A stretch of 64,000 nucleotides of DNA, from positions 1-64,000 of the forward strand of contig NZ_FCOK02000005.1 of assembly GCF_001544555.2 (NCBI RefSeq). The letters are read 5' to 3'. This DNA is from Caballeronia udeis (GTDB lineage: Bacteria > Pseudomonadota > Gammaproteobacteria > Burkholderiales > Burkholderiaceae). A model generated the notes under the pieces. It ran no database searches. It saw only the letters and a program-made list of their open reading frames with translations, and had not been told where the DNA came from. Shown in pieces: positions 1-64,000 of this stretch (positions are counted from its first letter, which is position 1; the number at the start of each line of letters is the position of its first letter). The position numbers were made by a program, and so were the translations under genes.

Positions 1-267
1 CGGCGAGCCGCAATCCTTGGGCGGGAGGGGCAGGCGCAACCCAAAAGCTCCATGGGAGTCGCTGCCGTGAACACCAATATCCATTGAACCGTTGTAGTTC
101 TGAATTCCGCACTGTCCTGGCTCTATGGATTTGCCGTGGGAAATAGGACTCGCCCATCCAGACAGAGCCTTGAGCTGGGTTGCGTGCGCTACACCGACAT
201 TCTGCTTACAGATCACAAAAAATGATTCCAATATCGTTCCAACTGGAACGACCAGCAGAACTCTCAT
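1..267 (-). CDS. Possible exported protein, partial (runs off left edge)
   Basis: An uninterrupted frame of 89 codons starts at an ATG at 267 on the minus strand and is still open at base 1. The first 29 residues (MRVLLVVPVG..., ending AHA) resemble a weak signal peptide. The rest is rich in Gly, Ser and His with no motif I recognise. There is no clear Shine-Dalgarno sequence and GC at third positions is only moderate, so this may be a chance open frame. It points away from the DUF4148 gene at 516, which would make the 248 bases between them a divergent promoter region. Function unknown. Confidence 0.35.
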   Translation of the reverse strand, partial: MRVLLVVPVGTILESFFVICKQNVGVAHATQLKALSGWASPISHGKSIEPGQCGIQNYNGSMDIGVHGSDSHGAFGLRLPLPPKDCGSP

Positions 268-515
268 AAACACCAAGGAAGTAAATTGCAGGGGATGAAA
301 ATAGATCCTGGTTGGATGCCCGGGTTCTATCCTGGAGCGGTCGCGATACAAAAAGCAGATAACTCGCGAATAAAGGAAATTCTGCCCTGGTATTGCAAGA
401 GCGTGCCGAGTCCTTGCAAGAAGCTTCAATGCCTTTCGAAGCGGCACGAAATCCCGGCGCCAACTGCATGATTCGATCGGCGTCGGGCACGTCATACACC
501 ATGCTGGAGAATATG

Positions 516-779
516 ATGAAAACTCTGACTTTGATTCCTATAGCCGCATTGGCGTTGTGCACCACGCTGGCCCATGCGGGCGACGACGCTGGCACCGCAA
601 GTACGGCAACCGGCAGCAACGCATCTATGACGTCTGACGCAGTCGGCGGCACGCCCGAGGGCAGCAGCATGAGCGGTGCCCACGTTGGCAAGACTCGCGC
701 GGAGGTCTATCAGGAATTGCAGCGCGCCCAGAAGGACGGCACGCTGGATCGCTTGAACGTGCTCTACGGCGGGCAGTGA
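516..779 (+). CDS. DUF4148 family small exported protein
   Basis: An 87-residue protein with a clean signal peptide (MKTLTLIPIAALALCTTLAHA, cleavage after AHA), a Ser/Thr/Ala-rich linker and the DUF4148 signature near the C terminus: VGKTRAEVYQEL then DGTLDRLNVLYGG. The GGAGA at 506-510 sits 5 bases before ATG 516 and only 2 before ATG 513, so 516 is the better start. DUF4148 proteins are abundant small periplasmic proteins of Burkholderiales with no established function. A second member lies at 31291-31560 and shares the same C-terminal block. Confidence 0.85.
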   Translation: MKTLTLIPIAALALCTTLAHAGDDAGTASTATGSNASMTSDAVGGTPEGSSMSGAHVGKTRAEVYQELQRAQKDGTLDRLNVLYGGQ

Positions 780-928
780 GCAGATGCACGGGATGCCCGA
801 CGCTTTTTGCTCACCGCAATGATGACTAATGCCAACGGGTGAACAAGTTCTGGTGTGACGATTTGCGCCCACTTTGTCGTGCTTCGCCGGTGGCTCAACG
901 TGTGCGCGTCCGAATCGAAGGTGAACCG

Positions 929-1378
929 ATGACCAAAACGTTCGCTGTCCTTCTCGCCTACCAGTGCCTTGGCGAATTAATAGCCTACGCCGGGAACCTG
1001 CCGATTCCCGGCGCGGTTATAGGGATGATCCTGTTGTTAGCTTCCCTGAGTCTCCGCCCCGGCCTTTCATCCGCCATTGAGAGCGACGCTCTTGCCCTGC
1101 TTAGGATTCTGCCTCTTTTGTTCGTTCCAGCAGGAGTCGGCATCATGGTCTTTGCCGGCCGCGTGGCTCATGACCTGCTCCCGATAGCCGTGTCCGTTGT
1201 TGTGTGTACGGCGCTAACAATCGTCGTTGCCGCGCTTGTCGGCCAAGGCTTGTGCGCTTTATGGCCCCCGCGCGCTGCACCGCTTGCACCGCTGACAACA
1301 TCGTTTGCATCGCCGCTCCATGCCGACGGAAACACGGCGCCTGCGGCTGCCGACATTGAGAAGGTTGATACGCCGTGA
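929..1378 (+). CDS. CidA/LrgA family membrane protein
   Basis: A 149-residue protein whose first 115 residues form four hydrophobic helices with the CidA/LrgA pattern: YQCLGE, then LPIPGAVIGM, then LLFVPAGVGIM. Proteins of this family are small holin-like membrane proteins that work with a CidB/LrgB partner and are linked to murein hydrolase control and, in some bacteria, to pyruvate or other small-acid export. GAAGGTG at 917-923 supports ATG 929 over an upstream start. The C-terminal 35 residues are a low-complexity tail rich in Ala and Pro. The stop TGA (1376-1378) overlaps the GTG start of the next gene, indicating translational coupling. Confidence 0.9.
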   Translation: MTKTFAVLLAYQCLGELIAYAGNLPIPGAVIGMILLLASLSLRPGLSSAIESDALALLRILPLLFVPAGVGIMVFAGRVAHDLLPIAVSVVVCTALTIVVAALVGQGLCALWPPRAAPLAPLTTSFASPLHADGNTAPAAADIEKVDTP

Positions 1379-2109
1379 ACGTTCATCAGAACATCGCGTC
1401 CGCGTGGGAATTTCTCGGAGCAACACCGCTTCTTTGGCTGACCCTCACGTTCCTCGCGTACGCAATCGCGCAGGTCGTCCACGGTTCGCTAGGAAAAAGT
1501 GCGCTCGCGAATCCCGTGTTAATTGCAGTAGCGCTTTTGATATTTGCCTTGCGTGAATCGAACACATCGTATGTCACCTACATGCGAAGCGCCCAGCCCA
1601 TTCAATTTTTGCTCGGACCGGCAATCGTCGCGCTCGCTATACCGATGCACCGACAATTGCCTAAATTGCGCCGGCTAGCCCCACAGTTGGCTGGCGCACT
1701 TGTGGCGGGCTGTGCGACGGGCATCTCATCGGCCGTTCTAATCCCAAGGCTTCTGGGAGCCACGGGTCAAATACTTGCCACTATTGCTCCGAAGAGCGTG
1801 ACGGCAGGAATTGCTATCCGTATTTCCGAGAAAATCGGCGGGTTGCCGTCGCTGACGGCCGTCCTTGTGATCATGACCGGCATCACTGGCGCGGTGATTG
1901 GCAGCGGCCTTTTGAGGTTGATTCACGTGTCGAGGCATGACCTGGGAGGGTTCGCACTGGGCGTCGCATCCCATGGAATCGGCACTGCTCGTGCGTTGCA
2001 GATAAGTGAAGAAGCCGGCGCATTTGCAGGCCTCGGGATGGGCCTGAACGGCATTCTGACGTCCTTTGTCCTGCCAATTATTTATCCGATCCTGAGCGGT
2101 TTTTCCTGA
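1375..2109 (+). CDS. LrgB/CidB family membrane protein
   Basis: A 244-residue integral membrane protein with about seven helices and the family hallmarks: PKSVTAGIAI (about residue 140) and GVASHGIGTARA (about residue 196). It begins with GTG in a GTGA overlap with the CidA-like gene, so the two are made together. The CidA/CidB or LrgA/LrgB pair is thought to act in the inner membrane, in autolysis control or metabolite export. No LytSR or LysR-type regulator lies directly beside the pair, so its control is not evident here. Confidence 0.9.
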   Translation: MNVHQNIASAWEFLGATPLLWLTLTFLAYAIAQVVHGSLGKSALANPVLIAVALLIFALRESNTSYVTYMRSAQPIQFLLGPAIVALAIPMHRQLPKLRRLAPQLAGALVAGCATGISSAVLIPRLLGATGQILATIAPKSVTAGIAIRISEKIGGLPSLTAVLVIMTGITGAVIGSGLLRLIHVSRHDLGGFALGVASHGIGTARALQISEEAGAFAGLGMGLNGILTSFVLPIIYPILSGFS

Positions 2110-2520
2110 CGCGACGGACCCACTTCGCTGCTTTATTTGCAGCACTCCTTCTGCTCACGCAGTCTTGGTGTGTTGCATCCACCGGTTGAGTCCGCACCGA
2201 TGGCCCACCGGATGGCATCGTTCAACGAAGGGCCGCTTTCTGCCTTGAAACCAACTTTCGAATGTCCGAGCGACGGCGTCAATGAACGTCAGAAGGTGGC
2301 CGAACCAGGTCCGGCGCTGGGTCCGACTGCCCCGCTCTCCTTCAAGATGCGAACGGCATAAGGCGGCCCGGATCCGCTCTTGAAAATCACCCGAACCTAA
2401 GGTTCACAGAGTGAACGGTAGCGTCACTACGGCGTATCGCGCCCCTAAGTCTGCCTGATCTTGTAGAATTCCCGCGGCAGCGCATCGCTCACGTCCACCA
2501 CAACCTCCGGCCACATACCC
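2110..2520. other. Intergenic, 411 bases
   Basis: Only one short weak frame (2137-2361) lies here, with no Shine-Dalgarno sequence, no recognisable product and codon use unlike the neighbours. I see no convincing terminator or operator and assign nothing. Confidence 0.5.
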
Positions 2521-3258
2521 ATGCGCACTCTCGTTGCATTGGCTTTCTTATGCTTGCCCCTTCTCGCACACGCGGACTGCAAAGAACGCTTTACCGAGTG
2601 GGCTCACACGCTGCAACCCGGCCGCGCTGTCGACGCCGACAATGCCGCTTGCAAGGTTTGGCCCGCGAATCCGGCGCAAACGCTTGCCGTGTTGCCGTTG
2701 CCCCAGAAAGGCGGGACAACCGATGAGACTGTCTATGATGTCGAGGTGCTGGTGGCGGACAGCAAGACGGGAGCGGTCATCGCTCACAGTTACGAACCCT
2801 CCGCCATTACGTCCGATGCGATAGGCCTGCAGAGCATTGCTCTCGACACCGCGCCTTGGCGGCTTACGCCTCAGGAACTTGCCTTTGGCGTAAGGAAGAG
2901 CTTCCAAAACTCGTCGCGAGTAAATCCCTTCGCGGATACGACGCTCAGTCTTTATGTCATCGACGAGCGCAAGCTTCGACGGGTGCTCAGCAATCTAACG
3001 ACGCGACAAAGCACGGGAGATTGGGACGGCAACTGCGCCGGCCAGTTCTCCGATACGTCCCGCGCAATATCGGTCGGTCCAGCGGGCCGCGGCGGTTATG
3101 CAATGCTACTTGTCAGCGAAAAGACAGTCGACACGACCCACACGGTGGCCGGGGAACAATGTGCAAGCAAGGACAAGGCCGCCAGACGGGCCAGCTTTAC
3201 AATGGAATACGATGGTTCGCACTACGGCGTTCCGAGTGGCCTGAGCGACGACCAATAG
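2521..3258 (+). CDS. Exported protein of unknown function
   Basis: A 245-residue protein with a signal peptide (MRTLVALAFLCLPLLAHA) followed by a mature domain holding four cysteines (near residues 20, 44, 178 and 214) that could form disulfides in the periplasm. The text VYDVEVLVADSKTGAVIAH and the absence of membrane helices suggest a soluble beta-rich protein. I recognise no enzyme motif. It may be co-transcribed with the LprI-like gene at 3505 (246-base gap, same strand). Confidence 0.75.
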   Translation: MRTLVALAFLCLPLLAHADCKERFTEWAHTLQPGRAVDADNAACKVWPANPAQTLAVLPLPQKGGTTDETVYDVEVLVADSKTGAVIAHSYEPSAITSDAIGLQSIALDTAPWRLTPQELAFGVRKSFQNSSRVNPFADTTLSLYVIDERKLRRVLSNLTTRQSTGDWDGNCAGQFSDTSRAISVGPAGRGGYAMLLVSEKTVDTTHTVAGEQCASKDKAARRASFTMEYDGSHYGVPSGLSDDQ

Positions 3259-3504
3259 TCCTGCCGCGCCGACATCGCCAACGCGTGTCAATAACCCGGA
3301 GGCGCACAACTTTGCCGGCCGCCGCATCACTCTATCCACCTACGGCCGACCACCATGCTGCAGATGTCGCGCGTTGAGTGTCCGCATTCCAACCCTTGCT
3401 GTTCAGTGAAGCGATGGGTCCGTCGGCGCCTGATCGCTATCCGACAAACATTGATAGGCCACTTCGCAAACCAGCGACACCAGGCCCGGCAGGGACGTTA
3501 CTTA

Positions 3505-4458
3505 ATGATCGTCAGCCTGTCCGTTGCCTGTTTGGCGCCATCAATCGCGACGGCAGCAAGCTTTGACTGCGGCAACGCCAGAACCCGTTTCGAGAAAACG
3601 GTCTGCGCCGATCCGAAGCTATCGGCTCAGGACGCAGCGATGGCGCAGCGCTACGGTGCGGCCCTGCCATTACTTTCCGACCCGGGAAAAATGATCCTGC
3701 GCACCGGGCAGGAACAGTGGCGCAAAGTCGTGAAAGTCCTGTGTCTTGATAACAAGAGGGATGAAAACCCCGCCTCCTGCCTGCGACGGCAATACGCTGA
3801 CCGGCTCGACGATCTGCGCAGCGCCGCCACTTCCATTGGTCCCTTCGTGTTCAGCCGAATTGACCATTACACGTCAATCGGGAAACAAGAAGTCACCGGC
3901 ATGCCTTTGGAACAGCACACGGGCCTGCCAAGAATCGATCATCCGATTTCCCCGATAGCAGAACAATGGAATGGTGCGATAGTCCGATCGGCCGCGACAG
4001 CGCGAGCAAATTGGTGTTTCGGAGACGCCGAAACGTCCAGCGACCAGTTTGTGGGTTTCAGGGTCCAGTCAGCGACGCCGCATTTCATTAACGTCGAGAT
4101 GTTCCACACTGAGCAATGCGCTGCGGGAGCGGCTTCCGTGACCATGAGCAACATTTCCTACTTGCTCAAGCCAACCCTGCATCGCCTCAAGACGGAGGAC
4201 TTGTTCACACCGGATAGCGGATGGGAGGCCTTCTTACGTGATCGTGCCTCGCGGGAATTGAACGTCTCCCCCTTCTTTGCCGACGGAATCAGCAAGGACG
4301 TGCGAGATCCGACGGCGTGGTCCTTCACCAAGGAGGGCCTTCTTGTTTCGTTCAACCCCGGTGAGGCAGATGCAATAGCATCCGGCATTCTCGAAGTGAC
4401 CGTACCGTGGACCGATTTGCATCGTTTGCTGGCGCCAGGAGCGCCGATCCCGCGATGA
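3505..4458 (+). CDS. Exported protein with LprI-like N-terminal domain
   Basis: A 317-residue exported protein. After a signal peptide (residues 1-18) comes a DUF1311/LprI-type Cys-rich segment: FDCGNARTRFEKTVCADPKLSAQDAAM, continuing to a pair of cysteines near residues 74 and 86 in VLCLDNKRDENPASCLRRQY. This domain occurs in the mycobacterial lysozyme inhibitor LprI and in many proteobacterial periplasmic proteins. The remaining 200 residues resemble the DUF3298-type C-terminal domains (NVEMFH...SYLLKP...LKTEDLF...FTKEGLLVSFNPGE). AGGGA at 3491-3495 selects ATG 3505; the longer frame from 3355 lacks a signal peptide. The role is unknown, with lysozyme resistance possible by family. Confidence 0.8.
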   Translation: MIVSLSVACLAPSIATAASFDCGNARTRFEKTVCADPKLSAQDAAMAQRYGAALPLLSDPGKMILRTGQEQWRKVVKVLCLDNKRDENPASCLRRQYADRLDDLRSAATSIGPFVFSRIDHYTSIGKQEVTGMPLEQHTGLPRIDHPISPIAEQWNGAIVRSAATARANWCFGDAETSSDQFVGFRVQSATPHFINVEMFHTEQCAAGAASVTMSNISYLLKPTLHRLKTEDLFTPDSGWEAFLRDRASRELNVSPFFADGISKDVRDPTAWSFTKEGLLVSFNPGEADAIASGILEVTVPWTDLHRLLAPGAPIPR

Positions 4459-4695
4459 TGCTCTAAATGCGGCCCGGCAGGATCTCGCTGGCCGATGCGC
4501 TCGCTCATGAACTTCACCGAACGTCCAGCGCCTCACAACGTTCCCCCCGTTACCCTTGATGACGCGGAATTGTGCACTTACCTGGTAACTCAGGCGTCCT
4601 GATGGCGGCAATTTCCGATTGTGGACGACCTATACACTCGTGCCGAAGGTCCGAAGCCAGCCGAACCAGGAACTCCGGCAACCACCCTCCTGCAC

Positions 4696-5925
4696 TCAGA
4701 GCCGGGACGCGCATTCCTCACGCAGATGCTCGACGAATGCCTGCTGGACGGCGGTGCCGAGCCAGTCGGTACGCAAGGTGTACCCGACTGCCCGGCTCGC
4801 CTCAGGCGTCACCAGTTCCAACGCGACCATCTCGCTTCCCGGAGAGGCTTCGCGAATCAGCGCACGCGACAGGAGTGTGATGCAATCGCTTTCCACCAGC
4901 ATCGCTATCATCATGGCGAGCGAGCTGGTCTCGACCACCAGCGGTGGCTTGACCTGCAGCCGGGCGAAGATCGAATCGATCACCGCGCGTCGCGGCACAT
5001 TGCGCTGTGGCACGACCCAGTCGTAACCGGCAAGGTCGTGAGCCGCGATGGATTTCTGCCCGGCCAACCGATGCCCCTTGCGTACTGCAACCACGTAAGG
5101 ATCGGCGAACAGTTCCGTCTCTTGCACGGACCCCATGAGGCGAGGCTCGCGCAGCCCGCCAATGATGATATCGATCGCGCCGGTACGTAGTTCGCGCAGC
5201 AGCCGTGCGTGGGAGCCTTCATCGACCGTGACGCGTGCAGCAGGATAGCGCTCGCGCAGCCGCTGGATGGCGCGCGCGACGAGGCGTGGCGGCAGCAACG
5301 GCAAGACGCCGATCGCCACTTTGCCGGTGAGCTGCCCACGGGCGTACGCCAGATCCTCGCTCGCCTGCGCGATCTCGTAGAGCGCCAGACTCAGACAACG
5401 CGCGAATTCAATGCCAGCGGGGTTCGCCGACACGCTGTGCACACGCCGCCGGTAGAGCGACATCCCGACGTTCTGCTCGATCTGACGCGCCGCCCGATGC
5501 ACGGCCGGCTGCGAAATGCCCAATGACTGTGCGGCCTCTGCCGCCGATCCCGCGTTTGCAATCGCGATGTGGCAGCGCACCTGCGTATCGGTCAGGTGGC
5601 GGCAAATCTTGCCCGCGTTCGATGCCGCCGATTGGCCCGTCAGGCTCGCCACCGCACGCTCCATCTGGTCGAGCATGCGACGCACGCGCCGTTGCAGGAT
5701 CACGCCCTCCGCCGTCAGTTCGCTGCCGCCGAAGCCGCGCTCGAACAGCTGACCGCCGAAACTCGCTTCCAGCTTGCTGATGGCGAGGCTCACCGCAGGC
5801 TGCGTGCGCCCCGCGCGGACTGCCGCCTGTCCTATCCCACCTGCTTCGCACACTGCATCGAACAGGAAGAGACGCCTTAATCGCGTCAGATCGTCATCCG
5901 ATGACGTACCCCCTACTCCACCCAT
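4696..5925 (-). CDS. LysR-type regulator with two tandem HTH domains
   Basis: A 409-residue regulator, about 100 longer than a normal LysR protein. Residues 13-75 are a LysR winged HTH (LFDAVCEAGGIGQAAVRAG, QPAVSLAISKLEASFG). Residues 108-180 form a second LysR HTH (LTDTQVRCHIAIANAGS, GISQPAVHRAARQIEQNVG). A normal LysR effector domain follows from about residue 190 (GKVAIGVLPLLPPRLV). It is divergent from the amidohydrolase at 6069, whose operon (to 10516) it presumably controls through the 143-base intergenic region. Family members with a duplicated HTH exist but are uncommon. Effector unknown; an aromatic or lactone intermediate is a guess from the neighbours. Confidence 0.9.
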   Translation of the reverse strand: MGGVGGTSSDDDLTRLRRLFLFDAVCEAGGIGQAAVRAGRTQPAVSLAISKLEASFGGQLFERGFGGSELTAEGVILQRRVRRMLDQMERAVASLTGQSAASNAGKICRHLTDTQVRCHIAIANAGSAAEAAQSLGISQPAVHRAARQIEQNVGMSLYRRRVHSVSANPAGIEFARCLSLALYEIAQASEDLAYARGQLTGKVAIGVLPLLPPRLVARAIQRLRERYPAARVTVDEGSHARLLRELRTGAIDIIIGGLREPRLMGSVQETELFADPYVVAVRKGHRLAGQKSIAAHDLAGYDWVVPQRNVPRRAVIDSIFARLQVKPPLVVETSSLAMMIAMLVESDCITLLSRALIREASPGSEMVALELVTPEASRAVGYTLRTDWLGTAVQQAFVEHLREECASRL

Positions 5926-6068
5926 CGATTCTCCGGAATTGCTATGTGAAAACCCTTAGCTTAACCAAAATTTATGCCTTTCGGCGAACTTCATATTAAG
6001 GACTCCGGCTACATCTCACTTACAGTAACGCCCATTCGATCAATAAGTTTGCAGTCAGGAGCCGGTAC

Positions 6069-6920
6069 ATGCCCGTCGTCATCGACACGCACACTCATGC
6101 AATTTCCCCGGATAAACAACGCTATCCTCTCGCGCCGGTCGGTGGTCACCAGTCGGAATGGTCGGCAAAGCGCCCCGTCAGCTTCGAAGGCCTGCTCACG
6201 TCGATGGATGAAGCCGGCATTGACCGTGCGGTGGTCGTGCAGGCCTCGACGGTCTATGGCAACGACAATAGTTATGTGGTCGAAGCGGTACGCAGCCACC
6301 CCGGGCGTTTCGCAGGCGTGTTCTCGGTCGACGTGCTGGCAAGCGACGCCGTCACGCAGGTGCAGCGCTGGCTCGATGCAGGCCTCTCCGGGCTGCGCCT
6401 TTTCACAACCGGCAGCACGATGCCCGGCCAGGCGGGCTGGCTCGACGACGAGCGCTCGTTTCCGGTATGGGAATACGCGCAGCGCCATCACGTGTCGATC
6501 TGCCTGCAGATGACCGCGCAAGGCATTCCTGCGCTCCTGAACATGCTCGCGCGCTTTCCGGAGATCCGGGTGTTGCTCGATCACCTTGCACGGCCCGACC
6601 TCGCCGGCGGTCCGCCGTACGAAACGGCCTCACCGCTCTTCAGCCTCGCGTCGCATGGCGGTGTGTATCTGAAACTCACGAACCGTACGATCGCCGAAGC
6701 CGCACGCGGCGCTTCAACACCTGCTGCTTTCTTCCCGCGCGTGCTCGACGCATTCGGCGCACATCGCATCGCATGGGGCTCGAATTTCCCGGCTGCCGAA
6801 GGCGCGCTGCCGCAACTGCTCAGCGATGCCCGCGAGAGTCTTTCGATGCTGCCCGCCGACGCTCGCGAAGCGATCTTCGGCCGTACCGCCAGCACGATTT
6901 ATCCAGCGCTCGCCGCTTGA
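6069..6920 (+). CDS. Amidohydrolase family (metal-dependent TIM-barrel) hydrolase
   Basis: A 283-residue protein of the amidohydrolase-2 group, which includes 2-pyrone-4,6-dicarboxylate lactonase (LigI) and related lactonases and decarboxylases. It carries the metal-binding start VIDTHTHAI (residues 4-12), a late strand VLLDHLARPDL (about residue 168) and the end motif IAWGSNFPA (about residue 236), as in LigI-type enzymes. AGGAG eleven bases upstream fixes ATG 6069. It is the first gene of a run with a binding protein, a symporter and a porin. Hydrolysis of a lactone or cyclic dicarboxylate is likely; the substrate is not identifiable from sequence. Confidence 0.85.
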   Translation: MPVVIDTHTHAISPDKQRYPLAPVGGHQSEWSAKRPVSFEGLLTSMDEAGIDRAVVVQASTVYGNDNSYVVEAVRSHPGRFAGVFSVDVLASDAVTQVQRWLDAGLSGLRLFTTGSTMPGQAGWLDDERSFPVWEYAQRHHVSICLQMTAQGIPALLNMLARFPEIRVLLDHLARPDLAGGPPYETASPLFSLASHGGVYLKLTNRTIAEAARGASTPAAFFPRVLDAFGAHRIAWGSNFPAAEGALPQLLSDARESLSMLPADAREAIFGRTASTIYPALAA

Positions 6921-6930
6921 ACCGTGCTTG

Positions 6931-7878
6931 ATGCATCCGTCTGGAATGAAACAGGAACACACGACCTTGAGCACCTCTACGCAACCGCTGCACCTGAAGA
7001 TTGCACTGCACACCTATCCTCATACGCGAGCCCTGAAAGCCGGCGAACTGACCGATCCTGCCGTCGAATTGATATTTGAGGACGTCGAACCGATTCACCG
7101 TGCATTCGCACCGATGGCGCGCCGTCAGGCATACGACATCAGCGAATTGGCGATCGTCACGTATCTGCAGGCGAAAGCTTACGGCAAGCCAGTCGTGCTG
7201 TTGCCGGCCGTCGTCGCCGCGCGCTTCCAGCAGGGCTGCATTATTTATAATGCCCAGCGAGGCAAGCTCGATGCCGGCAGCCTCGCGGGCAAGAAAGTCG
7301 GCGTACGTGCCTACACGCAGACCACCGGCATGTGGGTGCGCGCCATTCTCGCGCAGACCTACGGCGTACCGCTCGATCAGGTCGATTGGATCACGATCGA
7401 AGGCGCGCATCTGGAGGAATATCGCGACCCGCCGTTCGTGCACCGCGCCGAACCCGGCAAACAATTGTTGCCGATGCTGCGCGCGGGCGAACTCGATGCC
7501 GTCATCCTCGGCAACGATTTGCCAGACGAGCCGGGCCTCGAACCGCTGATCGCCAATGCGGCCGCCGCCGACCGTGCGTGGTATGCCCTCCATCATTACG
7601 TCCCGATCAATCATGTTGTCGTGGTAACGAAGGCGCTGGCCGATGCACAGCCGCAAGCCGTGCGCGCGGTGTATGACCTGCTGTGCCGCGGCAAGGCATC
7701 AGTCGCTGCGGAGAACACCGGCAGGCCGGACAAGCTACTGTCCGGATACGAGGCGCTGCGCGGCCCGCTCGAGGAAACCCTTGCGTTCTGCGAGCAACAG
7801 CAACTGCTGCCGCGTAAGCTGAGTGTCGACGAAATCTTCGCCGACAGTCTCGCCATCCTGGGCGACGCCGCGCGCTAG
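6931..7878 (+). CDS. 4,5-dihydroxyphthalate decarboxylase-like / substrate-binding protein
   Basis: A protein of about 315 residues with the SBP-like fold of the family that includes 4,5-dihydroxyphthalate decarboxylase (Pht5): LKIALHTYPHTRALKAG at the start, AYDISELAIVTYLQAKAYG, then GKKVGVRAYTQTTGMWVRAIL. No signal peptide is visible, which favours a cytoplasmic enzyme over a transport protein. The start is uncertain: ATG 6931 has a poor ribosome site, ATG 6946 is close behind, and a TTG near 6967 follows AGGAAC. The gap to the amidohydrolase is 10 bases, so the two are co-transcribed. A decarboxylase acting in the same pathway is plausible but unproven. Confidence 0.75.
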   Translation: MHPSGMKQEHTTLSTSTQPLHLKIALHTYPHTRALKAGELTDPAVELIFEDVEPIHRAFAPMARRQAYDISELAIVTYLQAKAYGKPVVLLPAVVAARFQQGCIIYNAQRGKLDAGSLAGKKVGVRAYTQTTGMWVRAILAQTYGVPLDQVDWITIEGAHLEEYRDPPFVHRAEPGKQLLPMLRAGELDAVILGNDLPDEPGLEPLIANAAAADRAWYALHHYVPINHVVVVTKALADAQPQAVRAVYDLLCRGKASVAAENTGRPDKLLSGYEALRGPLEETLAFCEQQQLLPRKLSVDEIFADSLAILGDAAR

Positions 7879-7946
7879 AGCTGCATCCGTGCGTTTCACC
7901 ATTTTTGAGCGAACCCGAATTCGCCGCCGCTTGACTAGGAGACACC

Positions 7947-9305
7947 ATGAGCTTGCCCGGGAAATCCGCCGCCGCTAAACCCAAGGCACGTCAACCGTTC
8001 TACCGCGACCTGTCCTTCCAGGTACTGGCCGGTATGGCACTGGGCATTGTCACGGGTTACTGCTTCCCGAAGTTCGGCATCAATCTGCAGCCCGTCGGCG
8101 ACGCATTCATCCGCGTCATCCAGATGCTGATAGGGCCGATCATCTTCTGCACCGTGTGCAGCGGCATCGCGGGCGCCAACGACTTCAAGAAGGTTGGCCG
8201 CGTGGCGATCAAGGCGCTCGTCTATTTTGAAGTGGTGACCTCGCTCGCGCTGGTGCTGGGCCTCGTGGTCATCAACCTGCTCAAGCCGGGTGTCGGCATG
8301 AACGTGGACATGCACAGCGTGCACTCCGCCGCCGTCGATGCGTACGTCGAGCAAGCGCACCACGTCGTCACCACGAGCGGATTTCTGCTGAATGTGATTC
8401 CGCACACGGCGATCAGTGCATTCGCCGGCGGCGACGTGCTGCAGGTGCTTTTCTTCTCGGTGCTGTTTGCGTTTGGCCTGGCCGCAATCGGCGAGCGTGC
8501 ACAGCCGGCGTTAAAGCTGATCGATGCGGTATCAGGTTCGCTCTTCTGGATCATCGGCCTGACGATGAAGATCGCGCCGCTCGCCGCCTTCGGTGCGATC
8601 GCCTTCACTGTCAGCAAGTTCGGCTTCGGCACGCTGCTCTCGCTCGGCAAACTCGTCATCGAGTTCTACCTGACCTGCGCGCTCTTCATCTTGCTGATCC
8701 TCTGGCCGATCGCGAAGGTCAACGGCTTCAGTCTGCTGCGCCTGATGCGTTACATTGGTGCGGAACTGCTGCTCGTGATCGGCACGAGTTCGTCGGAGAC
8801 AGTTTTCCCGCAACTGATCGACAAGCTGGAACGGCTCGGCTGCGAAAAATCGGTGGTGGGTCTGGTCCTGCCGACAGCGTACTCGTTCAATCACGACGGC
8901 ACGTGCCTGTATTTCGCCGCAGCCGCCGTGTTTCTCGCTCAGGCCACCAACACGCCGATGACCTGGCACGACCAGGTGGTACTGCTCGCCGTCCTGCTGC
9001 TCACGTCCAAGGGCGCGGCCGGCGTGTCCGGCGCGGCAATTGCCGTGCTGGCAGCGACGCTTGCCGCATCGAACACGATTCCGGTCGAATCGATCGCCTT
9101 GATTCTCGGCATTCACAAGGCGATGTCCAGCGCATTCGTGTTCACAAACATAGTCGGCAATAGCGTGGCGACCATCGTGGTGGCGAACTGGGAAAAGGCG
9201 CTCGATCGCGTCGCGCTACGCCATGAACTGAAAACCGGCTTCAAGCAGGTGGACCCGCCGCCCGGGCGCCTCAGCCAGACGAGCAGCGCTCAGGCAGGAA
9301 ACTGA
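7947..9305 (+). CDS. DctA-like dicarboxylate:cation symporter, altered binding site
   Basis: A 452-residue sodium/proton-coupled transporter of the DAACS (DctA/GltP) family. Visible hallmarks are GTSSSE (residues 279-284), the NxDGT motif as FNHDGT (314-319), LTSKGAAGVSGAA (about 352-364) and TNIVGN (400-405). DctA proteins import succinate, fumarate and malate. Helix 8 reads ILGIHKAMSSAFVFTN where DctA normally reads ILGIDRFMSEARALTN. The arginine that contacts the substrate carboxylate (R397 in GltPh numbering) is therefore Phe397 here, and the preceding Asp is His390. This suggests a substrate other than a C4-dicarboxylate. AGGAGA precedes ATG 7947. Confidence 0.88.
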   Translation: MSLPGKSAAAKPKARQPFYRDLSFQVLAGMALGIVTGYCFPKFGINLQPVGDAFIRVIQMLIGPIIFCTVCSGIAGANDFKKVGRVAIKALVYFEVVTSLALVLGLVVINLLKPGVGMNVDMHSVHSAAVDAYVEQAHHVVTTSGFLLNVIPHTAISAFAGGDVLQVLFFSVLFAFGLAAIGERAQPALKLIDAVSGSLFWIIGLTMKIAPLAAFGAIAFTVSKFGFGTLLSLGKLVIEFYLTCALFILLILWPIAKVNGFSLLRLMRYIGAELLLVIGTSSSETVFPQLIDKLERLGCEKSVVGLVLPTAYSFNHDGTCLYFAAAAVFLAQATNTPMTWHDQVVLLAVLLLTSKGAAGVSGAAIAVLAATLAASNTIPVESIALILGIHKAMSSAFVFTNIVGNSVATIVVANWEKALDRVALRHELKTGFKQVDPPPGRLSQTSSAQAGN

Positions 9306-9475
9306 CAACAGATGCGCGGAGGCCGGCGGCGCAGACGAACGACCGTTGCCGCCTCGGCCCGAAGCCCATAACCGGAGTTTGAAAACAGTACATTTATTTA
9401 GTGATACGAAATTTATAGCTAGTCCCTGCCGTCACCGGGCGTTTCACCTATAAGACATTAAATCGGAGACATATT

Positions 9476-10516
9476 ATGAAAAAAAGGGTTTGGAGAACCA
9501 TTGGATTTGGATTGTCGGCTGCGGCCGGAACGCTGGGCGCAATGTCTGCACATGCGCAAACGAGCGTCCAGATATACGGTACGGTAGACGGCGGCATCCG
9601 TTACCAGACGAATACGGTAAAAGGCGGCGGCACCGTGCTCACGATGAATTCGAACGGCTACTACAGTTCGAACAAGCTCGGCTTCCTGGGGAAGGAAGAC
9701 CTGGGTGATGGCTGGAACGCGCACTTCCAGCTGGAGAACGGCTTCAACCTCGGCAACGGACAATACGACAACACCACCGGCATAGAATTCAACCGGCAGG
9801 CGTTCGTCGGCATCGGAAATTCGAAATACGGGTCGATCGACCTCGGGCGCCAGTACACAATTTCGCACGACATCATTGGTATCTACGATCCATTCGGTTT
9901 CCACTTCACGCCGATCCTGCCGTTGACCACTGCCTCGGACGGCACGCGTAACAATAACGACATCAAGTACAAGAACGTCTTTGGACCCTTGCTGTTCGAA
10001 GCAGACAATTCGCTCGGCGGCGTAGCCGGCGATTTCAGCAGCGGGGCGACGCGCTCAGTCGGCGCGAGTTATGACGCGGGCCCGGTGAGCTTCGGCGGCG
10101 TGTACGGGCATCGCAGCATACTGACCGGCACGACCTACATTGGCGATAGTTATTACATGGGCGGCGCCGGTTACCGGATCGGCCCGGTACGCGTGTCGGG
10201 CGGCTTCATGTCCGAGGATCTGCAGAATCCGGTGGGTCCGCACCAGGTGACCAACAACGCCTTCGGCGGTCTCGCCTGGACCATCACCCCGGCCATCGTT
10301 TTCGATGGCGGCTACTATCAGACCACTGTATCGAATGACAAGGCCAGCCGCCGCGGAATATCGATCATTTCGCTCGCGTATCTGCTGTCGAAGCGCACCA
10401 CGCTCTACAGCGAAGTCGATTACACGTCGTATAAGCACGCGGTAGTCAGCACCCTGAACCCGGCGGGCACGCCCAGTCAGACAGCCGTCACGGTTGGTAT
10501 CGACGTCCTGTTCTAG
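9476..10516 (+). CDS. Burkholderia-type outer-membrane porin
   Basis: A 346-residue porin with signal peptide (first 26 residues, ending AHA) and the typical start of the mature chain, TSVQIYGTVDGGIRYQ, then SNKLGFLGKEDLGDGWNAHFQLENGFN and the terminal phenylalanine (GIDVLF) recognised by the Bam machinery. GGAGAC at 9466-9471 marks the ribosome site. As the last gene of the island from 6069 it probably admits the island's substrate through the outer membrane. The 170-base gap to the symporter contains an AT-rich stretch (about 9380-9420) that may be a separate promoter. Confidence 0.92.
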   Translation: MKKRVWRTIGFGLSAAAGTLGAMSAHAQTSVQIYGTVDGGIRYQTNTVKGGGTVLTMNSNGYYSSNKLGFLGKEDLGDGWNAHFQLENGFNLGNGQYDNTTGIEFNRQAFVGIGNSKYGSIDLGRQYTISHDIIGIYDPFGFHFTPILPLTTASDGTRNNNDIKYKNVFGPLLFEADNSLGGVAGDFSSGATRSVGASYDAGPVSFGGVYGHRSILTGTTYIGDSYYMGGAGYRIGPVRVSGGFMSEDLQNPVGPHQVTNNAFGGLAWTITPAIVFDGGYYQTTVSNDKASRRGISIISLAYLLSKRTTLYSEVDYTSYKHAVVSTLNPAGTPSQTAVTVGIDVLF

Positions 10517-10685
10517 TACGTTAGGCTCGTACCCGGGAGCTACGCCACCCAGTGCTCGGGTCTTTACAAAACGGCTAACCCATCCGCAAATACGATACAG
10601 AGACCGCGCGCGGCGTCGCGAATCCTTTCGAACCAACGTTTTGAAGTTGACAAAGCCGGCGGGGTTGCCGGGGCGAGACACCGCG

Positions 10686-12677
10686 TTAGATCCTGACGAC
10701 CGATTGCAGGATCTCAACTCCCATGGCCTCAAGCACCAGATACTTCGGCGCGGCAAGCTGACTCAGCACGCTTAGATAATCACCCTCCGGCAGTTCAACG
10801 ACCTGCTCGCTCCTGGTCAGGTTGAGCACGAACAAAAGACGTCGCTCGCCGTCAGTCCGAGCGGAAACTTCGACTCCCGCCGGGAGATGCGGCATCAACG
10901 GGACATTCAGGCCGGTCAAAATCCCCTCAAACCACGCCTTGTACCCGTCGTCCTTAAGCACCGTGCCAAGATAGTAGGTCTCCCCCTTGCCGAAGCGGTT
11001 TCTCGTCACGGCTGAGCGGCCCGCAAAGAACTCGCTCGCGTATGTGCCCACTGTTCCGGCCGTAGTCGGTGTGAGGACATCGCACCACTGCGCGCATTCG
11101 AACGTACTGTCTTCAGCGAGCGAGACGAACTGCGTGTCATGACCCACCGGGTCATACTCATCGACCAGCACGCCGGCAAGCTCGCTCAATGGTCCGGGAA
11201 GCTGCGTCGGCAGACACACGTTATTCATGTTCTTGACGCCGGTCCGGGACGTCAGGATCAGCGTTCCACCTCCCGCAACGTAGTCGGTCAGCGTCTTGAC
11301 GATGGCGTCGTTGACAAGAAACAGGAACGGCGCTACGACCAGCTTGTATTGATGGATATCGGAGGTCCAGTTGATCACATCGGTACCGACACCAAGCCGG
11401 AGGAAAGCCCGATGTATTTGCTTGAGGTTGGCCAGATATTCGAATCCGTCGGACTGCGGCTGAATCGTCAGTGCATTGAGCTGATCGTGCGAGAACAGGA
11501 TCGCGACGTCATTGACCACGGTCGTTCCATCCAGCAGAGGCGACAACCGTCGTGCTTCTTCGCTGAAGCGGGCGAACTCGTCGAAGCGCCGCCCCGGTTT
11601 GCCATGATGATCGTGCAATCCATGCCAGAACTGTTCGGCGCCAATGCGAGCGGTCCGCCATCGAAACTGAACGATCGCATCAGCCCCACGCGAAACACTT
11701 TGCCACGCGTGCGCGCGGATCATCCCCGGATAGGGCGTTCGCGACATGGGATGCCAGCAACCCGGCGTGCCGCTCAATTGCTCCATCACCCAGAAGTTCT
11801 TTTGTTTCAGGCCGCGCGTGAGATCGAGCGTAAGGGCGCCGTGATAGACGCGCGACTTGCTGTCGTTGGCGAGATCGGTGCTCGGGTAATAATCGACCGA
11901 TGCGAAATCCATGCTGTCGAACAGGTCGTAGTAGTCGTTGACGACCGGATAACCCCACAGGTTATGCGTGATGAACTGCCTGCTGCAATTTTCCCGAATG
12001 ATGCGCGCCTGGAAGCGGTTGAAATCTGCCACGGAGTCCGAACAAAATCGCTTGTAATCTAGCAGATAGGACGGGTTCATATGAGGTGAGCCGCCCAGCG
12101 GCGTGCTCACCTGGGACCAGTCGCTGTACTCGCCGCTCCAAACAACCGTGCCCCATGCCCGGTTCATCGTTTCGAGGTTGCCGTATTTCTTCTGCAGCCA
12201 AAGACGAAAGTCGCTGATGGCGGCGTCGCTGTGACTGTCGTTGCCGATCATCTCGTTGTCGGTTTGCCATCCAATGACGTGCGGATTCTTGCCGTAGTGC
12301 CCCGCCATTTTTTCAACAATGATCTGCGTGTACCGGCGCAACGACGGACTGTTGTAGCAGCGATGCAAGCGCACGCCGGGATAGACCGGCTGACGCTTGT
12401 TGTCCAGCGGCAGGACGTCCGGACATTTCGCTACCAGCCAATTAGGCGGCGTCGCGGTGGGCGTACCGATAACCACCTGGATGTCATGCTGTCCGAGCGT
12501 ATCGATAGCATCATCGAGCCACGCAAAGTCGAATTGCCCTTCAGTTGGCTCCAGACGTGACCAAGCGAATTCTGCAAGCCGCACGAGCGTGATGCCTGCG
12601 GCTTGCATGCGCGCTGCATCCTCTTCCCAGATCGCCCGCTCCCAATGCTCCGGATAGTAATCAACACCGACCTTCAT
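10686..12677 (-). CDS. GH42 beta-galactosidase
   Basis: A 663-residue glycoside hydrolase of family 42. The start MKVGVDYYPEHW is typical, the acid/base Glu142 lies in GWQTDNEM, and the nucleophile Glu299 in FWVMEQLSGTPGCW. A trimerisation domain (about residues 390-600) and a small C-terminal domain follow. There is no signal peptide, so it acts in the cytoplasm on galactosides imported by the adjacent ABC transporter. AGGAAA precedes ATG 12677; the frame extends upstream to 12938 but overlaps the permease gene. An 8-bp AAACGTTT palindrome sits at its ribosome site (12678-12685). The physiological galactoside is unknown, with plant arabinogalactan fragments likely. Confidence 0.92.
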   Translation of the reverse strand: MKVGVDYYPEHWERAIWEEDAARMQAAGITLVRLAEFAWSRLEPTEGQFDFAWLDDAIDTLGQHDIQVVIGTPTATPPNWLVAKCPDVLPLDNKRQPVYPGVRLHRCYNSPSLRRYTQIIVEKMAGHYGKNPHVIGWQTDNEMIGNDSHSDAAISDFRLWLQKKYGNLETMNRAWGTVVWSGEYSDWSQVSTPLGGSPHMNPSYLLDYKRFCSDSVADFNRFQARIIRENCSRQFITHNLWGYPVVNDYYDLFDSMDFASVDYYPSTDLANDSKSRVYHGALTLDLTRGLKQKNFWVMEQLSGTPGCWHPMSRTPYPGMIRAHAWQSVSRGADAIVQFRWRTARIGAEQFWHGLHDHHGKPGRRFDEFARFSEEARRLSPLLDGTTVVNDVAILFSHDQLNALTIQPQSDGFEYLANLKQIHRAFLRLGVGTDVINWTSDIHQYKLVVAPFLFLVNDAIVKTLTDYVAGGGTLILTSRTGVKNMNNVCLPTQLPGPLSELAGVLVDEYDPVGHDTQFVSLAEDSTFECAQWCDVLTPTTAGTVGTYASEFFAGRSAVTRNRFGKGETYYLGTVLKDDGYKAWFEGILTGLNVPLMPHLPAGVEVSARTDGERRLLFVLNLTRSEQVVELPEGDYLSVLSQLAAPKYLVLEAMGVEILQSVVRI

Positions 12678-12748
12678 AAACGTTTCCTGGTTTGAATGAT
12701 GAATGACAAGTGCCGGACGCAAACACACCCGGCCCGCAGTGGAGGAAT

Positions 12749-13600
12749 TCAGCCCTTGGTAGCGCCGAACGTGAGTCCCGTTACAAAGTGCTTTTGCATC
12801 GCGAAGAAGATCGCGACGGACGGCAGCGCTGCCAGCAACGAACCTGCCGAGACGAGGTTCCAGGAAGTGGTCCACTGCCCTTTCAACGCAGCGACCCCGA
12901 CCGTCAGCGGCGCCGCGTCGTCGCCCTGTGTGAGACACAACGCCCAGAAATAGTCATTCCACACGAACGTGAAGACGAGGACTGCGAGCGCGGCAAGCGC
13001 GGGCCGGATCAACGGCAGCACGATCTTGTAGAACAGTTGCCATTCCGTGGCGCCTTCCACCCGGGCCGCTTCCACGAGTTCGTATGGCAACTCCTTGATG
13101 AAATTGCGCAAAAACAAAGTGCAAAAGCCCGTCTGAAAAGAAAGATGAAACAGGATGAGCCCGCCGACCGTGTTGAATAGTCCGAGCTTCAAAGTCAGAT
13201 CGCGTACCGGGATCATCAGAATCTGGATCGGCACGAAGTTGCCCGCGACGAAGGTGGCCAGGACGGCCGCGCTGCCTTTGAACGGATAGGTAGCCAAAGC
13301 GAAACCGGCCATGGCGGAAAGTACAATCGCACCGAACACCGACGGGAACGTAATGAGGCAACTGTTCCACGCGTAGTGGAGCATCGGCGAATCGACCAGC
13401 ACGGTCCGGTAGTTCTGGAACGCGGCGAACTCGTGCGGCCACCCCCAGTAGTTGCCCTGCATCAATTCATCGGAGGAGCGGATGGAAGTGAGCAGCACGG
13501 CCAACAAGGGCAACAGCCAGATGATCAGGGCGACGGGTAAGGAAATTTTGTACAGCACCCGGTTTGATGGTTTCCAGCTGGCGACGGGTAAGGGATACAT
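12749..13600 (-). CDS. Carbohydrate ABC transporter permease (MalG/LacG type)
   Basis: A 283-residue inner-membrane permease with six helices and the EAA loop that docks the ATPase (LVEAARVEGATEWQLFYKIVLPLIRPALAAL, starting about residue 181). The CUT1 class of permeases imports oligosaccharides. AGGAGC upstream of ATG 13600 decides the start; the longer frame to 13885 overlaps the partner permease. It follows that permease by 14 bases and precedes the beta-galactosidase by 71 bases. Confidence 0.9.
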   Translation of the reverse strand: MYPLPVASWKPSNRVLYKISLPVALIIWLLPLLAVLLTSIRSSDELMQGNYWGWPHEFAAFQNYRTVLVDSPMLHYAWNSCLITFPSVFGAIVLSAMAGFALATYPFKGSAAVLATFVAGNFVPIQILMIPVRDLTLKLGLFNTVGGLILFHLSFQTGFCTLFLRNFIKELPYELVEAARVEGATEWQLFYKIVLPLIRPALAALAVLVFTFVWNDYFWALCLTQGDDAAPLTVGVAALKGQWTTSWNLVSAGSLLAALPSVAIFFAMQKHFVTGLTFGATKG

Positions 13601-13614
13601 GGGATGCTCCTGAA

Positions 13615-14490
13615 TCAGTTGTCCGAGCGAAGCAAGCGCCGCAACTGATAGACGATGAAGACCAGCATGATGAGGAACAGCACGACCGCGATCGCGGCTG
13701 AGTAGCCGTAACGGAAGTACTTGATTGCCTGGTCGTACATGAAGTAAGCAAGGACGGTCGAACTGTCGAAGGGCCCGCCGCCCGTCATGACGGAAATCAG
13801 GTCGAAGCTCCGTAACGCCCCTATGACGGTCAGCGTGATCGCCATGAAGGTCGCCGGGCGCAACTGGGGCAGCACCACGTGCCAAAGCAGGGTCCAGCCA
13901 CGGGCGCCTTCCAGCCGTCCGGCCTCGATGACCTCGGGATTGATCCCGGTCAGGCTCGTCAGGAACAGGATCATGCAGAACGGAATCTGCACCCAGAGCG
14001 CGGCAACAATAATCCCGGGCGTGGCCATATGCTCGTCGCCGAGCACGGGTACACCGTGCCCGATCAGTACCTTCAGCAAACCGAACGAGGGGTCGTAGAA
14101 CCAGCTGAAGACAAGCCCGATGACAACACCCGACACAACGAACGGCGCAAAGAACAATGACTTTACTATCCGGATGCCGCGTACCTTCTGATTCAAATAA
14201 AGCGCAAGCAGCAATCCGATTGGCGGCGCCAGCAACAGCAGGACGAGCCAGATAACGTTGTTAAGCAACGCCGTGGAGAACGTGTCGGAGTGCAGCAATT
14301 CGCGGTAGTTCGCGAGCCCCACAAAGGTTCTCGCTCCTACCCCATCCCAATCGTAAAAACTCAGCACGATGCTGCTGAAGATCGGGTAGATCACATAGAT
14401 CAAGAACATCGCACAAGCGGGCGCGAGGAACAGCAGCGCCGCGCGCCGGCGGCGGCGCGCGAGTGGAGACGCACTGATGGATGCGGACAT
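13615..14490 (-). CDS. Carbohydrate ABC transporter permease (MalF/LacF type)
   Basis: A 291-residue inner-membrane permease: Arg-rich N terminus (ARRRRRAALLFLAPA), six helices and the EAA loop VIEAGRLEGARGWTLLWHVVLPQLRPATF at about residue 182. It pairs with the permease at 12749-13600. The 98 bases separating it from the binding-protein gene contain a TAAACGTTGA motif (14532-14541) resembling the operator upstream of the ATPase gene. Confidence 0.9.
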   Translation of the reverse strand: MSASISASPLARRRRRAALLFLAPACAMFLIYVIYPIFSSIVLSFYDWDGVGARTFVGLANYRELLHSDTFSTALLNNVIWLVLLLLAPPIGLLLALYLNQKVRGIRIVKSLFFAPFVVSGVVIGLVFSWFYDPSFGLLKVLIGHGVPVLGDEHMATPGIIVAALWVQIPFCMILFLTSLTGINPEVIEAGRLEGARGWTLLWHVVLPQLRPATFMAITLTVIGALRSFDLISVMTGGGPFDSSTVLAYFMYDQAIKYFRYGYSAAIAVVLFLIMLVFIVYQLRRLLRSDN

Positions 14491-14531
14491 GACGAAGCTC
14501 GGTAATGCGCGCCGAGGCGCGCTACATTGGC

Positions 14532-14541
14532 TAAACGTTGA
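14532..14541. promoter_or_regulatory. Possible secondary LacI-type operator
   Basis: TAAACGTTGA shares the AACGTT core of the 12-bp palindrome at 17013-17024 and lies just upstream of the first permease gene. The match is short and could be chance. Confidence 0.3.
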
Positions 14542-14588
14542 TTAAGCGATCCCCTTCCCGGTGCGCAACGGCGCCAGGTAGTCGCGTA

Positions 14589-15821
14589 TCATTTTTTGTA
14601 GATACGCAAGCGCGTCTCTTCGAGGTGCGCCAGTACCTGATCGAGCTTGGACGGGTCGCTGAAGAACCGCTGCATGCCCTTCATGCCTTCGTCTGCCATT
14701 TCCTTGGTCATGTCGCGATCGTAGAACTGGGCAATGCCGCCTTTGGTATTCGACAGGATCTCGAACCCCTTCTTGGTAAACGGATCGTCCGACACCGTCG
14801 CTTGATTGTTGGCCGGCAACGACCCGAATGCCTTGGCAAGACGTCCTTCGATCTCGGGCGTACCGACAAACGCGATGAAGCGTCGTGCATCAGCTTTATT
14901 CTTCGCTTTAGCTGGAATGTTGAGGCAGTCCGCAGAGCCATCTTCAGCCACAGGAATCTTGGGGTCGACAACCGGGAACTGGAAATATCCCGTCTCCGTC
15001 TTGACCGTATCGGGCAGGCCGGCGGAGATGAACGAGCCCATCAGCATCATTGCCGCCTGCCCCTGAATCAGCAGGGGTTGAGCGGAATCGAGCGTGTAGG
15101 AAAGCCCATTATCGACAAAATATTTGTTGTCGATCAGCACCTTCCACGCTTCGTACACCTTTTTAACGCGCGCATCGGTATAAGGGATTTTTCCGTCCAT
15201 GAGTTGCATATGAAATGCATAGCCGTTGATGCGCAGATCGAGGTAGTCAAACCAGGCGGCGAGCGGCCACGAATCGCGCCCGCCAACGGCGATCGGAGCA
15301 ATGCCGGCCGCTTTGAGCTTCTTGCAGTCGTCGAGGAATTCAGCCCACGTCTTGGGCTCACCCTGAATCCCCGCCTTCGCGAACAGGTCCTTTCTGTAGA
15401 AAACACCCCAGGAGAAGTAGTCCGTCGGCAATGCGTACTGTTTGCCTTGATACGACGAAGGTTCTTTCAGGGAGGCAAAGCTCGTATTCCAGCCGTTCTT
15501 TTGCCAGTCCGGTGAGAGGTCCTCCAGCAAGCCGCGCTCGACGTAGTAACGCATCCGCTCGCCTTCACGCCACCTGACAATATCCGGCGCCTCGGAAATC
15601 AGCCAGCCGGGCAACTGGACCTTGTAGGCCTCTTCCTCGATGTAGGCTATCTTGACCTTGACGTCAGGATTGGCCTTTTCGAATTCGGCTACCGTGGTCT
15701 CCCAGAATGCGCGCTGATTCGCCCCTTTGAACGCCATATTGATAGTCAGCGTACCGGCATGAACGGTGGCGGCGAAGCTCAGTGCTGCGCAAAGCAACGA
15801 CAAGCGGAATCGGTTTTTCAT
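14589..15821 (-). CDS. Sugar ABC transporter substrate-binding protein
   Basis: A 410-residue periplasmic binding protein of the family-1 extracellular solute-binding type. It has a signal peptide (MKNRFRLSLLCAALSFAATVHA), then TLTINMAFKGANQRAFWETTVAEFEKANPDVKVK, the common start of oligosaccharide-binding proteins. AGGAGAC immediately before ATG 15821 fixes the start. It lies 31 bases downstream of the ATPase gene. Family and context indicate a galactoside ligand. Confidence 0.92.
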   Translation of the reverse strand: MKNRFRLSLLCAALSFAATVHAGTLTINMAFKGANQRAFWETTVAEFEKANPDVKVKIAYIEEEAYKVQLPGWLISEAPDIVRWREGERMRYYVERGLLEDLSPDWQKNGWNTSFASLKEPSSYQGKQYALPTDYFSWGVFYRKDLFAKAGIQGEPKTWAEFLDDCKKLKAAGIAPIAVGGRDSWPLAAWFDYLDLRINGYAFHMQLMDGKIPYTDARVKKVYEAWKVLIDNKYFVDNGLSYTLDSAQPLLIQGQAAMMLMGSFISAGLPDTVKTETGYFQFPVVDPKIPVAEDGSADCLNIPAKAKNKADARRFIAFVGTPEIEGRLAKAFGSLPANNQATVSDDPFTKKGFEILSNTKGGIAQFYDRDMTKEMADEGMKGMQRFFSDPSKLDQVLAHLEETRLRIYKK

Positions 15822-15852
15822 GATTTGTCTCCTGATGTTTATATGAGCCCGC

Positions 15853-16992
15853 TCAGACGGCGTGGCCTTCTTCGGTAAAGAGGTGGCACGAAGCGGGGTC
15901 CGGTGCAAGGTGAATCACTTCGCCGGAACGCAACAGCGTATTGCCCTGCAGCTTGACCAGAAGCGTGGCGCCGCCCGCCTCATTGCAATGGAGATAACTT
16001 TGCTCGCCAAGCCGCTCGACGAGCGACACGGTGCGAGTCAGTTTCGAGCGAGCGCGTCCCAGCTCATCCCCTTCCGGCTCGCCCGAAGCGAGCAGCGTGA
16101 TGTGCTCCGGCCGCACGCCAAGCGTCACCGCCTGTCCGGGCGTCAGGCGCGCGCCTGTCCGCTTGACCCGGACGTCTTCGCGGGACGCCCCGAGCGTTAC
16201 GGTCGTGCTCCCCTCTTCTGACTTGCTGACTGTCGCCGGCAGGAAATTCATCTGGGGCGAGCCGATGAAACCCGCTACAAAGCGGCTGTTCGGCCGCAGA
16301 TACAGATCCATCGGCGTGCCAACCTGGGCGATGCTTCCAGATGCCGACGCGTCCCGGCTGACATTGAGCAATACGATCTTGTCGGCCAGGGTCATGGCTT
16401 CAACCTGGTCGTGCGTCACATAGACGGTGCTCGCCTCACTGAAGCGGCGATGGATCCGCGCAATTTCGACACGAGTCTGGCCGCGCAAGGTCGCATCGAG
16501 ATTCGAAAGGGGTTCGTCGAACAGGAAGACACCCGGCTCGCGCACAATAGCCCGGCCAATCGCCGCGCGCTGCCGCTGACCGCCGGACAACGCCGCGGGC
16601 TTGCGATTCAGCAAGGGTCCGAGCTCCAGGATCTTCGCTGCTTCCTGTACCTTGCGCTCTACCTCCGGCGCCGGCAGCTTGGCCAGCCTTAGCCCAAAGC
16701 TCATGTTCTCGGCGACCGTCATGTGCGGGAACAAGGCATAGCTTTGAAACACCATCGCTACGCCGCGTTTTGCCGGCGGTACGGTGTTCACGACGCGGCC
16801 GCCGATCGAAATCTCTCCGGCGCTTGGGTCCTCCAACCCGGCAATAATGCGCAGCAGAGTGGATTTTCCGCAGCCGGACGGTCCAAGGAAGACGCAGAAC
16901 TCGTCCCGCGCAATCTCGAGATTTACATCCCGAAGCACCGGCGCATGCTCTCCGAACGCCTTCGAGATGCCCTGCAAAGATATCGCTGCCAC
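15853..16992 (-). CDS. Sugar ABC transporter ATP-binding protein (MalK/UgpC type)
   Basis: A 379-residue ATPase with Walker A GPSGCGKST (about residue 37), Q-loop VFQSYALFPHM, signature LSGGQRQRAAIGRA, Walker B VFLFDEPLSNLDA and switch VTHDQVEAM. From about residue 240 a regulatory OB-fold domain follows, as in MalK. It is the first gene of the operon, with the 12-bp palindrome 17013-17024 immediately upstream, so ATPase, binding protein, permeases and GH42 probably form one LacI-controlled transcript. Confidence 0.93.
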   Translation of the reverse strand: MAAISLQGISKAFGEHAPVLRDVNLEIARDEFCVFLGPSGCGKSTLLRIIAGLEDPSAGEISIGGRVVNTVPPAKRGVAMVFQSYALFPHMTVAENMSFGLRLAKLPAPEVERKVQEAAKILELGPLLNRKPAALSGGQRQRAAIGRAIVREPGVFLFDEPLSNLDATLRGQTRVEIARIHRRFSEASTVYVTHDQVEAMTLADKIVLLNVSRDASASGSIAQVGTPMDLYLRPNSRFVAGFIGSPQMNFLPATVSKSEEGSTTVTLGASREDVRVKRTGARLTPGQAVTLGVRPEHITLLASGEPEGDELGRARSKLTRTVSLVERLGEQSYLHCNEAGGATLLVKLQGNTLLRSGEVIHLAPDPASCHLFTEEGHAV

Positions 16993-17012
16993 CGCGTCTC
17001 CGATTTTTTTGG

Positions 17013-17024
17013 TTTAACGTTAAA
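17013..17024. promoter_or_regulatory. LacI-family operator candidate (perfect palindrome)
   Basis: TTTAACGTTAAA is a perfect 12-bp palindrome with the central CG typical of LacI-family operators. It lies 20 bases upstream of the ATPase start and in the divergent region shared with the LacI-type gene at 17258. A second palindrome, GTTGATCAAC, lies at 17065-17074. Confidence 0.65.
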
Positions 17025-17257
17025 TCAACTTTCGCTAAAAATACGGCCGGGGGCCGTCAGAAATGTTGATCAACGTGGTTGTGCAGATGGAAATTAGCAG
17101 CGTGCGGTACGATTGGCAAGAATTTTTTTAGCACAATAGGTTCCGTCGGCCAACCGAAAGCGTTGGTAACATCAACGTCTGGTACGGCATTAGAGGTAAC
17201 CGTAAGCGATGTTCACTGCAGATTTCGGGAAATGGAATGGTTAAGCGGGAAAGGTTG

Positions 17258-18277
17258 ATGGCGACGATCAAGGAGGTCGCGGCGTTGGCGGGCGTGACTC
17301 CCACAACGGTAACCAACGTACTGCGAGACCGCGGCCGAGTGGGTGACGCGACGCGTGAGCGGGTATTAAAGGTCGTGGCCGCACAAGGGTACCGGCCAAA
17401 TCTGAACGCCCGCGCACTGGTCGAACGTCGCGCACCCACGCTTGCGCTCATGCTGGGTTGCATCACAAACCCGTTCTATCCGGAGTTCACGCTGCAGGCG
17501 AACAACGCTGCCCGTAGGCACGGCCGTTTTCTATTGGTTTGCAATACTGATTATGAACCGGATGGCGGAACACGGTTTCTTGCGGATGTCGCGGGTTCAT
17601 TATCGGACGGCATTCTGGTTGCGAACAACGGCGATCTTCGTATCGACGAATTGAAAGCCATTCAGGCGACGGGTACGCCCGTGGTGATTTCGATCTGGGA
17701 ACTTCCAGACGATCCACCGGGGGTCCCATGCGTTGCCTTTGACTCCCACAAGGCCGGCTTTATCGCAACGGATCACTTGCTGGAACTTGGGCACCGGCGC
17801 ATCGGTGCGCTTGTCGGCAGCGCGAAAAACGGCATTCATGGTGGCCGCTATCAAGGGTTTCGCGATGCCCTGCGCGCGCGAAAGGTCAAGCACGTCCTGG
17901 CGGACGCACGGTTCTGTACCGACTCGTTTCAAAGCGGCTTCGACGCCGCGCTCGACTTGTTATCCGCACGCCCGGACCTGACGGCTTTGTTCGTTTCAAA
18001 CGATCTTCCCGCACTGGGAGCGCTGAACGCGGCGGCTTCGCTCGGATTGAATGTTCCAGATGACGTTTCCATTGTCAGCGTAACCAACATTGAGTTGGCA
18101 AGTCAGTCCAGACCGTCACTCACCACGGTTGCCATTCCGACCGCCGAAATGGCCGAGCAAAGCGTCGAACTGTTGCTAAAGCTCATCGCCAATACGCCGG
18201 ATGTGGCTCCCGTTGTTAGGACCGCCGACCCTGTGTTGGTCAAGCGCGCTTCGACCGCTGTGGTTCGGAAAAGGTAA
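17258..18277 (+). CDS. LacI-family transcriptional regulator
   Basis: A 339-residue repressor. The N-terminal HTH reads MATIKEVAALAGVTPTTVTNVLRDRGRVGDATRERV, with the hinge-like LNARALVERR, followed by a periplasmic-binding-protein-like sugar domain (TLALMLGCITNPFYPEF to the C terminus). ATG 17258 gives the usual family start; an in-frame ATG at 17237 would add seven residues and has a slightly better-spaced GGGAA, so the start is not certain. It is divergent from the galactoside transporter operon and very likely represses it through 17013-17024. Confidence 0.9.
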   Translation: MATIKEVAALAGVTPTTVTNVLRDRGRVGDATRERVLKVVAAQGYRPNLNARALVERRAPTLALMLGCITNPFYPEFTLQANNAARRHGRFLLVCNTDYEPDGGTRFLADVAGSLSDGILVANNGDLRIDELKAIQATGTPVVISIWELPDDPPGVPCVAFDSHKAGFIATDHLLELGHRRIGALVGSAKNGIHGGRYQGFRDALRARKVKHVLADARFCTDSFQSGFDAALDLLSARPDLTALFVSNDLPALGALNAAASLGLNVPDDVSIVSVTNIELASQSRPSLTTVAIPTAEMAEQSVELLLKLIANTPDVAPVVRTADPVLVKRASTAVVRKR

Positions 18278-18433
18278 TGCCCTCCTCTCCAGAGTTCGTC
18301 ACGCCTGCGGGCCCGCCACATAAGATCGCCTGCTGAGTTTCGCCTTCCGCCCGCGTTGCCCGCGCGCCGCCGGGCCTTGCATGACGGAGGTGCCGAAGCT
18401 TGGAGAGCTCCCGTCCGGGCGGCGCGTTGAGTG

Positions 18434-19717
18434 CTACTTTCCTGTGATGGCCGGGGACGCGAAAGCGATATCCGACGGGCTGCCAACCGCCACGTAGGTT
18501 CCCGTAAATCGCAGCTTGCCACTGGGGGCATCGACGGCAAAGATCGCGATGTGATCGCTGCGTTGATTCAGTGAATACAGGAACCGGCCCGACGGATCAA
18601 ACTTGATCACCCGGGGATAGTCGCCACCGGTCGGCGTTTCGCCAATGCGCGTCAGACGTCCGTCCGTGCCCACGCGAAACTGCACGATCGTGTCATGAAG
18701 ACGGTTCGCCACATAGATAAAGCGGCCGTCATGTGAAAGCAGGAGTTCGGATGCGAAGCTCGTGCCCTGGTAGGCGGCCGGCAACGTCGAGACGGATTGC
18801 AACTGCGTCAGCACGCCGCGCGCACTGTCATAGGCGTAGCAGACGAGGGTCGACGCTTCCTCGGTGACTTCGTACAGGTAACGGCCGCTCGGATGAAACA
18901 CCACATGCCGCGGCCCCGCTCCTGCAGAAGCGGCGACAAACGGCGGGTCATTCGGCGACAGCGCGCCAGTGGTTTCATCGAACTTCCAGATATAGGTGCG
19001 ATCAACGCCAAGGTCAGTCGAAATCACAAATCGCCCGTCCGGCGAAGACACGATATTGTGCGCATGCGAACCGTCGTGGTCGCTGACCGCGAAGCTTCCG
19101 GGAACGCCTTCTGCAGCGTGTTGCGCACCTGCAGGCGCCTGTGGCTGTTGCACGGAACATGCTTCACCCAACACGCCGTCGCTCGCCACCGGAAAAACCG
19201 CGATGCTTCCGCTGTTGTAGTTTGCAACCAGCAAGAAGCGGCCGTTCGGATGCAAGCTCAGATAAACCGGTCCGGCGCCTTGCGAATTGACCGTGTTGAT
19301 CAGATGCAAGGAACCGGCGCCGTGTTCGATTGCATAGCTGCTGACCGAACCGTTCGTGGTGCCGTTGTAGTTCTTCACCTCACTCACGGCAAACAGGAAA
19401 CGCTGTTGCCGGTCGACAACGAGGCAGCTCGGATTCTCGATGCCACGCAGCGGCTCAAGCGGATCAAGCTTGCCGGTGCTCGGGTCCACCTGGAAGCGAT
19501 GAATGCCAAGGCCGTTCGGCGTGTAGGTGCCGACATAGGCGAATAGCGGCTCAGTCGTGCGCGCTTTGGTGGCAAGGCTCGCCCCGCTCGCCGCCTGAGC
19601 GGAGCGAGCTACTGTGAGCGAACCCATGGCCGACATGGCTGCCAGCGCGCTCACGCTTTTGAGCCAGACACGTCGCGACTGCGATGCATGAACTCCGAGA
19701 TTTCGAACTTTGCTCAT
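18434..19717 (-). CDS. Tat-exported lactonase family (7-bladed beta-propeller) protein
   Basis: A 427-residue protein of the 6-phosphogluconolactonase/3-carboxymuconate cyclase group (COG2706). The N terminus has a twin-arginine signal (SRRVWLKS, residues 14-21, then a hydrophobic stretch). The body has repeating blades: HPNGRFLLVANYNSGSIAVF, HPSGRYLYEVTEEASTLVCY, SHDGRFIYVANRLHDTIVQF, DPSGRFLYSLNQRSDHIAIF. AGGAGG precedes ATG 19717. Export to the periplasm argues against a pentose-phosphate role; hydrolysis of a sugar lactone made outside the inner membrane fits the nearby galactoside genes. It converges on the LacI gene. Confidence 0.85.
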   Translation of the reverse strand: MSKVRNLGVHASQSRRVWLKSVSALAAMSAMGSLTVARSAQAASGASLATKARTTEPLFAYVGTYTPNGLGIHRFQVDPSTGKLDPLEPLRGIENPSCLVVDRQQRFLFAVSEVKNYNGTTNGSVSSYAIEHGAGSLHLINTVNSQGAGPVYLSLHPNGRFLLVANYNSGSIAVFPVASDGVLGEACSVQQPQAPAGAQHAAEGVPGSFAVSDHDGSHAHNIVSSPDGRFVISTDLGVDRTYIWKFDETTGALSPNDPPFVAASAGAGPRHVVFHPSGRYLYEVTEEASTLVCYAYDSARGVLTQLQSVSTLPAAYQGTSFASELLLSHDGRFIYVANRLHDTIVQFRVGTDGRLTRIGETPTGGDYPRVIKFDPSGRFLYSLNQRSDHIAIFAVDAPSGKLRFTGTYVAVGSPSDIAFASPAITGK

Positions 19718-20244
19718 TGCTTGCCTCCTGGATGATGACTGAGGGCCCCCAAGTGAATATGAGCGCCGCGACAGAGATAACCGTCTCGCATGCGGTTCAA
19801 GTCTTGAAGATTTGATCCGCCGATTCAGCGCTTCGCGCCAGAGCGTCTCCTGCATTATATTCCTTAATTATGGAATATATGTTTTAATTGAGGATTATTC
19901 TAGCATGCAATGTCCACGCGTCAACTGGACAAAAACACTCGGTATCAGGGGAGCACGACCGACCTTCCAGGGCTGATCCGGGGCTGAAAATGATTCAGTC
20001 GCGGTAAGGTATTGAATCAGGTAATTTCAATATGAAAAGGAATACTTATCAATTAATTGCGCGGCGGCCGGCTTGAACAAGCTGCAATAACGCAACTCGA
20101 CGTTGACCGTGATGCGCACCGGATCGATAAGCATTGCGCAAAACGATCTAACGCGAATGGAGTCGATGGGCTAGATTGAGAAACCTGCGCGCTCGCGCCA
20201 GCTTGCCCTCAACGTCTCCTTAATCGCACCCAAGGATTTTCGCC
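19718..20244. other. Intergenic, 527 bases: divergent regulatory region
   Basis: Lies between the lactonase gene and the SfnB/DszC-like gene. It contains the 24-bp inverted repeat at 19856-19879 and a second inverted repeat, TGATTCA at 19991-19997 with TGAATCA at 20013-20019 (15-base spacer). The part near 19855-19910 is AT-rich. I see no coding frame of substance. Confidence 0.6.
19856..19879. promoter_or_regulatory. Inverted repeat TATATTCC-N8-GGAATATA
   Basis: Two perfect 8-bp arms separated by TTAATTAT, 139 bases upstream of the lactonase start. ATTCC/GGAAT half-sites of this spacing are seen at operators of GntR- and IclR-type sugar regulators, but no such regulator gene is adjacent and the binding protein is unknown. 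Confidence 0.5.
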
Positions 20245-21480
20245 ATGACACAACTGCCGCCTGTCGCGCTATCGGTTGGAGCGGATTACGACAGTGTCGC
20301 CAGCCGCTTCAGGCCCATCTTCGAACGCATTGCTGCTGGTGCCGTTGAACGCGACCAGCAAAGGACCCTGCCCTACGACCAGATCGTGGAGCTCAAGCAA
20401 GCGGGCTTCGGTGCGCTGCGTGTGCCGGTATCGCATGGCGGCGCAGGTGTCTCCATCAAGCAATTGTTCCGTTTGCTGATCGAACTCGGCGCCGCCGATT
20501 CGAACCTGCCGCAGGCATTGCGTGGCCACTTTGCCTTCGTCGAAGACGTAGTCAACGCACCCGCCGGCGCCGAACGCGACCAGTGGTTTGCGCGCTTCGT
20601 ACGCGGCGACCTGTTCGGCAATGCGTGGACTGAAGTTGGCAACGTCGCATTGGGCAGCGTCGTCACCAGAGTAGCCAAGCAGGGCGACCGCTGGGTCCTG
20701 AACGGCGAGAAGTTCTACAGCACGGGCAGCATTTTCGCGGACTGGATCGATGTCTATGCGCAGCGCGCTGAAGACGGCAGCGACGTGGTTGTCGCGGTGG
20801 CCGCGCAGCAACCGGGCGTGACGTTAAGCGACGACTGGGACGGTTTCGGTCAGCGCACCACGGGCAGCGGCACCACGGTGTTCAAGGACGCGGTGGTCGA
20901 ACCGGGACATATCGTCGATTTCGCGCGGCGCTTTAAGTATCAGACCGCGTTCTATCAATTGTTCCATCTGGCGGCGCTGGCCGGCATCGCCCGGGCAGCT
21001 GAACTCGACGCGGCCGCCGAAGTGCGTGCACGCAAGCGCATCTATAGCCACGGCAATGCGCCGCATGTCAGCCAGGACGTCCAGATTCAGCAAGTGGTCG
21101 GGGAGATTGCGGCCTGGGCGTATGCCGCGGAAGCCATTGCGTTGCGCGCGACGGAACCGGCACAGCGGGCGTATGAAGCGCATTTTGCCGATGATATCGA
21201 CGCTGAAAAACGCTTCAATATCGAGGCTGAAATAGAGTCGGCTAAAGGACAGATCGTGGTGACGGAGCTTGCGTTGCGCGCCTCGACTCATCTTTTCGAC
21301 GCGCTGGGTGCGTCGGCTATTGGCGGGGGCAAGGCGCTTGATCGTCATTGGCGCAATGCACGCGCAGTCTCGTCGCATAACCCGATCGTGTACAAGGCCA
21401 AACTCGTTGGCGACTGGTCGATCAACCAGAAAGAACCCGTCTACGTCTGGCAGATTGGCGCAGGACCAGGAGCGGTGTAA
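20245..21480 (+). CDS. SfnB/DszC-like acyl-CoA dehydrogenase-fold flavin monooxygenase
   Basis: A 411-residue member of the acyl-CoA dehydrogenase superfamily, in the branch of dibenzothiophene monooxygenase DszC and the sulfur-acquisition oxidoreductase SfnB. Supporting stretches are GFGALRVPVSHGGAGVS (about residue 54), NGEKFYSTGSIFADWI (153), DGFGQRTTGSGTTVFKDAVV (198) and RNARAVSSHNPIVYKAKLVGDW near the C terminus. Such enzymes use reduced FMN and oxygen to oxidise sulfur compounds. AAGGA lies upstream of ATG 20245. The flavin-reductase-like fusion at 23228 could supply electrons, though nothing in the sequence proves the link. A role in sulfone or thioether use is an inference. Confidence 0.75.
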   Translation: MTQLPPVALSVGADYDSVASRFRPIFERIAAGAVERDQQRTLPYDQIVELKQAGFGALRVPVSHGGAGVSIKQLFRLLIELGAADSNLPQALRGHFAFVEDVVNAPAGAERDQWFARFVRGDLFGNAWTEVGNVALGSVVTRVAKQGDRWVLNGEKFYSTGSIFADWIDVYAQRAEDGSDVVVAVAAQQPGVTLSDDWDGFGQRTTGSGTTVFKDAVVEPGHIVDFARRFKYQTAFYQLFHLAALAGIARAAELDAAAEVRARKRIYSHGNAPHVSQDVQIQQVVGEIAAWAYAAEAIALRATEPAQRAYEAHFADDIDAEKRFNIEAEIESAKGQIVVTELALRASTHLFDALGASAIGGGKALDRHWRNARAVSSHNPIVYKAKLVGDWSINQKEPVYVWQIGAGPGAV

Positions 21481-21507
21481 ACACTCGAGCGCTCACGGCG
21501 TATCAAC

Positions 21508-22419
21508 CTACCCGCCTTTCGCTTCGAGATGAGCCTTGAGCGCATCGATGAACACGCGCACCTTCGGCGCCGGATAACGTGCCGACGGAAAGATAGCGTG
21601 AATGCCAGCGGGCGGCGATGACCACGCCGGCAGCAAGCGCACCAGCCGTCCCGCCGCCACATCCTCTCCGATCGAAAAATTCGTCAGGTAAGCCACGCCG
21701 CCGCCGGCCAGCGTTGCCGCGCGGCACGTGGGTGCGGTGTCGGCGAAAAAACCCCCGCTGAAACGCACAGTCCGCTTCCCGCCACGCGTGCTTTCGAGCG
21801 GCGCAACCAGCGGCTTCTGTAAAGCGGACATGCCGACGAAGGGCAATTTCGCAACCGCCTCGAGCGTAGTCGGCTTGCCCCAATGGGCGACAAATCCGGG
21901 ACTCGCAACGAGCCATTTGACGAAACCGCCGATCTTCACCGCGCGATGACTCGAATCCGCCAGCCGCCCAAGCCGGATCGCGACATCGACCCCTTCTGCG
22001 ACCAGGTCCACTTGACGGTCGGCCGAGACGAGTTCAATCCTGAGCTCCGGATGGCGTTGCTGCAGCGCGACGAGCGTGGGCGCCACGACACTCGCTCCAT
22101 AGTCGATAGGCGTGGCGACCCGCAGCGTTCCCCGCAGCACGCCCGACTCCTGCGCCAAAGCGGAAATCGCGTCCTCGGCCGCGCTCAGGATCTGCCGGCT
22201 TGCTTCGTAGAACGTCCTGCCCGCCTCCGTCATGCTGACCCGGCGCGTGGTGCGCACGAGCAGGGTCGCGCCGACCTCGGCTTCCAGACGCTGCATGTGC
22301 GTGCTCACCATGGTCTTCGCGATCCCGAGACGGTCGGCCGCGGCCGTCAGCGAACCTGCCTCGACCACCGCCGCGAAAACCACCAGCCGGTTAAGGTTAA
22401 CAGCGCTCAGGCTCGTCAT
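21508..22419 (-). CDS. LysR-type regulator (CrgA-like)
   Basis: A LysR regulator of about 303 residues. The HTH reads LNRLVVFAAVVEAGSLTAAADRLGIAKTMVSTHMQRLEAEVGATLLVRTTR; the effector domain starts GTLRVATPIDYGASVVAPTL. ATG 22419 is preferred to a GTG at 22431 because the direct repeats GGATTGTC (22421-22428 and 22439-22446) would then lie wholly upstream and could serve as its binding site. It is divergent from the GST gene at 22535, which it probably controls together with the downstream oxidoreductase. Confidence 0.9.
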   Translation of the reverse strand: MTSLSAVNLNRLVVFAAVVEAGSLTAAADRLGIAKTMVSTHMQRLEAEVGATLLVRTTRRVSMTEAGRTFYEASRQILSAAEDAISALAQESGVLRGTLRVATPIDYGASVVAPTLVALQQRHPELRIELVSADRQVDLVAEGVDVAIRLGRLADSSHRAVKIGGFVKWLVASPGFVAHWGKPTTLEAVAKLPFVGMSALQKPLVAPLESTRGGKRTVRFSGGFFADTAPTCRAATLAGGGVAYLTNFSIGEDVAAGRLVRLLPAWSSPPAGIHAIFPSARYPAPKVRVFIDALKAHLEAKGG

Positions 22420-22420
22420 G

Positions 22421-22446
22421 GGATTGTCCACTTTAAGAGGATTGTC
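22421..22446. promoter_or_regulatory. Direct repeats GGATTGTC in LysR/GST divergent region
   Basis: Two identical 8-bp copies start 18 bases apart (22421 and 22439), between the LysR start and the GST gene. Position and repetition suggest a regulator site; the spacing is close to two helical turns. Confidence 0.4.
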
Positions 22447-22534
22447 TAACCATCATTATCCGTCTTCTCGTGCGCTGTGCAGAGCTATATGCTGACTTCA
22501 TCGGAACACCGGTTCAAACCTTTCAGAGTCCATC

Positions 22535-23185
22535 ATGCCTACACTGCCCAAGCCTCTCCAGCCCATCCGTCTCCACACCACGCTGCTGTCCGGGCATGGG
22601 CATCGGGCGAAGCTTTTCCTGACGCTGCTCGATCTGCCGTTCACCACGATCGAGCTCAACATGAAAGCCGGGGACAACCGCAAGCCGGCGCATCTGGCAC
22701 TGAATCCGTTCGGCGAAGTACCGGTGATCGAAGACGGCAATATTGTCGTGGCCGACTCCAACGCGATCCTTGTCTATCTCGCGAGCAAATACGGCGATGC
22801 GTCGTGGCTGCCGGGCGATCCTGTGGGCGCGGCAGCGGTGCAACGCTGGTTGTCTTTGGCGGCGGGAAAGATCGCGTATGGCCCTTGTGCCGCGCGACTG
22901 GTCACGGTGTTCGGTGCACCGAAGGACTACGCGACAGCCAGGAAGATGGCGGAAGACCTGTTCGCGGTCATCGATCCCGAGTTCCGCGACAAGCCGTTCG
23001 CGGTCGGGCAGACACCGACCATTGCGGATATCGCCGCTTATTCGTACATCGCTCATGCGCCCGAAGGCGGCATCTCGCTTGAACCGTACCCGCATTTGCG
23101 CGCGTGGTTGAAGCGCGTCGAGGCGCTGCCGCGTTTCGTTCCAATGCCCGTGACGAAGGCCGGTTTGCTCGCCGAGGCCACGTAA
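22535..23185 (+). CDS. Glutathione S-transferase family protein
   Basis: A 216-residue GST. The N-terminal thioredoxin-like domain has LSGHGHRAKLFLTLLDLPF and the cis-proline/glutathione site NPFGEVPVIEDGNIVVADSNAIL (about residues 57-79); the C-terminal helical domain ends LKRVEALPRFVPM. It conjugates or reduces small electrophiles with glutathione in the cytoplasm. The next gene starts 42 bases downstream on the same strand, and the pair is divergent from a LysR regulator, so it may detoxify a quinone or other electrophile. Confidence 0.88.
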   Translation: MPTLPKPLQPIRLHTTLLSGHGHRAKLFLTLLDLPFTTIELNMKAGDNRKPAHLALNPFGEVPVIEDGNIVVADSNAILVYLASKYGDASWLPGDPVGAAAVQRWLSLAAGKIAYGPCAARLVTVFGAPKDYATARKMAEDLFAVIDPEFRDKPFAVGQTPTIADIAAYSYIAHAPEGGISLEPYPHLRAWLKRVEALPRFVPMPVTKAGLLAEAT

Positions 23186-23227
23186 CACTCCTTGCAGCAC
23201 ACGCTCGTGTTCCATATCGAGAACATC

Positions 23228-25336
23228 ATGTCCGCTCTTGCGCCCGCTCCTGTTGCCGCGCCGCCTTCGGGCTGGCGTGCTGTGGAATCACCGTTCCATG
23301 CCGGTGAACTCGCCGCGCAGGAACGCGCGGGGGTCCGCGAGCGGATGAACGTCGACGCGCGTCGCGGGATTCGCGACTACATGCCCGAGCAGCATCGCAG
23401 GTTCTTTGCGGAACAGCCGTTCATGGTGCTCGGTGGAGTGGATGAAACGGGGCAGCCGTGGGCCACGTTGCGAATCGGCGCGCCGGGTTTTATCTCGACG
23501 CCGGATGAACACACGCTGCGTATAGCCGGACGTAGCCTGGCAGGCGATCCTCTTGGCCAAACGTGGCAGGTCGGATCGGTCATCGGTGGACTCGGCATTC
23601 AGCCCGCCACCCGCCGGCGCAATCGTGTGAATGGTGTCATCACCGCCATCGACGGCGAGGCGATCACGGTTGCGGTCAGCCAGAGCTTCGGCAACTGCGC
23701 CAAGTACATCCAGAGCCGTACCCTTGTCGAATTTGGCGTAGGAGAAGGGTCGGAAGCAGGCTCGGAACCGCCGGTTGTTTCAAATCGTCTGAACGATGCC
23801 GACCGCGCGTTGCTTGCGCGGGCCGATACGTTCTTCGTCGCCAGTGCGAACACATCGAGCGAAGCGGGAATGGGACGCGGTGCCGACGTATCGCATCGTG
23901 GCGGCAAGCCCGGGTTTATTCGCATCGACGATGACAGGACGCTGACCACGCCGGATTTCAGTGGCAACCTGTTCTTCAACACCATCGGCAACCTGATGCA
24001 CGATCCGCGCGCGGGCTTGCTCGTGATCGACTTCGACAGCGGCGATCTGCTGTATCTGGCCGTGGATGCCGAGATCATTTGGCAAGGGCCGGAACTCGAT
24101 TCATTCGACGGCGCCGAGCGCTTGATCCGCTGGCGTGTGCGTGAGGTACGTCGCACGGTGCGTGCTTTGCCCATGCGTTGGTCGGGCGTGCAATATGCAC
24201 CGCAGCTTGCGAAGCTCGGAAGCTGGAATGAGTCGAAGATCACGCAAGCGGCAACGAACGCGTGGCGCAACTTGAAGGTCATCAAGGTCAGCGACGAAGC
24301 CCCCGGCGTGCGGTCGTTTTATTTTCAAGCCACTGATGGATCGACGCTTCCTGCCTACGAGCCCGGCCAGTTCCTGCCGATCCGGTTGCACGTTCCAGGG
24401 CTCGCAGCACCGTTGATAAGAACCTATACCCTCTCCGATGCCCATAATGACCGCCACTATCGGATCACGGTAAAGCGCGAGGGTGCGGCGTCGACATGGC
24501 TGCACGAGCATGTCGAGGCAGGGATGGAGATCGAGGCCAAGGCGCCGGGCGGGGCCTTCGTCCTTGAACGTACGAGTGGCCGCGCGGTGGTCCTGCTATC
24601 TGCCGGTATTGGCATCACGCCGATGATCGCGATGCTGAACAGCTTGCTTGCCGACAAGAGCGGACGTGCAAAGCCCGAGCACATTCATTTCATCCACGGT
24701 GCTCGCCGGTCCGAAGAACATCCATTCGCCGACGAACTCAAGGCTGCTGAGCAGGCGCATTCGAATCTGTCGGTGCATCTGCGCGCGAGCGAGGCTGATG
24801 TTAATCACGGAGCGAAGTCATCCGCCGGACGGGTTGATATTGCGTACCTCAAGAGCGTGTTGCCGTTTGGCGATTACGATTTTTACCTGTGCGGCCCCGG
24901 CTCGTTCATGCAGGACATGTACAGCGGCTTGCGCTCGCTCAACATCGCCGACGACCGGATTCTTTTCGAGGCGTTCGGACTGGCAAGTGTCAAGCGGACA
25001 GCAAGCGCTGCGCCGACATTGAGTGTCGCTAAACCTGTTGCTCCCCGTGCCCCTGAGCGGTCATCGAAGGTCGCGTTCATGCGTACGCATCGCGACGCGC
25101 AATGGTCCCCGGAAGACGGAAGCCTGCTGGATTTTGCGGAGGCGAACGGCGTCCCGGTTGCATCGAATTGCCGGTCCGGTGTGTGCGGTACGTGCGCGAC
25201 GCGGGTGCTGTCGGGAGACGTGACGTACCCCGTGCCGTGCGAGGGGGACATCCCGGCGGGACATGCGTTGATATGCAGCGCAATCCCCGCGAGGATGGGT
25301 TCGGGTGAGGAGTCAACCGTCGTACTGGACCTGTGA
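23228..25336 (+). CDS. PNPOx-like / FAD-NAD reductase / 2Fe-2S ferredoxin fusion
   Basis: A 702-residue three-part protein. Residues about 40-290 are a pyridoxamine-phosphate-oxidase-like flavin domain (FMVLGGVDETGQPWATLRIGAPG; NLFFNTIGNLMHDPRAGLLVIDF). Residues about 335-580 are a ferredoxin-NAD reductase module with the FAD motif IRTYTLS, GIGITPMIAMLNSLL for nucleotide binding and YLCGPGSFMQDM. The last 85 residues are a plant-type 2Fe-2S domain with CRSGVCGTC and a fourth Cys in ALICSA. The order suggests an electron chain NAD(P)H-FAD-2Fe2S-flavin. ATG 23228 (GAGAA upstream) is preferred to a non-ATG start at 23192. The substrate is unknown. Confidence 0.85.
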   Translation: MSALAPAPVAAPPSGWRAVESPFHAGELAAQERAGVRERMNVDARRGIRDYMPEQHRRFFAEQPFMVLGGVDETGQPWATLRIGAPGFISTPDEHTLRIAGRSLAGDPLGQTWQVGSVIGGLGIQPATRRRNRVNGVITAIDGEAITVAVSQSFGNCAKYIQSRTLVEFGVGEGSEAGSEPPVVSNRLNDADRALLARADTFFVASANTSSEAGMGRGADVSHRGGKPGFIRIDDDRTLTTPDFSGNLFFNTIGNLMHDPRAGLLVIDFDSGDLLYLAVDAEIIWQGPELDSFDGAERLIRWRVREVRRTVRALPMRWSGVQYAPQLAKLGSWNESKITQAATNAWRNLKVIKVSDEAPGVRSFYFQATDGSTLPAYEPGQFLPIRLHVPGLAAPLIRTYTLSDAHNDRHYRITVKREGAASTWLHEHVEAGMEIEAKAPGGAFVLERTSGRAVVLLSAGIGITPMIAMLNSLLADKSGRAKPEHIHFIHGARRSEEHPFADELKAAEQAHSNLSVHLRASEADVNHGAKSSAGRVDIAYLKSVLPFGDYDFYLCGPGSFMQDMYSGLRSLNIADDRILFEAFGLASVKRTASAAPTLSVAKPVAPRAPERSSKVAFMRTHRDAQWSPEDGSLLDFAEANGVPVASNCRSGVCGTCATRVLSGDVTYPVPCEGDIPAGHALICSAIPARMGSGEESTVVLDL

Positions 25337-25360
25337 GCGAGGCGTGCCGGACTTAAATGA

Positions 25361-25477
25361 TCAGAAGAAAATGAAGTCGTCGTTGCTGTCGGGGAGTGCG
25401 CTTAATAAGCACTGGAACCGGTAGCCGCCAACGAGTCCGGCAAGGCCGATGATAACGAACAGCCATGCACGCGTCAT
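25361..25477 (-). CDS. Possible small single-pass membrane protein
   Basis: A 38-residue frame with one hydrophobic helix (AWLFVIIGLAGLVGG) followed by a polar tail ending PDSNDDFIFF. It lies just downstream of the NmrA-like gene on the same strand; an extended frame begins immediately after that gene's stop. There is no strong ribosome site, so coding is not certain. The tail looks like a real conserved end rather than random sequence, but no function can be given. Confidence 0.42.
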   Translation of the reverse strand: MTRAWLFVIIGLAGLVGGYRFQCLLSALPDSNDDFIFF

Positions 25478-25552
25478 CCGGCGTGCATGGCTTGCGGATA
25501 CCGTCGGCGAAGATCGGAAGCGCGTCGCTTTCTTCCGTGTTGAGCGGCGCAT

Positions 25553-26467
25553 TTAGTTAACCAGCGCTGCGTTGTCAGGCAGCATCGAAGCCATGACCTC
25601 GGCGAGTTCGGTGGTCCCGAAACGCCGCTCGCCGATTCCCTCTTCCACGTCAATGCGGCCCGCGTTGTGGGTATCGTAGAGATCGATAATGAGCTGTGCA
25701 TGGTCCGCGCCAAGGCCGGCGCGCAGCAGCATGGCCGGCCATTCATCGCGTGGTACTTCGTACGCACTGACCTCACGCCTGCTCACATTGCTGAACGCGC
25801 GGGCGACATCGAGCACAGAGACTCGTCGCGGACCTTCAATGCTGACTATCCCGCGCGGCTCCCCCGCCAGCAGTTCTGCCGCGAGCTGCCCCACGTCCTG
25901 CGCCGCGACCGTGGGAATGCTCTTGCTCAACGGATGATGCAGGCTCGGCAACTTACCCGTTGCCAGTGCAACAGGTATCACGCGTGCCCAGTTCTGCATA
26001 TGTTCTGCTGCGCGCAACAATGTGAGGTTTTGAACCGCTGCCTGCAACTGTTTTTCAAGGATATGGAAGAGCAAGGTGATGCCCGTACCTTGATCCAGTT
26101 CCGCGCCATAGTCGGACAGCGCGAGTACATGAGGGGGCGGATTGGCGCGCAGTGCATCGGCTGCGACTTCAATCATGCGACGCATCGTGCTGCCGGGCTG
26201 TGCGTCACCCATCGGGACCGGACAGAGGATCTGTACTGCATCCGCACCCTCCATGGCTCTTGCAACCGATACCGGGTTCGTCAGATCGGCAAGCGCGATC
26301 TCGCAGCCCATCCGCGCGAGGAGCTCGCCCTGGGCTTCGTTTCGTACCACGGCCCTGACCGCATGCCCTGCATTGCGAAGCGATGCAGCGCTCACGCGTC
26401 CTACTTTGCCTGATGCTCCGAATATCACGAACACATTCGACTCCTTGTTGGCTTGGCATGTTGTCAT
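25553..26467 (-). CDS. NmrA-like NAD(P)-binding protein
   Basis: A 304-residue atypical short-chain dehydrogenase of the NmrA/NAD(P)H-azoreductase group. The Rossmann motif reads VFVIFGASGKVGRVSAASLRNAGHAVRAVVRN (residues 12-43), followed by ADLTNPVSVARAMEGADAVQIL. These proteins either reduce quinone-like compounds or act as redox sensors. The start at 26467 leaves the nucleotide-binding motif close to the N terminus; longer starts (to 26782) run into the divergent AraC gene. It is divergent from that regulator, which may control it. Confidence 0.85.
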   Translation of the reverse strand: MTTCQANKESNVFVIFGASGKVGRVSAASLRNAGHAVRAVVRNEAQGELLARMGCEIALADLTNPVSVARAMEGADAVQILCPVPMGDAQPGSTMRRMIEVAADALRANPPPHVLALSDYGAELDQGTGITLLFHILEKQLQAAVQNLTLLRAAEHMQNWARVIPVALATGKLPSLHHPLSKSIPTVAAQDVGQLAAELLAGEPRGIVSIEGPRRVSVLDVARAFSNVSRREVSAYEVPRDEWPAMLLRAGLGADHAQLIIDLYDTHNAGRIDVEEGIGERRFGTTELAEVMASMLPDNAALVN

Positions 26468-26645
26468 CGTAGGGAGCTTGAACGTTCCTGGCGCGCAAGG
26501 ACGGATCGACATGCGCAGATACGGATGATGGTTTCGCGGCGCCGCCGTAAGACGGCTGGGCTCACGGCGCCGCCCCGGTACAACATCGAGCAGCTTGGCG
26601 AAAAACCCAGCACAATGTCCGCTTGCCGCCCAGCGAGGACTTGCC

Positions 26646-27602
26646 ATGAATGCCATGACACCATTGCCCATGCCGCCTTCGGGCTCCCGCGTCAATTTGC
26701 GCTCCAGCAGCGGTCGGGGCTGGAATGGCTTCGGTGCGGCGCTGCTCGGTATTTCGGCGGGCACGCACCGGATTCCGGCCATGGCGCATCACCGCGTCGG
26801 TGTGCATGTCGGCGCGCCGGTGATGGCGCGCTGCATGTGCGAGCAACGCCGCTATGCACGCGTTCAGGCGCATGGCGACGCCGACGTGATCCCCGCGGGA
26901 CTCGAAGGCCAATGGACCGACGAATCGGATTGCACGATCCTCAGCATCTGGATCAGCGAGTCGTTCACGCGCAAGACGCTGGAACAGTTGGAACTGAAAT
27001 CGGGCGTTGCCGAGATCCGTCCGCAACTGCAGATGCGCGATCCGCGTTTTCAGCATCTGGCGTGGGCGCTGCAGGCCGAACTCGACGCCGGCGACGCGTC
27101 CGATCCGCTTTTTGCAGAAAGCCTCTGCACAGCCATGGTGGTCCGGCTGGCCGGCAATGGCGCCGGCGCCAGCATCGCCACGCTCGACGGCAAGAGGCGT
27201 ACGTTGGCGCTGAGAACGGCTACGAGCGTGATCGACTTCATTGAAAGCAATCTGGACCAGCGGCTGATGCTCGATGAACTTGCCGCGCTGGCCCAGCTCA
27301 GCGTGCCGCATTTCAAGGTGCTCTTTCGCGAGACGCTTGGCGTGCCGGTGCATCGATACGTGGTGCAGCGCCGCGTTGAACGCGCGAAGGCGTTGCTGTT
27401 GCAAGGCAAGCTCAGCGCCGCCCAGGTAGCGCTGGAAACGGGCTTTTCCCATCAGAGTCACATGGCGCACTGGATGAACCGGCTGCTGGGACTGACACCG
27501 CGCGAGATCATGAAGAAGGACAGTGGCCAGGCGATGCACCTCGCCAGCCCGGCTCTGGTGAGTACAGCGGCTACAACGCGTAAGCAATCGCTTTCGCGTT
27601 GA
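26646..27602 (+). CDS. AraC-family transcriptional regulator
   Basis: A 318-residue regulator with an N-terminal sensing domain of no clear family and a C-terminal double HTH: LALRTATSVIDFIESNLDQRLMLDELAALAQLSVPHFKVLFRETLGVPVHRYVVQRRVERAK, then ALETGFSHQSHMAHWMNRLLGLTPREI. GAGGA at 26634-26638 selects ATG 26646. The MFS gene begins 4 bases after its stop, so the two are co-transcribed. It probably governs that transporter and the divergent NmrA-like gene. Confidence 0.88.
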   Translation: MNAMTPLPMPPSGSRVNLRSSSGRGWNGFGAALLGISAGTHRIPAMAHHRVGVHVGAPVMARCMCEQRRYARVQAHGDADVIPAGLEGQWTDESDCTILSIWISESFTRKTLEQLELKSGVAEIRPQLQMRDPRFQHLAWALQAELDAGDASDPLFAESLCTAMVVRLAGNGAGASIATLDGKRRTLALRTATSVIDFIESNLDQRLMLDELAALAQLSVPHFKVLFRETLGVPVHRYVVQRRVERAKALLLQGKLSAAQVALETGFSHQSHMAHWMNRLLGLTPREIMKKDSGQAMHLASPALVSTAATTRKQSLSR

Positions 27603-27606
27603 GCCG

Positions 27607-28848
27607 ATGACCGATATTCCGGGCAATTCGCTTGGCCGCGCGTCCGGGCGATCAATCGACTACGGTTTGTGGGCACTGACGTTCAGCTATGTATTGAGCC
27701 AGTTTTTCCGCAGCTATGTAGCCGTGATTTCGACACAGCTCATCGGGGATTTTCATTTCACTCCGCAGATGTTCGGCTGGTTCTCCGGAGCGTTTTTTCT
27801 TGTCTTCGCCGCCGCACAAATTCCGGTTGGATTTATGTTCGACCGGTACGGCGTGCGTTATCCCACAGCAGTCCTGATGAGCGTGGGCACGCTGAGCGCC
27901 GCGATTGTATCGGTGACGACCGACCCGCGTCTCGCCATCATCGCGCAGGCCGGGATCGGACTGGGTTGCGCGCCAGTCTTCATGGGACTGCTGAATCATG
28001 TTCTGCGTCATGGCGCGGGACCGCGCGATGTACGCTCGATCACCACCGCGGGCGCTATTGGCATGTCCGGGGGACTGCTGGCGGCGTTCCCGCTAAGCTG
28101 GGCGACAGCAAATTTTGGCTGGCGTTCCATCATGGCGTTGTCGGCCATGCTGATGCTGCTGGCAACGCTCGGCGTTGTCTTCTTCGTGCGTCGACGAGAC
28201 GAAAAGCCTTCGCCTGACGCGCCGCAATCGCAACCATCGCCGGGAGGGGTAATGACTCCCGCCCGCACGAGCGACTTGTGGACCTTGATGCCGGTTTGCC
28301 TGGCGATGTCGGTGGGCGGAACGTTTCGCACGTCCTGGGGCGGACCGTATCTGGCCGACGTATTCGGTTTCGACGTCATAGCGCGCGGCAACGCAATGAC
28401 CGTCACGAGTATCGCGGGCATAGGCGCATCGTTCTGTATCCCGTTCCTGGTACGGCGATGGTCTCCCAAGCGGTTGTCTCTCGGCTGGCAGGTGACCGGC
28501 GTCGTCGCGGCGCTCGTGCTTGCGGCGATGCCGCAGCGAAGCCCGGTTATCAGCATTGCTGCGATCTGCCTGTTGTTGTCCGTAGGCTGCATTCATCCGC
28601 TGGTCATGTCACAAGCACGGGCGATCATTGCGCCGGGCAAACTGGGGCTTGGGTTGGGCTTGCTGAACAGCCTCGTATTTTTGGGTGTGGCGCTGGCAAG
28701 CAGCATCTTCGGCTCGATAGCAGAGGAGGCACGATTGACGGGCGTATCGAATGCCGACCTCTATTCAAGGCTCTTTGTCGTGACGGCGGTGCCGCTCGCT
28801 GTTGGAGCACTCGCCTATTGGTTCAGTCCCGGACGCGCGCGCAGATGA
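27607..28848 (+). CDS. MFS transporter
   Basis: A 413-residue transporter with twelve predicted helices. The inter-helix motif near residue 78 (FDRYGVRYP) matches the D-R-x-G-x-R pattern of the major facilitator superfamily, and the central cytoplasmic loop is charged (RRRDEKPSPDAPQSQPS). It starts 4 bases after the AraC gene. The substrate is not predictable from sequence; linkage to an AraC regulator and an NmrA-like redox protein suggests a small organic compound. Confidence 0.87.
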   Translation: MTDIPGNSLGRASGRSIDYGLWALTFSYVLSQFFRSYVAVISTQLIGDFHFTPQMFGWFSGAFFLVFAAAQIPVGFMFDRYGVRYPTAVLMSVGTLSAAIVSVTTDPRLAIIAQAGIGLGCAPVFMGLLNHVLRHGAGPRDVRSITTAGAIGMSGGLLAAFPLSWATANFGWRSIMALSAMLMLLATLGVVFFVRRRDEKPSPDAPQSQPSPGGVMTPARTSDLWTLMPVCLAMSVGGTFRTSWGGPYLADVFGFDVIARGNAMTVTSIAGIGASFCIPFLVRRWSPKRLSLGWQVTGVVAALVLAAMPQRSPVISIAAICLLLSVGCIHPLVMSQARAIIAPGKLGLGLGLLNSLVFLGVALASSIFGSIAEEARLTGVSNADLYSRLFVVTAVPLAVGALAYWFSPGRARR

Positions 28849-28866
28849 TGCATCGATGGTGGTTCG

Positions 28867-30072
28867 TCAGCCTCCGACCATCCGCTGGCGGCTTTCCAGC
28901 GAACTGGCGACAACGGTCATCCCCGCCAGCGCCACCATCGTGATTCCGTATACATCGGTAGTCAGGCGCAAACCGACGACATGGGCCATGGTCCCCGCGA
29001 TGATCGCCGGCACGCTGAACGCCAGATAACTCAGCACGTAGAACGCCGCCATCAGCCCCGCTCGTTCGTGCGCTTCGGCCAGCGGCAAGACCGAGCGCAA
29101 TGCGCCCTGAAACGCCGAGCCAAAGCCCATGCCCGCCAGGATGGTTCCGGCAAAAAAGATCGCGGCATTGCCCGCGTGCACCCCGGCCAGCGTCACCAGC
29201 AATCCGGTTGCAAGCACCACCGCACCCGTCATCAGCAACCGGGGCGTGCTCAACGCGCGCAACAGCAACACGGCAACCAGGCCCCCACCCGTCAGAGCGA
29301 ATACGACCCAGCCGCCCGTCATGACGTCGTTGTCGCCTGTCACAGCACGCGCCAGCGTCGGCCCCAACGACAGATAGAACCCGCCCAGCGCCCATACCGC
29401 AACGTTGACCGGTGCAATGCGCAACATCGCAGCCCGCGCTGCACGAGGCACCCGCACGCGCGGCACCAGCGAAGCGAGCGTCCCCGGGCTCCGGCTCACC
29501 GTCTCCGGCAGCATCCACACGCCCACTGCCTGAAGCACGAACCCCACGGCCAGCAACACGTACACAAGCCGCATGGGCGCGGGCGCATAGTCGACCAGCA
29601 AGCTCGTGCCAAGCGCGCCCACCCCCATGCCGAGCATTGGCGAAAGCGTGTTGACCAGCGAACCGCGCGTGCGGCTTGCATCCAGAATCGCCGCACCCAG
29701 CGCGCTCGTGGCCGTACCGGTCGCAAAACCCTGGAGCACACGCGCCAGGATCAGCATCTGGACGCTGTGGGCGCCGGCGAAAACGAGCATGGCCACGACC
29801 TCGAGCGCCACACCGCCCATGATCGCCGGACGCCGGCCAATGTGATCCGAGAGCGACCCGGTCGTCAGCAGCGCGGCCAGGAGGCTGAATGCGTAGACGG
29901 CGAATACCAGCGTCAGCGTGGCCGACGAGAACCCCCATGCCTCCTGATACAGCCGGTAAAGCGGTGTCGGCGCGCTCGACGCGCCAAAGAACATGGCCGC
30001 GATGAACGCATAAAGCGGCAGCGCATGGCGTGTCCTGTCAGGGGTGAAACGAGGGGCAGTATTGAAGGCCAT
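28867..30072 (-). CDS. MFS transporter (drug-exporter type)
   Basis: A 401-residue twelve-helix transporter with the motif-A loop GSLSDHIGRRPAIMGG (about residues 72-87) and a proline-rich start APTPLYRLYQEAWGFS typical of a proteobacterial exporter group. GGAG lies just upstream of ATG 30072. It is divergent from the TetR-type gene at 30203, the usual layout for a repressor-controlled efflux pump. Convergent frames of similar length on the plus strand are shadows of this GC-rich gene. Confidence 0.87.
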   Translation of the reverse strand: MAFNTAPRFTPDRTRHALPLYAFIAAMFFGASSAPTPLYRLYQEAWGFSSATLTLVFAVYAFSLLAALLTTGSLSDHIGRRPAIMGGVALEVVAMLVFAGAHSVQMLILARVLQGFATGTATSALGAAILDASRTRGSLVNTLSPMLGMGVGALGTSLLVDYAPAPMRLVYVLLAVGFVLQAVGVWMLPETVSRSPGTLASLVPRVRVPRAARAAMLRIAPVNVAVWALGGFYLSLGPTLARAVTGDNDVMTGGWVVFALTGGGLVAVLLLRALSTPRLLMTGAVVLATGLLVTLAGVHAGNAAIFFAGTILAGMGFGSAFQGALRSVLPLAEAHERAGLMAAFYVLSYLAFSVPAIIAGTMAHVVGLRLTTDVYGITMVALAGMTVVASSLESRQRMVGG

Positions 30073-30104
30073 TGCACACTCCGGAAAATAAACGCAAAAT
30101 AATT

Positions 30105-30160
30105 GCTTTAGCGAATTGTGCGCGTTGTTCTTCGTTAATGCAAATTTTTAGCTTTTAGCG
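30105..30160. promoter_or_regulatory. Repeated GCTTTAGCG motifs between MFS and TetR genes
   Basis: GCTTTAGCG at 30105-30113 and GCTTTTAGCG at 30151-30160 lie in the 130-base AT-rich divergent region. The first is embedded in AATTGCTTTAGCGAATT, an imperfect palindrome. This is a plausible TetR-type operator arrangement. Confidence 0.4.
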
Positions 30161-30202
30161 GATTTCATCGATACGAACGAACAAGGCGGAGAGAGACAGG
30201 CA

Positions 30203-30775
30203 ATGGCAGCAAGAGAAGGGTTGCGACCCGGTGGACGGAGCGCGCGGGTGCAGGAGTCCGTGCATCATGCAGTCAGGACGTTGCTGGACGAAATGCCGCG
30301 CGAGGAACTCACCGTGCCGCAAGTCGCGGCGCGCGCGGGGGTGACGCCGTCGACTATCTACCGGCGCTGGGGTGACCTGCCGACTCTTCTCGCCGATGTC
30401 GCCCTGCAGCGTTTTCATCCGGATAACGGCCCGGCTGACACGGGCACCCTGCGAAGCGATCTGGAAACGTGGGCGCAGGGGTATCAGGAAGAGATGTCGT
30501 CGGCGCCCGGCCGCGCCATGACACGCGACGTGCTGGCAAGCAACGATCCCCGCAGCCCCGCCTGTCAGTGCGCGGCCATCACGCGCTCGCAGATCCAGAT
30601 GATCCTGGACCGGGCCGCCGAACGAGGCGAAACGCCACCCGATGTGCATGCGGTGATGGATCAGGTGGTCGCGCCGCTCATCTATCGCCTGCTCTTCGAC
30701 GATCTCCCGATCGACCCCGCATTCGCCCGCACCCGCATGGCGGTGTTGCTGGACCGGACAAGGCAAGGGTCGTGA
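30203..30775 (+). CDS. TetR-family transcriptional regulator
   Basis: A 190-residue repressor. The HTH region reads VPQVAARAGVTPSTIYRRWGDLPTLLADVAL (about residues 35-65), and the C-terminal helical domain is of the TetR_C_33/AcrR-like kind. A GAGAGACAGG stretch precedes ATG 30203. It is divergent from the MFS exporter gene and presumably represses it until a toxic ligand binds. Confidence 0.88.
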   Translation: MAAREGLRPGGRSARVQESVHHAVRTLLDEMPREELTVPQVAARAGVTPSTIYRRWGDLPTLLADVALQRFHPDNGPADTGTLRSDLETWAQGYQEEMSSAPGRAMTRDVLASNDPRSPACQCAAITRSQIQMILDRAAERGETPPDVHAVMDQVVAPLIYRLLFDDLPIDPAFARTRMAVLLDRTRQGS

Positions 30776-30900
30776 AAAAACACACGGTTGTGCTTTCCCT
30801 GGCTAAATCCTCTCGGGATCAGAGCGGCATCCGTGAGATTTCCTGATGATTCACACGCGCCGCCGTGCTCGCTTCACTGAATGATCCTTCCACCTTCTTC

Positions 30901-31149
30901 TTACGCTGCAAGCCGATAACTCATCATTGCTGGCCGTGAGATGGCAGGAGGGAACACGCACCAGCTACCGTCGTCGTGGCGAAAGAAAAAGATTGCGCGC
31001 GAGCCTGTTGGTGCCGAGGCCTCGATGCGCACGTAGCGTCTCTTGTCCAGACTCATGCGGCCGAATTGAACCACGTGGATCCGCATCGCAGGGGTGGGCG
31101 CCAGCCATTTTTCGACGAGGTAACGCAAGGACTTCTCGGCGATGTTCAT
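30901..31149 (-). CDS. Small conserved hypothetical protein
   Basis: An 82-residue cytoplasmic protein with no signal peptide or membrane helix. It has a basic middle (RRYVRIEASAPTGSRAIFFFRHDDGSWCVFPP) and a C-terminal SYRLAA. AAGGAG at about 31157-31162 (minus strand) is correctly spaced for ATG 31149; upstream ATGs at 31164 and 31191 are less well placed. It looks like a conserved Burkholderiales family, but I know of no function. It lies 141 bases downstream of the DUF4148 gene on the same strand. Confidence 0.65.
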   Translation of the reverse strand: MNIAEKSLRYLVEKWLAPTPAMRIHVVQFGRMSLDKRRYVRIEASAPTGSRAIFFFRHDDGSWCVFPPAISRPAMMSYRLAA

Positions 31150-31290
31150 CTCCGTCTCCTTCATGCCAATACTGCTGGCCGGTGCCGACAAACACGACGG
31201 CGCTCATCCGCATACCGAAATATTCCGCGAGCCTTGTACCCGGGAAAAGGCCGGGTGCAAGCTCGTGTCCGACCTGCCGGGAACGTCGGC

Positions 31291-31560
31291 TCAGCCACCG
31301 CCGTAAAGCGCGTTCAAGCGGTCGAGCGACCCATCCTGCTTGGCGCGCATCAGTTCATCGTAGACCTCCGCGCGGGTCTTCCCAACGGGCGCAGCGTTGC
31401 TCTTCATTGGTGCTGCCGGCTGCGTGGGCGCCGAATCCGCTTGGGACGCCATGGTGCTGTTATCGCCCGGCGTCCCCTTGGCCGTGTCGTACTCCCCTGC
31501 ATAGACCTGCGAAGCGACGGCGATCAGCGCACCAGCAACCGCTAACGTGAGGTATTTCAT
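31291..31560 (-). CDS. DUF4148 family small exported protein
   Basis: An 89-residue exported protein: signal peptide MKYLTLAVAGALIAVASQVYA, a Ser/Thr/Pro/Ala-rich linker, and the conserved block PVGKTRAEVYDELMRAKQDGSLDRLNALYGGG. The block is nearly identical to the end of the protein at 516-779, although the linkers differ. GGAGAG four to five bases before ATG 31560 favours this start over 31572. Periplasmic, function unknown. Confidence 0.85.
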   Translation of the reverse strand: MKYLTLAVAGALIAVASQVYAGEYDTAKGTPGDNSTMASQADSAPTQPAAPMKSNAAPVGKTRAEVYDELMRAKQDGSLDRLNALYGGG

Positions 31561-31910
31561 GACACTCTCCATTTCATTAACTTAGGAATACCGATCATAT
31601 TCACTGAATTGAATGCATCGGATTGTGGCGTCTGAGATAATGTAAGGATCTCAAGGTCCTGGATAAATCAGTCAGACGCACACTCATATAACTACGGCCA
31701 AGTGCGGTTTATTCCCCTCACCCCGTCAATCTCAAGGCACCTCTTTTTATCGATGTCCAGAGAGCGGGAATAAAACCGCCCGGCCGCAGGTCTTACTTTC
31801 AGGTTGGATGTACACGCGTGCGCGTAAATACTTTTCCCGATCCCTGCGCGTCTGGCTGAAGTCGTTATTTAATGAAACCCCGTCCGCGTTCGACATCAAG
31901 AGGAATGGAG
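31561..31910. other. Intergenic, 350 bases, with long-armed inverted repeat
   Basis: A divergent region between the DUF4148 gene and the cyclase-type membrane protein. It holds the inverted repeat GCGGTTTATTCCC (31704-31716) and GGGAATAAAACCGC (31766-31779), whose arms pair over 13 positions with one extra base. The 49-base loop contains a CTTTTTAT run. It could fold as an RNA hairpin or be two operator half-sites. No coding frame stands out. Confidence 0.55.
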
Positions 31911-32660
31911 ATGCAATCGATCTTGCGTCATGTGCAGATTGGATCGGGCGTGGTGCTGCTGACCTATCTTTTCCTCCATCTGGTCAATCACGCGCTCGGA
32001 ATCTGGTCGCTGGATCTGGCGGGACACGGTCTCACGCTTGCCATCAGGCTATGGCACAGCACGCCCGGCACGATCTTGCTCTATGGTTCGGCCGCGCTTC
32101 ATTTTTCGCTGGCGCTGCGCACGATCTACGGACGCCGCCGCTGGGTGCTGCCGGCTACCGAATGGATCCGCATCTGGGCGGGACTGAGCCTGCCTCTCCT
32201 GCTCATCCGCCATGTGGTTGCAACCCGTCTTGCCGCCTCGCTCTACGGCTTCGAACCGAACTATGAAAAGATCGTGATCACGCTGATCTCAAGCGGCACG
32301 CAGGGGCTGCAACTTGCGCTGCTCGCGCCGGGCTGGGTACACGGCTGTCTCGGACTCTGGATAGGTTTTGGCCACTACGATCCCGTGCGCCGCGCAAAAC
32401 CCGCGCTGATCGCGGTGCTCGCTGGATTGCCGCTGCTGTCTGCGGCCGGTTTTCTTCACATGACCCGGGCCGTCGAGAAGATGCGTCCCATCCTCCCTGC
32501 GCCCGATCCGAAGCTGCTCGTACATCAGGTCGCGCTGGATGCCTGGCGTCACGATCTCCTGATGCTCTATGTGTCACTGGTCGTTGGTGCTCTGGTCGCG
32601 GGCCAGTTGCGCAATCGAATCGAGCGCCGAAGTCTCCCTAAGACATCGCTCGATGCCTGA
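31911..32660 (+). CDS. Orphan membrane domain of a class III adenylate cyclase
   Basis: A 249-residue membrane protein with about six helices. It matches the N-terminal membrane part of rhizobial/proteobacterial adenylate cyclases that continue into a 2Fe-2S ferredoxin and a cyclase catalytic domain. Markers are YLFLHLVNHALGIWSL, LWHSTPGTILLYGSAALHFSLALRTIY, LLIRHVVATRLA and APGWVHGCLGLWIGF. The histidines in these helices resemble a heme- or quinone-binding cytochrome b arrangement. The protein stops after the last helix (IERRSLPKTSLDA), and neither ferredoxin nor cyclase follows before the MurA-like gene. ATG 31911 is spaced six bases from AGGA. It may be a truncated remnant or a free-standing sensor subunit. 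Confidence 0.7.
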   Translation: MQSILRHVQIGSGVVLLTYLFLHLVNHALGIWSLDLAGHGLTLAIRLWHSTPGTILLYGSAALHFSLALRTIYGRRRWVLPATEWIRIWAGLSLPLLLIRHVVATRLAASLYGFEPNYEKIVITLISSGTQGLQLALLAPGWVHGCLGLWIGFGHYDPVRRAKPALIAVLAGLPLLSAAGFLHMTRAVEKMRPILPAPDPKLLVHQVALDAWRHDLLMLYVSLVVGALVAGQLRNRIERRSLPKTSLDA

Positions 32661-32860
32661 CGCATTCATGCAGGCGGAAGAATCATGGGGGTTTCCGTTG
32701 GCCTTGACTATAAATTCCAGGCTGGAGTCTCTTGCGGCAACCGCTAAGCCCAATGGATCGGGCCCCTTGGCGCCGTGATAAATTAGCCACACCTACCGCC
32801 TATGCGCACTGCACGGTGGCATCATTATTCCCTCGCTTCTTCCACGAGCCTCTTGCGAAC

Positions 32861-34162
32861 ATGTCGAATCTGATCGTACATGGCGGCGTCGCCCTACGCG
32901 GGGAAATCACGCCGTCCGCCAACAAAAACGCTGTCCTCCCCATCCTTTGCGCCACGCTGCTGACCGATCAGCCGCTGCGCCTTATCGGCGTCCCTGAAAT
33001 CACCGACGTCAAAAAGATCCTCGAGATTTTCCGTACGCTCGGCAGCAACGTGTCGATGGACTTTTCCACCGGCATCCTCGACCTGCATCATCACGCAACG
33101 ACCTTCGACCCCGTCGCGCATCATCTGCCCGAGGAAATGCGCTCTTCCATCATGCTCGTGCCGCCCTTGCTCGCGCGGTTCGGCGTGGCGCGGCTGGAAA
33201 ACGACGTCAAGGGCTGCACGCTGGGGGTTCGGGAAATCGATCCGCATGTGGAGGTATTCGAACGTTTTGGGGCAAAGGTCGAGCGCACGACCGACTCGCT
33301 GATCGTGCGGGCCGCTACACAGATGACCGCGAATCATCACTGGCTGGACTATGCCTCGGTCACTACCACCGAGAACTTCGCGCTCTGCGCGGCAGCGGCG
33401 AACGGTACGTCGACGCTGGTGAACGCGGCGTCGGAACCGCACGTACAGGAGTTTTGCCGTTTCCTCGCGCTGCTAGGCGTGGAAATCGATGGCATTGGCA
33501 CGTCGCGTCTGAGCGTCACGGGCGGCCGCAAGCTGAGCGGCGGCGAGTTTCGCTTCAGCGAGGACTTCCATGAAATCGCGACCTTCCTCGCGCTCGGGGC
33601 GATCACCGGCGGCAACATCGCGGTGAGGAATACCGCCCCCGACCAGTTCCCGCTGATCGACCGGACCTTCGCGAAGTTCGGGGTGAATGTAGAGCATAAG
33701 AACGGCTGGTCGCGCGCGTTCCAGGACGGTCCATTGCGCGTGCGCCGGCCGTTCACGCAAAATATCCTCACCAAGGTGGAAGCCGCGCCCTGGCCGTATC
33801 TGCCGGTCGACCTGCTGCCCATCTTCATCGCACTCGGCGTGAAAGCCGAAGGCAGCGCCATGTTCTGGAACAAGGTCTATGACGGCGCAATGGGGTGGTC
33901 GGTCGAGCTGTCGAAGTTCGGCGCGCACGTGTTCCTGTCGGACCCGCACCGGCTGATCACGTTCGGCGGCCTGCCGTTGAGTCCCGCGAAAGTGGAGAGC
34001 CCGTACATCATCCGCGTGGCGATCGCGCTGCTGATGGTCGCGGCGAGCATCAAGGGGCGTTCGGAGATCATCAATGCACTTCCGATCCGCCGTGCACACC
34101 CGCGCTTCGTGGAGAACCTGCGCTCGGTCGGTGCGGACGTGGAGTGGACCAGCAGCGAATGA
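32861..34162 (+). CDS. UDP-N-acetylglucosamine 1-carboxyvinyltransferase (MurA) paralogue
   Basis: A 433-residue enolpyruvyl transferase that adds enolpyruvate from PEP to UDP-GlcNAc, the first committed step of peptidoglycan synthesis. Key residues are present: Lys22 and Asn23 in SANKNAVLPIL, the reactive Cys119 in KGCTLGVREID with Arg124, the Asp in PYLPVDLLPI and the Arg in YIIRVAIALL. The loop around the cysteine differs from the usual GGCAIGARPVD, and the body is diverged. This is therefore probably a second MurA, not the housekeeping copy, which in Burkholderia normally lies beside hisG and other conserved genes. ATG 32861 gives a protein aligning from its first residues; it has no strong ribosome site. 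Confidence 0.85.
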   Translation: MSNLIVHGGVALRGEITPSANKNAVLPILCATLLTDQPLRLIGVPEITDVKKILEIFRTLGSNVSMDFSTGILDLHHHATTFDPVAHHLPEEMRSSIMLVPPLLARFGVARLENDVKGCTLGVREIDPHVEVFERFGAKVERTTDSLIVRAATQMTANHHWLDYASVTTTENFALCAAAANGTSTLVNAASEPHVQEFCRFLALLGVEIDGIGTSRLSVTGGRKLSGGEFRFSEDFHEIATFLALGAITGGNIAVRNTAPDQFPLIDRTFAKFGVNVEHKNGWSRAFQDGPLRVRRPFTQNILTKVEAAPWPYLPVDLLPIFIALGVKAEGSAMFWNKVYDGAMGWSVELSKFGAHVFLSDPHRLITFGGLPLSPAKVESPYIIRVAIALLMVAASIKGRSEIINALPIRRAHPRFVENLRSVGADVEWTSSE

Positions 34163-34177
34163 CTGAAGAGGTAAATA

Positions 34178-34204
34178 GGCGTCGTGGCCGGCAGCCGCGA
34201 CGCC
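34178..34204. terminator. Stem-loop after the MurA paralogue
   Basis: GGCGTCG (34178-34184) pairs with CGACGCC (34198-34204) around a 13-base loop, 15 bases after the murA-like stop. There is no U-tract, so its action as a terminator is uncertain. Confidence 0.4.
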
Positions 34205-34216
34205 AACAAGCCCGAA

Positions 34217-34251
34217 CCGTGCCGGCGATAATCAAACACTCGCCGGCACGG
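34217..34251. terminator. Strong stem-loop between convergent genes
   Basis: CCGTGCCGGCGA (34217-34228) and TCGCCGGCACGG (34240-34251) form a perfect 12-bp stem with an 11-base AT-rich loop. It lies between the converging MurA-like and ggt genes, the expected place for a bidirectional terminator, though neither side has a good U-tract. Confidence 0.6.
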
Positions 34252-34262
34252 CTTCGCGTGCA

Positions 34263-35990
34263 TCAATAGCCGAGCGCGAGTCCCGAGTTACGACGCGGAT
34301 CGTTCGCGCCATAGAAACGATTCTTGCCGACCGGCTTGCCGCCCAGCGACGGCGCGCCCACCAGAATTGCCGCTACGTGGTTGGCCGGTTGCGGACCCGA
34401 GAACTTCTGACCCCATCCTTCCAGGATCTTCTGCGTGTCGGGGCTCAGCGTGAAGCGTTCGAGATTCGTCGTTTCCGGCAGCCATTGCTGATGAAAACGC
34501 GGTGCATCCACAGCTTCCTGAATGTTCATGCCGTAGTCGATCACGTTAAGCATGGTCAGGAGCGTAGCGGTAATGATGCGGCTGCCGCCCGGCGTACCGA
34601 CCACCATCACGGTCTTGCCGTCCTTCGTGACAATCGTCGGGCTCATGGACGACAACGGACGCCGGCCCGGGCCAATAGCGTTGGCCTCGCCCTGCACCAG
34701 CCCGTACATGTTCGGCACACCGACCTTCGACGTGAAGTCGTCCATCTCGTCGTTGAGCATCACGCCCGTCTTGTTCGCCATCACGCCCGAGCCGAACCAG
34801 TCATTAAGCGTATAGGTCACCGAAACCGCGTTGCCCCATTTGTCGACGATCGAATAGTGGGTGGTGTTCGTGCCTTCATGAGGAGCCACGCCCGGCTTGA
34901 TTTCCTGCGACACCCCCGCCTTATGCGGATCGATTGCAGCGCGGATCTTGGCCGCATAGTCCTTGTCGAGCAGACGGTCCAGCGGGTTTTTCACGAAATC
35001 GGGGTCACCCAGATAGCTGTTGCGGTCCACATAAGCGTGGCGCATTGCCTCGATCTGGTACTGCATGGCCTGGGCTGAACGGAAGCCGAGGCTTTGCATC
35101 GGATAATCCTCGAGGATATTCATGATCTCGCAGATAGCGACTCCGCCCGAGCTCGGCGGCGGCGCCGAGACCACGTGGTAACCGCGATAATCGCACTCGA
35201 TCGGCGCGAGTTCGCGCGTCTTGTACTGGTCGAGGTCGGCCTGCGTGATGATGCCCTTGCCGGTTTGCGTTGAAGAGACCAGCGCATGGGCTACCCAGCC
35301 TTTATAGAAACCGTCGGGACCCTTGGTGCTGATCTCGCGCAGGGTCTTCGCCAGGTCTCTTTGCACGAGCCGCTGGCCCACCTGGAACGGCTCGCCGTGG
35401 TTCAGGAAGATCGAGCCGGAGCCGTTCGGGTCCTTCTTGAAGTCGTCCGTGGCGGTCCCGAGGATATCGACGTCGCCCTGGTCGAGCACGAAGCCTTCCT
35501 GAGCGTATTTGATTGCCGGGGCGATGAGATCGGCGCGCTTCATCGTGCCGTATTTCGTCAGCGCCATTTCCATGCCGGACACCGTACCCGGCACGCCGAC
35601 CGCCAGGTAGCCCTTGGTGCTCAGGCCCGGGATCACGTTGCCGTCCTTGTCCAGGTACATGTTCGCGGTGGCGGCCAGCGGTGCTTTTTCGCGGAAGTCG
35701 AGGAAGGTCCGGCGGCCGTCGGCGAGCTGGATCGTCATGAAACCGCCGCCGCCGATGTTGCCGGCCGCAGGGTAAACCACGGCGAGTGCGTAGCCGACAG
35801 CAACGGCCGCGTCGACTGCGTTGCCGCCGTCCTTGAGCACGTCGACGCCAATGCGCGTGGCGAGATGCTGGGCTGTGACGACCATGCCGTTCTCGGCGGC
35901 AACGGGGGCTTGCGAAGCGGCTTGGGCCCCGGCATAGCAAAGGGCGAGCGCCGCCGCGAGAAGCGACTGGGCTAGACGATCGAATTTCAT
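34263..35990 (-). CDS. ggt: Gamma-glutamyltransferase
   Basis: A 575-residue periplasmic enzyme that cleaves or transfers the gamma-glutamyl group of glutathione and related compounds. A signal peptide (first 25 residues, ending AQA) leads into the large subunit. Autocleavage is expected before Thr376 in GTNTTHYSIVDKWGNAV, which becomes the catalytic N-terminal nucleophile of the small subunit. GPGRRPLSSMSPTIV and GTPGGSRIITATLLTMLNV, both diagnostic, lie in the small subunit. Released cysteinylglycine could supply sulfur to the organosulfur genes downstream in the window. A 45-bp near-perfect palindrome (36043-36087) lies in its upstream region. Confidence 0.93.
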   Translation of the reverse strand: MKFDRLAQSLLAAALALCYAGAQAASQAPVAAENGMVVTAQHLATRIGVDVLKDGGNAVDAAVAVGYALAVVYPAAGNIGGGGFMTIQLADGRRTFLDFREKAPLAATANMYLDKDGNVIPGLSTKGYLAVGVPGTVSGMEMALTKYGTMKRADLIAPAIKYAQEGFVLDQGDVDILGTATDDFKKDPNGSGSIFLNHGEPFQVGQRLVQRDLAKTLREISTKGPDGFYKGWVAHALVSSTQTGKGIITQADLDQYKTRELAPIECDYRGYHVVSAPPPSSGGVAICEIMNILEDYPMQSLGFRSAQAMQYQIEAMRHAYVDRNSYLGDPDFVKNPLDRLLDKDYAAKIRAAIDPHKAGVSQEIKPGVAPHEGTNTTHYSIVDKWGNAVSVTYTLNDWFGSGVMANKTGVMLNDEMDDFTSKVGVPNMYGLVQGEANAIGPGRRPLSSMSPTIVTKDGKTVMVVGTPGGSRIITATLLTMLNVIDYGMNIQEAVDAPRFHQQWLPETTNLERFTLSPDTQKILEGWGQKFSGPQPANHVAAILVGAPSLGGKPVGKNRFYGANDPRRNSGLALGY

Positions 35991-36042
35991 TGTTGAATGT
36001 CCGTTGCTGAATAAATGAGGGGAGCGAGAGAGCGCTGATGCA

Positions 36043-36087
36043 GCGGTGACCTGGCGTCCCGTTTAAAACGGGGCGCCAGGTCACCGC
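36043..36087. repeat. 45-bp near-perfect palindrome
   Basis: The left arm begins GCGGTGACCTGGCG and the right arm ends CGCCAGGTCACCGC. Inside these 14-bp arms a single T/G mismatch is followed by CCCGTTT-A-AAACGGG. The whole element is 22+1+22 bases with one mismatch. It lies 61 bases after the GNAT stop and 52 bases before the ggt start codon on the minus strand. It may act as the GNAT terminator, as an attenuator in the ggt leader, or as a dispersed hairpin repeat. No U-tract follows. Confidence 0.8.
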
Positions 36088-36148
36088 GCACGATACCAAC
36101 AAAGATTACAAACGGGAACCCGCAAAAGCCGCAGTAGAAAAACCTGGC

Positions 36149-36871
36149 CTAGCCTGCCTTGGAGAGCTGAGCGCGCAGGTCGGTCAGCGACTTGCGCTGC
36201 TGCCCTTGCTCATCGAAGTTCTCCGGCGCGAGCCATTGTTCGAATGCGGCGCGTACCGTGGGCCATTCGCTGTCGATGACGGAAAACCACGCGGTATCCC
36301 GTGTTCGCCCCTTGTAGAGCACGGCCTGGCGGAAGATGCCTTCGAACTGAAAACCGAGCCGCGCCGCCGCTTGCCGCGAGGGTGCGTTCAATGCATCGCA
36401 CTTCCATTCGTAACGGCGGTAGCCGAGTTCATCGAATGCATGTTTCATCAACAGGTACTGGGCTTCCGTTGAGACCGGCGTGCGTTTGAGCAGCGGCGAG
36501 AACGCCACGCTGCCCACTTCAATAACGCCATTGGCCCGGTCGATCCGCATCAGCGCGAGGGTGCCGATTGCAGTTCCCCTCTTCAGGTCGATGACCGCAT
36601 AGTGCTGGGGATCGGGACTCACCGCGGCACGTTCGACAAACTCGCGATAGCTCGCGGCATCGTCGAATGGGCCGACCGGCATGTAGGTCCAGTCACGGCC
36701 ATCCGGGGCTTCGCTATAGGCGGCGAAGAGGTCCGCTGCGTGGTGCGGCTCGAGCGGCTCCAGCCGGCAATACTGCCCTTCGACGGGATTGCGCGGCGGA
36801 TGCACGCGCGCGGTCCAGTGGGGCACGGACTCGCCAACGGGTTGCTGATACTGATTCAGGGTGCTGGGCAT
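36149..36871 (-). CDS. GNAT family N-acetyltransferase (RimJ/RimL type)
   Basis: A 240-residue acetyltransferase of the RimJ/RimL group. It shows CRLEPLEPHHAADLFAAY at the front, YAVIDLKRGTAIGTLALMRID in the acetyl-CoA core and NAPSRQAAARLGFQFEGIFRQAVLYKGRTRDTAWFSV toward the end. Substrates in this group include ribosomal proteins, amino acids and small amines; none can be chosen here. AAGGAACC just upstream supports ATG 36871. It is divergent from the MocR-type regulator at 37067. Confidence 0.85.
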   Translation of the reverse strand: MPSTLNQYQQPVGESVPHWTARVHPPRNPVEGQYCRLEPLEPHHAADLFAAYSEAPDGRDWTYMPVGPFDDAASYREFVERAAVSPDPQHYAVIDLKRGTAIGTLALMRIDRANGVIEVGSVAFSPLLKRTPVSTEAQYLLMKHAFDELGYRRYEWKCDALNAPSRQAAARLGFQFEGIFRQAVLYKGRTRDTAWFSVIDSEWPTVRAAFEQWLAPENFDEQGQQRKSLTDLRAQLSKAG

Positions 36872-36965
36872 AACGGTTCCTTGCAGCATGGGGCGGGGAC
36901 ACAGGGTGGGACATAAAGCAGGGGTTCACGCAAAACGCGGGCAAAGCATGTGCTAACGTACGCGC

Positions 36966-36996
36966 ATCATGGAACCTTAAAAAGTGCCACATTCCA
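36966..36996. promoter_or_regulatory. Inverted repeat CATGGAA-N17-TTCCATG
   Basis: Perfect 7-bp arms (36966-36972 and 36990-36996) lie in the divergent region between the GNAT and MocR genes, 70 bases upstream of the MocR start. MocR/PdxR regulators bind repeated sites in such divergent regions, so this is a candidate operator. Confidence 0.45.
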
Positions 36997-37066
36997 TGTT
37001 TTTCATGGCTCCACGCTCGTGGCTTCGCCTGCTGGCGTGCTCCTCCCCATTCCGCTCATGATCCTC

Positions 37067-38542
37067 ATGACTACCGCTGCTTCCTCGCCTGTGCCGCAGA
37101 CCCTGCTCGAGGCGCCGCTCGCCAAAGGGCCCGGCGCGGCGCCCATGCAACGCCAGTTGCACCATCGCTTCAAGGAGGCGATCCTCGGCGGCCACCTCGC
37201 GCCGGGCAGCCGCCTCCCTGGGTCGCGCGCGCTGGCCGAGGCGCTGTCGATTTCCCGTAACACGGTGACCGCCGCCTACGACCTGCTGGCGGCAGAGGGA
37301 TATGTGCAACCTGACCGGCAAGGCACCCGGGTAGCGACGCTGTCGCGCCCGGCGCCACCGCGCGGCAAGCGCCAGGCGCTGGCGGCGCCGGCCACCTCGC
37401 AGCGGCTGACGGGCATTCAAGCCTCCGCGCCGCCGGCCGATGGGGTTGCTGCATTGCGCCCTGGTGTGCCGGCCTTGTCGCATTTCCCGCTGGCTGCGTG
37501 GCGCCGTGCGATCGACCGTGCGATTCGAAACGCGGGGCCATCGGCTCTCGGTTACGGTGATCCTCCGGGTGAGCCGGCGCTGCGTGCGTCCATTGCCCGG
37601 CATCTGGGCATCGCCCGGGGTGTGCGATGCGATCCGGCTCAGGTGGTCATCACCGAGGGCGCGCAGGAAGCGCTCTCGCTCTGCGTGCGTTTGCTGACCA
37701 ATGCCGGCGATACGGCGTGGATCGAAGATCCGGGTTATCGCGGAGCGAAGGCGGCCATGCGCGCGGGCGACCTGCACATGGTGCCCATGCGCGTTGATGC
37801 CGATGGCCTGATCGCCGATGAAAACGACTGGAAGACGCAGCCGCCACGGCTGATCTACACCACGCCTTCGCATCAGTATCCCGCGGGCGCGGTGCTGACT
37901 GTCGCGCGGCGCCTTGAGCTGATCGCGAAGGCACAGCACCATGGGACGTGGATCATCGAAGACGACTACGACAGCGAATTCCGCCACGCCGGCGAGCCTA
38001 TTGGCGCCATGCAGGGTTTGGTAGCGCAGGCGCCCGTGCTGTACGTGGGCACGTTCAGCAAGACGATGTTTCCGTCGTTACGCCTGGGGTTTCTTGTGCT
38101 GCCGGAAACACTGGTGGCGCAGATGCGCATGCCTCTGGACGACATGCTGCGAGGCGGCCACCGTCATGAACAGCTTGCACTGGCCGAGTTCATTGAAAGC
38201 GGCCAGTTCAGCCGGCATCTGGGCCGCATGCGGCGTTTGTACCGCGACAGGCAGCACGCGTTGAGAGAAGCGCTGACCCGCCACTTGCCGATGATGCATG
38301 TGATTGAAGGCGGGTATTGCGGCTTGCACTTAACGGTACGGCTGCCGGCGTGTTACCCCGACCGCGAGATTGCCGACGCAGCCCGGCAGCACGGTATAGC
38401 CCCCGCTCCGTTATCCAGTTTTGCGCTGCAGTCCAAGCCCGAGGACAACGGCCTCGTGCTTGGGTATGGGAATACATCGGCGGAATTGTTCGAGCCTTTG
38501 GTCCGGCTTCTGGCCAGGCTGGTGCGGGGGGTGAAGGTTTAG
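37067..38542 (+). CDS. MocR/PdxR-type regulator (GntR HTH + aminotransferase domain)
   Basis: A regulator of about 491 residues. A GntR winged helix (QRQLHHRFKEAILGGHLAPGSRLPGSRALAEALSISRNTVTAAYDLL) leads into a long Ala/Pro/Arg linker and a fold-type-I aminotransferase domain. That domain includes ITEGAQEALSLCVRLL, YTTPSHQYPAGAVL, IIEDDYDSEFR and the PLP lysine in YVGTFSKTMFPSLRLGF. Such proteins sense PLP or an amino-acid-PLP adduct and regulate vitamin B6, GABA or taurine genes. The start may be ATG 37058 or 37067; neither has a clear ribosome site. The divergent GNAT gene is the obvious target. Confidence 0.9.
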   Translation: MTTAASSPVPQTLLEAPLAKGPGAAPMQRQLHHRFKEAILGGHLAPGSRLPGSRALAEALSISRNTVTAAYDLLAAEGYVQPDRQGTRVATLSRPAPPRGKRQALAAPATSQRLTGIQASAPPADGVAALRPGVPALSHFPLAAWRRAIDRAIRNAGPSALGYGDPPGEPALRASIARHLGIARGVRCDPAQVVITEGAQEALSLCVRLLTNAGDTAWIEDPGYRGAKAAMRAGDLHMVPMRVDADGLIADENDWKTQPPRLIYTTPSHQYPAGAVLTVARRLELIAKAQHHGTWIIEDDYDSEFRHAGEPIGAMQGLVAQAPVLYVGTFSKTMFPSLRLGFLVLPETLVAQMRMPLDDMLRGGHRHEQLALAEFIESGQFSRHLGRMRRLYRDRQHALREALTRHLPMMHVIEGGYCGLHLTVRLPACYPDREIADAARQHGIAPAPLSSFALQSKPEDNGLVLGYGNTSAELFEPLVRLLARLVRGVKV

Positions 38543-38557
38543 AAGCGGTGGACTGCT

Positions 38558-39613
38558 CTAAACCAGCACATCGGAAAACACCCGGTTAGCGAAGTGGGCC
38601 GAATCCGTGCTGCCGTTCAACACGCCCACGGTCTTCAAATCGTCCGCGTACAGCGCGATTTCCTTCTTGAACGCGTCGCCGGTCGGATGATGATGATCCG
38701 TATGGCTCTTGAGCATGGCCGTCAACTGGGCCACGTCCGCTTGCGGTGCGTACTGCGCAAAGATCGTCGCTGCTTCCGCGGGATGGTTCGCAGTCCATTC
38801 CGTTGCGTCGAGCAAAGCCTGCGTCAACGCCTGGGCCGCCGCGCGATCCTTCCTCACCAGTGTCCCACGCACGCCGAGCACGCAGCACACCCGCGTCTGA
38901 TACTCGCCGCACAGGTTATTGGAGACCTCGTACAGATGATCCGATTCCCGCAGCAGCCAGATGGTCGGGTCTCCGTCCGCAATCGCGTGGACCTCGCCCT
39001 TCTTCAACGCCTCGCCCAGCAGGTTGGCGGGGTACTGCCTCCAGCGAACCTCGCTGTCCGGATCAATGCCGATCTTTTTCAGCGTGATAGCAAAGAAGTT
39101 CTTGGTGGGGCTGGCCATGTCACTCACCCCCACAATCTTGCCGCGCAAGCCCGGCAGATCGACAATTCCCGAACTGCGCGTCGCGAGCAGGCGCATGCAG
39201 CCGCCGTGAATGCCGGCAGTAAGCTTGACGTCGAAGCCCTGTTCCAGCGGCTTGATCCACCGCAGCGCCATGCCAACACCGGCATCCGACTTGCCGGTCG
39301 CAATGGCTTCGAGCAACTGGTCCGTCGACCCGGCGAAGTTGATCAGCTCAACGTCCAGGCCACGCTTGGCAAAGAAGCCTTGCTTGACCGCCACCGGTAC
39401 CGGCGCCGTACAAATCGATCCGGCGTTCCACGATAACTTCAACTGTTTCAACGTGCTGTCGTCGGCACGCGCAGGCAGTCCGGCAAGGCCAAACGACGCC
39501 CCGCCAAGTGCCGCAGCCCCAGCGGTCCACGCAGTCTTGCGCAGCCACGCGCGGCGCGAAATATTCTCCGGCACGGCGGCTCTCTCGCCACCGTCGGCAT
39601 CAGGACGATTCAT
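38558..39613 (-). CDS. Tat-signal ABC substrate-binding protein (sulfonate/nitrate type)
   Basis: A 351-residue binding protein of the NMT1/SsuA/TauA fold. A twin-arginine signal SRRAWLRKTAWTAGAAALGG (about residues 18-37) precedes LKLSWNAGSICTAPVPVAVKQGFFAKRGLDVELINFAGSTDQLLEAIATGKSDAGVGM, the family core. GGAG upstream supports ATG 39613 over a TTG at 39616. It is the last gene of a minus-strand set with ATPase, permease and a flavin monooxygenase, and is 85 bases from the ATPase gene. An alkanesulfonate or another sulfur compound is likely; nitrate-type ligands cannot be excluded. Confidence 0.87.
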   Translation of the reverse strand: MNRPDADGGERAAVPENISRRAWLRKTAWTAGAAALGGASFGLAGLPARADDSTLKQLKLSWNAGSICTAPVPVAVKQGFFAKRGLDVELINFAGSTDQLLEAIATGKSDAGVGMALRWIKPLEQGFDVKLTAGIHGGCMRLLATRSSGIVDLPGLRGKIVGVSDMASPTKNFFAITLKKIGIDPDSEVRWRQYPANLLGEALKKGEVHAIADGDPTIWLLRESDHLYEVSNNLCGEYQTRVCCVLGVRGTLVRKDRAAAQALTQALLDATEWTANHPAEAATIFAQYAPQADVAQLTAMLKSHTDHHHPTGDAFKKEIALYADDLKTVGVLNGSTDSAHFANRVFSDVLV

Positions 39614-39698
39614 CAAACATTCTCCACAGGTCGTTCGTTATTGTTGGCTTGTCTACGTGTTCCGGTCGGGTAATTGAGTTGCCAACGCACCCGCCCCC

Positions 39699-40559
39699 TC
39701 AAGCAACCAGACCGAGTAACGCAAGCACTTCGCGCCTGAGTTCAACCAGCCTGGGGTCGTCGCGATGACGCGGATACGGCGCGTCATTGCGCACTTCCGC
39801 CGTCACGCGCGCCGGACGCTCGCTGAAAACGATCACCCGGTTCGCGAGGAACAACGCCTCTTCCACATCGTGTGTCACAAGCAGGACGGAGAAACGCGCA
39901 TCCAGCCACAACTTCACCAGCTCTCCCTGCATGCGCAGCCGCGTAAGAGAGTCCAGCTTGCCAAAGGGCTCATCGAGTACAAGCAACTCGGGATCGTTGA
40001 CAAGCGCGCGCGCCAGCGCAACACGCTGCGCCATGCCCCCGGACAACTGATGCGGATACGCCGCTTCAAAGTCCGTCAGGCCGACCAGTTGCAACGCGGC
40101 GTCGATGCGTTGTTCCGCCGAACGCTCCCCTGCCGGAAGAGGCTCGACCGACCGGTCCCGGCTCCACGGAAACCGCCTGCGCCTTCGCTGCGCCTCCGGG
40201 CCAAGGCCGACATTGGCGCGCACCGTGCGCCACGGATACAAGGTCGGGTCCTGGAACACCACGACCCGCGACGGGTCCGGACCGCGTATGGCGACCCCGT
40301 TCGACGACACCGTGCCAACCGCGGGAGCATCGAGTCCGGCAACGAGTCGGAGCAGGGTCGACTTGCCGCAACCGCTCGGCCCTAGCAACGCGACGAACTC
40401 ACCCGGGGCGACCGAGAAGCTGACGTCGTCGAGAACCGGCAGCGCTGCACCGTGCAGCGAGAACCGGTGGCTGACGTCGCTGACGTCGATACGCGCACCG
40501 GTTGCCGCGGCCTTGAATGCCGGCTGTGCTGCTTGCGCGATGCCTTGCGTGCTTACCAT
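39699..40559 (-). CDS. ABC transporter ATP-binding protein (SsuB/TauB type)
   Basis: A 286-residue ATPase: Walker A GPSGCGKST, Q-loop VFQDPTLYPWRTV, signature LSGGMAQRVALARALVND, Walker B LLVLDEPFGKLDSLTR and switch [15 protein letters not shown]. The WR in the Q-loop and the EEALFLA switch are typical of sulfonate, taurine and nitrate importers. Its ATG overlaps the permease stop (ATGGTAA, 40553-40559), so translation is coupled. Confidence 0.92.
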   Translation of the reverse strand: MVSTQGIAQAAQPAFKAAATGARIDVSDVSHRFSLHGAALPVLDDVSFSVAPGEFVALLGPSGCGKSTLLRLVAGLDAPAVGTVSSNGVAIRGPDPSRVVVFQDPTLYPWRTVRANVGLGPEAQRRRRRFPWSRDRSVEPLPAGERSAEQRIDAALQLVGLTDFEAAYPHQLSGGMAQRVALARALVNDPELLVLDEPFGKLDSLTRLRMQGELVKLWLDARFSVLLVTHDVEEALFLANRVIVFSERPARVTAEVRNDAPYPRHRDDPRLVELRREVLALLGLVA

Positions 40560-41644
40560 TTCAACAACCCCTTCTGCCAGGCGAGTAACCGGTCTCTAAA
40601 GCGGAACAGCAACGTGATCAGCCCGGAGCACATCAGCGCCATCACCAGCAACGCGGCGTACATGTTCGAATAAGCCGCCCATCCCTGCGCCCATTGCAAA
40701 TACCAGCCGAGCCCTGCCTTGACGCCCATCATCTCCGCCACGATCAGCACGGAAAACGACGCGCCCAGTCCCATGAAAAGCCCGACGAACACAGACGGCA
40801 ACGCGGCCGGTATCGCAACCTTCAGGATCAGGAAACCGGGCCGTGCACCGAGCGTGCGGGCGATGTCGTAGAACGCGCTGTTGACCCCGGCCACGCCCGA
40901 CCACGTGAGCACGGCCACGGGGAAGCCGGTGGCGAGCGCGATCAGGAACACACTGGCGCTGAAGCTCGACGGAAAGAAAAAGAACGCCAGCGGCAACCAG
41001 GCGGTGGCGGGCAATGGACCGATCAGTCTCAATACCGGATGCAGCCAGTACCCCACCACTCGCGACCAGCCGATGCCGACTCCCGTCACAAAGCCCACCA
41101 CGGCTCCGATCACATAACCGTAAGCAAGCAATCCGAATGAATGGGCGATGCTTGAACCAAGGCGCGGGAAATCATCGAAAAAAACGGCGATCAGCGATTG
41201 CGGCGGGGCAAAAAACGGCCGCGGCAGCCATTCGAGTTTCGCAGTGAGTACTTCCCAGGCCGTCACACCCACCGCGAGCGCGACGAGCCAGGGCATGGCC
41301 GCGAGCCATCGTTCGGCGCGTGATGGAGACGTATCGGGCTGACGCGCCAGGAGGCTTCTGCGGGCCGTCACGCCTATCAGCAGCGCGGTCGCCGCGAGCA
41401 CCAGCTTGAGGACCAGAAGATGACTGGTGTAGGGCCAGTCACCGGCGTCAGGCCACCAGTGCGTCAGACCTGCGCTGACAAGCCACGCGAGCGCGGCCAG
41501 CCACGCCGGCAGCAGGCTCCTGCTCGTCTCGCTCGAAGACGCCGCGCTTACGCGGGCCGGTTGCGTCCGGATACCCGCCGCTTGCGGCTGGAAGCCGACG
41601 CCGGGGTGTCCGGAGGCTGAATCGAAATGAGGAGTGCCGGACAT
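40553..41644 (-). CDS. ABC transporter permease (SsuC/TauC type)
   Basis: A 363-residue permease, about 100 longer than usual. The extension carries two extra hydrophobic segments near the N terminus (LLPAWLAALAWLVSAGLTHW and LLVLKLVLAATALLIGVTA) before the standard six-helix core, which contains the docking loop FYDIARTLGARPGFLILKVAIPAALPSVFVGL. ATG 41644 is followed by a plausible start; an upstream ATG at 41686 would add 14 residues. Co-translated with the ATPase. Confidence 0.87.
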   Translation of the reverse strand: MSGTPHFDSASGHPGVGFQPQAAGIRTQPARVSAASSSETSRSLLPAWLAALAWLVSAGLTHWWPDAGDWPYTSHLLVLKLVLAATALLIGVTARRSLLARQPDTSPSRAERWLAAMPWLVALAVGVTAWEVLTAKLEWLPRPFFAPPQSLIAVFFDDFPRLGSSIAHSFGLLAYGYVIGAVVGFVTGVGIGWSRVVGYWLHPVLRLIGPLPATAWLPLAFFFFPSSFSASVFLIALATGFPVAVLTWSGVAGVNSAFYDIARTLGARPGFLILKVAIPAALPSVFVGLFMGLGASFSVLIVAEMMGVKAGLGWYLQWAQGWAAYSNMYAALLVMALMCSGLITLLFRFRDRLLAWQKGLLKW

Positions 41645-41819
41645 GATGGGGAAGGTCCTCGTTACGTTGAAAGAAGCTCCGTGCACAGCATTGGAGCCCG
41701 GGGTTTCCGCAGCGCGTTACATTGCTACAAACGCCAAGACTAGCGACGCTTCGGTCTCTTAACAATTATTCGTTTGCGATATGTTTATGAGCTCACGCGC
41801 TTTATCGATTGCATGATTG

Positions 41820-43262
41820 TTAGGCGATGCCGGCCTTCTCGCCTTGCCACACGCTATGCGCGTAGAGCGTCTCGTTGAAATCCGGAGGCACGTCTGCGTT
41901 CAGGCGGACTTCGTGACGATCGAGATCGGCAAGAAAAAGATCGCGGCTGATCCGGCTCACCACCGCCGGAATATCGCGCTTCATGCTTGGCACGTCGCCT
42001 ACCGGCACGCCGAAGCTGACAAGACCCGCAGGGTTGTACACGTGAAGGTTCGCTAAATGAGGCGCTGTTCCAGGGATCTTCTCCAGATATTCGTGCGCCG
42101 CGCCGAGATACGGATGAGCGCCGAGATAGTCGTCGCGCTCGTGATCCTCGGGAACGTACCGGTCGCGCCACAAAAGAATGTCCTTCGATACCGCTGAGAG
42201 CTCGGGGCGCACAGCCGGGTCGACAAGGTAGCCCGTACCCGCGATTGCAAAGTCGAACTGGAACTGCTCGTTGCCCACCCGCGCTGCAATACGCCCACCC
42301 TCCACGCTGGCGTGGCTCCAGGCCGCGCCAAGATGCAGATGGAAGTTCGGATGCTTCGTCACGCGTTCAACGGCATCGACCGGCGGCGTGGAGCCTGCCT
42401 TCCGGAAGCGCAACGCCTGACGCCAGCGGAAAGCGTCCGGTAACTGCGGGTAGTTGTCGTACGCACCCGGATACGCTCTAGTACGCGTAATAGGCGCGGC
42501 GGGAACCGCGTCACGACGCACAAAGAGATGCACCTGCGCGGCGCCCGCTTCGAGTGCCGTAGCGGCCGCGTTGAAGGCAGACGCCGCACCGCCGATCACC
42601 GCTACCGTTTTATTCCGCAGCGCCTTGAAATCGATAGCCTCCGAGGTATGCGCGTAAAGCGTGCGCGGCAGGTTCTCGTGCAGCACAGGCGGTACCTGCG
42701 CAGCGCCGTTGCCGGCGACTCCGTTGCACAGGACGACCTTGCGTGCCGTCTCTACATGCTCGTGACCGGCGGCGTTCAGCAGACGCAAACGGAAGTGCGA
42801 GTCCACCGGTTCTATCCGCGTGAGACGTGTGCCATAGCGAACCGGGATCTTCAGGAAGTGGCGATACCACCCGAGATACTCGGCCCAGCGCGCGCGGGGA
42901 ATCCGATCGATATCCGCATACGCCGCGGCTCCCCAGCGCGCTTCGAACCATGCCTGAAAGCTCAATCCCGCGACGCTGAGCTCCGGCCCTATGAGCGTCT
43001 TCGGTGTACGCAGTTTGTTCATGCGCGCCCGGTTGAGCCATACGCCGGCACCCGCTTCGTCAGTTGCCGCATCGATCACCGACACCTTGCCAATACCCGC
43101 GCGCCGCAGCGCGAAAGCGAATGCGGCGCCGGTCTGTCCACCGCCGACGATCACGACGTTGTGGTCGATACCCGCCCGGTCCGGCACCCAGTTATCCGGG
43201 TCGGGACCTGACAGGCGCAGCGCTTCGAGCGCGTTTGCATCGGGATTAGAGGTGGTTGTCAT
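41820..43262 (-). CDS. FAD/NADPH-dependent monooxygenase-like oxidoreductase
   Basis: A 480-residue flavoprotein with two Rossmann sites. The FAD site reads HNVVIVGGGQTGAAFAFALRRAGIGKVSVID (about residues 34-63) and the NADPH site reads KTVAVIGGAASAFNAAATALEAGAAQVHLFVRR (about residue 200). YAHTSEAIDF just before the second site resembles the fingerprint region of class B flavin monooxygenases. It heads the operon of a sulfonate-type ABC transporter (176-base gap), so the imported compound is probably its substrate, with oxygenation next to sulfur or nitrogen possible. It is divergent from a porin gene. No strong ribosome site is seen at ATG 43262. Confidence 0.82.
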   Translation of the reverse strand: MTTTSNPDANALEALRLSGPDPDNWVPDRAGIDHNVVIVGGGQTGAAFAFALRRAGIGKVSVIDAATDEAGAGVWLNRARMNKLRTPKTLIGPELSVAGLSFQAWFEARWGAAAYADIDRIPRARWAEYLGWYRHFLKIPVRYGTRLTRIEPVDSHFRLRLLNAAGHEHVETARKVVLCNGVAGNGAAQVPPVLHENLPRTLYAHTSEAIDFKALRNKTVAVIGGAASAFNAAATALEAGAAQVHLFVRRDAVPAAPITRTRAYPGAYDNYPQLPDAFRWRQALRFRKAGSTPPVDAVERVTKHPNFHLHLGAAWSHASVEGGRIAARVGNEQFQFDFAIAGTGYLVDPAVRPELSAVSKDILLWRDRYVPEDHERDDYLGAHPYLGAAHEYLEKIPGTAPHLANLHVYNPAGLVSFGVPVGDVPSMKRDIPAVVSRISRDLFLADLDRHEVRLNADVPPDFNETLYAHSVWQGEKAGIA

Positions 43263-43542
43263 TGCGTGAGGTCGATCAGGAAAGGGAGAGATGGCCGAGA
43301 TATTGAAAAGGGATACGCGTGCTGGCAACCAAGCAATTCAACTTTGCTTAGACGCTTTTTGCGGAACACATCGACCAGGGAAGCGGCGCTTACATCTTAT
43401 TTTCAAATCACGGCGTCAGTACATTACAAATCAAGATCATATGCATTACGAAGTTTAAATTCATCGTTCATTCCAGCGTCGCCAAACCCTAATATAGGGA
43501 TCCGAAAGATTCGTTAAAACCACCTGGAACAAGAGGACAACA

Positions 43543-44733
43543 ATGAAACGAGCCGTACTCGCGGGCGCTGCCGGCATGCTTGTTATCACGCCTGGAATGT
43601 CGCAGGCGCAGAACTCGGTCACGCTATATGGAATAGTCGATGCCGGGATTGCCTACACCAACAACCAGAAGGGCGCGAAGAACTTCCAGCAGACCAGCGG
43701 CAAGCTGAGCGGCAGCCGCTGGGGCCTCAAGGGCACCGAAGACCTGGGCGGTGGCCTCGCCGCGGTCTTCACGTTGGAGAACGGCTTTCGCCCTAACGAC
43801 GGCACGCTGGGGCAAGGCGGCCGGGAGTTTGGCCGGCAAGCGTTCGTGGGTCTGACCAAGACCGGCATAGGCACGGTCACGCTAGGACGCCAGTACGAAC
43901 CGCTGGCCGATCTCGTTGCGCAATATGCGGGCTCAGGCTTCTGGTCCCCCGCCACGCACGTAGGCGACAACGACAACCTGAACCAAACCTTCCGCGTCAA
44001 CAACGCTGTCAAGTTCCGCAGCGACTCATTCTCCGGATTTACGCTCGATACGCTGTACGCGTTCAGCAATCAAGCAAACAACGGCACCGGCCAGGGCTTC
44101 AGCAATAACCGCGCGTGGGGCGTTTCAGCGAACTACGTAGCGGGTCCGCTTTCGGCAGGCGCCGGGTATGTCGTGCTGAATCATCCGGACAGTACGTCGA
44201 ATACCAGCGGCGCAGTGGGAGGTGCGACCACGACCACCGGGGACGACTACAGCGGCGCGCTCTTCTACGGACTCAACGGCGGCGTAGCGCGCCAACAAAT
44301 AGCAGTGGGCGGAGCAAACTATGCAATCGGCAAGGCCACTGCGGGCTTCGCATTCAGCCATACGCAACTCGACTACAACGACGGCTCGTCGCGCAAGTTC
44401 AACAACTACGACGCCAACCTGCGTTACCTGTTAACGAGCGCCACCACGCTGATCGGCGTGTACACATTCACAGACGGCCGCGCCAACGGACTGCCGGGAA
44501 CCGGCGGCGCCACGCTCAAGCCGCGCTGGCATCAGTTCACGCTGGGCCTGGACTACGCGCTCTCGAAGCGGACCGAGTTGTATCTGTCAGGCGTGTATCA
44601 ACTGGCCTCCGGCGATGCATCTACCCGCGTGGGCAGCGGCTATAGCAAGATCGCCGCTATTGCGGATGCGGGAACGGCGTCATCGACCAACCGGCAAGTC
44701 GCAATCTTCAGCGGCATTCGAGCCAGGTTCTAA
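43543..44733 (+). CDS. Burkholderia-type outer-membrane porin
   Basis: A 396-residue porin: signal peptide ending SQA, mature start QNSVTLYGIVDAGIAYTNNQ, the GSRWGLKGTEDLGGGLAAVFTLENGF strand pair and a terminal phenylalanine (SGIRARF). AGAGGA precedes ATG 43543. Placed between two sulfur-type ABC transporter sets and divergent from the flavin monooxygenase, it probably supplies these importers. It is distinct from the porin at 9476, which is 50 residues shorter. Confidence 0.92.
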   Translation: MKRAVLAGAAGMLVITPGMSQAQNSVTLYGIVDAGIAYTNNQKGAKNFQQTSGKLSGSRWGLKGTEDLGGGLAAVFTLENGFRPNDGTLGQGGREFGRQAFVGLTKTGIGTVTLGRQYEPLADLVAQYAGSGFWSPATHVGDNDNLNQTFRVNNAVKFRSDSFSGFTLDTLYAFSNQANNGTGQGFSNNRAWGVSANYVAGPLSAGAGYVVLNHPDSTSNTSGAVGGATTTTGDDYSGALFYGLNGGVARQQIAVGGANYAIGKATAGFAFSHTQLDYNDGSSRKFNNYDANLRYLLTSATTLIGVYTFTDGRANGLPGTGGATLKPRWHQFTLGLDYALSKRTELYLSGVYQLASGDASTRVGSGYSKIAAIADAGTASSTNRQVAIFSGIRARF

Positions 44734-44745
44734 GCGGGTTTGAAA

Positions 44746-44767
44746 GGCCGGTGCAGCGCGACCGGCC
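44746..44767. terminator. Stem-loop between convergent porin and binding-protein genes
   Basis: GGCCGGT (44746-44752) pairs with ACCGGCC (44761-44767) around an 8-base loop, 12 bases after the porin stop and 13 before the end of the converging gene. No U-tract. Confidence 0.45.
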
Positions 44768-44780
44768 CTTGGCCCTGCAC

Positions 44781-45602
44781 TCATTTCGACGAATACTCCT
44801 GATGCCACGCGAGCAATTGCTTTGAGGGCGGCATATGCCACTTGTTGCCCTCATCGATGAGAAAACTGCTCCGGTGCCACTCCTTCACGATCTTGTCGAA
44901 TGCCGCGACCGTGTCTGTCTCGCCCTTGCGCACCCAAATTACCGAAGGCGATGGGATCAGTTGATCAGGCATTGGCGACTCGTAGTCCTGCCATTCGCCG
45001 GAGGTACTGGCGAGCCGCGCCTGAATGCCGGGCGTCACATGAACCGACGCCACGCAAGTCCCGCCGCGCAGCGCCAGCAGCGCTTCGGGCATGCCCTTGA
45101 AACCCCTGACCTGTGCCCCGTATTGTTCAATCAGCGGACGCGTGTAGTTGCTGCCTTGCGAAACGCAAACCGGCTTGCCGCGGAGATCGCTCCAGTTGTG
45201 AATACCCGCCCCCTTGTGAACCATCGCCGAGCCGCCGATCTCCTCGAACGGCGTGGGCACATAACTCAATATCTCGTCGCGCTCCTTCGTGTATTGCATG
45301 CTCGCGATCAGCGCATCAACCTTGCCTTGCTGAAGGAATTGCACCCGGTTCGGCGGCGTGACTTCCACGGCTTCAAACTTTACGCCGAGGCGTTTAGCAA
45401 GGTCCTGGGCAAGTTCGACGTTGTAGCCGACAGGCTTGCGGGTCTGCGGGTCGAGTGAACCGTAGGTGCCGTCGAGCACGACCCCGACCGTCAGCGTGCC
45501 GCGTGACTTGATCCGGTCGAGGGTGGCGTCGGCGTGAGCGCCTTGCGAGAGTGCAAGCACAGTCAGGGTAAAGCTCAATAAGGTGGTGAAGCGAAATTTC
45601 AT
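44781..45602 (-). CDS. Polar amino-acid-type ABC substrate-binding protein
   Basis: A 273-residue periplasmic protein of solute-binding family 3: signal peptide (24 residues, ending AHA), DATLDRIKSRGTLTVGVVLDGTYGSLDPQTRKPVGYNVELAQDLAKRLGV, and DLRGKPVCVSQGSNYTRPL. It contains two cysteines, one in KPVCVSQ and one in GGTCVASVHV. Both are shared by its paralogue at 50331-51167, to which it is clearly related along its whole length. ATG 45602 overlaps the rhodanese stop (ATGA). It is the last gene of the five-gene minus-strand operon and presumably feeds the ABC importer formed with 49126 and 51169-52708. Ligand probably a sulfur-containing amino acid. Confidence 0.88.
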   Translation of the reverse strand: MKFRFTTLLSFTLTVLALSQGAHADATLDRIKSRGTLTVGVVLDGTYGSLDPQTRKPVGYNVELAQDLAKRLGVKFEAVEVTPPNRVQFLQQGKVDALIASMQYTKERDEILSYVPTPFEEIGGSAMVHKGAGIHNWSDLRGKPVCVSQGSNYTRPLIEQYGAQVRGFKGMPEALLALRGGTCVASVHVTPGIQARLASTSGEWQDYESPMPDQLIPSPSVIWVRKGETDTVAAFDKIVKEWHRSSFLIDEGNKWHMPPSKQLLAWHQEYSSK

Positions 45603-47245
45603 TGGCTGGGACTTTCTGTAGCGGGTGTATCGATACGGAAAACAGCGAGCTCGTCCGGCGCGCACTGCGCGATCAGACCTGTTTCCCAATCCAGATACTG
45701 GCGGGCGGCGTCGAGGTTGCCATCGTGGCGGTCGTGAACAAAAAACAGGTAGTCGATGTGCGCCGCATCGGCAGGAAGATCGGGCGTAGACACCACGGGC
45801 AGGCCCGCTTTTTTCCAGGTGTCGATGCCGTTGGCCGCGAGATACAGCGAGGTGAAACCCCACCCGCGCAGGTCGGTAGCCGCGATGTTCGCAACCGCCG
45901 GTTCATCGGCGAATAACAGCAGCGTGTCGCCCGGGGCGGCTTTGAGCGCCGCCAGCGTCCTGGCGAGTTGCGGACGAATCGACCAGTGCGCACCAGCAGC
46001 ATGTTCCCGCCGGTAAGCCGCGCTCGATCGCAAATCGAGCAGCAGCACATGGCCCGTCGCCGCCTCGCGCAGCGCCGCTGTATCGAGCAGCGGCAAGGAT
46101 GATTGCACCGGTGCAACCCGCTTGCCAACGTGTAGCGTAGTTGCATTGAGGGCATCGACCAAAGCGGCTTTAAAGCCTAGCTGTACGAGCCACGTAGCAA
46201 TCACGGGAGCACGTACGCCGTCGTAATCAACCAGCAGCACGCGGGCACGCCGCACGCCAATGGTCTGGTCAGTTGCCTGTACCAATTGCCCTCCCGGTGC
46301 GTGGATGGCGCTCGGCAGACCGTCGCGCGCAAACTCTTCCGGCGTGCGGACATCGATCAGAAAGGTCGTCCGATCTGGATCAGCAAGCCATTCCTGCGCA
46401 GCCGAAGCGTCGAGCGTCGCAACGCCCAAGCGCGCAGCAAGCGTAGCCGCACGCGTGCGCGCCTCGGCAACCGATGCTTCGTCCAAGACCTCCGGGTAGC
46501 GGCGCTCGCTGCCATGTTCGAGCTTGAGCCCCGCGAGCGCCCAGCCTTGCGTGCCATTCTCCAGCGCAATCACCGGATTCGGCACACCCAGATTGCGCAA
46601 GGTCTGCGCGCCAATAATGCTGCGCGTGCGGCCGGCGCAATGAATCACGATCGGCGTCGCAGGGTCGGCTACAAGCGTTCCGATCCGGTATGCCAGTTCT
46701 CCGTTCGGCACGGGAACAGCACCAGGGATCGTCATCTTTCGATGTTCATCGAGCGTGCGTCCATCGAACAACGCATGAGCCTGTCCTTTTTCGATCAGAA
46801 CCGCAAGCTCCTCCGGCGAAAGATGCGGCGTCCCATGCGCGTGCTCGACGAGTTCGCCAAAGGTCTTCGATGGCAGGTTCACGCCTTTAAACAGCGTATA
46901 ACCCGCGGCCAGCCAGCCGCGTGCGCCATCGTGCAGCACAGAGACTTTGGTGTAACCGAGCGCGCTCAGGCGCCGTGCCGCGAGTACCGCAATACTTGTG
47001 CTATCGGCGTATTCGCCATCGTCAAGCAGGACGATCCGTGTGCCGGGTCCCGGCACCAGTCGCGGCGCGTCTATTTCCAGCCGGCTGTAGGGCAACGGGG
47101 TCGCGAAGAACGGATGCCCTTCGCCGAACTGCCCGGCTTCGCGGACATCGAGCAAGGCGATTTCGGCTTCGTCATTGAGCCATGCGCGGACAGTGGAGGC
47201 ATCGACGAAAGGCACATCAGCCACATCGTTTCGGATTGAGGTCAT
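45599..47245 (-). CDS. Four-domain rhodanese-like sulfurtransferase
   Basis: A 548-residue cytoplasmic protein made of four rhodanese homology domains, starting near residues 15, 143, 280 and 384 (marked by LLDVRE, LFDGRT, LIDVRT and LLDLRS). Only the second keeps the catalytic cysteine, Cys203 in IHCAGRTRS. The corresponding loops of the others read LLDDGEYAD, LVDYDGVRA and LFADEPAVA and cannot hold a persulfide. Rhodaneses move sulfane sulfur to thiols or cyanide. It lies 34 bases after the cystathionine beta-lyase-like gene and overlaps the binding-protein gene. It probably accepts sulfur from cysteine or persulfide breakdown. Confidence 0.9.
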   Translation of the reverse strand: MTSIRNDVADVPFVDASTVRAWLNDEAEIALLDVREAGQFGEGHPFFATPLPYSRLEIDAPRLVPGPGTRIVLLDDGEYADSTSIAVLAARRLSALGYTKVSVLHDGARGWLAAGYTLFKGVNLPSKTFGELVEHAHGTPHLSPEELAVLIEKGQAHALFDGRTLDEHRKMTIPGAVPVPNGELAYRIGTLVADPATPIVIHCAGRTRSIIGAQTLRNLGVPNPVIALENGTQGWALAGLKLEHGSERRYPEVLDEASVAEARTRAATLAARLGVATLDASAAQEWLADPDRTTFLIDVRTPEEFARDGLPSAIHAPGGQLVQATDQTIGVRRARVLLVDYDGVRAPVIATWLVQLGFKAALVDALNATTLHVGKRVAPVQSSLPLLDTAALREAATGHVLLLDLRSSAAYRREHAAGAHWSIRPQLARTLAALKAAPGDTLLLFADEPAVANIAATDLRGWGFTSLYLAANGIDTWKKAGLPVVSTPDLPADAAHIDYLFFVHDRHDGNLDAARQYLDWETGLIAQCAPDELAVFRIDTPATESPSQ

Positions 47246-47279
47246 TTGAGCAGGGTCGCAATGAGAGGTGGGCAGCGAT

Positions 47280-48467
47280 TCAGGACAGCACGCTGCGAAA
47301 TGCCTGTGCGAGGTCGAGAATGAGATCGTCCGCGTCTTCCAGCCCGATATGCAACCGGATCACGGCTTCCTGTCCCTGCCAGTAGCTATGTGTGCGCAAG
47401 CGCCGCGGCGGGGCGATCAGCGCGAGGCTTTCATAACCGCCCCATGACGCGCCAAGGCTGAATAGCCGCAACGCGTCGATGAAAGCGGCAGCGAGGCTGG
47501 TATCGGCATCACGCAAGGCGAACGAGACCAGCCCGTTCGCGCCGTGGAAATCACGCGACCACAATGCGTGTCCGGGATCCGTGGCCAACGCCGGATGGAA
47601 AACGCGCGTGACCTGGCGTACGCGTTGCAGATAGGACGCCACGGCAAACGCGCCGCGCGCGTGTTGCGCGAGGCGTACGGGCAGCGTACGGATGCCGCGC
47701 AATGCAAGGTAGGCGTCGTCGGCGCTGACGCTCAAGCCCAGTGCGTCGTGAGCCTCTCTCAAGCGCTGCCCGATTGCTGCATCCGCGGTCGATACCGCGC
47801 CCTGCATCAGGTCCGAATGTCCGCCCAGATACTTTGTGACGGCCTGGATGGAGATATCCGCGCCCAGCGCCAGCGGTTGATAGAGCAAGCCCGCGCCCCA
47901 CGTGTTGTCGGCGGCGAGCAGGACCCCTTGCTCGTGAGCAAAATCCGCAAGCGCCGGGAGATCGACAATCTCGTACAGGAACGAACTCGGCGACTCTGCA
48001 TAGATCAGGCGCGTGTTGGCCTGAAGCAGCTTATGCGGCAAGCCGTCCGCCGCGCTGAAATAGCTGAAGGCAACACCCAGCCGCGTCAGCAGCGGTTCGA
48101 TCCGTTCACGCACGGGCCCATAAACGCCGTCGTGCACGAGCACGTGATCGCCCGGCGACAACAAGCCGATGAACACCAGTGAGATTGCGGACAGACCTGA
48201 CGGGGCAAGCAGCACGTCACGCGCCCCTTCCAGTTCGCCGATGGCCGCTTCAAGCGCCCGGTGCGTTTGCGTGCCATGCCGCCCATAGGTGCTGACCGCC
48301 TCCCCCGCGTCGCGCCGTTTATGCAGCGCCGCCTGGCTCGAGGTGCTTTCGAAACGCACCGTGCTCGTGCGTTCGACCGGCACGTTGACTGGCGCAGTGC
48401 CATCAACAAACGCCGGCGCACCGGCGCGCATCAGGCGCGTCGCTTTGTGCTGCACTGGGGCATTCAT
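47280..48467 (-). CDS. Cystathionine beta-lyase-like PLP enzyme
   Basis: A 395-residue Cys/Met-metabolism PLP enzyme. It has the phosphate-binding YGRHGTQTHRALEAAI (about residues 61-76), SGLSAISLVF, the aspartate of AADNTW (Asp187) and the PLP lysine Lys212 in AVTKYLGGHSD. The C-terminal SLGASWGGYESLA is typical of cystathionine beta-lyase rather than gamma-synthase. It would release pyruvate, ammonia and a thiol or sulfide from cystathionine, cysteine or an S-conjugate. Its ATG overlaps the stop of the thiol dioxygenase gene (ATGA). With a rhodanese and a thiol dioxygenase in the same operon, a cysteine-S-conjugate or desulfhydrase role is likelier than methionine synthesis. Confidence 0.88.
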   Translation of the reverse strand: MNAPVQHKATRLMRAGAPAFVDGTAPVNVPVERTSTVRFESTSSQAALHKRRDAGEAVSTYGRHGTQTHRALEAAIGELEGARDVLLAPSGLSAISLVFIGLLSPGDHVLVHDGVYGPVRERIEPLLTRLGVAFSYFSAADGLPHKLLQANTRLIYAESPSSFLYEIVDLPALADFAHEQGVLLAADNTWGAGLLYQPLALGADISIQAVTKYLGGHSDLMQGAVSTADAAIGQRLREAHDALGLSVSADDAYLALRGIRTLPVRLAQHARGAFAVASYLQRVRQVTRVFHPALATDPGHALWSRDFHGANGLVSFALRDADTSLAAAFIDALRLFSLGASWGGYESLALIAPPRRLRTHSYWQGQEAVIRLHIGLEDADDLILDLAQAFRSVLS

Positions 48468-49093
48468 CAGCCAACCGCCTGCGTGCCGCGATGCATGTGG
48501 GTTGTGTTGTAGCGCACCACACGTCCTGTATCGAGTTCATAGCCGAGCCGGCCGGAAAGTGTTTCCAGCGGCCGCCCGTAGAGATGGAAATGCAGCGTGG
48601 GTCTTTCACCCGTTACATGGATGCTGTGAATGTCTTCGGGCAGAAACGCGATCGGTGTGCCCGGACGCACCACGACTTCACGGTCGAGATCGAGTGTGGC
48701 GCGTTCGGGGTCGGCACCGTCGTCTGTACGGTTATAGACACGGTTCAGTTCCTCGCCCTCAAGTGCAGCGATGACCGCCCATGTATCGTGGTTATGCGGA
48801 ATCGTGGTCTTGCCGGGCAGCAGCGAGTTGAGATAAAGCGCGAACCCGTCCTCGCCGGGATTCAGCCGGTATCGTGTCGACGTGTCCCCGCTGCCCGCTT
48901 GCGGCGGCGGGAAATCTGCGGCGGAGAACAACTCGGCGTGATCCGCGGCAAGCGCCTGCAGATGATTGCTGATGGCATCGAGCGCGGCCCGCGTCACGCC
49001 CTGCTTCTCCACAATATGACGTACATGGTCCAGCAATGCGGTAACAGCGGCCTGGCGTTCGCCAATCTGATCGGGTATGGAGGTTGCGGTCAT
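48467..49093 (-). CDS. Cysteine dioxygenase-family thiol dioxygenase
   Basis: A 208-residue cupin of the cysteine dioxygenase group. The iron ligands are visible as His100 and His102 (TIPHNHDTWAVI) and His156 (LPEDIHSIH). STRYRLN (about residue 72) provides an Arg near the position that binds the substrate carboxylate in cysteine dioxygenase. The enzyme adds both oxygens of O2 to a thiol to give a sulfinate. The substrate may be cysteine, 3-mercaptopropionate or another thiol; the HNHDTW variant leaves this open. It lies 32 bases downstream of the ABC ATPase gene and overlaps the next gene by ATGA. Confidence 0.85.
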   Translation of the reverse strand: MTATSIPDQIGERQAAVTALLDHVRHIVEKQGVTRAALDAISNHLQALAADHAELFSAADFPPPQAGSGDTSTRYRLNPGEDGFALYLNSLLPGKTTIPHNHDTWAVIAALEGEELNRVYNRTDDGADPERATLDLDREVVVRPGTPIAFLPEDIHSIHVTGERPTLHFHLYGRPLETLSGRLGYELDTGRVVRYNTTHMHRGTQAVG

Positions 49094-49125
49094 GTCAGGA
49101 TAGGTTCGTAGTAGTTTTGCAAGAA

Positions 49126-50019
49126 TCAGGGGGTGGCCAAAGCCAGAGCGGCACCGCTTCGCGAGCGTTTGCGCAGTGCGCGCCGGTCCTCGCCGCGTGC
49201 GCGTTGCAGAAACAGGCGCGTGCGTTCGTTCTCAGGGGCGCTGAAAATCTGCGACGGCGCGCCGTGCTCGACAATCACGCCGCCCTCGGTGAAAAACACT
49301 TCGTCGCTCACGTCTTCGGCGAAGCGCATTTCATGCGTGACCAGCACACAGGTCTGGCCGTCATCCACCAGTTCGCCAATCACTGTAAGCACTTCGCCCA
49401 CCGTTTCCGGATCGAGCGCAGAGGTCACTTCGTCGAAGAGAATCAGGTCGGGGCGCATGGCAAGCGTTCGTGCAATAGCGACACGCTGCTGCTGGCCTCC
49501 GGACAGCTCGCCCGGATACGCATGGGCCTTGTCAGCCAGCCGCACCTTCGCCAGCAGCGCGTGCGCGTCGTGCTCGGCTTCGGCGCGAGAGCGCCCGAGC
49601 GCGCTCATCGGCGCAATGGTCAGGTTGGCGAGCACGTTCAGGTGCGGGAACAGGTTGTACTGCTGGAACACAAAGCCGATGTGCTTGCGCAGCGCGATTT
49701 TCTGCGCGTCGGTGCGCTGCGCGCGGACATCGATTCCATCCACGTGCACGTCGCCCTGCTGCGGCGCGATGAGGCCGTTGATGACACGTAAAAGCGTTGA
49801 CTTGCCCGAGCCCGAAGGCCCGATGATGGAGACGGCTTCGCCTCGCCGCACGCTCAGGTCGATACCCTTGAGCACGTGCACCGGGCCGTAGGAGAGGTGG
49901 ACATCGCGCAATGAAACCAGCACGGGATCGGCACTCCCTGCGGCACCCTGGCGCGACGGTGCATACGCAAGCGCCGACGCATCCTGAAGCGGGTCGAGCG
50001 CAAGCGCAAGTCGATTCAT
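49126..50019 (-). CDS. Amino-acid ABC transporter ATP-binding protein (GlnQ/CysC-type)
   Basis: A 297-residue ATPase of the polar amino acid class: Walker A GPSGSGKST, Q-loop VFQQYNLFPHLNVLANL, signature LSGGQQQRVAIARTLAMRP, Walker B LILFDEVTSALDPE and switch VTHEMRFAEDVSD. A 30-residue N-terminal extension and a basic tail lie outside the core. No ATPase gene occurs in the divergent permease operon (50331-52708), so this is almost certainly the engine of that transporter. A 22-codon ORF (50016-50084) ends in an ATGA overlap with its start. Confidence 0.92.
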   Translation of the reverse strand: MNRLALALDPLQDASALAYAPSRQGAAGSADPVLVSLRDVHLSYGPVHVLKGIDLSVRRGEAVSIIGPSGSGKSTLLRVINGLIAPQQGDVHVDGIDVRAQRTDAQKIALRKHIGFVFQQYNLFPHLNVLANLTIAPMSALGRSRAEAEHDAHALLAKVRLADKAHAYPGELSGGQQQRVAIARTLAMRPDLILFDEVTSALDPETVGEVLTVIGELVDDGQTCVLVTHEMRFAEDVSDEVFFTEGGVIVEHGAPSQIFSAPENERTRLFLQRARGEDRRALRKRSRSGAALALATP

Positions 50020-50084
50020 ACGACCTCTTCAGGTGTTGTTACAGGAGCGCTGACCGCATGTTTCGAAAGAATCAACTGTGTCAT
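50016..50084 (-). CDS. 22-residue upstream ORF coupled to the ABC ATPase
   Basis: A short frame begins MTQLILSKHAV and ends TTPEEVV. GAGAAGGAAA is well spaced before ATG 50084, and its TGA overlaps the ATG of the ATPase gene (ATGA, 50016-50019). The strong ribosome site and the overlap suggest it is translated and controls translation of the operon. There is no hydrophobic segment, no run of a single regulatory amino acid and no cysteine, so it is not a classical attenuator leader. It could also be a tiny protein in its own right. Confidence 0.5.
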   Translation of the reverse strand: MTQLILSKHAVSAPVTTPEEVV

Positions 50085-50330
50085 CGCGGGTTTCCTTCTC
50101 AAGCGCACGAAAGCATGCTGGAGCGAAGATTCTAAGAACCATGCCCCTTTTCGATAACCAAGCATTCGTCGAATAGATAGCAGCCCGCTTGCTAACGACG
50201 CACCAAACCCTCGCGTGCGTTTTTTTGAGGCCTTAATCCACCACGCGGTGATTTGCTTAGCAGATTCGCTTCCTTGGCGATGCACCGGCAATTACCTATT
50301 CTGTCTGGCTCTCCTGCCGTTTTCATCTCC

Positions 50331-51167
50331 ATGATCCTGACGAACCTCCGCCGCCTGATTGCTCTCATTGCGCTGGCATCGGCCATGACCGCGTCCTTTG
50401 CCGCACACGCGGATGCCACCCTCGACAAAATCAACTCCCGCCATGAACTCACGGTGGGGGTGTTGATCGGCGGCAGTCCATTCGGTTCGCTCGATCCCGC
50501 GACCCAACAACCCCGCGGTTTCAATGTAGACCTGGCTAACGAACTCGGTAAAAGACTGGGCGCGAAGGTGCAACTGGTGTCCGTGTTGCCTTCCACGCGG
50601 GTCCAGTTTCTTCAGCAGGGCAAGGTCGACATCCTGATCGCGAACATGGAATACAACGCCCAGCGCGGCGAGATACTGGACCACGTAGCGACACCCTATT
50701 ACCGGGTCGGCGGCACGGCAATCACCCTTAAAACCAGCGGTATTACGCGCTGGGAAGACTTGCGCGGCAAGCCGGTGTGCATCTCTCAAGGCAGTAGTTA
50801 TATTCGCCCCATAGTGGAACGCTACGGCGCGATTCCGCGGGCCTTCCCAGGCTCGTCCCAGTCATTGCTCGCGTTGCGCGGCGGGAGTTGCGTCGCGGCC
50901 GTCCATGACGCTGCACCGCTGCTTTATCCGTTATTGCAGAGCGACCCGGAGTGGCGTGACTACCGTCCACTGCAACCGGAGATAGAGCCTGCGCCGTCGG
51001 TGATCTGGGTGCGTCAAGGCGAGCACGACACCGCCGCGAAGCTGGATACGTTCGTGCGCGACCTGCATCGCAACGGCTGGTTTATCGCGACCGAAGCGAA
51101 GAACGGCCTCAACCCGCCCTCGCCCGCGCTAGCCGAGTGGCATCGTCAATTGCCTGCGGAGAACTAG
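50331..51167 (+). CDS. Polar amino-acid-type ABC substrate-binding protein
   Basis: A 278-residue family-3 binding protein: basic start and signal peptide ending AHA, then DATLDKINSRHELTVGVLIGGSPFGSLDPATQQPRGFNVDLANELGKRLG and DLRGKPVCISQGSSYIRPI. It is a full-length paralogue of the protein at 44781-45602. ATG 50331 gives a proper signal peptide, while the longer frame from 50253 would bury it. The first permease follows after one base. Divergent from the ATPase operon. Confidence 0.88.
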   Translation: MILTNLRRLIALIALASAMTASFAAHADATLDKINSRHELTVGVLIGGSPFGSLDPATQQPRGFNVDLANELGKRLGAKVQLVSVLPSTRVQFLQQGKVDILIANMEYNAQRGEILDHVATPYYRVGGTAITLKTSGITRWEDLRGKPVCISQGSSYIRPIVERYGAIPRAFPGSSQSLLALRGGSCVAAVHDAAPLLYPLLQSDPEWRDYRPLQPEIEPAPSVIWVRQGEHDTAAKLDTFVRDLHRNGWFIATEAKNGLNPPSPALAEWHRQLPAEN

Positions 51168-51168
51168 C

Positions 51169-51912
51169 ATGGACACGCTGCTGCACGGCTTCATCATGGC
51201 GACAGCGCGTCTTGGGCTTGACTACCGTTTCCTGCTCGACGACTACGAGCGCGTGCCATTCGTTCAGGGCCTGGGCGTGAGCATCGAGATCATTGTCTCG
51301 ACCATGACAGCCAGCGCCGTTGCCGGGCTCGTGTTGCTGCTCGCACTGCGCGGCCGCAACCGGCTGGTCTCCGGGCTGGCGCGCGGTTTTATTGAAGTCA
51401 CCCGCAACACGCCCACGCTGGTGCAGCTCTACTGCGCGTTTCTCGTGCTGAACATGCTGATCACGCAATGGCTGCATGCGCGCGGTATTGATAACCCGTT
51501 CAAGCCCTTCTTCTGGGTCGTGCTTGTATTGTCACTGCACAAGGCGGCATTTCACGCAGAAGCGCTGCGTGCAGGCTTCGACGCACTGCCTTCTCAAACG
51601 CTGGAAGGTGCGGCTTCGCTTGGGCTCAGCCGTGCCACACGTTTCTGGCGCATCGAGCTGCCGCTCGCGTTGCGCGCGGCCCTGCCGGCGCTCGTCAACA
51701 ACATGGTGGAACTGGTGAAAGCCTCTGCGGTGGCATCGGCTATTGCGGTGGGGGACGTGACCTACCAGTCCATCATGATCTGGACCCAGCGCGACAATGT
51801 GCTTGCGTTGATGCTGCTGATTCTCGCCTTCTTCGGCGCGCTCACCTGGCTGGTCACGCTAGCCGGCCGCTGGCTCGAACGCCGTTACAGGGTTCCCGGC
51901 TATGGCTACTGA
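51169..51912 (+). CDS. Amino-acid ABC transporter permease (first)
   Basis: A 247-residue inner-membrane permease of the HisM/GlnP class: FVQGLGVSIEIIVSTMTASAVAGLV, GFIEVTRNTPTLVQLYCAF and the docking loop LEGAASLGLSRATRFWRIELPLALRAALPALVNNMVEL. It starts one base after the binding-protein stop and overlaps the next permease by 11 bases, a tightly coupled operon. Confidence 0.92.
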   Translation: MDTLLHGFIMATARLGLDYRFLLDDYERVPFVQGLGVSIEIIVSTMTASAVAGLVLLLALRGRNRLVSGLARGFIEVTRNTPTLVQLYCAFLVLNMLITQWLHARGIDNPFKPFFWVVLVLSLHKAAFHAEALRAGFDALPSQTLEGAASLGLSRATRFWRIELPLALRAALPALVNNMVELVKASAVASAIAVGDVTYQSIMIWTQRDNVLALMLLILAFFGALTWLVTLAGRWLERRYRVPGYGY

Positions 51913-52708
51913 TTCGGCTTCCACCGGTGGCAAGCTCGCCATCACGCGCTTGCCACCGGGCATTTATGGCGTTGTTGGCGTGCTCGCGGCGGGCGCCGCG
52001 TTGTGGTCGCTCGCGCCCGAGGCCGGCTCGCGTGGCGAGACACTGGCGCGCTTCGTTGAATGGACGCCGGCACTGCTCCACGGCTTCGCCATGAACGTGC
52101 TGATCAGCATTGGCGCGATTTTCATAGGGACGGTGCTTGGGCTGCTTGCGGGCGCGCTAGCGATGTCGAAAACATTCGCGGGGCGGCTGGCAAGAGTGTG
52201 GATTGTCGCATTTCGCAATGCGCCGTGGCTTGTGCTGATCTATTTCACCACCTATGTGTTTCCCTTCGAGATCCATGCGTTCGGCACCATTGTGCCGTTT
52301 CCCGACTGGCTCAAAGTGATGCTTGGGCTCGCCCTGCCGGCGAGCGCAAACATAGCGGAAGTATTTCGCGGCGCGGTGGCGTCCATCCCTTCCGCGCAGT
52401 GGGAAGCCGCTGCTTCGCTTGCGTTCTCCCGCCGGCAGATCCTGCTGAAAATAGTCGTGCCGCAATGCGTGCGCCGTATGTTGCCGCCGTGGATGAACGT
52501 GTACGCCATCATCACCATGGGCACCGCGCTGTCGTCGCTGGTCGGGATCCACGACCTGCTGGACACCGCGCAGATCGCCAGCAGTACGGTTGCACGCAGC
52601 AGCTTTACCGTGCTGACCTACGTTGCGACGCTCGTGATCTTCTTCGCGTACTGCTATCCCATTTCGTGGCTCACGCGCACATTTGAAAAGCGGCTGAGGA
52701 CCGCATAA
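51902..52708 (+). CDS. Amino-acid ABC transporter permease (second)
   Basis: A 268-residue partner permease: LLHGFAMNVLISIGAIFIGTVLGLL, IVAFRNAPWLVLIYFTTY and the docking loop QWEAAASLAFSRRQILLKIVVPQCVRRMLPPWMNVY. It forms the heteromeric channel with the product of 51169. The operon carries no ATPase gene of its own; the one at 49126 fits. Confidence 0.92.
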   Translation: MATDSASTGGKLAITRLPPGIYGVVGVLAAGAALWSLAPEAGSRGETLARFVEWTPALLHGFAMNVLISIGAIFIGTVLGLLAGALAMSKTFAGRLARVWIVAFRNAPWLVLIYFTTYVFPFEIHAFGTIVPFPDWLKVMLGLALPASANIAEVFRGAVASIPSAQWEAAASLAFSRRQILLKIVVPQCVRRMLPPWMNVYAIITMGTALSSLVGIHDLLDTAQIASSTVARSSFTVLTYVATLVIFFAYCYPISWLTRTFEKRLRTA

Positions 52709-52732
52709 AAAGCGGGCTTGGCACTTCCAGCA

Positions 52733-52772
52733 CAACGTGCAAAGCAACGCTTGAGCAACGTCATTTGCAACG
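52733..52772. promoter_or_regulatory. Four phased CAACG repeats upstream of tauA
   Basis: CAACG occurs at 52733, 52745, 52756 and 52768, at intervals of 12, 11 and 12 bases; the last three copies read GCAACG. A TATAGT -10-like hexamer at 52808-52813 has no good -35, consistent with an activator bound at the repeats, 36-75 bases upstream of it. Confidence 0.45.
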
Positions 52773-52853
52773 CACGAATGCTTCTAACCGCTTGAGCGCG
52801 GATTGCTTATAGTCGAAACCCTTCCACAAGACACACTTGAACCGGGGCTTCCG

Positions 52854-53873
52854 ATGAAACGCTTTCTCTCCTCTCTGCGCGCGTGCGCCGGCTTTGCACT
52901 CTTCGCCGTGGCCGCGAGCGCCGCTCATGCGCAGTCGCGTGAAGTCGTGATCGGCTATCAGGACATGGTCGTACCGTGGCGTTACGCTCAGGTGAGCGGC
53001 GCAGTCGAAAAAGCGACGGGCTACAAGGTGACGTATCGCAAGCTCGGAAGCGGCGCCGATGTGATCCGCGCGCTCGCATCCGGGTCGATCCAACTGGGTG
53101 AAGCCGGTTCCAGCCCGATCGCGGCCGGCCTCTCGCAGGGCGTGGATATTTCCCTGTTCTGGATCCTCGACAACATCAACGACGCCGAAGCACTCGTTGC
53201 CCGCGACGGCTCGGGCGTGACCAGGATAAGCGATCTCAAGGGCAAGAAGATCGGCCTGCCGTTCGTCTCCACCTCTCACTTCCACGCGCTGGTCGCGTTG
53301 CAAAACGCCGGGGTCGATCCGTCGACTGTAAAGATCCTGAACCTGCGGCCGCCTGAAGTGGCCGCGGCGTGGGAACGCGGTGATATCGACGCCACCTATA
53401 TCTGGGACCCGGTGCTGGCGAAGGTCAAGAAGAACGGCAAGGTGCTGATTACATCGGGTGAAGTCGCGAAGGAAACCGGCAAGGCGACCTTCGACGGTTT
53501 CGCCGTCAGCCGCAAGTTCGCGCAGGATAACGGCGCGTTCGTCACGGGCCTGGTCAAGGTGCTCGCCGCTACCGACGCTGAGTATCGCGACAACAAATCT
53601 GCCTGGATAGCCGGGTCGAAGCAGGTTCAGGACGTGGCGCAGGAATCGGGGGCAACCGCTGCCGACGTGCCCGCCAGTCTTGCGCTTTACGCCTTCCCGA
53701 CCGTCACCGAGCAGGCTTCACCGGCCTGGCTTGGCGGCGGCGCTCAGTCGGGCGCCGCGAAGTCGCTGGCCGCCACCGCAGCCTTCCTGAAGACGCAAGG
53801 CACGATCCAGAACGTGCTGCCCGACTATTCGGTCGGTGTCGACCCACGCTTCGTACAGCATGCATCGCGATGA
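52854..53873 (+). CDS. tauA: Taurine/sulfonate ABC substrate-binding protein
   Basis: A 339-residue periplasmic protein: signal peptide ending AHA, then [77 protein letters not shown], which is the TauA pattern. ATG 52854 gives the signal peptide; the frame extends to 52803 without a better start. Its stop overlaps the tauB start (ATGA). It binds taurine or a closely related sulfonate in the periplasm. Confidence 0.9.
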
Positions 53874-54661
53874 GCACGCTGGACATTCGCGGCCTCGGCG
53901 TGACCTATGAGGGCGCGACAACGGCTGCCCTCGCGGGCGTCGACCTGCAGATCGACAGCGGCGAGTTCGTGGTTGCGCTCGGCGCCTCCGGATGCGGCAA
54001 GACAACCTTGCTGAACTGCCTCGCAGGCTTCATCGATCCGACTGCCGGCGAGGCGCGCCTGAATGGTGAGCTGATCGTCGGGCCCGGCGCCGAACGCGGC
54101 GTCGTGTTTCAGAAATATGCGCTGATGCCCTGGCTGAATGTGATTGACAACGTCGCGCTCGGACTTCGTTTTCAGGGCGTCGGACGGACGCGGCGTCTTG
54201 AGATAGCACGCGAAACGCTGGCCCTGGTCGGCCTGGAAAAGCACGCGAACGCGCGGGTGTATGCGCTTTCGGGCGGCATGCAGCAACGCGTGGGGATAGC
54301 ACGCGCGCTTGCGAGCGATCCGCAGGTGCTGCTGATGGATGAACCCATGGGCGCGCTCGACGCGCTCACCCGCGAGACCATGCAGGAACTCGTGCTCGAT
54401 GTCTGGGGCCGCACCCGCAAGACCATTTTCTTCATCACGCATAGCGTGGAAGAAGCGCTGTTCCTCGCAACGCGGCTGGTCCTGATGACGCCGGGTCCCG
54501 GCCGCATTGCCGAAAGCCACGCGTTGCCGTTTGCGCGGCAATTTCTCGAATCGCGCGACGCACGCGCGGTGAAGTCGTCGCCCACGTTCATTGAATGGCG
54601 CGAGCGGCTGGTTAGGCGACTGCACGACGGATCGCACGCTACGCTGCAGGAGGTGGGTTGA
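53870..54661 (+). CDS. tauB: Taurine ABC transporter ATP-binding protein
   Basis: A 263-residue ATPase: Walker [11 protein letters not shown]-loop [17 protein letters not shown], signature [19 protein letters not shown], Walker [17 protein letters not shown] and switch [25 protein letters not shown], all TauB-like. It overlaps tauA by four bases and tauC by one (TGATG). Confidence 0.92.
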
Positions 54662-55512
54662 TGAGTTCGATCGACTCGCTGCCGCCTGCTGTGACCGTGT
54701 CTCAAGTACAGCGCCGCCGCAAGCCACGGCGTGGCCTTCCGGGCGAAGGCCCGACTGCAGTCCTGAGTGTGCTGTCGGTGGCCGCCATTGCCGCGCTATG
54801 GTGGGCGGCAACGTCATTTCATTGGGTGGCGCCGCTTTTCCTGCCCTCGCCGCAAGCGGTGTGGAGCGCATTCATCGACGCGTGGAATGGCCGTATTCAA
54901 GGCGGTCTGCCGCTGTCCGAGCATTTGTTGTGGAGCGCCATCCGCGTGTTCGGCGCGTTCGCGCTAGCGAGCGTGACGGCTGTGCCTGTCGGCATCCTGA
55001 TGGGGGTCAGCCGCATCGCACGGGGCCTGCTCGATCCACCGTTGGAGTTTTACCGGCCCCTGCCGCCGCTCGCTTATTTACCGCTGGTCGTGATCTGGTT
55101 CGGTATCGATGAAACCGCGAAGCTGATCGTGATCTATCTCGCCTGCTTCGCGCCGATTGCGATGGCGGCACGGGCAGGTGCCCGGAGCGCTACCGCGGAA
55201 CAGGTGAACGCAGCGTATTCGCTTGGCGGGAGCTTCGCACAGGTCGTACGTTTTGTTGTTCTGCCGGCTGCGTTGCCCGAGATCCTGACGGGCTTGCGGA
55301 TCGCTATCGGGTTTGGGTGGACGACGCTTGTCGCGGCCGAGATGGTGGCGGCAACGGCCGGACTTGGGCAAATGGTGCTGAACGCATCGAGCTTTCTCAG
55401 AACCGATGTCGTGGTGATGGGCATCGTGTTGATCGGATTGATCGCGTGGACTTTCGATCTCGGTATGCGCGCACTGGAGCGGCGGCTGGTGCCCTGGCGC
55501 GGGAAGCTTTAA
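54661..55512 (+). CDS. tauC: Taurine ABC transporter permease
   Basis: A 283-residue permease with six helices: FLPSPQAVWSAFIDAW, FYRPLPPLAYLPLVVIWFGIDETAKLIVI and the docking loop NAAYSLGGSFAQVVRFVVLPAALPEILTGLR, matching TauC. AGGAGGT just upstream selects ATG 54661. The taurine dioxygenase gene tauD that usually follows is absent; a toxin-antitoxin pair lies downstream instead. Confidence 0.92.
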   Translation: MSSIDSLPPAVTVSQVQRRRKPRRGLPGEGPTAVLSVLSVAAIAALWWAATSFHWVAPLFLPSPQAVWSAFIDAWNGRIQGGLPLSEHLLWSAIRVFGAFALASVTAVPVGILMGVSRIARGLLDPPLEFYRPLPPLAYLPLVVIWFGIDETAKLIVIYLACFAPIAMAARAGARSATAEQVNAAYSLGGSFAQVVRFVVLPAALPEILTGLRIAIGFGWTTLVAAEMVAATAGLGQMVLNASSFLRTDVVVMGIVLIGLIAWTFDLGMRALERRLVPWRGKL

Positions 55513-55565
55513 GCAGTGGCCGTCCTTGGCGAGCGTGAGGGGGCGGAGCGCTGAATCGTGATCCC

Positions 55566-55594
55566 TTGCGCTCAAACTGAAAAAGGGCGACAAT
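55566..55594 (+). promoter_or_regulatory. Promoter candidate for the toxin-antitoxin operon
   Basis: TTGCGC (55566-55571) and GACAAT (55589-55594) are spaced by 17 bases. The -10 overlaps the first bases of the 22-bp palindrome, so a bound antitoxin would block RNA polymerase. Confidence 0.45.
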
Positions 55595-55614
55595 GCATCG
55601 CAATTGCGATGCAT
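55593..55614. promoter_or_regulatory. Perfect 22-bp palindrome, toxin-antitoxin operator
   Basis: The half-site is ATGCATCGCAA, repeated exactly in reverse complement with no spacer. It ends 12 bases before the antitoxin start codon. Ribbon-helix-helix antitoxins repress their own operons at such sites. Confidence 0.75.
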
Positions 55615-55626
55615 GGAGCATGAATC

Positions 55627-55905
55627 ATGAAAACAGCTACTTTCCCGTCGGTGAGGGTCGAGCCAGAATTGCGCGAGGCCGCCGAAAGCGTCTTGCAGGA
55701 AGGTGAGAGTCTCTCCGGTTTTGTCGAACAGGCGATCCGCGAAAATATCCTCCGTCGCCAGCATCATAGTGAGTTCGTCGCACGAGGACTTGCGTCTCGT
55801 GACGACGCGAAACGCAGCGGCGACTACATTTCCGCCGAGGAAGTACTTTCTCGCTTGAGTAAGCGGCTAGACGCCGCGAAGGCGCGGAGCAAGACGCGCC
55901 GATGA
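55627..55905 (+). CDS. ParD/CopG-like ribbon-helix-helix antitoxin
   Basis: A 92-residue protein whose first 45 residues fit a ribbon-helix-helix DNA-binding fold: FPSVRVEPELREAAESVLQEGESLSGFVEQAIRENI. The remainder is a charged tail that would wrap the toxin (SAEEVLSRLSKRLDAAKARSKTRR). It would neutralise the toxin and repress the operon at the 22-bp palindrome directly upstream. Its stop overlaps the toxin start (ATGA). Confidence 0.85.
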   Translation: MKTATFPSVRVEPELREAAESVLQEGESLSGFVEQAIRENILRRQHHSEFVARGLASRDDAKRSGDYISAEEVLSRLSKRLDAAKARSKTRR

Positions 55906-56210
55906 CGTTCGAAATACGCTTTACCGGTAGTGCCGCAGAAGATCTCGAACGACTTTACGACTTCATCCTCACACCCGATACGCAGGAAGTATCGCTGGCC
56001 GAGCGCGCTCTTCGCGCAGTCTACGAGGGCATTGCCACGCTTCGCGCCTCACCCTTTACCTGTCGAAAGGCACAGTCCAATCTTCCCTTTCTGCGGGAAC
56101 TGATCATCCCTTTCGGGAGATCCGGATATTTAGCGCTATTTGAAATTGACGATAGAGATACAGTAACGATCCTGGCGGTACGACATCAGTTGGAAGACGA
56201 CTACTACTAG
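55902..56210 (+). CDS. RelE/ParE family toxin
   Basis: A 102-residue RelE/ParE-fold protein: FEIRFTGSAAEDLERLYDFIL at the start, AERALRAVYEGIATLRASPFTCRKA in the helical part, and the C-terminal FGRSGYLALFEIDDRDTVTILAVRHQLEDDYY with the conserved strand-turn end. RelE members cleave mRNA and ParE members poison gyrase; the sequence does not separate the two. Translationally coupled to the antitoxin. The pair could stabilise this region of the replicon. Confidence 0.87.
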   Translation: MTFEIRFTGSAAEDLERLYDFILTPDTQEVSLAERALRAVYEGIATLRASPFTCRKAQSNLPFLRELIIPFGRSGYLALFEIDDRDTVTILAVRHQLEDDYY

Positions 56211-56321
56211 CCGTCCATGACGAAACCGTTGGCGTAGCTGAACGTAAGCGCAAGATCCGGGGCGTATCGCGCGCCTTGGCACAGCATGATGATCAGGCCA
56301 CCTCCCAAGGAGCCTCACGTC

Positions 56322-57563
56322 ATGCATCCCCCGCCAAACCAGCGCATTTCCTTACCGCCCGCATTCCATCGTCTGGCATGGTCGAATCTGCTGGCGCAGT
56401 CCGCCGAACAGATCAGTCTTGCCGCCGCGCCGCTCGTTGCAGTGTTCCTGCTAGGCGCAAGCGCTGCGCAAACCGGCCTGCTGCAAACCGCCCAGACCCT
56501 CCCCTTCCTGCTGCTCTCGTTACCAATGGGCGTCTATGCCGACCGTCACTCCAGACGCGGACTCATGGCCAGTGCAGAAGCCGTTCGCGTACTGGCAATG
56601 ATCACGATCCTCGCGCTGATCGGAGCCCACCTCCTCACACTCCCACTGCTCGCTGTCTGCGGTTTTATCGGCGCGGCGGGTACGGTCGCTTATAGCGTCG
56701 CGGCGCCTTCGCTCGTTCCCTCTCTCGTGCCCCGCGCCGCGTTGCCGGCAGCAAACGGGCGTATCGAGCTGGCGAGAAGCGTGGCGTACTCGGCGGGCCC
56801 GGCAATAGGCGGGGTGATCGTAGGATCCGTGGGGGCGGGCTGGGCCTACGCGCTGGCGACCATGCTGTCGGCCCTCGCCGTCGCGCTGCTGTGTGCGTTG
56901 CCCATCTCGGCGCATCCTCCCAGGACCGGGCGGCATTTCCTCGCCGAAGTACGCGAGGGTGCGGCTTTCGTATTCCGCGGCCCGCTGCTTCGCCCCATTC
57001 TCCTTACCGCGGTTTTCTTCAACCTCGGTTATTTCGTCTTGCAAGCGGTCTACGTGGCTTACGCGGCCCGCCATCTGCATATGTCGTCATGGGTGATCGG
57101 CATGAGCCTGGCAGCCTACGGAGCGGGCATGGTGGCCGGTGCGCTGGCGGGGCCTGAAGTGTCCCGGCGGATTTCCTTCGGCCGGACACTGGTGATCGGC
57201 CCTCTGTGCGGTTTCCTGGCATCGGTGCTGATGAGCGCAACACTATTTTCGCCAGACGTATGGATGGCCTGCGTGAGCTTCTTTTTGCTCGGCGCCGGTC
57301 CGGTGCTGTGGACGATCGGATCAACCACATTGCGCCAGGCGATCACACCCCACGCCATGCTCGGCAGAGTGTCGGCCATCATGAGCACCGCCACCTATGG
57401 AGCGCGTCCCGTTGGCGCGCTGCTGGGCGCCGCCCTCGCGACGCAGACAGGCGTGGGCGCGTGCCTGCTGATGTCGAGCGTGGCCTTCGCGATCCAGTTA
57501 GGGGTGATCGTCCTGTCCCCGGTCACGCAACTGACGGCACTTCCCGAAGGCGCGGCGTCTTGA
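56322..57563 (+). CDS. MFS transporter (EntS/multidrug-type)
   Basis: A 413-residue transporter with twelve helices: FHRLAWSNLLAQSAEQISLAAAPLVAVFLLGASAAQTGLLQTAQTLPFLLLSLPMGVYADRHSRRGLM includes the D-R-x-x-R-R loop. AAGGAG seven bases before ATG 56322 decides the start; the frame is open to 56286. The family includes enterobactin exporter EntS and macrolide exporters. It lies alone between the toxin gene and the polysaccharide locus. Confidence 0.87.
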   Translation: MHPPPNQRISLPPAFHRLAWSNLLAQSAEQISLAAAPLVAVFLLGASAAQTGLLQTAQTLPFLLLSLPMGVYADRHSRRGLMASAEAVRVLAMITILALIGAHLLTLPLLAVCGFIGAAGTVAYSVAAPSLVPSLVPRAALPAANGRIELARSVAYSAGPAIGGVIVGSVGAGWAYALATMLSALAVALLCALPISAHPPRTGRHFLAEVREGAAFVFRGPLLRPILLTAVFFNLGYFVLQAVYVAYAARHLHMSSWVIGMSLAAYGAGMVAGALAGPEVSRRISFGRTLVIGPLCGFLASVLMSATLFSPDVWMACVSFFLLGAGPVLWTIGSTTLRQAITPHAMLGRVSAIMSTATYGARPVGALLGAALATQTGVGACLLMSSVAFAIQLGVIVLSPVTQLTALPEGAAS

Positions 57564-57663
57564 ATGAAGCGGCCGTTCAGGGACGTTATCCGTTAACATC
57601 GGGTTTCCCTGTTCGTACCTCGTCCCGCACGCTTCCGGGACCGCTTCTCCCACCGGTCATTCA

Positions 57664-58971
57664 ATGAACCCTACAGGACGTTCGCGACGCCGCTTGCTGA
57701 TCAACGCCGCCCTGTTGAGCGCGGCTGGCACTGCTGGACGGCTGGCGTCTGCCGCATCCACCGCCTCCGCCACGGCTGGAATTACGCCGTTCTCGCACGC
57801 CGCGCTCATGCGGGAACCGCCGGTCATTACACCCATGATGTTCGGTGCCAAAGCCGACGGCATGAGCGACGACACCGCCGCGTTCAACGCAATGTACGCA
57901 CACGTGCGCGCCACAAGCAGTCGTACGGTATTTCTACGTGGCCATCGATATCAGGCCAATGGCAGCATCTATGCACGCGACGTCTCGACCATCGGCGAAG
58001 GCGCAACGCTGACCATGGCCGTCAATAGCGAGAAGGACAGTTACGCTTTCGAATGGGGCGGCAGCGATACATTCGTGACGGAGCTCGCATTCGATTTGTC
58101 CAACCTCGGACGCAATCCGATGCAGGGCGTTGTCAACGGATGCAATGACGCCTCGAACCAGCGCTTCTTTCGCAATCGCGTCACGGCGCACACCACGGAA
58201 CCGTCGAAGCTGCAGTCGAACATCTTCGGGCTGTGGGTCCTCGGTACAGGTCTCAACGGCCTCTACGTGCTCGATAACCAGTTCGAGGGCTGCTCATACG
58301 GCGTCCAGGTCAACAACCAGGACGGCATGGACAAAAACGTCCGCAAGCAGCCGCTCGGGAAACCTTCGCAACACATTCACATCCGCGGCAACACCTGTAT
58401 TGATGCAACGATCGGCGTGAATACACCGCACGTCATGTGCTCGAACGTGGTGATAGAAGGCAACACAATCACGCCAAAGAACCTGCACCTCGATCTGCCT
58501 CTCAACGTGGCGCATGTGACAGAACTGGTGGTCTACGGGAATACGGTGACGTCGAACACGGCGAGCGCGAACGGGACACTTCATATTGAGGACGCCAGCG
58601 GCGCGGTGACGGTGAGTGCGAATGTCGTGACTGCGCTCGCCGCCAACAACGGCATCCAGTTCGGCGTCGATCCAAGCGCGAGCCACGACGCACGGCCCGC
58701 CATGCGCGCCGTCATCATGGCCAATCATGTGCAGGGATCGCTTGCATCGCTTACATCAACCGCGTCGATTCCGCATGGCGAGACGATCGGTATTTTGCTG
58801 CCGGACCCCGGCACCATCGACACCACGGTCACAGGCAACTATGTGGCAGGCTTCACGCAGGGTATCAATGCGGTAGCGGCGTCTACGGTGTTCGGCAACA
58901 CCATCGCAAACTGCCCCGTTCCGCTGCGCCTGTCGAAGGACAGCGCAGCCCGCCAGAACGTGGTCAAGTGA
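57664..58971 (+). CDS. Tat-exported right-handed beta-helix protein
   Basis: A 435-residue protein with a twin-arginine leader (RSRRRLLINAALLSAAGTAG) and a pectate-lyase-like beta-helix. It opens with the GAKADGMSDDTAAFNAMYAHV start common to pectate lyase/GH55-type and phage tail-spike-like folds. Rungs with regularly spaced Asn/Gly follow (HIHIRGNTCIDATIGV, NVVIEGNTITPKN, LVVYGNTVTSN, VTVSANVVTAL). It probably binds or cleaves a polysaccharide in the periplasm or outside. The converging Wzy-like gene overlaps its end by 8 bases, suggesting an exopolysaccharide-processing role. Confidence 0.82.
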   Translation: MNPTGRSRRRLLINAALLSAAGTAGRLASAASTASATAGITPFSHAALMREPPVITPMMFGAKADGMSDDTAAFNAMYAHVRATSSRTVFLRGHRYQANGSIYARDVSTIGEGATLTMAVNSEKDSYAFEWGGSDTFVTELAFDLSNLGRNPMQGVVNGCNDASNQRFFRNRVTAHTTEPSKLQSNIFGLWVLGTGLNGLYVLDNQFEGCSYGVQVNNQDGMDKNVRKQPLGKPSQHIHIRGNTCIDATIGVNTPHVMCSNVVIEGNTITPKNLHLDLPLNVAHVTELVVYGNTVTSNTASANGTLHIEDASGAVTVSANVVTALAANNGIQFGVDPSASHDARPAMRAVIMANHVQGSLASLTSTASIPHGETIGILLPDPGTIDTTVTGNYVAGFTQGINAVAASTVFGNTIANCPVPLRLSKDSAARQNVVK

Positions 58972-60343
58972 TCAAGGCATCAGGTGTGTTGACCACGGGC
59001 GGCGAAGGCATCGGGCTCTCGACCGGCTGATGAGCCGCAACTGAGGGCGCAAACAGGTTGACCGATTCCCGAAAGCCGCGAAAGCCGGCAATTTTCCGCG
59101 GCTCCTTGGCCTTGCGCGGAATCATCCGGGGCACGAACACCATGCCAATGACATACATCATCGGCGCCCCCGCGATCGGCTGCGAGATCAGCGCGGTGAT
59201 CAATAATGGGGTACATGCCGCGACCTTCTTCCAGTTCATGCCAGGCCCAAGCCTGAAGCCGGACAACAAGAGCACCTGACAGCCAAATCCAAACAAGCCC
59301 ATCATGCCCAACTCGGCGATCAGGCAGATGCCGTCGTTCGTGGCAAGGCTTGAATAGAGCCCATTGCCAAACGGATTCCGACGCACATCGTCAAGACCCC
59401 GCCTGATCGAATCCTCGCGATCGGACAACGACGAGCCGTGCGTCACTGCCTTATCTTCCAGACCAATATAAGGGGTGTACATGGACACGGGATAAACGAG
59501 GCCGATCACCACTGCGGTCAGCACCACGCGCCATGTACGAACACGCCCCCCCGAGAACAGGGCGATGGTACCCATGGTCATCACGAGCAACGCGATCCCG
59601 AGTGACGAAAACGCGCAGATCGTCCCGCCGGCCAGACCAAACATGACTATCTTCGAACGCCGTGTGAAGGCCTCGTACGCGAGACAAAAGCAGGCCACTG
59701 CCTGATAGATCCCGGCCTCGCGAAAGAACCCGCAATAGCGGTCGAGTTTCACCGAGCCCGAAACAAAGTCGCCATAAAGCATGGAGAACGGGAAGTAGAC
59801 AGCGCCGGTGGTGGTCTGCTGATGCAGCGTGACTTCGGTATAGCCCTTCACGTCGACAGTGAACAGGAACAACGACTCCTTGCCCCCGAGCAGGTTCGAG
59901 AGCGCGACGGTCACCATGCTGGACAGTCCGAGGACGGCTATGACCGTGCACAACGTCCTGAAAAACGTGCGGTTGGCTTCCTCATCGATAAGAAACGCTC
60001 CATAAGCCAGCGCGACGACCATGGTGGCGATGAACTCCTTGAACATCCAGTCGAGCTGCGACATCTCGAAGACGATCGAGATCGGACAAATGTACAGCCA
60101 GTAGAGTCCGAGCAAGCCAAGCAAGGTTGCGACGTCCCAGCGGATAACCGCGTTGGAGTACCGCGTCCTCTTCATGTTGTGCAGCACATGCAAACCGGTG
60201 AGCGGCACCGAGAGCGCGATCCCCATCGATGTGTAGCTCTCTCCGAGCGCAGCCGGGCGCATCAGGAACAGATTGAGCACCAGCCCAAGACTGACCAGGC
60301 CTGTCACGCTAGGGAACTTGAAAGAAAGTTGTCGCATCTGCAT
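58964..60343 (-). CDS. Wzy-like polysaccharide polymerase / O-antigen ligase-like protein
   Basis: A 459-residue integral membrane protein with about eleven helices and a large periplasmic loop in the second half (YTPYIGLEDKAVTHGSSLSDREDSIRRGLDDVRRNPFGNGLYSS). The sequence RxGLxxxxxxPxGNG before a C-terminal helix block is the common feature of Wzy polymerases and O-antigen ligases. It would join repeat units of an exopolysaccharide in the periplasm. ATG 60343 is preferred to a TTG at 60355. The flippase that should accompany it is only a remnant upstream. Confidence 0.8.
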   Translation of the reverse strand: MQMRQLSFKFPSVTGLVSLGLVLNLFLMRPAALGESYTSMGIALSVPLTGLHVLHNMKRTRYSNAVIRWDVATLLGLLGLYWLYICPISIVFEMSQLDWMFKEFIATMVVALAYGAFLIDEEANRTFFRTLCTVIAVLGLSSMVTVALSNLLGGKESLFLFTVDVKGYTEVTLHQQTTTGAVYFPFSMLYGDFVSGSVKLDRYCGFFREAGIYQAVACFCLAYEAFTRRSKIVMFGLAGGTICAFSSLGIALLVMTMGTIALFSGGRVRTWRVVLTAVVIGLVYPVSMYTPYIGLEDKAVTHGSSLSDREDSIRRGLDDVRRNPFGNGLYSSLATNDGICLIAELGMMGLFGFGCQVLLLSGFRLGPGMNWKKVAACTPLLITALISQPIAGAPMMYVIGMVFVPRMIPRKAKEPRKIAGFRGFRESVNLFAPSVAAHQPVESPMPSPPVVNTPDALIT

Positions 60344-60480
60344 GCTTGTTCGCAACCTTGTTAAACGATGAAAGGGTCCCGGTCATGACGCCGTTCGAAT
60401 CGTCGGTACAGATAGCCGAAGCGTCCTTCACACGGGAACGCATGTCGTTCACTGAAACGCCAGGAATGTTGTTCGCATGG

Positions 60481-60966
60481 TCATGCGCTCATCGAAAAAT
60501 CCTCCGGTGAAGAAGTTGTATATGCAAGTGTCCCCCCGCGCGCAAGCATCGTGGCGGCGGTTGCGCCGTTGATCCCGGCATGCTTGCTGCCGAGAAACGC
60601 GGCGCCCTTGCTTGACCAGGACACACTGAGGCAGACGAACGGCAGCGCGACACACAAGCTCAGGCCAACCTGGCAGGACTCCGGGCGCGCAATGACAATC
60701 ATGAGAAGATTGAGAAACCCGGGGACGCAAGCAACCTTCCCGTGAGCCTCCCAGCGCTTCAAGAACGATTCCGCGAAATGGAGCAAGGTCGCGCCGCCTG
60801 ACGGCGCCGCTGTTCCATGGCGATATCGTTTGCGCATGGTCTGGTCGGCCTTTTCCCCGTATCGCCTGGAGAATTCCGGCCAGATGACTTGATTGAGCAT
60901 GTTGATCAACTGAAAAGCGATTCTCGGCAGCGTGCGATAAGCGCTGAGCACACCAACGCCAAGGTT
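60481..60966 (-). pseudogene. Remnant of a Wzx-like polysaccharide flippase
   Basis: The minus-strand translation includes LGVGVLSAYRTLPRIAFQLINMLNQVIWPEFSRRYGE and then ESFLKRWEAHGKVACVPGFLNLLMIVIARPESCQVGL. This is the C-terminal third of flippases of the MATE/Wzx type (normally R-T-L-x-R at a helix start, W-P-E-x-S-x-x-Y-G, then FLxxWxxGKV). The N-terminal two thirds are missing and the expected transmembrane segment after YRHG is scrambled, so the gene is not functional. It lies upstream of the Wzy-like gene on the same strand, the usual pairing in an exopolysaccharide locus. Confidence 0.65.
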
Positions 60967-61514
60967 CCAAACAGGGTTCCGGTCCGGATCACCATGGCCC
61001 GGGTACTGGCCGCGTTCGCGGCTGGCAGCGGATCCGGTGCGGGAAGTTCAGGGCAACGACACCTGGCGCCTGGCGCCTAATGGTCGCTCGCTTGACACAC
61101 TGCCTGGAATCGTCCCGTCAAAACCACCGCTGAGCACGAGCGCAAGGTCGCGTCCTTGCAAGCGCTCGCATTCACACCATTCGAATCCTTTGGGGTTGCT
61201 TGACACCTCTGATGATACGCAGGGGAAATGAAGGCGCAACGGGCTTGACCGATGCGGACAAGATGTTGGCGCGTGAGGAACAACCGCTACCATTTTTCAT
61301 TTCAATGACGACGTGCTCAAGCGAGAAGCTTGGTTGAGAAGCTTAGACATCGTCATGCAACCGGCACATGTTCGACTTCGATAAACGACTTGCGCCAAGC
61401 TCCGCAGCGCCGCGTTTGACTACCGTCTTTATAGCCTTCTCGATATCACAACGGGTATCGACGTATACGTCAAACGTTTGCGCGATCCGTTCGGTGTCCG
61501 GATCTTTTTAGCCG

Positions 61515-61540
61515 GGCTGACGTCCTTCATGACGTCAGCC
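61515..61540. repeat. Hairpin GGCTGACGTC-N6-GACGTCAGCC
   Basis: Perfect 10-bp arms with a 6-base loop (CTTCAT). Neither side has a U-tract, so a simple intrinsic terminator is not supported. Confidence 0.6.
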
Positions 61541-61569
61541 TTGCCACAGCCTCACCTCTTGCCCGTTTT

Positions 61570-61590
61570 CTTAATCTTATTAAGATTAAG
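61570..61590. promoter_or_regulatory. 21-bp AT-rich palindrome
   Basis: CTTAATCTTA and TAAGATTAAG flank a single central T, a perfect inverted repeat at the border of the AT-rich tract. The size fits a dimeric regulator site. Confidence 0.5.
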
Positions 61591-62025
61591 TACCAACATT
61601 CGATGGCAATTTTGTCATCAAAGTTTCGAAAATTGTGAAGAAATTTGTCAAATATCTTTAAATTGGTGAGCCGCAATTTTAAAGAATGTATTATTGAGAG
61701 GAATGACAGGTTTCTTTGTATCTGCGGACTTGCCACCTGTCGCTTGACGACATCGAGCTGCTTCAGCGGAATGTCCCGTTGCGGATGCGCGGACGGTTCG
61801 CTCTCCTGCCCTGATCGTCTGAGGGTTGTCTGAAACCCGGCAGTGAGTCGTGGCCTGATGGCTGCCCTGTTGCCCGCCATCCTGCACCGCCCGTCAAAGC
61901 TTGCGGAGCCAAAATGAATCATCGCGAATATTGCTGTGCCCGGTCCGGGGCGCCCCGAAGGTACCCGGAATGCCGCTCGCGAAGGGGAAAGAGTGATCGA
62001 ATGTGCGATAGCGCACAGTCGGAAA

Positions 62026-62094
62026 TTAATGAATAGTTTCTTGAATCCCGTAGTTATCTTTACGACGGCTTTTATTTTCATCTAATTGAGTCAT
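62026..62094 (-). CDS. 22-codon ORF with strong ribosome site, possibly a gene remnant
   Basis: The frame MTQLDENKSRRKDNYGIQET, two residues more and a TAA follows CCAGGAGTTATCT, a near-ideal ribosome site. The peptide is charged and hydrophilic. It is divergent from the AraC-type gene at 62351. It may be the surviving 5' end of a polysaccharide gene lost in the debris region, or a real small protein. The sequence alone cannot decide. Confidence 0.35.
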   Translation of the reverse strand: MTQLDENKSRRKDNYGIQETIH

Positions 62095-62168
62095 AGATAA
62101 CTCCTGGATTACATTTTTCCTCGTCAATACGCGCTATTTTTAATTTCCAGGATCAATGGAATTTAATT

Positions 62169-62195
62169 AGAAGACACATCCTTCAATTGTCTTCT
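62169..62195. promoter_or_regulatory. Inverted repeat AGAAGACA-N11-TGTCTTCT
   Basis: Perfect 8-bp arms in the AT-rich region 156 bases upstream of the AraC-type start and 75 bases from the divergent short ORF. It is a likely binding site for a dimeric regulator. Confidence 0.5.
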
Positions 62196-62350
62196 GATAA
62201 GGAAAAAGCCAGCTTCACCCATGATCGACAAAAGTCAGGCCGATCAGGGAAGGAACGAATTCAGCCAGGGCCATTAGATCGTATGCAAGCGCGGTGCGGC
62301 AGGTTCCCACCGCCTCGATAGAAAGCAATCCTTCCTGCCAAGGAGGCTGT

Positions 62351-63097
62351 ATGGGCGACGCTGAACGCAATCTGCACCTGTTGGGTTTGGGCCGGGGTGC
62401 ACCAGACTACAACTGGGCCACTGCAACCGCGCAAGTCGGCATCGTGTTTTTCCAGGACTTCGCGAACGGTACGTCGGATAGCGTGCCGGATACGATCACC
62501 GGCGTGCTGCACGTGGTCAATGAAATGCCGCCGCTGGACGGCGTGGAGGGTCGTGTTTATCACGTGCGGTTGCTGCTCGCACCTCAAGCCGGTTCGCACC
62601 CGGCGGCCGTCACGCAGGTCAGCCTGGAACAGCGCAAGACGCCGGCAGGCGTATCGCCGGACACGGGCACCAGCCCTGCATTTCTTCAGCCCTGGACAGC
62701 ACGCTTCCAGCAGGATGACGGGACGGGTCAAATTCATCGGGAGTCCCCAGTTCCTGCACCAAGGGGCAACGAGAAGGTCATTGCTTCTGCAAAGTGGCTG
62801 GCGGCGAACTGTGATCGCCTGATCTCGGTCGCCGACGCAGCGCGGGCCGTGGCAATGAGCAAGCGCAACTTCCTGAGACGGTTCCGGGAGGAGATGGGCA
62901 TGACACCCTCCGAGTACCTGCTGTGCGCCAGATTGAACCGTACATGCCAGTTGCTGAAGGAGAGCGATCTGCCCATCGACAAGATCGCGCGACGCAGCGG
63001 CATGGGCAGCGGTGCACGGCTAGCCAAGGTCTTTCGCAAGCGCCTCAACATGTCACCTACTGCATTCCGCGCCCGGGCACGCGTCGAAGCTGCCTGA
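62351..63097 (+). CDS. AraC-type regulator with unusual N-terminal domain
   Basis: A 248-residue regulator. The C-terminal half is a double HTH (ISVADAARAVAMSKRNFLRRFREEMGMTPSEYLLCARLNRTCQLLKESDLPIDKIARRSGMGSGARLAKVFRKRLNMSPTAF). The N-terminal 110 residues (VGIVFFQDFANGTSDSVPDTITGVLHVVNEM) may be a reduced DJ-1/GlxA-like domain but lack a recognisable nucleophile motif. AAGGAGG six bases upstream fixes ATG 62351. It stands at the edge of the polysaccharide locus and probably regulates it or the gene at 63595. Confidence 0.82.
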   Translation: MGDAERNLHLLGLGRGAPDYNWATATAQVGIVFFQDFANGTSDSVPDTITGVLHVVNEMPPLDGVEGRVYHVRLLLAPQAGSHPAAVTQVSLEQRKTPAGVSPDTGTSPAFLQPWTARFQQDDGTGQIHRESPVPAPRGNEKVIASAKWLAANCDRLISVADAARAVAMSKRNFLRRFREEMGMTPSEYLLCARLNRTCQLLKESDLPIDKIARRSGMGSGARLAKVFRKRLNMSPTAFRARARVEAA

Positions 63098-63594
63098 GCG
63101 CGAACAGCAATCGACTGCTGTGCCGGATCGATAAATCCGGCGCAGGAGGGTCACGTCAGGAAGCTGCAAAGAGCTGCACCAGACGCGACACCAAAACCGG
63201 CGCACCAGGGCTGCTATTTTTGAATCCTGGTGAGCGTTGGTTATGCGGTCTTTGCGCCGCTCACCTCCACCTCACTACCACTCCCTGATGCCGGCGCCTT
63301 CCCGGCGGTCGCGTTCGCGACGACCCGGACATCGTGCGCACATTGCCTTCGCTGAGGCTCAGCGGCGTCGGCGCGCCTTTATACAAGCCCGATACTTTCA
63401 CACTGCGCTCACCCGCTTGTTCGGAATGATTCTTGCTCGTGGTCTGGTAACACGAAGCAAGGCTAGCCGGGGAAAGCGTTGCGAGAGAAACCTCGCGCCC
63501 ATTGCACTCACCAACGAACGCGCTGGGCCCCGCTTATGTGAGCTGGCGCCCCGGGCCGGCCCCCGTTCGTTGTATTCACTGCCACGGAGGTCAT
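63098..63594. other. Intergenic, 497 bases
   Basis: Frames here (63237-63647 plus, 63508-63741 minus) are Arg/Pro-rich and lack signals, so I take them as non-coding. No clear operator or terminator is seen. The ribosome site CGGAGG for the next gene lies at its end. Confidence 0.5.
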
Positions 63595-64000
63595 GTGGAC
63601 GAGAAGGTTCGGCAATTGATGGCGCAGATAAACGGGCTGGAAGATGAGCTGAGGACCGTTTTGCATGAAGCGGAAATACCCCTGTTCTATCGCGTGGAGG
63701 GAAAACGGATCAGATTCGACCAGTCGGTCAGGGAGGCGCACCAGCGATCAAAGACCAGCCTGCTGAACTGGTTCGTCAAGAGTCGACCGCCTACTGTTGT
63801 GGTCGCGCCTGTCATCTATGGGCTGATCGTGCCGTTGCTGTTCCTCGATCTCGGCTTGACCCTATATCAGGCCCTTTGCTTTCCTGTGTACAGGATCAAC
63901 AAGGTCAGGCGCTCGGACTATATTGTGTTGGACCGGTGGCACCTCAGCTACCTGAACTTCATTGAGAAGTTCAATTGCGCCTACTGTGCGTACGCGAATG
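63595..64000 (+). CDS. Conserved membrane protein with Cys-rich motif, partial at right edge
   Basis: An open frame of 135 codons starts at GTG 63595 behind CGGAGG and runs off the window. An ATG two bases upstream is in another frame and stops after eight codons. The protein begins with a coiled, charged segment (VRQLMAQINGLEDELRTVLHEAEIP), then one strong hydrophobic segment (VVVAPVIYGLIVPLLFLDLGLTLYQALCFPVY), then YIVLDRWHLSYLNFIEKFNCAYCAYANG. The last block, with C-x-x-C-x-Y-x-N-G, marks a conserved family of unknown function found in scattered Proteobacteria. The two cysteines could bind metal. Confidence 0.75.
   Translation, partial: MDEKVRQLMAQINGLEDELRTVLHEAEIPLFYRVEGKRIRFDQSVREAHQRSKTSLLNWFVKSRPPTVVVAPVIYGLIVPLLFLDLGLTLYQALCFPVYRINKVRRSDYIVLDRWHLSYLNFIEKFNCAYCAYAN

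Follow-up and report, generated by a model that had tools for sequence, protein, structure and literature searches.

A two-part gene cluster of Caballeronia udeis probably serves to take up a sulfur compound linked to cysteine, to split a thiol off it and to oxidise this thiol so that its sulfur is freed. It occupies positions 44781-52708 of the window (the whole stretch of DNA that was analysed, 64,000 nucleotides), where two divergent gene sets, 311 bases apart, hold eight genes, each an intact open frame (Table 1). From the observed gene content, linkage, family membership and kept catalytic residues we infer an order of steps in which an importer would take up a cysteine S-conjugate (R-S-cysteine) and a lyase would beta-eliminate it to pyruvate, ammonia and the thiol R-SH, presumably a small mercapto-acid. 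A thiol dioxygenase would turn R-SH into an unstable sulfinate, giving sulfite and a carboxylic acid, and the partner rhodanese would accept the sulfite (a step that is likewise proposed) or a persulfide via its single active cysteine. That the cluster, with its two divergent transcription units, serves to scavenge sulfur from cysteine S-conjugates seems to us somewhat probable. A near counterpart of the gene set has been described before; the pairing and fusion of dioxygenase and rhodanese are apparently new.

Table 1. Features of the divergent cluster and of a linked gene (window positions).
Feature	Position	Strand	Evidence
SBP1, family-3 solute-binding protein	44781-45602	minus	Pfam SBP_bac_3 3.9e-21
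Four-domain rhodanese	45599-47245	minus	Pfam Rhodanese, 4 stretches; 1yt8 E 8e-112
Cystathionine-beta-lyase-like PLP enzyme, 395 aa	47280-48467	minus	Pfam Cys/Met PLP enzyme; TIGR01324 371.9 bits
Mercaptosuccinate-dioxygenase-like thiol dioxygenase, 208 aa	48467-49093	minus	8vni E 1e-45
PAAT-type ABC importer ATPase, 297 aa	49126-50019	minus, first gene of minus set	Pfam ABC_tran 1.8e-37; best NCBIfam TcyN/GlnQ-type, below cut-off
Divergent intergenic region	50020-50330		conserved blocks in alignment
SBP2, family-3 solute-binding protein	50331-51167	plus	Pfam SBP_bac_3 1e-20
PER1, PAAT permease	51169-51912	plus	Pfam BPD_transp_1; TIGR01726 49.3 bits vs cut-off 42.2
PER2, PAAT permease	51902-52708	plus	Pfam BPD_transp_1; TIGR01726 50.3 bits vs cut-off 42.2
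Flavin/NAD(P) oxidoreductase, Lys_Orn_oxgnase/Pyr_redox_3 kind, linked accessory	41820-43328	minus	Pfam

Open frames and Pfam, NCBIfam and PDB matches bear out the composition that an earlier note on this DNA had given to the minus set (ATPase, thiol dioxygenase, lyase, four-domain rhodanese, binding protein), and frames and profiles do so for the plus set, a binding protein and two permeases without an ATPase of their own. The minus genes were also said to be joined by ATGA overlaps or short gaps; this holds for the rhodanese/SBP1 junction (ATGA) and for the gaps of 32 and 34 bases, but the dioxygenase/lyase junction is TGATG, a 1-base overlap. On the plus side SBP2 and PER1 stand 1 base apart, and PER1 and PER2 overlap by 11. 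Genes of the tauABC type adjoin the block, with a taurine-type ATPase at 53870-54661 within the next plus gene set, a set absent nearby in most named relatives. The organosulfur role proposed for the block is supported, judging by these neighbours, by an enzyme of the mercaptosuccinate-dioxygenase kind and by a lyase with its catalytic residues kept.

The two sets were described as complementary, and relatives agree: of 39 loci of the window clade, 34 have a PER2-type permease close to the dioxygenase (19 divergent, 15 co-directional) and 35 have ATPase and lyase there, while four (L084, L085, L089 and L092) have the dioxygenase with neither lyase nor importer. ATPase and enzymes are thus not routinely unlinked, which the earlier note had named as fatal to its proposal. 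The gene set is retained in other genera, divergent or co-directional, so that the arrangement is not a matter of chance. The prediction of one importer common to both divergent sets is supported by loci of Cupriavidus, Herbaspirillum, Rhodoferax, Alcaligenaceae and Bordetella, where the genes follow the co-directional order SBP-permease-permease-ATPase-dioxygenase-lyase, interrupted in some by a gene for an aminotransferase.

This importer has all the parts of a PAAT system: family-3 binding protein, two TIGR01726 permeases and one ATPase. In NCBIfam, ATPase and PER2 come closest to components of cystine importers, every match being below cut-off. SBP1 and SBP2 would both deliver their ligand to the single importer made of PER1, PER2 and the ATPase. 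In a MAFFT alignment SBP1 carries V where SBP2 carries D; the latter aligns with a D of AncQR and is, we assume, the residue typical of amino-acid binders. As HMMER places the gaps in this stretch of SBP1 differently, the loss of the amino-group ligand from SBP1 is tentative. SBP2 would bind an amino acid and SBP1, to go by this one residue, a ligand without an alpha-amino group.

Between the two sets, an alignment of 17 sequences including the window (three longer ones were left out) displays conserved blocks, ATTCTAnGAA, AACCAA and TTTGCTTAGCAGATTC, the last at 50252-50267, and these blocks are separate on the two sides of the region. The stretch separating the sets showed no sigma-70-like promoter. 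A genome-wide regulon search with TTTGCTTAGCAGATTC gave no enrichment (45 matches with <=3 mismatches vs 50 for the reversed control), and a narrower pattern has the window as its only match.

No profile of Pfam or NCBIfam matches the dioxygenase at E <= 0.001. Among solved structures it is closest to the mercaptosuccinate dioxygenase (Msdo) 8vni, 47% identical (range 44-47%), and 3-mercaptopropionate and cysteine dioxygenases match it only at E 0.005-0.33. Its AF2 model (pLDDT 92.4) likewise has 8vni as best PDB fold (TM 0.83/0.89). The candidate iron ligands H100, H102 and H156 are invariant in 36 aligned sequences, and the HxHxYG motif at residues 168-173 is followed by R174, kept in 43/45 window-clade and 24/24 Msdo-clade rows; the enzyme thus has both the three-His iron site and the HxHxYGR of Msdo. 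In a tree that contains 8vni, without the Advenella Msdo itself, the former belongs to a 22-row clade (100/100) and the window dioxygenase to a separate 42-row clade (96/88), outside that of the characterised Msdo enzymes; the branch joining the two is weak (92/70), and identity between them has a median of 42% and a maximum of 49%. Judged by its sequence, the enzyme is a mercaptosuccinate-dioxygenase relative of a separate clade. The label 'cysteine dioxygenase-family' of the earlier note therefore stands at the level of fold and fails at that of family. Cysteine dioxygenase type I (PF05995) was rejected, there being no Pfam CDO_I match at E <= 0.001, and the single CDO_I match of the genome sits elsewhere, on C27; 3-mercaptopropionate dioxygenase was rejected at E 0.005-0.006 by sequence and 17-20% identity by fold. 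Distribution of the dioxygenase is patchy, with a match in 5 of the 15 own-genus genomes sampled.

The lyase exceeds the cut-off of TIGR01324 (365.9 bits), the cystathionine beta-lyase model, so it may simply cleave cystathionine. In all 40 window-clade rows (some of them identical) it keeps the equivalents of K210, D185, Y56, Y111, S339 and W340, and in 39 that of R372. The distal substrate site of E. coli MetC, which we take to be R58, R59, D116 and Y338, is altered: R58 is retained in the window lyase, whereas the R59 equivalent is H in 38/40 rows, that of D116 is E, R or K in 40/40 (E in the window) and that of Y338 is A in 40/40. Lyases of Msdo-type loci have A58/R59 in 22/22, against the R58/H59 of the window type; the distal pattern thus follows the dioxygenase clade, and the two enzyme types go together. 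Another lyase of the same genome scores 724 with the cystathionine beta-lyase model NF005456 (cut-off 500; window lyase 363), which leaves the window copy free for another substrate; we propose that the latter is a cysteine-S-conjugate beta-lyase. Distances of dioxygenase and lyase correlate (0.85, 1653 pairs) no more closely than those of dioxygenase and ATPase (0.87, 1378 pairs), which indicates joint inheritance of the block and not a shared substrate. The lyase tree, with its warning of long branches meeting at MetC, was left out of the inference of relationships.

The rhodanese matches 1yt8, which we take to be PA2603, over its length, and has one catalytic-type cysteine loop only among its four domains, CAGRT at Cys203 (domain 2); exactly one C.GRT loop is present in 119/119 matched proteins longer than 450 aa, copies included. 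Pairing with the dioxygenase recurs across the family: the two genes adjoin in 46/47 alphaproteobacterial loci, where no match to the window-type lyase or importer was seen (many of the 47 being on short contigs), and nine relatives encode the two as a single fused protein, for example at 13822-16014 of L095 in Cupriavidus neocaledonicus. The order-level fusion search also gave two more rows of G644 (523- and 540-aa frames), which were left aside. When 369 genomes of the class were searched with the dioxygenase part of the fused protein, five had matches, among them the C. udeis genome, and no match lay in a long fused frame. Literature searches for cupin or thiol dioxygenase-rhodanese fusions brought up no paper seen to describe one; the fusions in the available text of PMC6060420, for instance in Paraburkholderia phytofirmans, also join a non-heme iron sulfur dioxygenase to a rhodanese but are persulfide dioxygenases, with iron held by two His and one Asp, unlike the cupin with three conserved His and the four-domain rhodanese found here. 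Cupin fusions offer a direct handle on sulfite versus persulfide transfer between two active sites. A second rhodanese of the genome matches that of the window nearly end to end; its neighbours are a gene resembling alkanesulfonate monooxygenase (below cut-off) and one for a binding protein of the SsuA family (over cut-off). An alkanesulfonate pathway there would likewise release sulfite.

The earlier note was aware of no published pathway combining exactly these genes, a claim that has to be given up: MIM_c37410-37480 of Advenella mimigardefordensis DPN7T brings together LysR, mercaptosuccinate dioxygenase, cystathionine beta-lyase, rhodanese and PAAT importer, with a deletion phenotype reported for mercaptosuccinate (PMC5373536, as far as its available text goes). 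By the partial accounts at hand, the msdo locus of Variovorax paradoxus B4 shares dioxygenase, lyase and rhodanese-related sulfurtransferase with that of Advenella, the importer being noted for the latter. The window dioxygenase likewise has genes for a cystathionine beta-lyase, a rhodanese and a PAAT importer as neighbours. There are differences: a scan of the genes surrounding the window set showed no LysR gene, the 17 of 23 Msdo-type loci with an importer have it in the same direction as the dioxygenase, whereas here its permeases lie on the opposite strand, and the importer proteins of such loci are 26-54% identical to those of the window. In Pseudomonas (PA2602-PA2603; P. protegens c14110-c14100) a thiol dioxygenase gene, 3mdo, also precedes a TST/rhodanese gene, but that enzyme is a relative at fold level only (18% identity, TM about 0.72), and the portion of PMC12947264 available names neither lyase nor importer and reports that tst deletion in P. 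protegens had no significant effect on 3-mercaptopropionate levels.

The locus could instead serve catabolism of mercaptosuccinate or a similar free thiol, as in Advenella and Variovorax, the imported thiol going to the dioxygenase and the lyase having an unrelated role with cysteine or cystathionine. The published function of the sister Advenella locus (in the text available), the V of SBP1 where amino-acid binders have D, the four loci with dioxygenase alone and the unspecific distance correlation would all suit this account. We think it unlikely: such a lyase is kept in 22/23 Msdo-type loci as well as in 35/39 of the window clade, in 26 of those 35 its gene and that of the dioxygenase share 1 or 4 bases, the types of the two enzymes go together and SBP2 retains the amino-acid signature.

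Quite improbable, to our mind, is a system where the lyase cuts imported cystine to cysteine persulfide, whose sulfur the cupin dioxygenase and the rhodanese would oxidise and sort. The best matches of ATPase and PER2 and the fusions, which mirror persulfide dioxygenase-rhodanese architecture, point that way, yet the dioxygenase is 44-47% identical to the mercaptosuccinate enzyme and keeps HxHxYGR, and we know of no persulfide-acting cupin of its clade. Two unrelated operons, neighbours by accident, would fit the separate conserved blocks and the taurine-type ATPase downstream on plus; this deserves hardly any credence, since 15 of the 34 loci with a PER2-type permease have it in the same direction as the dioxygenase set, and tau genes are absent from the fetched stretch in most named relatives.

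Scavenging from cysteine S-conjugates, read as a single route of import, beta-elimination, dioxygenation and sulfite uptake, would give mercaptosuccinate dioxygenase a natural role and predicts the ligands of both binding proteins. That enzyme was studied for growth on a polymer precursor, its association with a C-S lyase and with an importer for amino acids being left unexplained in the available passages. Points against scavenging from S-conjugates are the TIGR01324 score of the lyase, the unspecific distance correlation, the loci with dioxygenase but no lyase or importer, the patchy distribution and the tst deletion result from P. protegens. As substrate we infer, by way of the most attractive guess, S-(2-succino)cysteine: its beta-elimination would yield 2-mercaptosuccinate, which would explain why soil bacteria have a dioxygenase for this compound. 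It is possible, and we hold it tentatively, that the window locus and its Msdo sisters form an oxidative cysteine-S-conjugate pathway for spontaneous cysteine adducts such as this one, with a direct transfer of the dioxygenase product to the rhodanese, at which the fused proteins hint. Succinated cysteine would then be broken down by a route free of acetylation. The scm/yxe cluster and 2SL lyase may share the substrate and salvage sulfur from the adduct, as proposed here, but the routes published begin, in the text available, with N-acetylation and release N-acetylcysteine; a term search of two papers on these routes met neither mercaptosuccinate nor dioxygenase.

The proposed pathway does not account for the linked flavoenzyme, a further point against it. 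As listed, its frame starts with TTG at 43328, with an in-frame ATG 22 codons further on; the query began one codon after that ATG, leaving searches unaffected. Automatic gene calling, in which antisense frames won in places, served for spotting accessory genes only. The flavoenzyme is present in 14/39 window-clade loci, in several of them after lyase or SBP1.

The window block is a variant of the msdo-type locus (Msdo, mercaptosuccinate dioxygenase). The eight genes on which the earlier note built are all present, intact and where it had placed them. The minus set codes for an ATPase, a dioxygenase, a lyase, a rhodanese and a family-3 solute-binding protein (SBP1), the plus set for a second such protein (SBP2) and two PAAT permeases (PER1, PER2). 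The sets are 311 bases apart. Within them the genes follow each other closely, through ATGA and TGATG contacts, gaps of 32, 34 and 1 bases, and an overlap of 11 bases. Pfam and NCBIfam back the labels of all these genes except the dioxygenase, which had no match at E <= 0.001 in either.

By sequence, the closest solved relative of the window dioxygenase is Msdo (PDB 8vni, E 1e-45), while 3-mercaptopropionate dioxygenase and cysteine dioxygenases match at E 0.005 to 0.33 only. An AlphaFold2 model (36 aligned sequences, mean pLDDT 92.4) again has 8vni as its top PDB fold match (TM 0.83 and 0.89, 44% identity), followed by 3-mercaptopropionate dioxygenase (TM 0.72 and 0.78, 18% identity), and H100, H102, H156, H168, H170 and Y172 are invariant across 36 aligned sequences. 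A 112-row tree places the window dioxygenase in a clade of 42 rows (support 96/88) that takes in, among others, rows from Caballeronia, Paraburkholderia, Cupriavidus, Herbaspirillum, Bordetella, Rhodoferax and Variovorax; 8vni belongs to a different clade of 22 rows (100/100), the branch uniting the two is weak (92/70), and an alphaproteobacterial group (44 rows) and a fused group (4 rows) stand separate. Two genomes, G077 and G113, each carry both main clades, one copy per clade. On present evidence from sequence and model, the window dioxygenase is predicted to act like Msdo, though it lies outside the characterised clade.

Among 150 genomes searched within the family, 35, own genome included, had a dioxygenase match at E <= 1e-10, as did 5 of 15 in the genus; in a scan of genome contigs (best 80 of 92 loci) the nearest was Caballeronia sordidicola, at 92%. 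Linkage was counted over 39 window-clade loci (31 plus a further set of eight), leaving out L050-L054, which are copies of other loci, and the Variovorax loci L099 and L101, which lie at the base of the clade and have a different importer. Near the dioxygenase stand the ATPase and the lyase (35/39 each), PER2 (34/39), PER1 (33/39), a rhodanese at >=35% identity (32/39) and the flavoenzyme, a flavin/NAD(P) oxidoreductase (14/39). Parts are missing at the contig end in L079 and L060; lyase and importer are both absent from L084, L085, L089 and L092. In 19 loci PER2 and the dioxygenase are divergently oriented, and in 15 they run in the same direction. In seven of the further set of eight loci the lyase is inverted, with 1.4-3.0 kb between ATPase and dioxygenase. 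The plus and minus sets therefore belong together, with the split as one way of laying out a common gene set.

The interpretation offered in the earlier note was right in part; its claim that no such gene set had been described was wrong as stated, the msdo-type arrangement having been published for A. mimigardefordensis (PMC5373536). A rhodanese is present in 23/23 Msdo-type loci fetched and a lyase in 22, the remaining one being cut by a contig end; in 17 of the 23 a PAAT importer stands in front, its proteins 26-54% identical to those of the window importer. The A. mimigardefordensis locus has this same arrangement, and there deletion of the dioxygenase gene is reported to have restricted growth on mercaptosuccinate, and deletion of the LysR gene to have suppressed it (PMC5373536). 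Among 47 alphaproteobacterial loci (L102-L148, Acetobacteraceae/Roseomonas and related), dioxygenase then rhodanese is the order in 46, while the 47th stops at a contig end; only this pair was seen, with no match to the window-type lyase or importer in the 47, many of whose contigs are short. Leu replaces Arg174 of the YGR motif in 47/47 of their dioxygenases, so that their substrate may differ.

The window lyase scores over the TIGR01324 cut-off and retains the PLP lysine and other catalytic residues of E. coli MetC; another lyase in the same genome exceeds the NF005456 cut-off. At the MetC positions R59, D116 and Y338, which we take to contact the distal half of cystathionine, window-clade lyases have H (38/40 rows), E, R or K (40/40) and A (40/40), whereas Msdo-locus lyases differ, with A58 and R59 in 22/22; some rows in these counts are identical sequences. 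In a MAFFT alignment of 79 binding-protein rows, start variants and copies included, one column holds D (VHDA) in SBP2-type rows, V or I in SBP1-type rows and E in three rows of a third type, with the upstream Arg shared; the Asp is presumably the residue holding the alpha-amino group. Ten loci (two being copies of one contig) have, within or beside the set, an accessory gene family not called in the window, whose copy in L098 is Aminotran_1_2, aspartate-transaminase-like, at 524 bits vs a cut-off of 617; another gene is common to L096 and L097, GlcD-like in L096. The aminotransferase and GlcD-like genes fit the handling of both amino and oxo/hydroxy acids, but prove nothing.

Beta-elimination of S-(2-succino)cysteine (2SC) would yield exactly 2-mercaptosuccinate; in the published 2SC work covered by term search, neither "mercaptosuccinate" nor "dioxygenase" was found. 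Our best model would begin with import and beta-elimination by the lyase, as families and retained residues suggest, and continue with dioxygenation, to which the sister enzyme points, and uptake of sulfite by the rhodanese, which gene pairing and fusion suggest. Against it, the dioxygenase co-varies with the lyase (0.85) no more strongly than with the ATPase (0.87), some genomes retain the dioxygenase without lyase and importer, and rhodanese deletion in P. protegens is reported to have had no significant effect on 3-mercaptopropionate (PMC12947264). The points worth pursuing are the substrate particular to the window clade and the dioxygenase-rhodanese unit.

The window rhodanese has four Pfam Rhodanese stretches and only two cysteines, Cys203, which lies in a CAGRT loop, and Cys528, which lies in none; exactly one C.GRT loop per protein was counted in 119/119 matches of >450 aa, a total that takes in copies and fused forms. 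A second rhodanese of the same genome, 40% identical over residues 12-532, has as neighbours a gene resembling alkanesulfonate monooxygenase (score below cut-off) and one for an SsuA-family binding protein. In L048, L049, L056 and L095, a dioxygenase of the same family as the window's and the four-domain rhodanese are joined in a single protein, 730-745 aa long, that has the HDH and HxHxY motifs and one NCAGRT loop, the four Rhodanese stretches being confirmed in L095. An order search over 300 genomes (28 with a match, own genome included) gave five further loci, L164-L168, in which a single open frame encodes both parts; no fusion came up in a class-wide sample of 369 genomes, and no description of a cupin thiol dioxygenase-rhodanese fusion was found in the literature searched.

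Coordinates of features in the window and in related loci
Feature	Location	Strand	Remark
Fused dioxygenase-rhodanese	L095 13822-16014	-	single protein
Fused dioxygenase-rhodanese	L056 12880-15081	-	single protein
Accessory gene family copy	L098 4061-5305		
Accessory gene family copy	L076 7812-9149		
Accessory gene family copy	L100 6322-7581		
Accessory gene family copies	seven others		
Second rhodanese	G000 C16 111875-113428		own genome
Gamma-glutamyltranspeptidase	window 34263-35990	-	
NMT1-type importer set	window 38558-41686	-	
Divergent region	window 50020-50330		
Taurine-type ABC transporter	window 52854-55512	+	

The divergent region has conserved blocks. A genome-wide search with one of them gave no enrichment; another stretch, AACCAAGCA, recurs as its reverse complement in a block that lies upstream of the flavoenzyme gene and is common to L069-L072, and the similar GAATGCTTCTAA precedes tauA, repeats that hint at one regulator. 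Taurine-type transporter genes, whose binding protein is over the TIGR01729 cut-off, lie directly downstream of PER2 and are present also in six Caballeronia loci (L069-L074). With a set of NMT1-type binding protein, ATPase and permease adjoining the flavoenzyme, the window holds three importers in ~17 kb. A gamma-glutamyltranspeptidase gene, ~9 kb from SBP1, could supply glutathione S-conjugates to the pathway.
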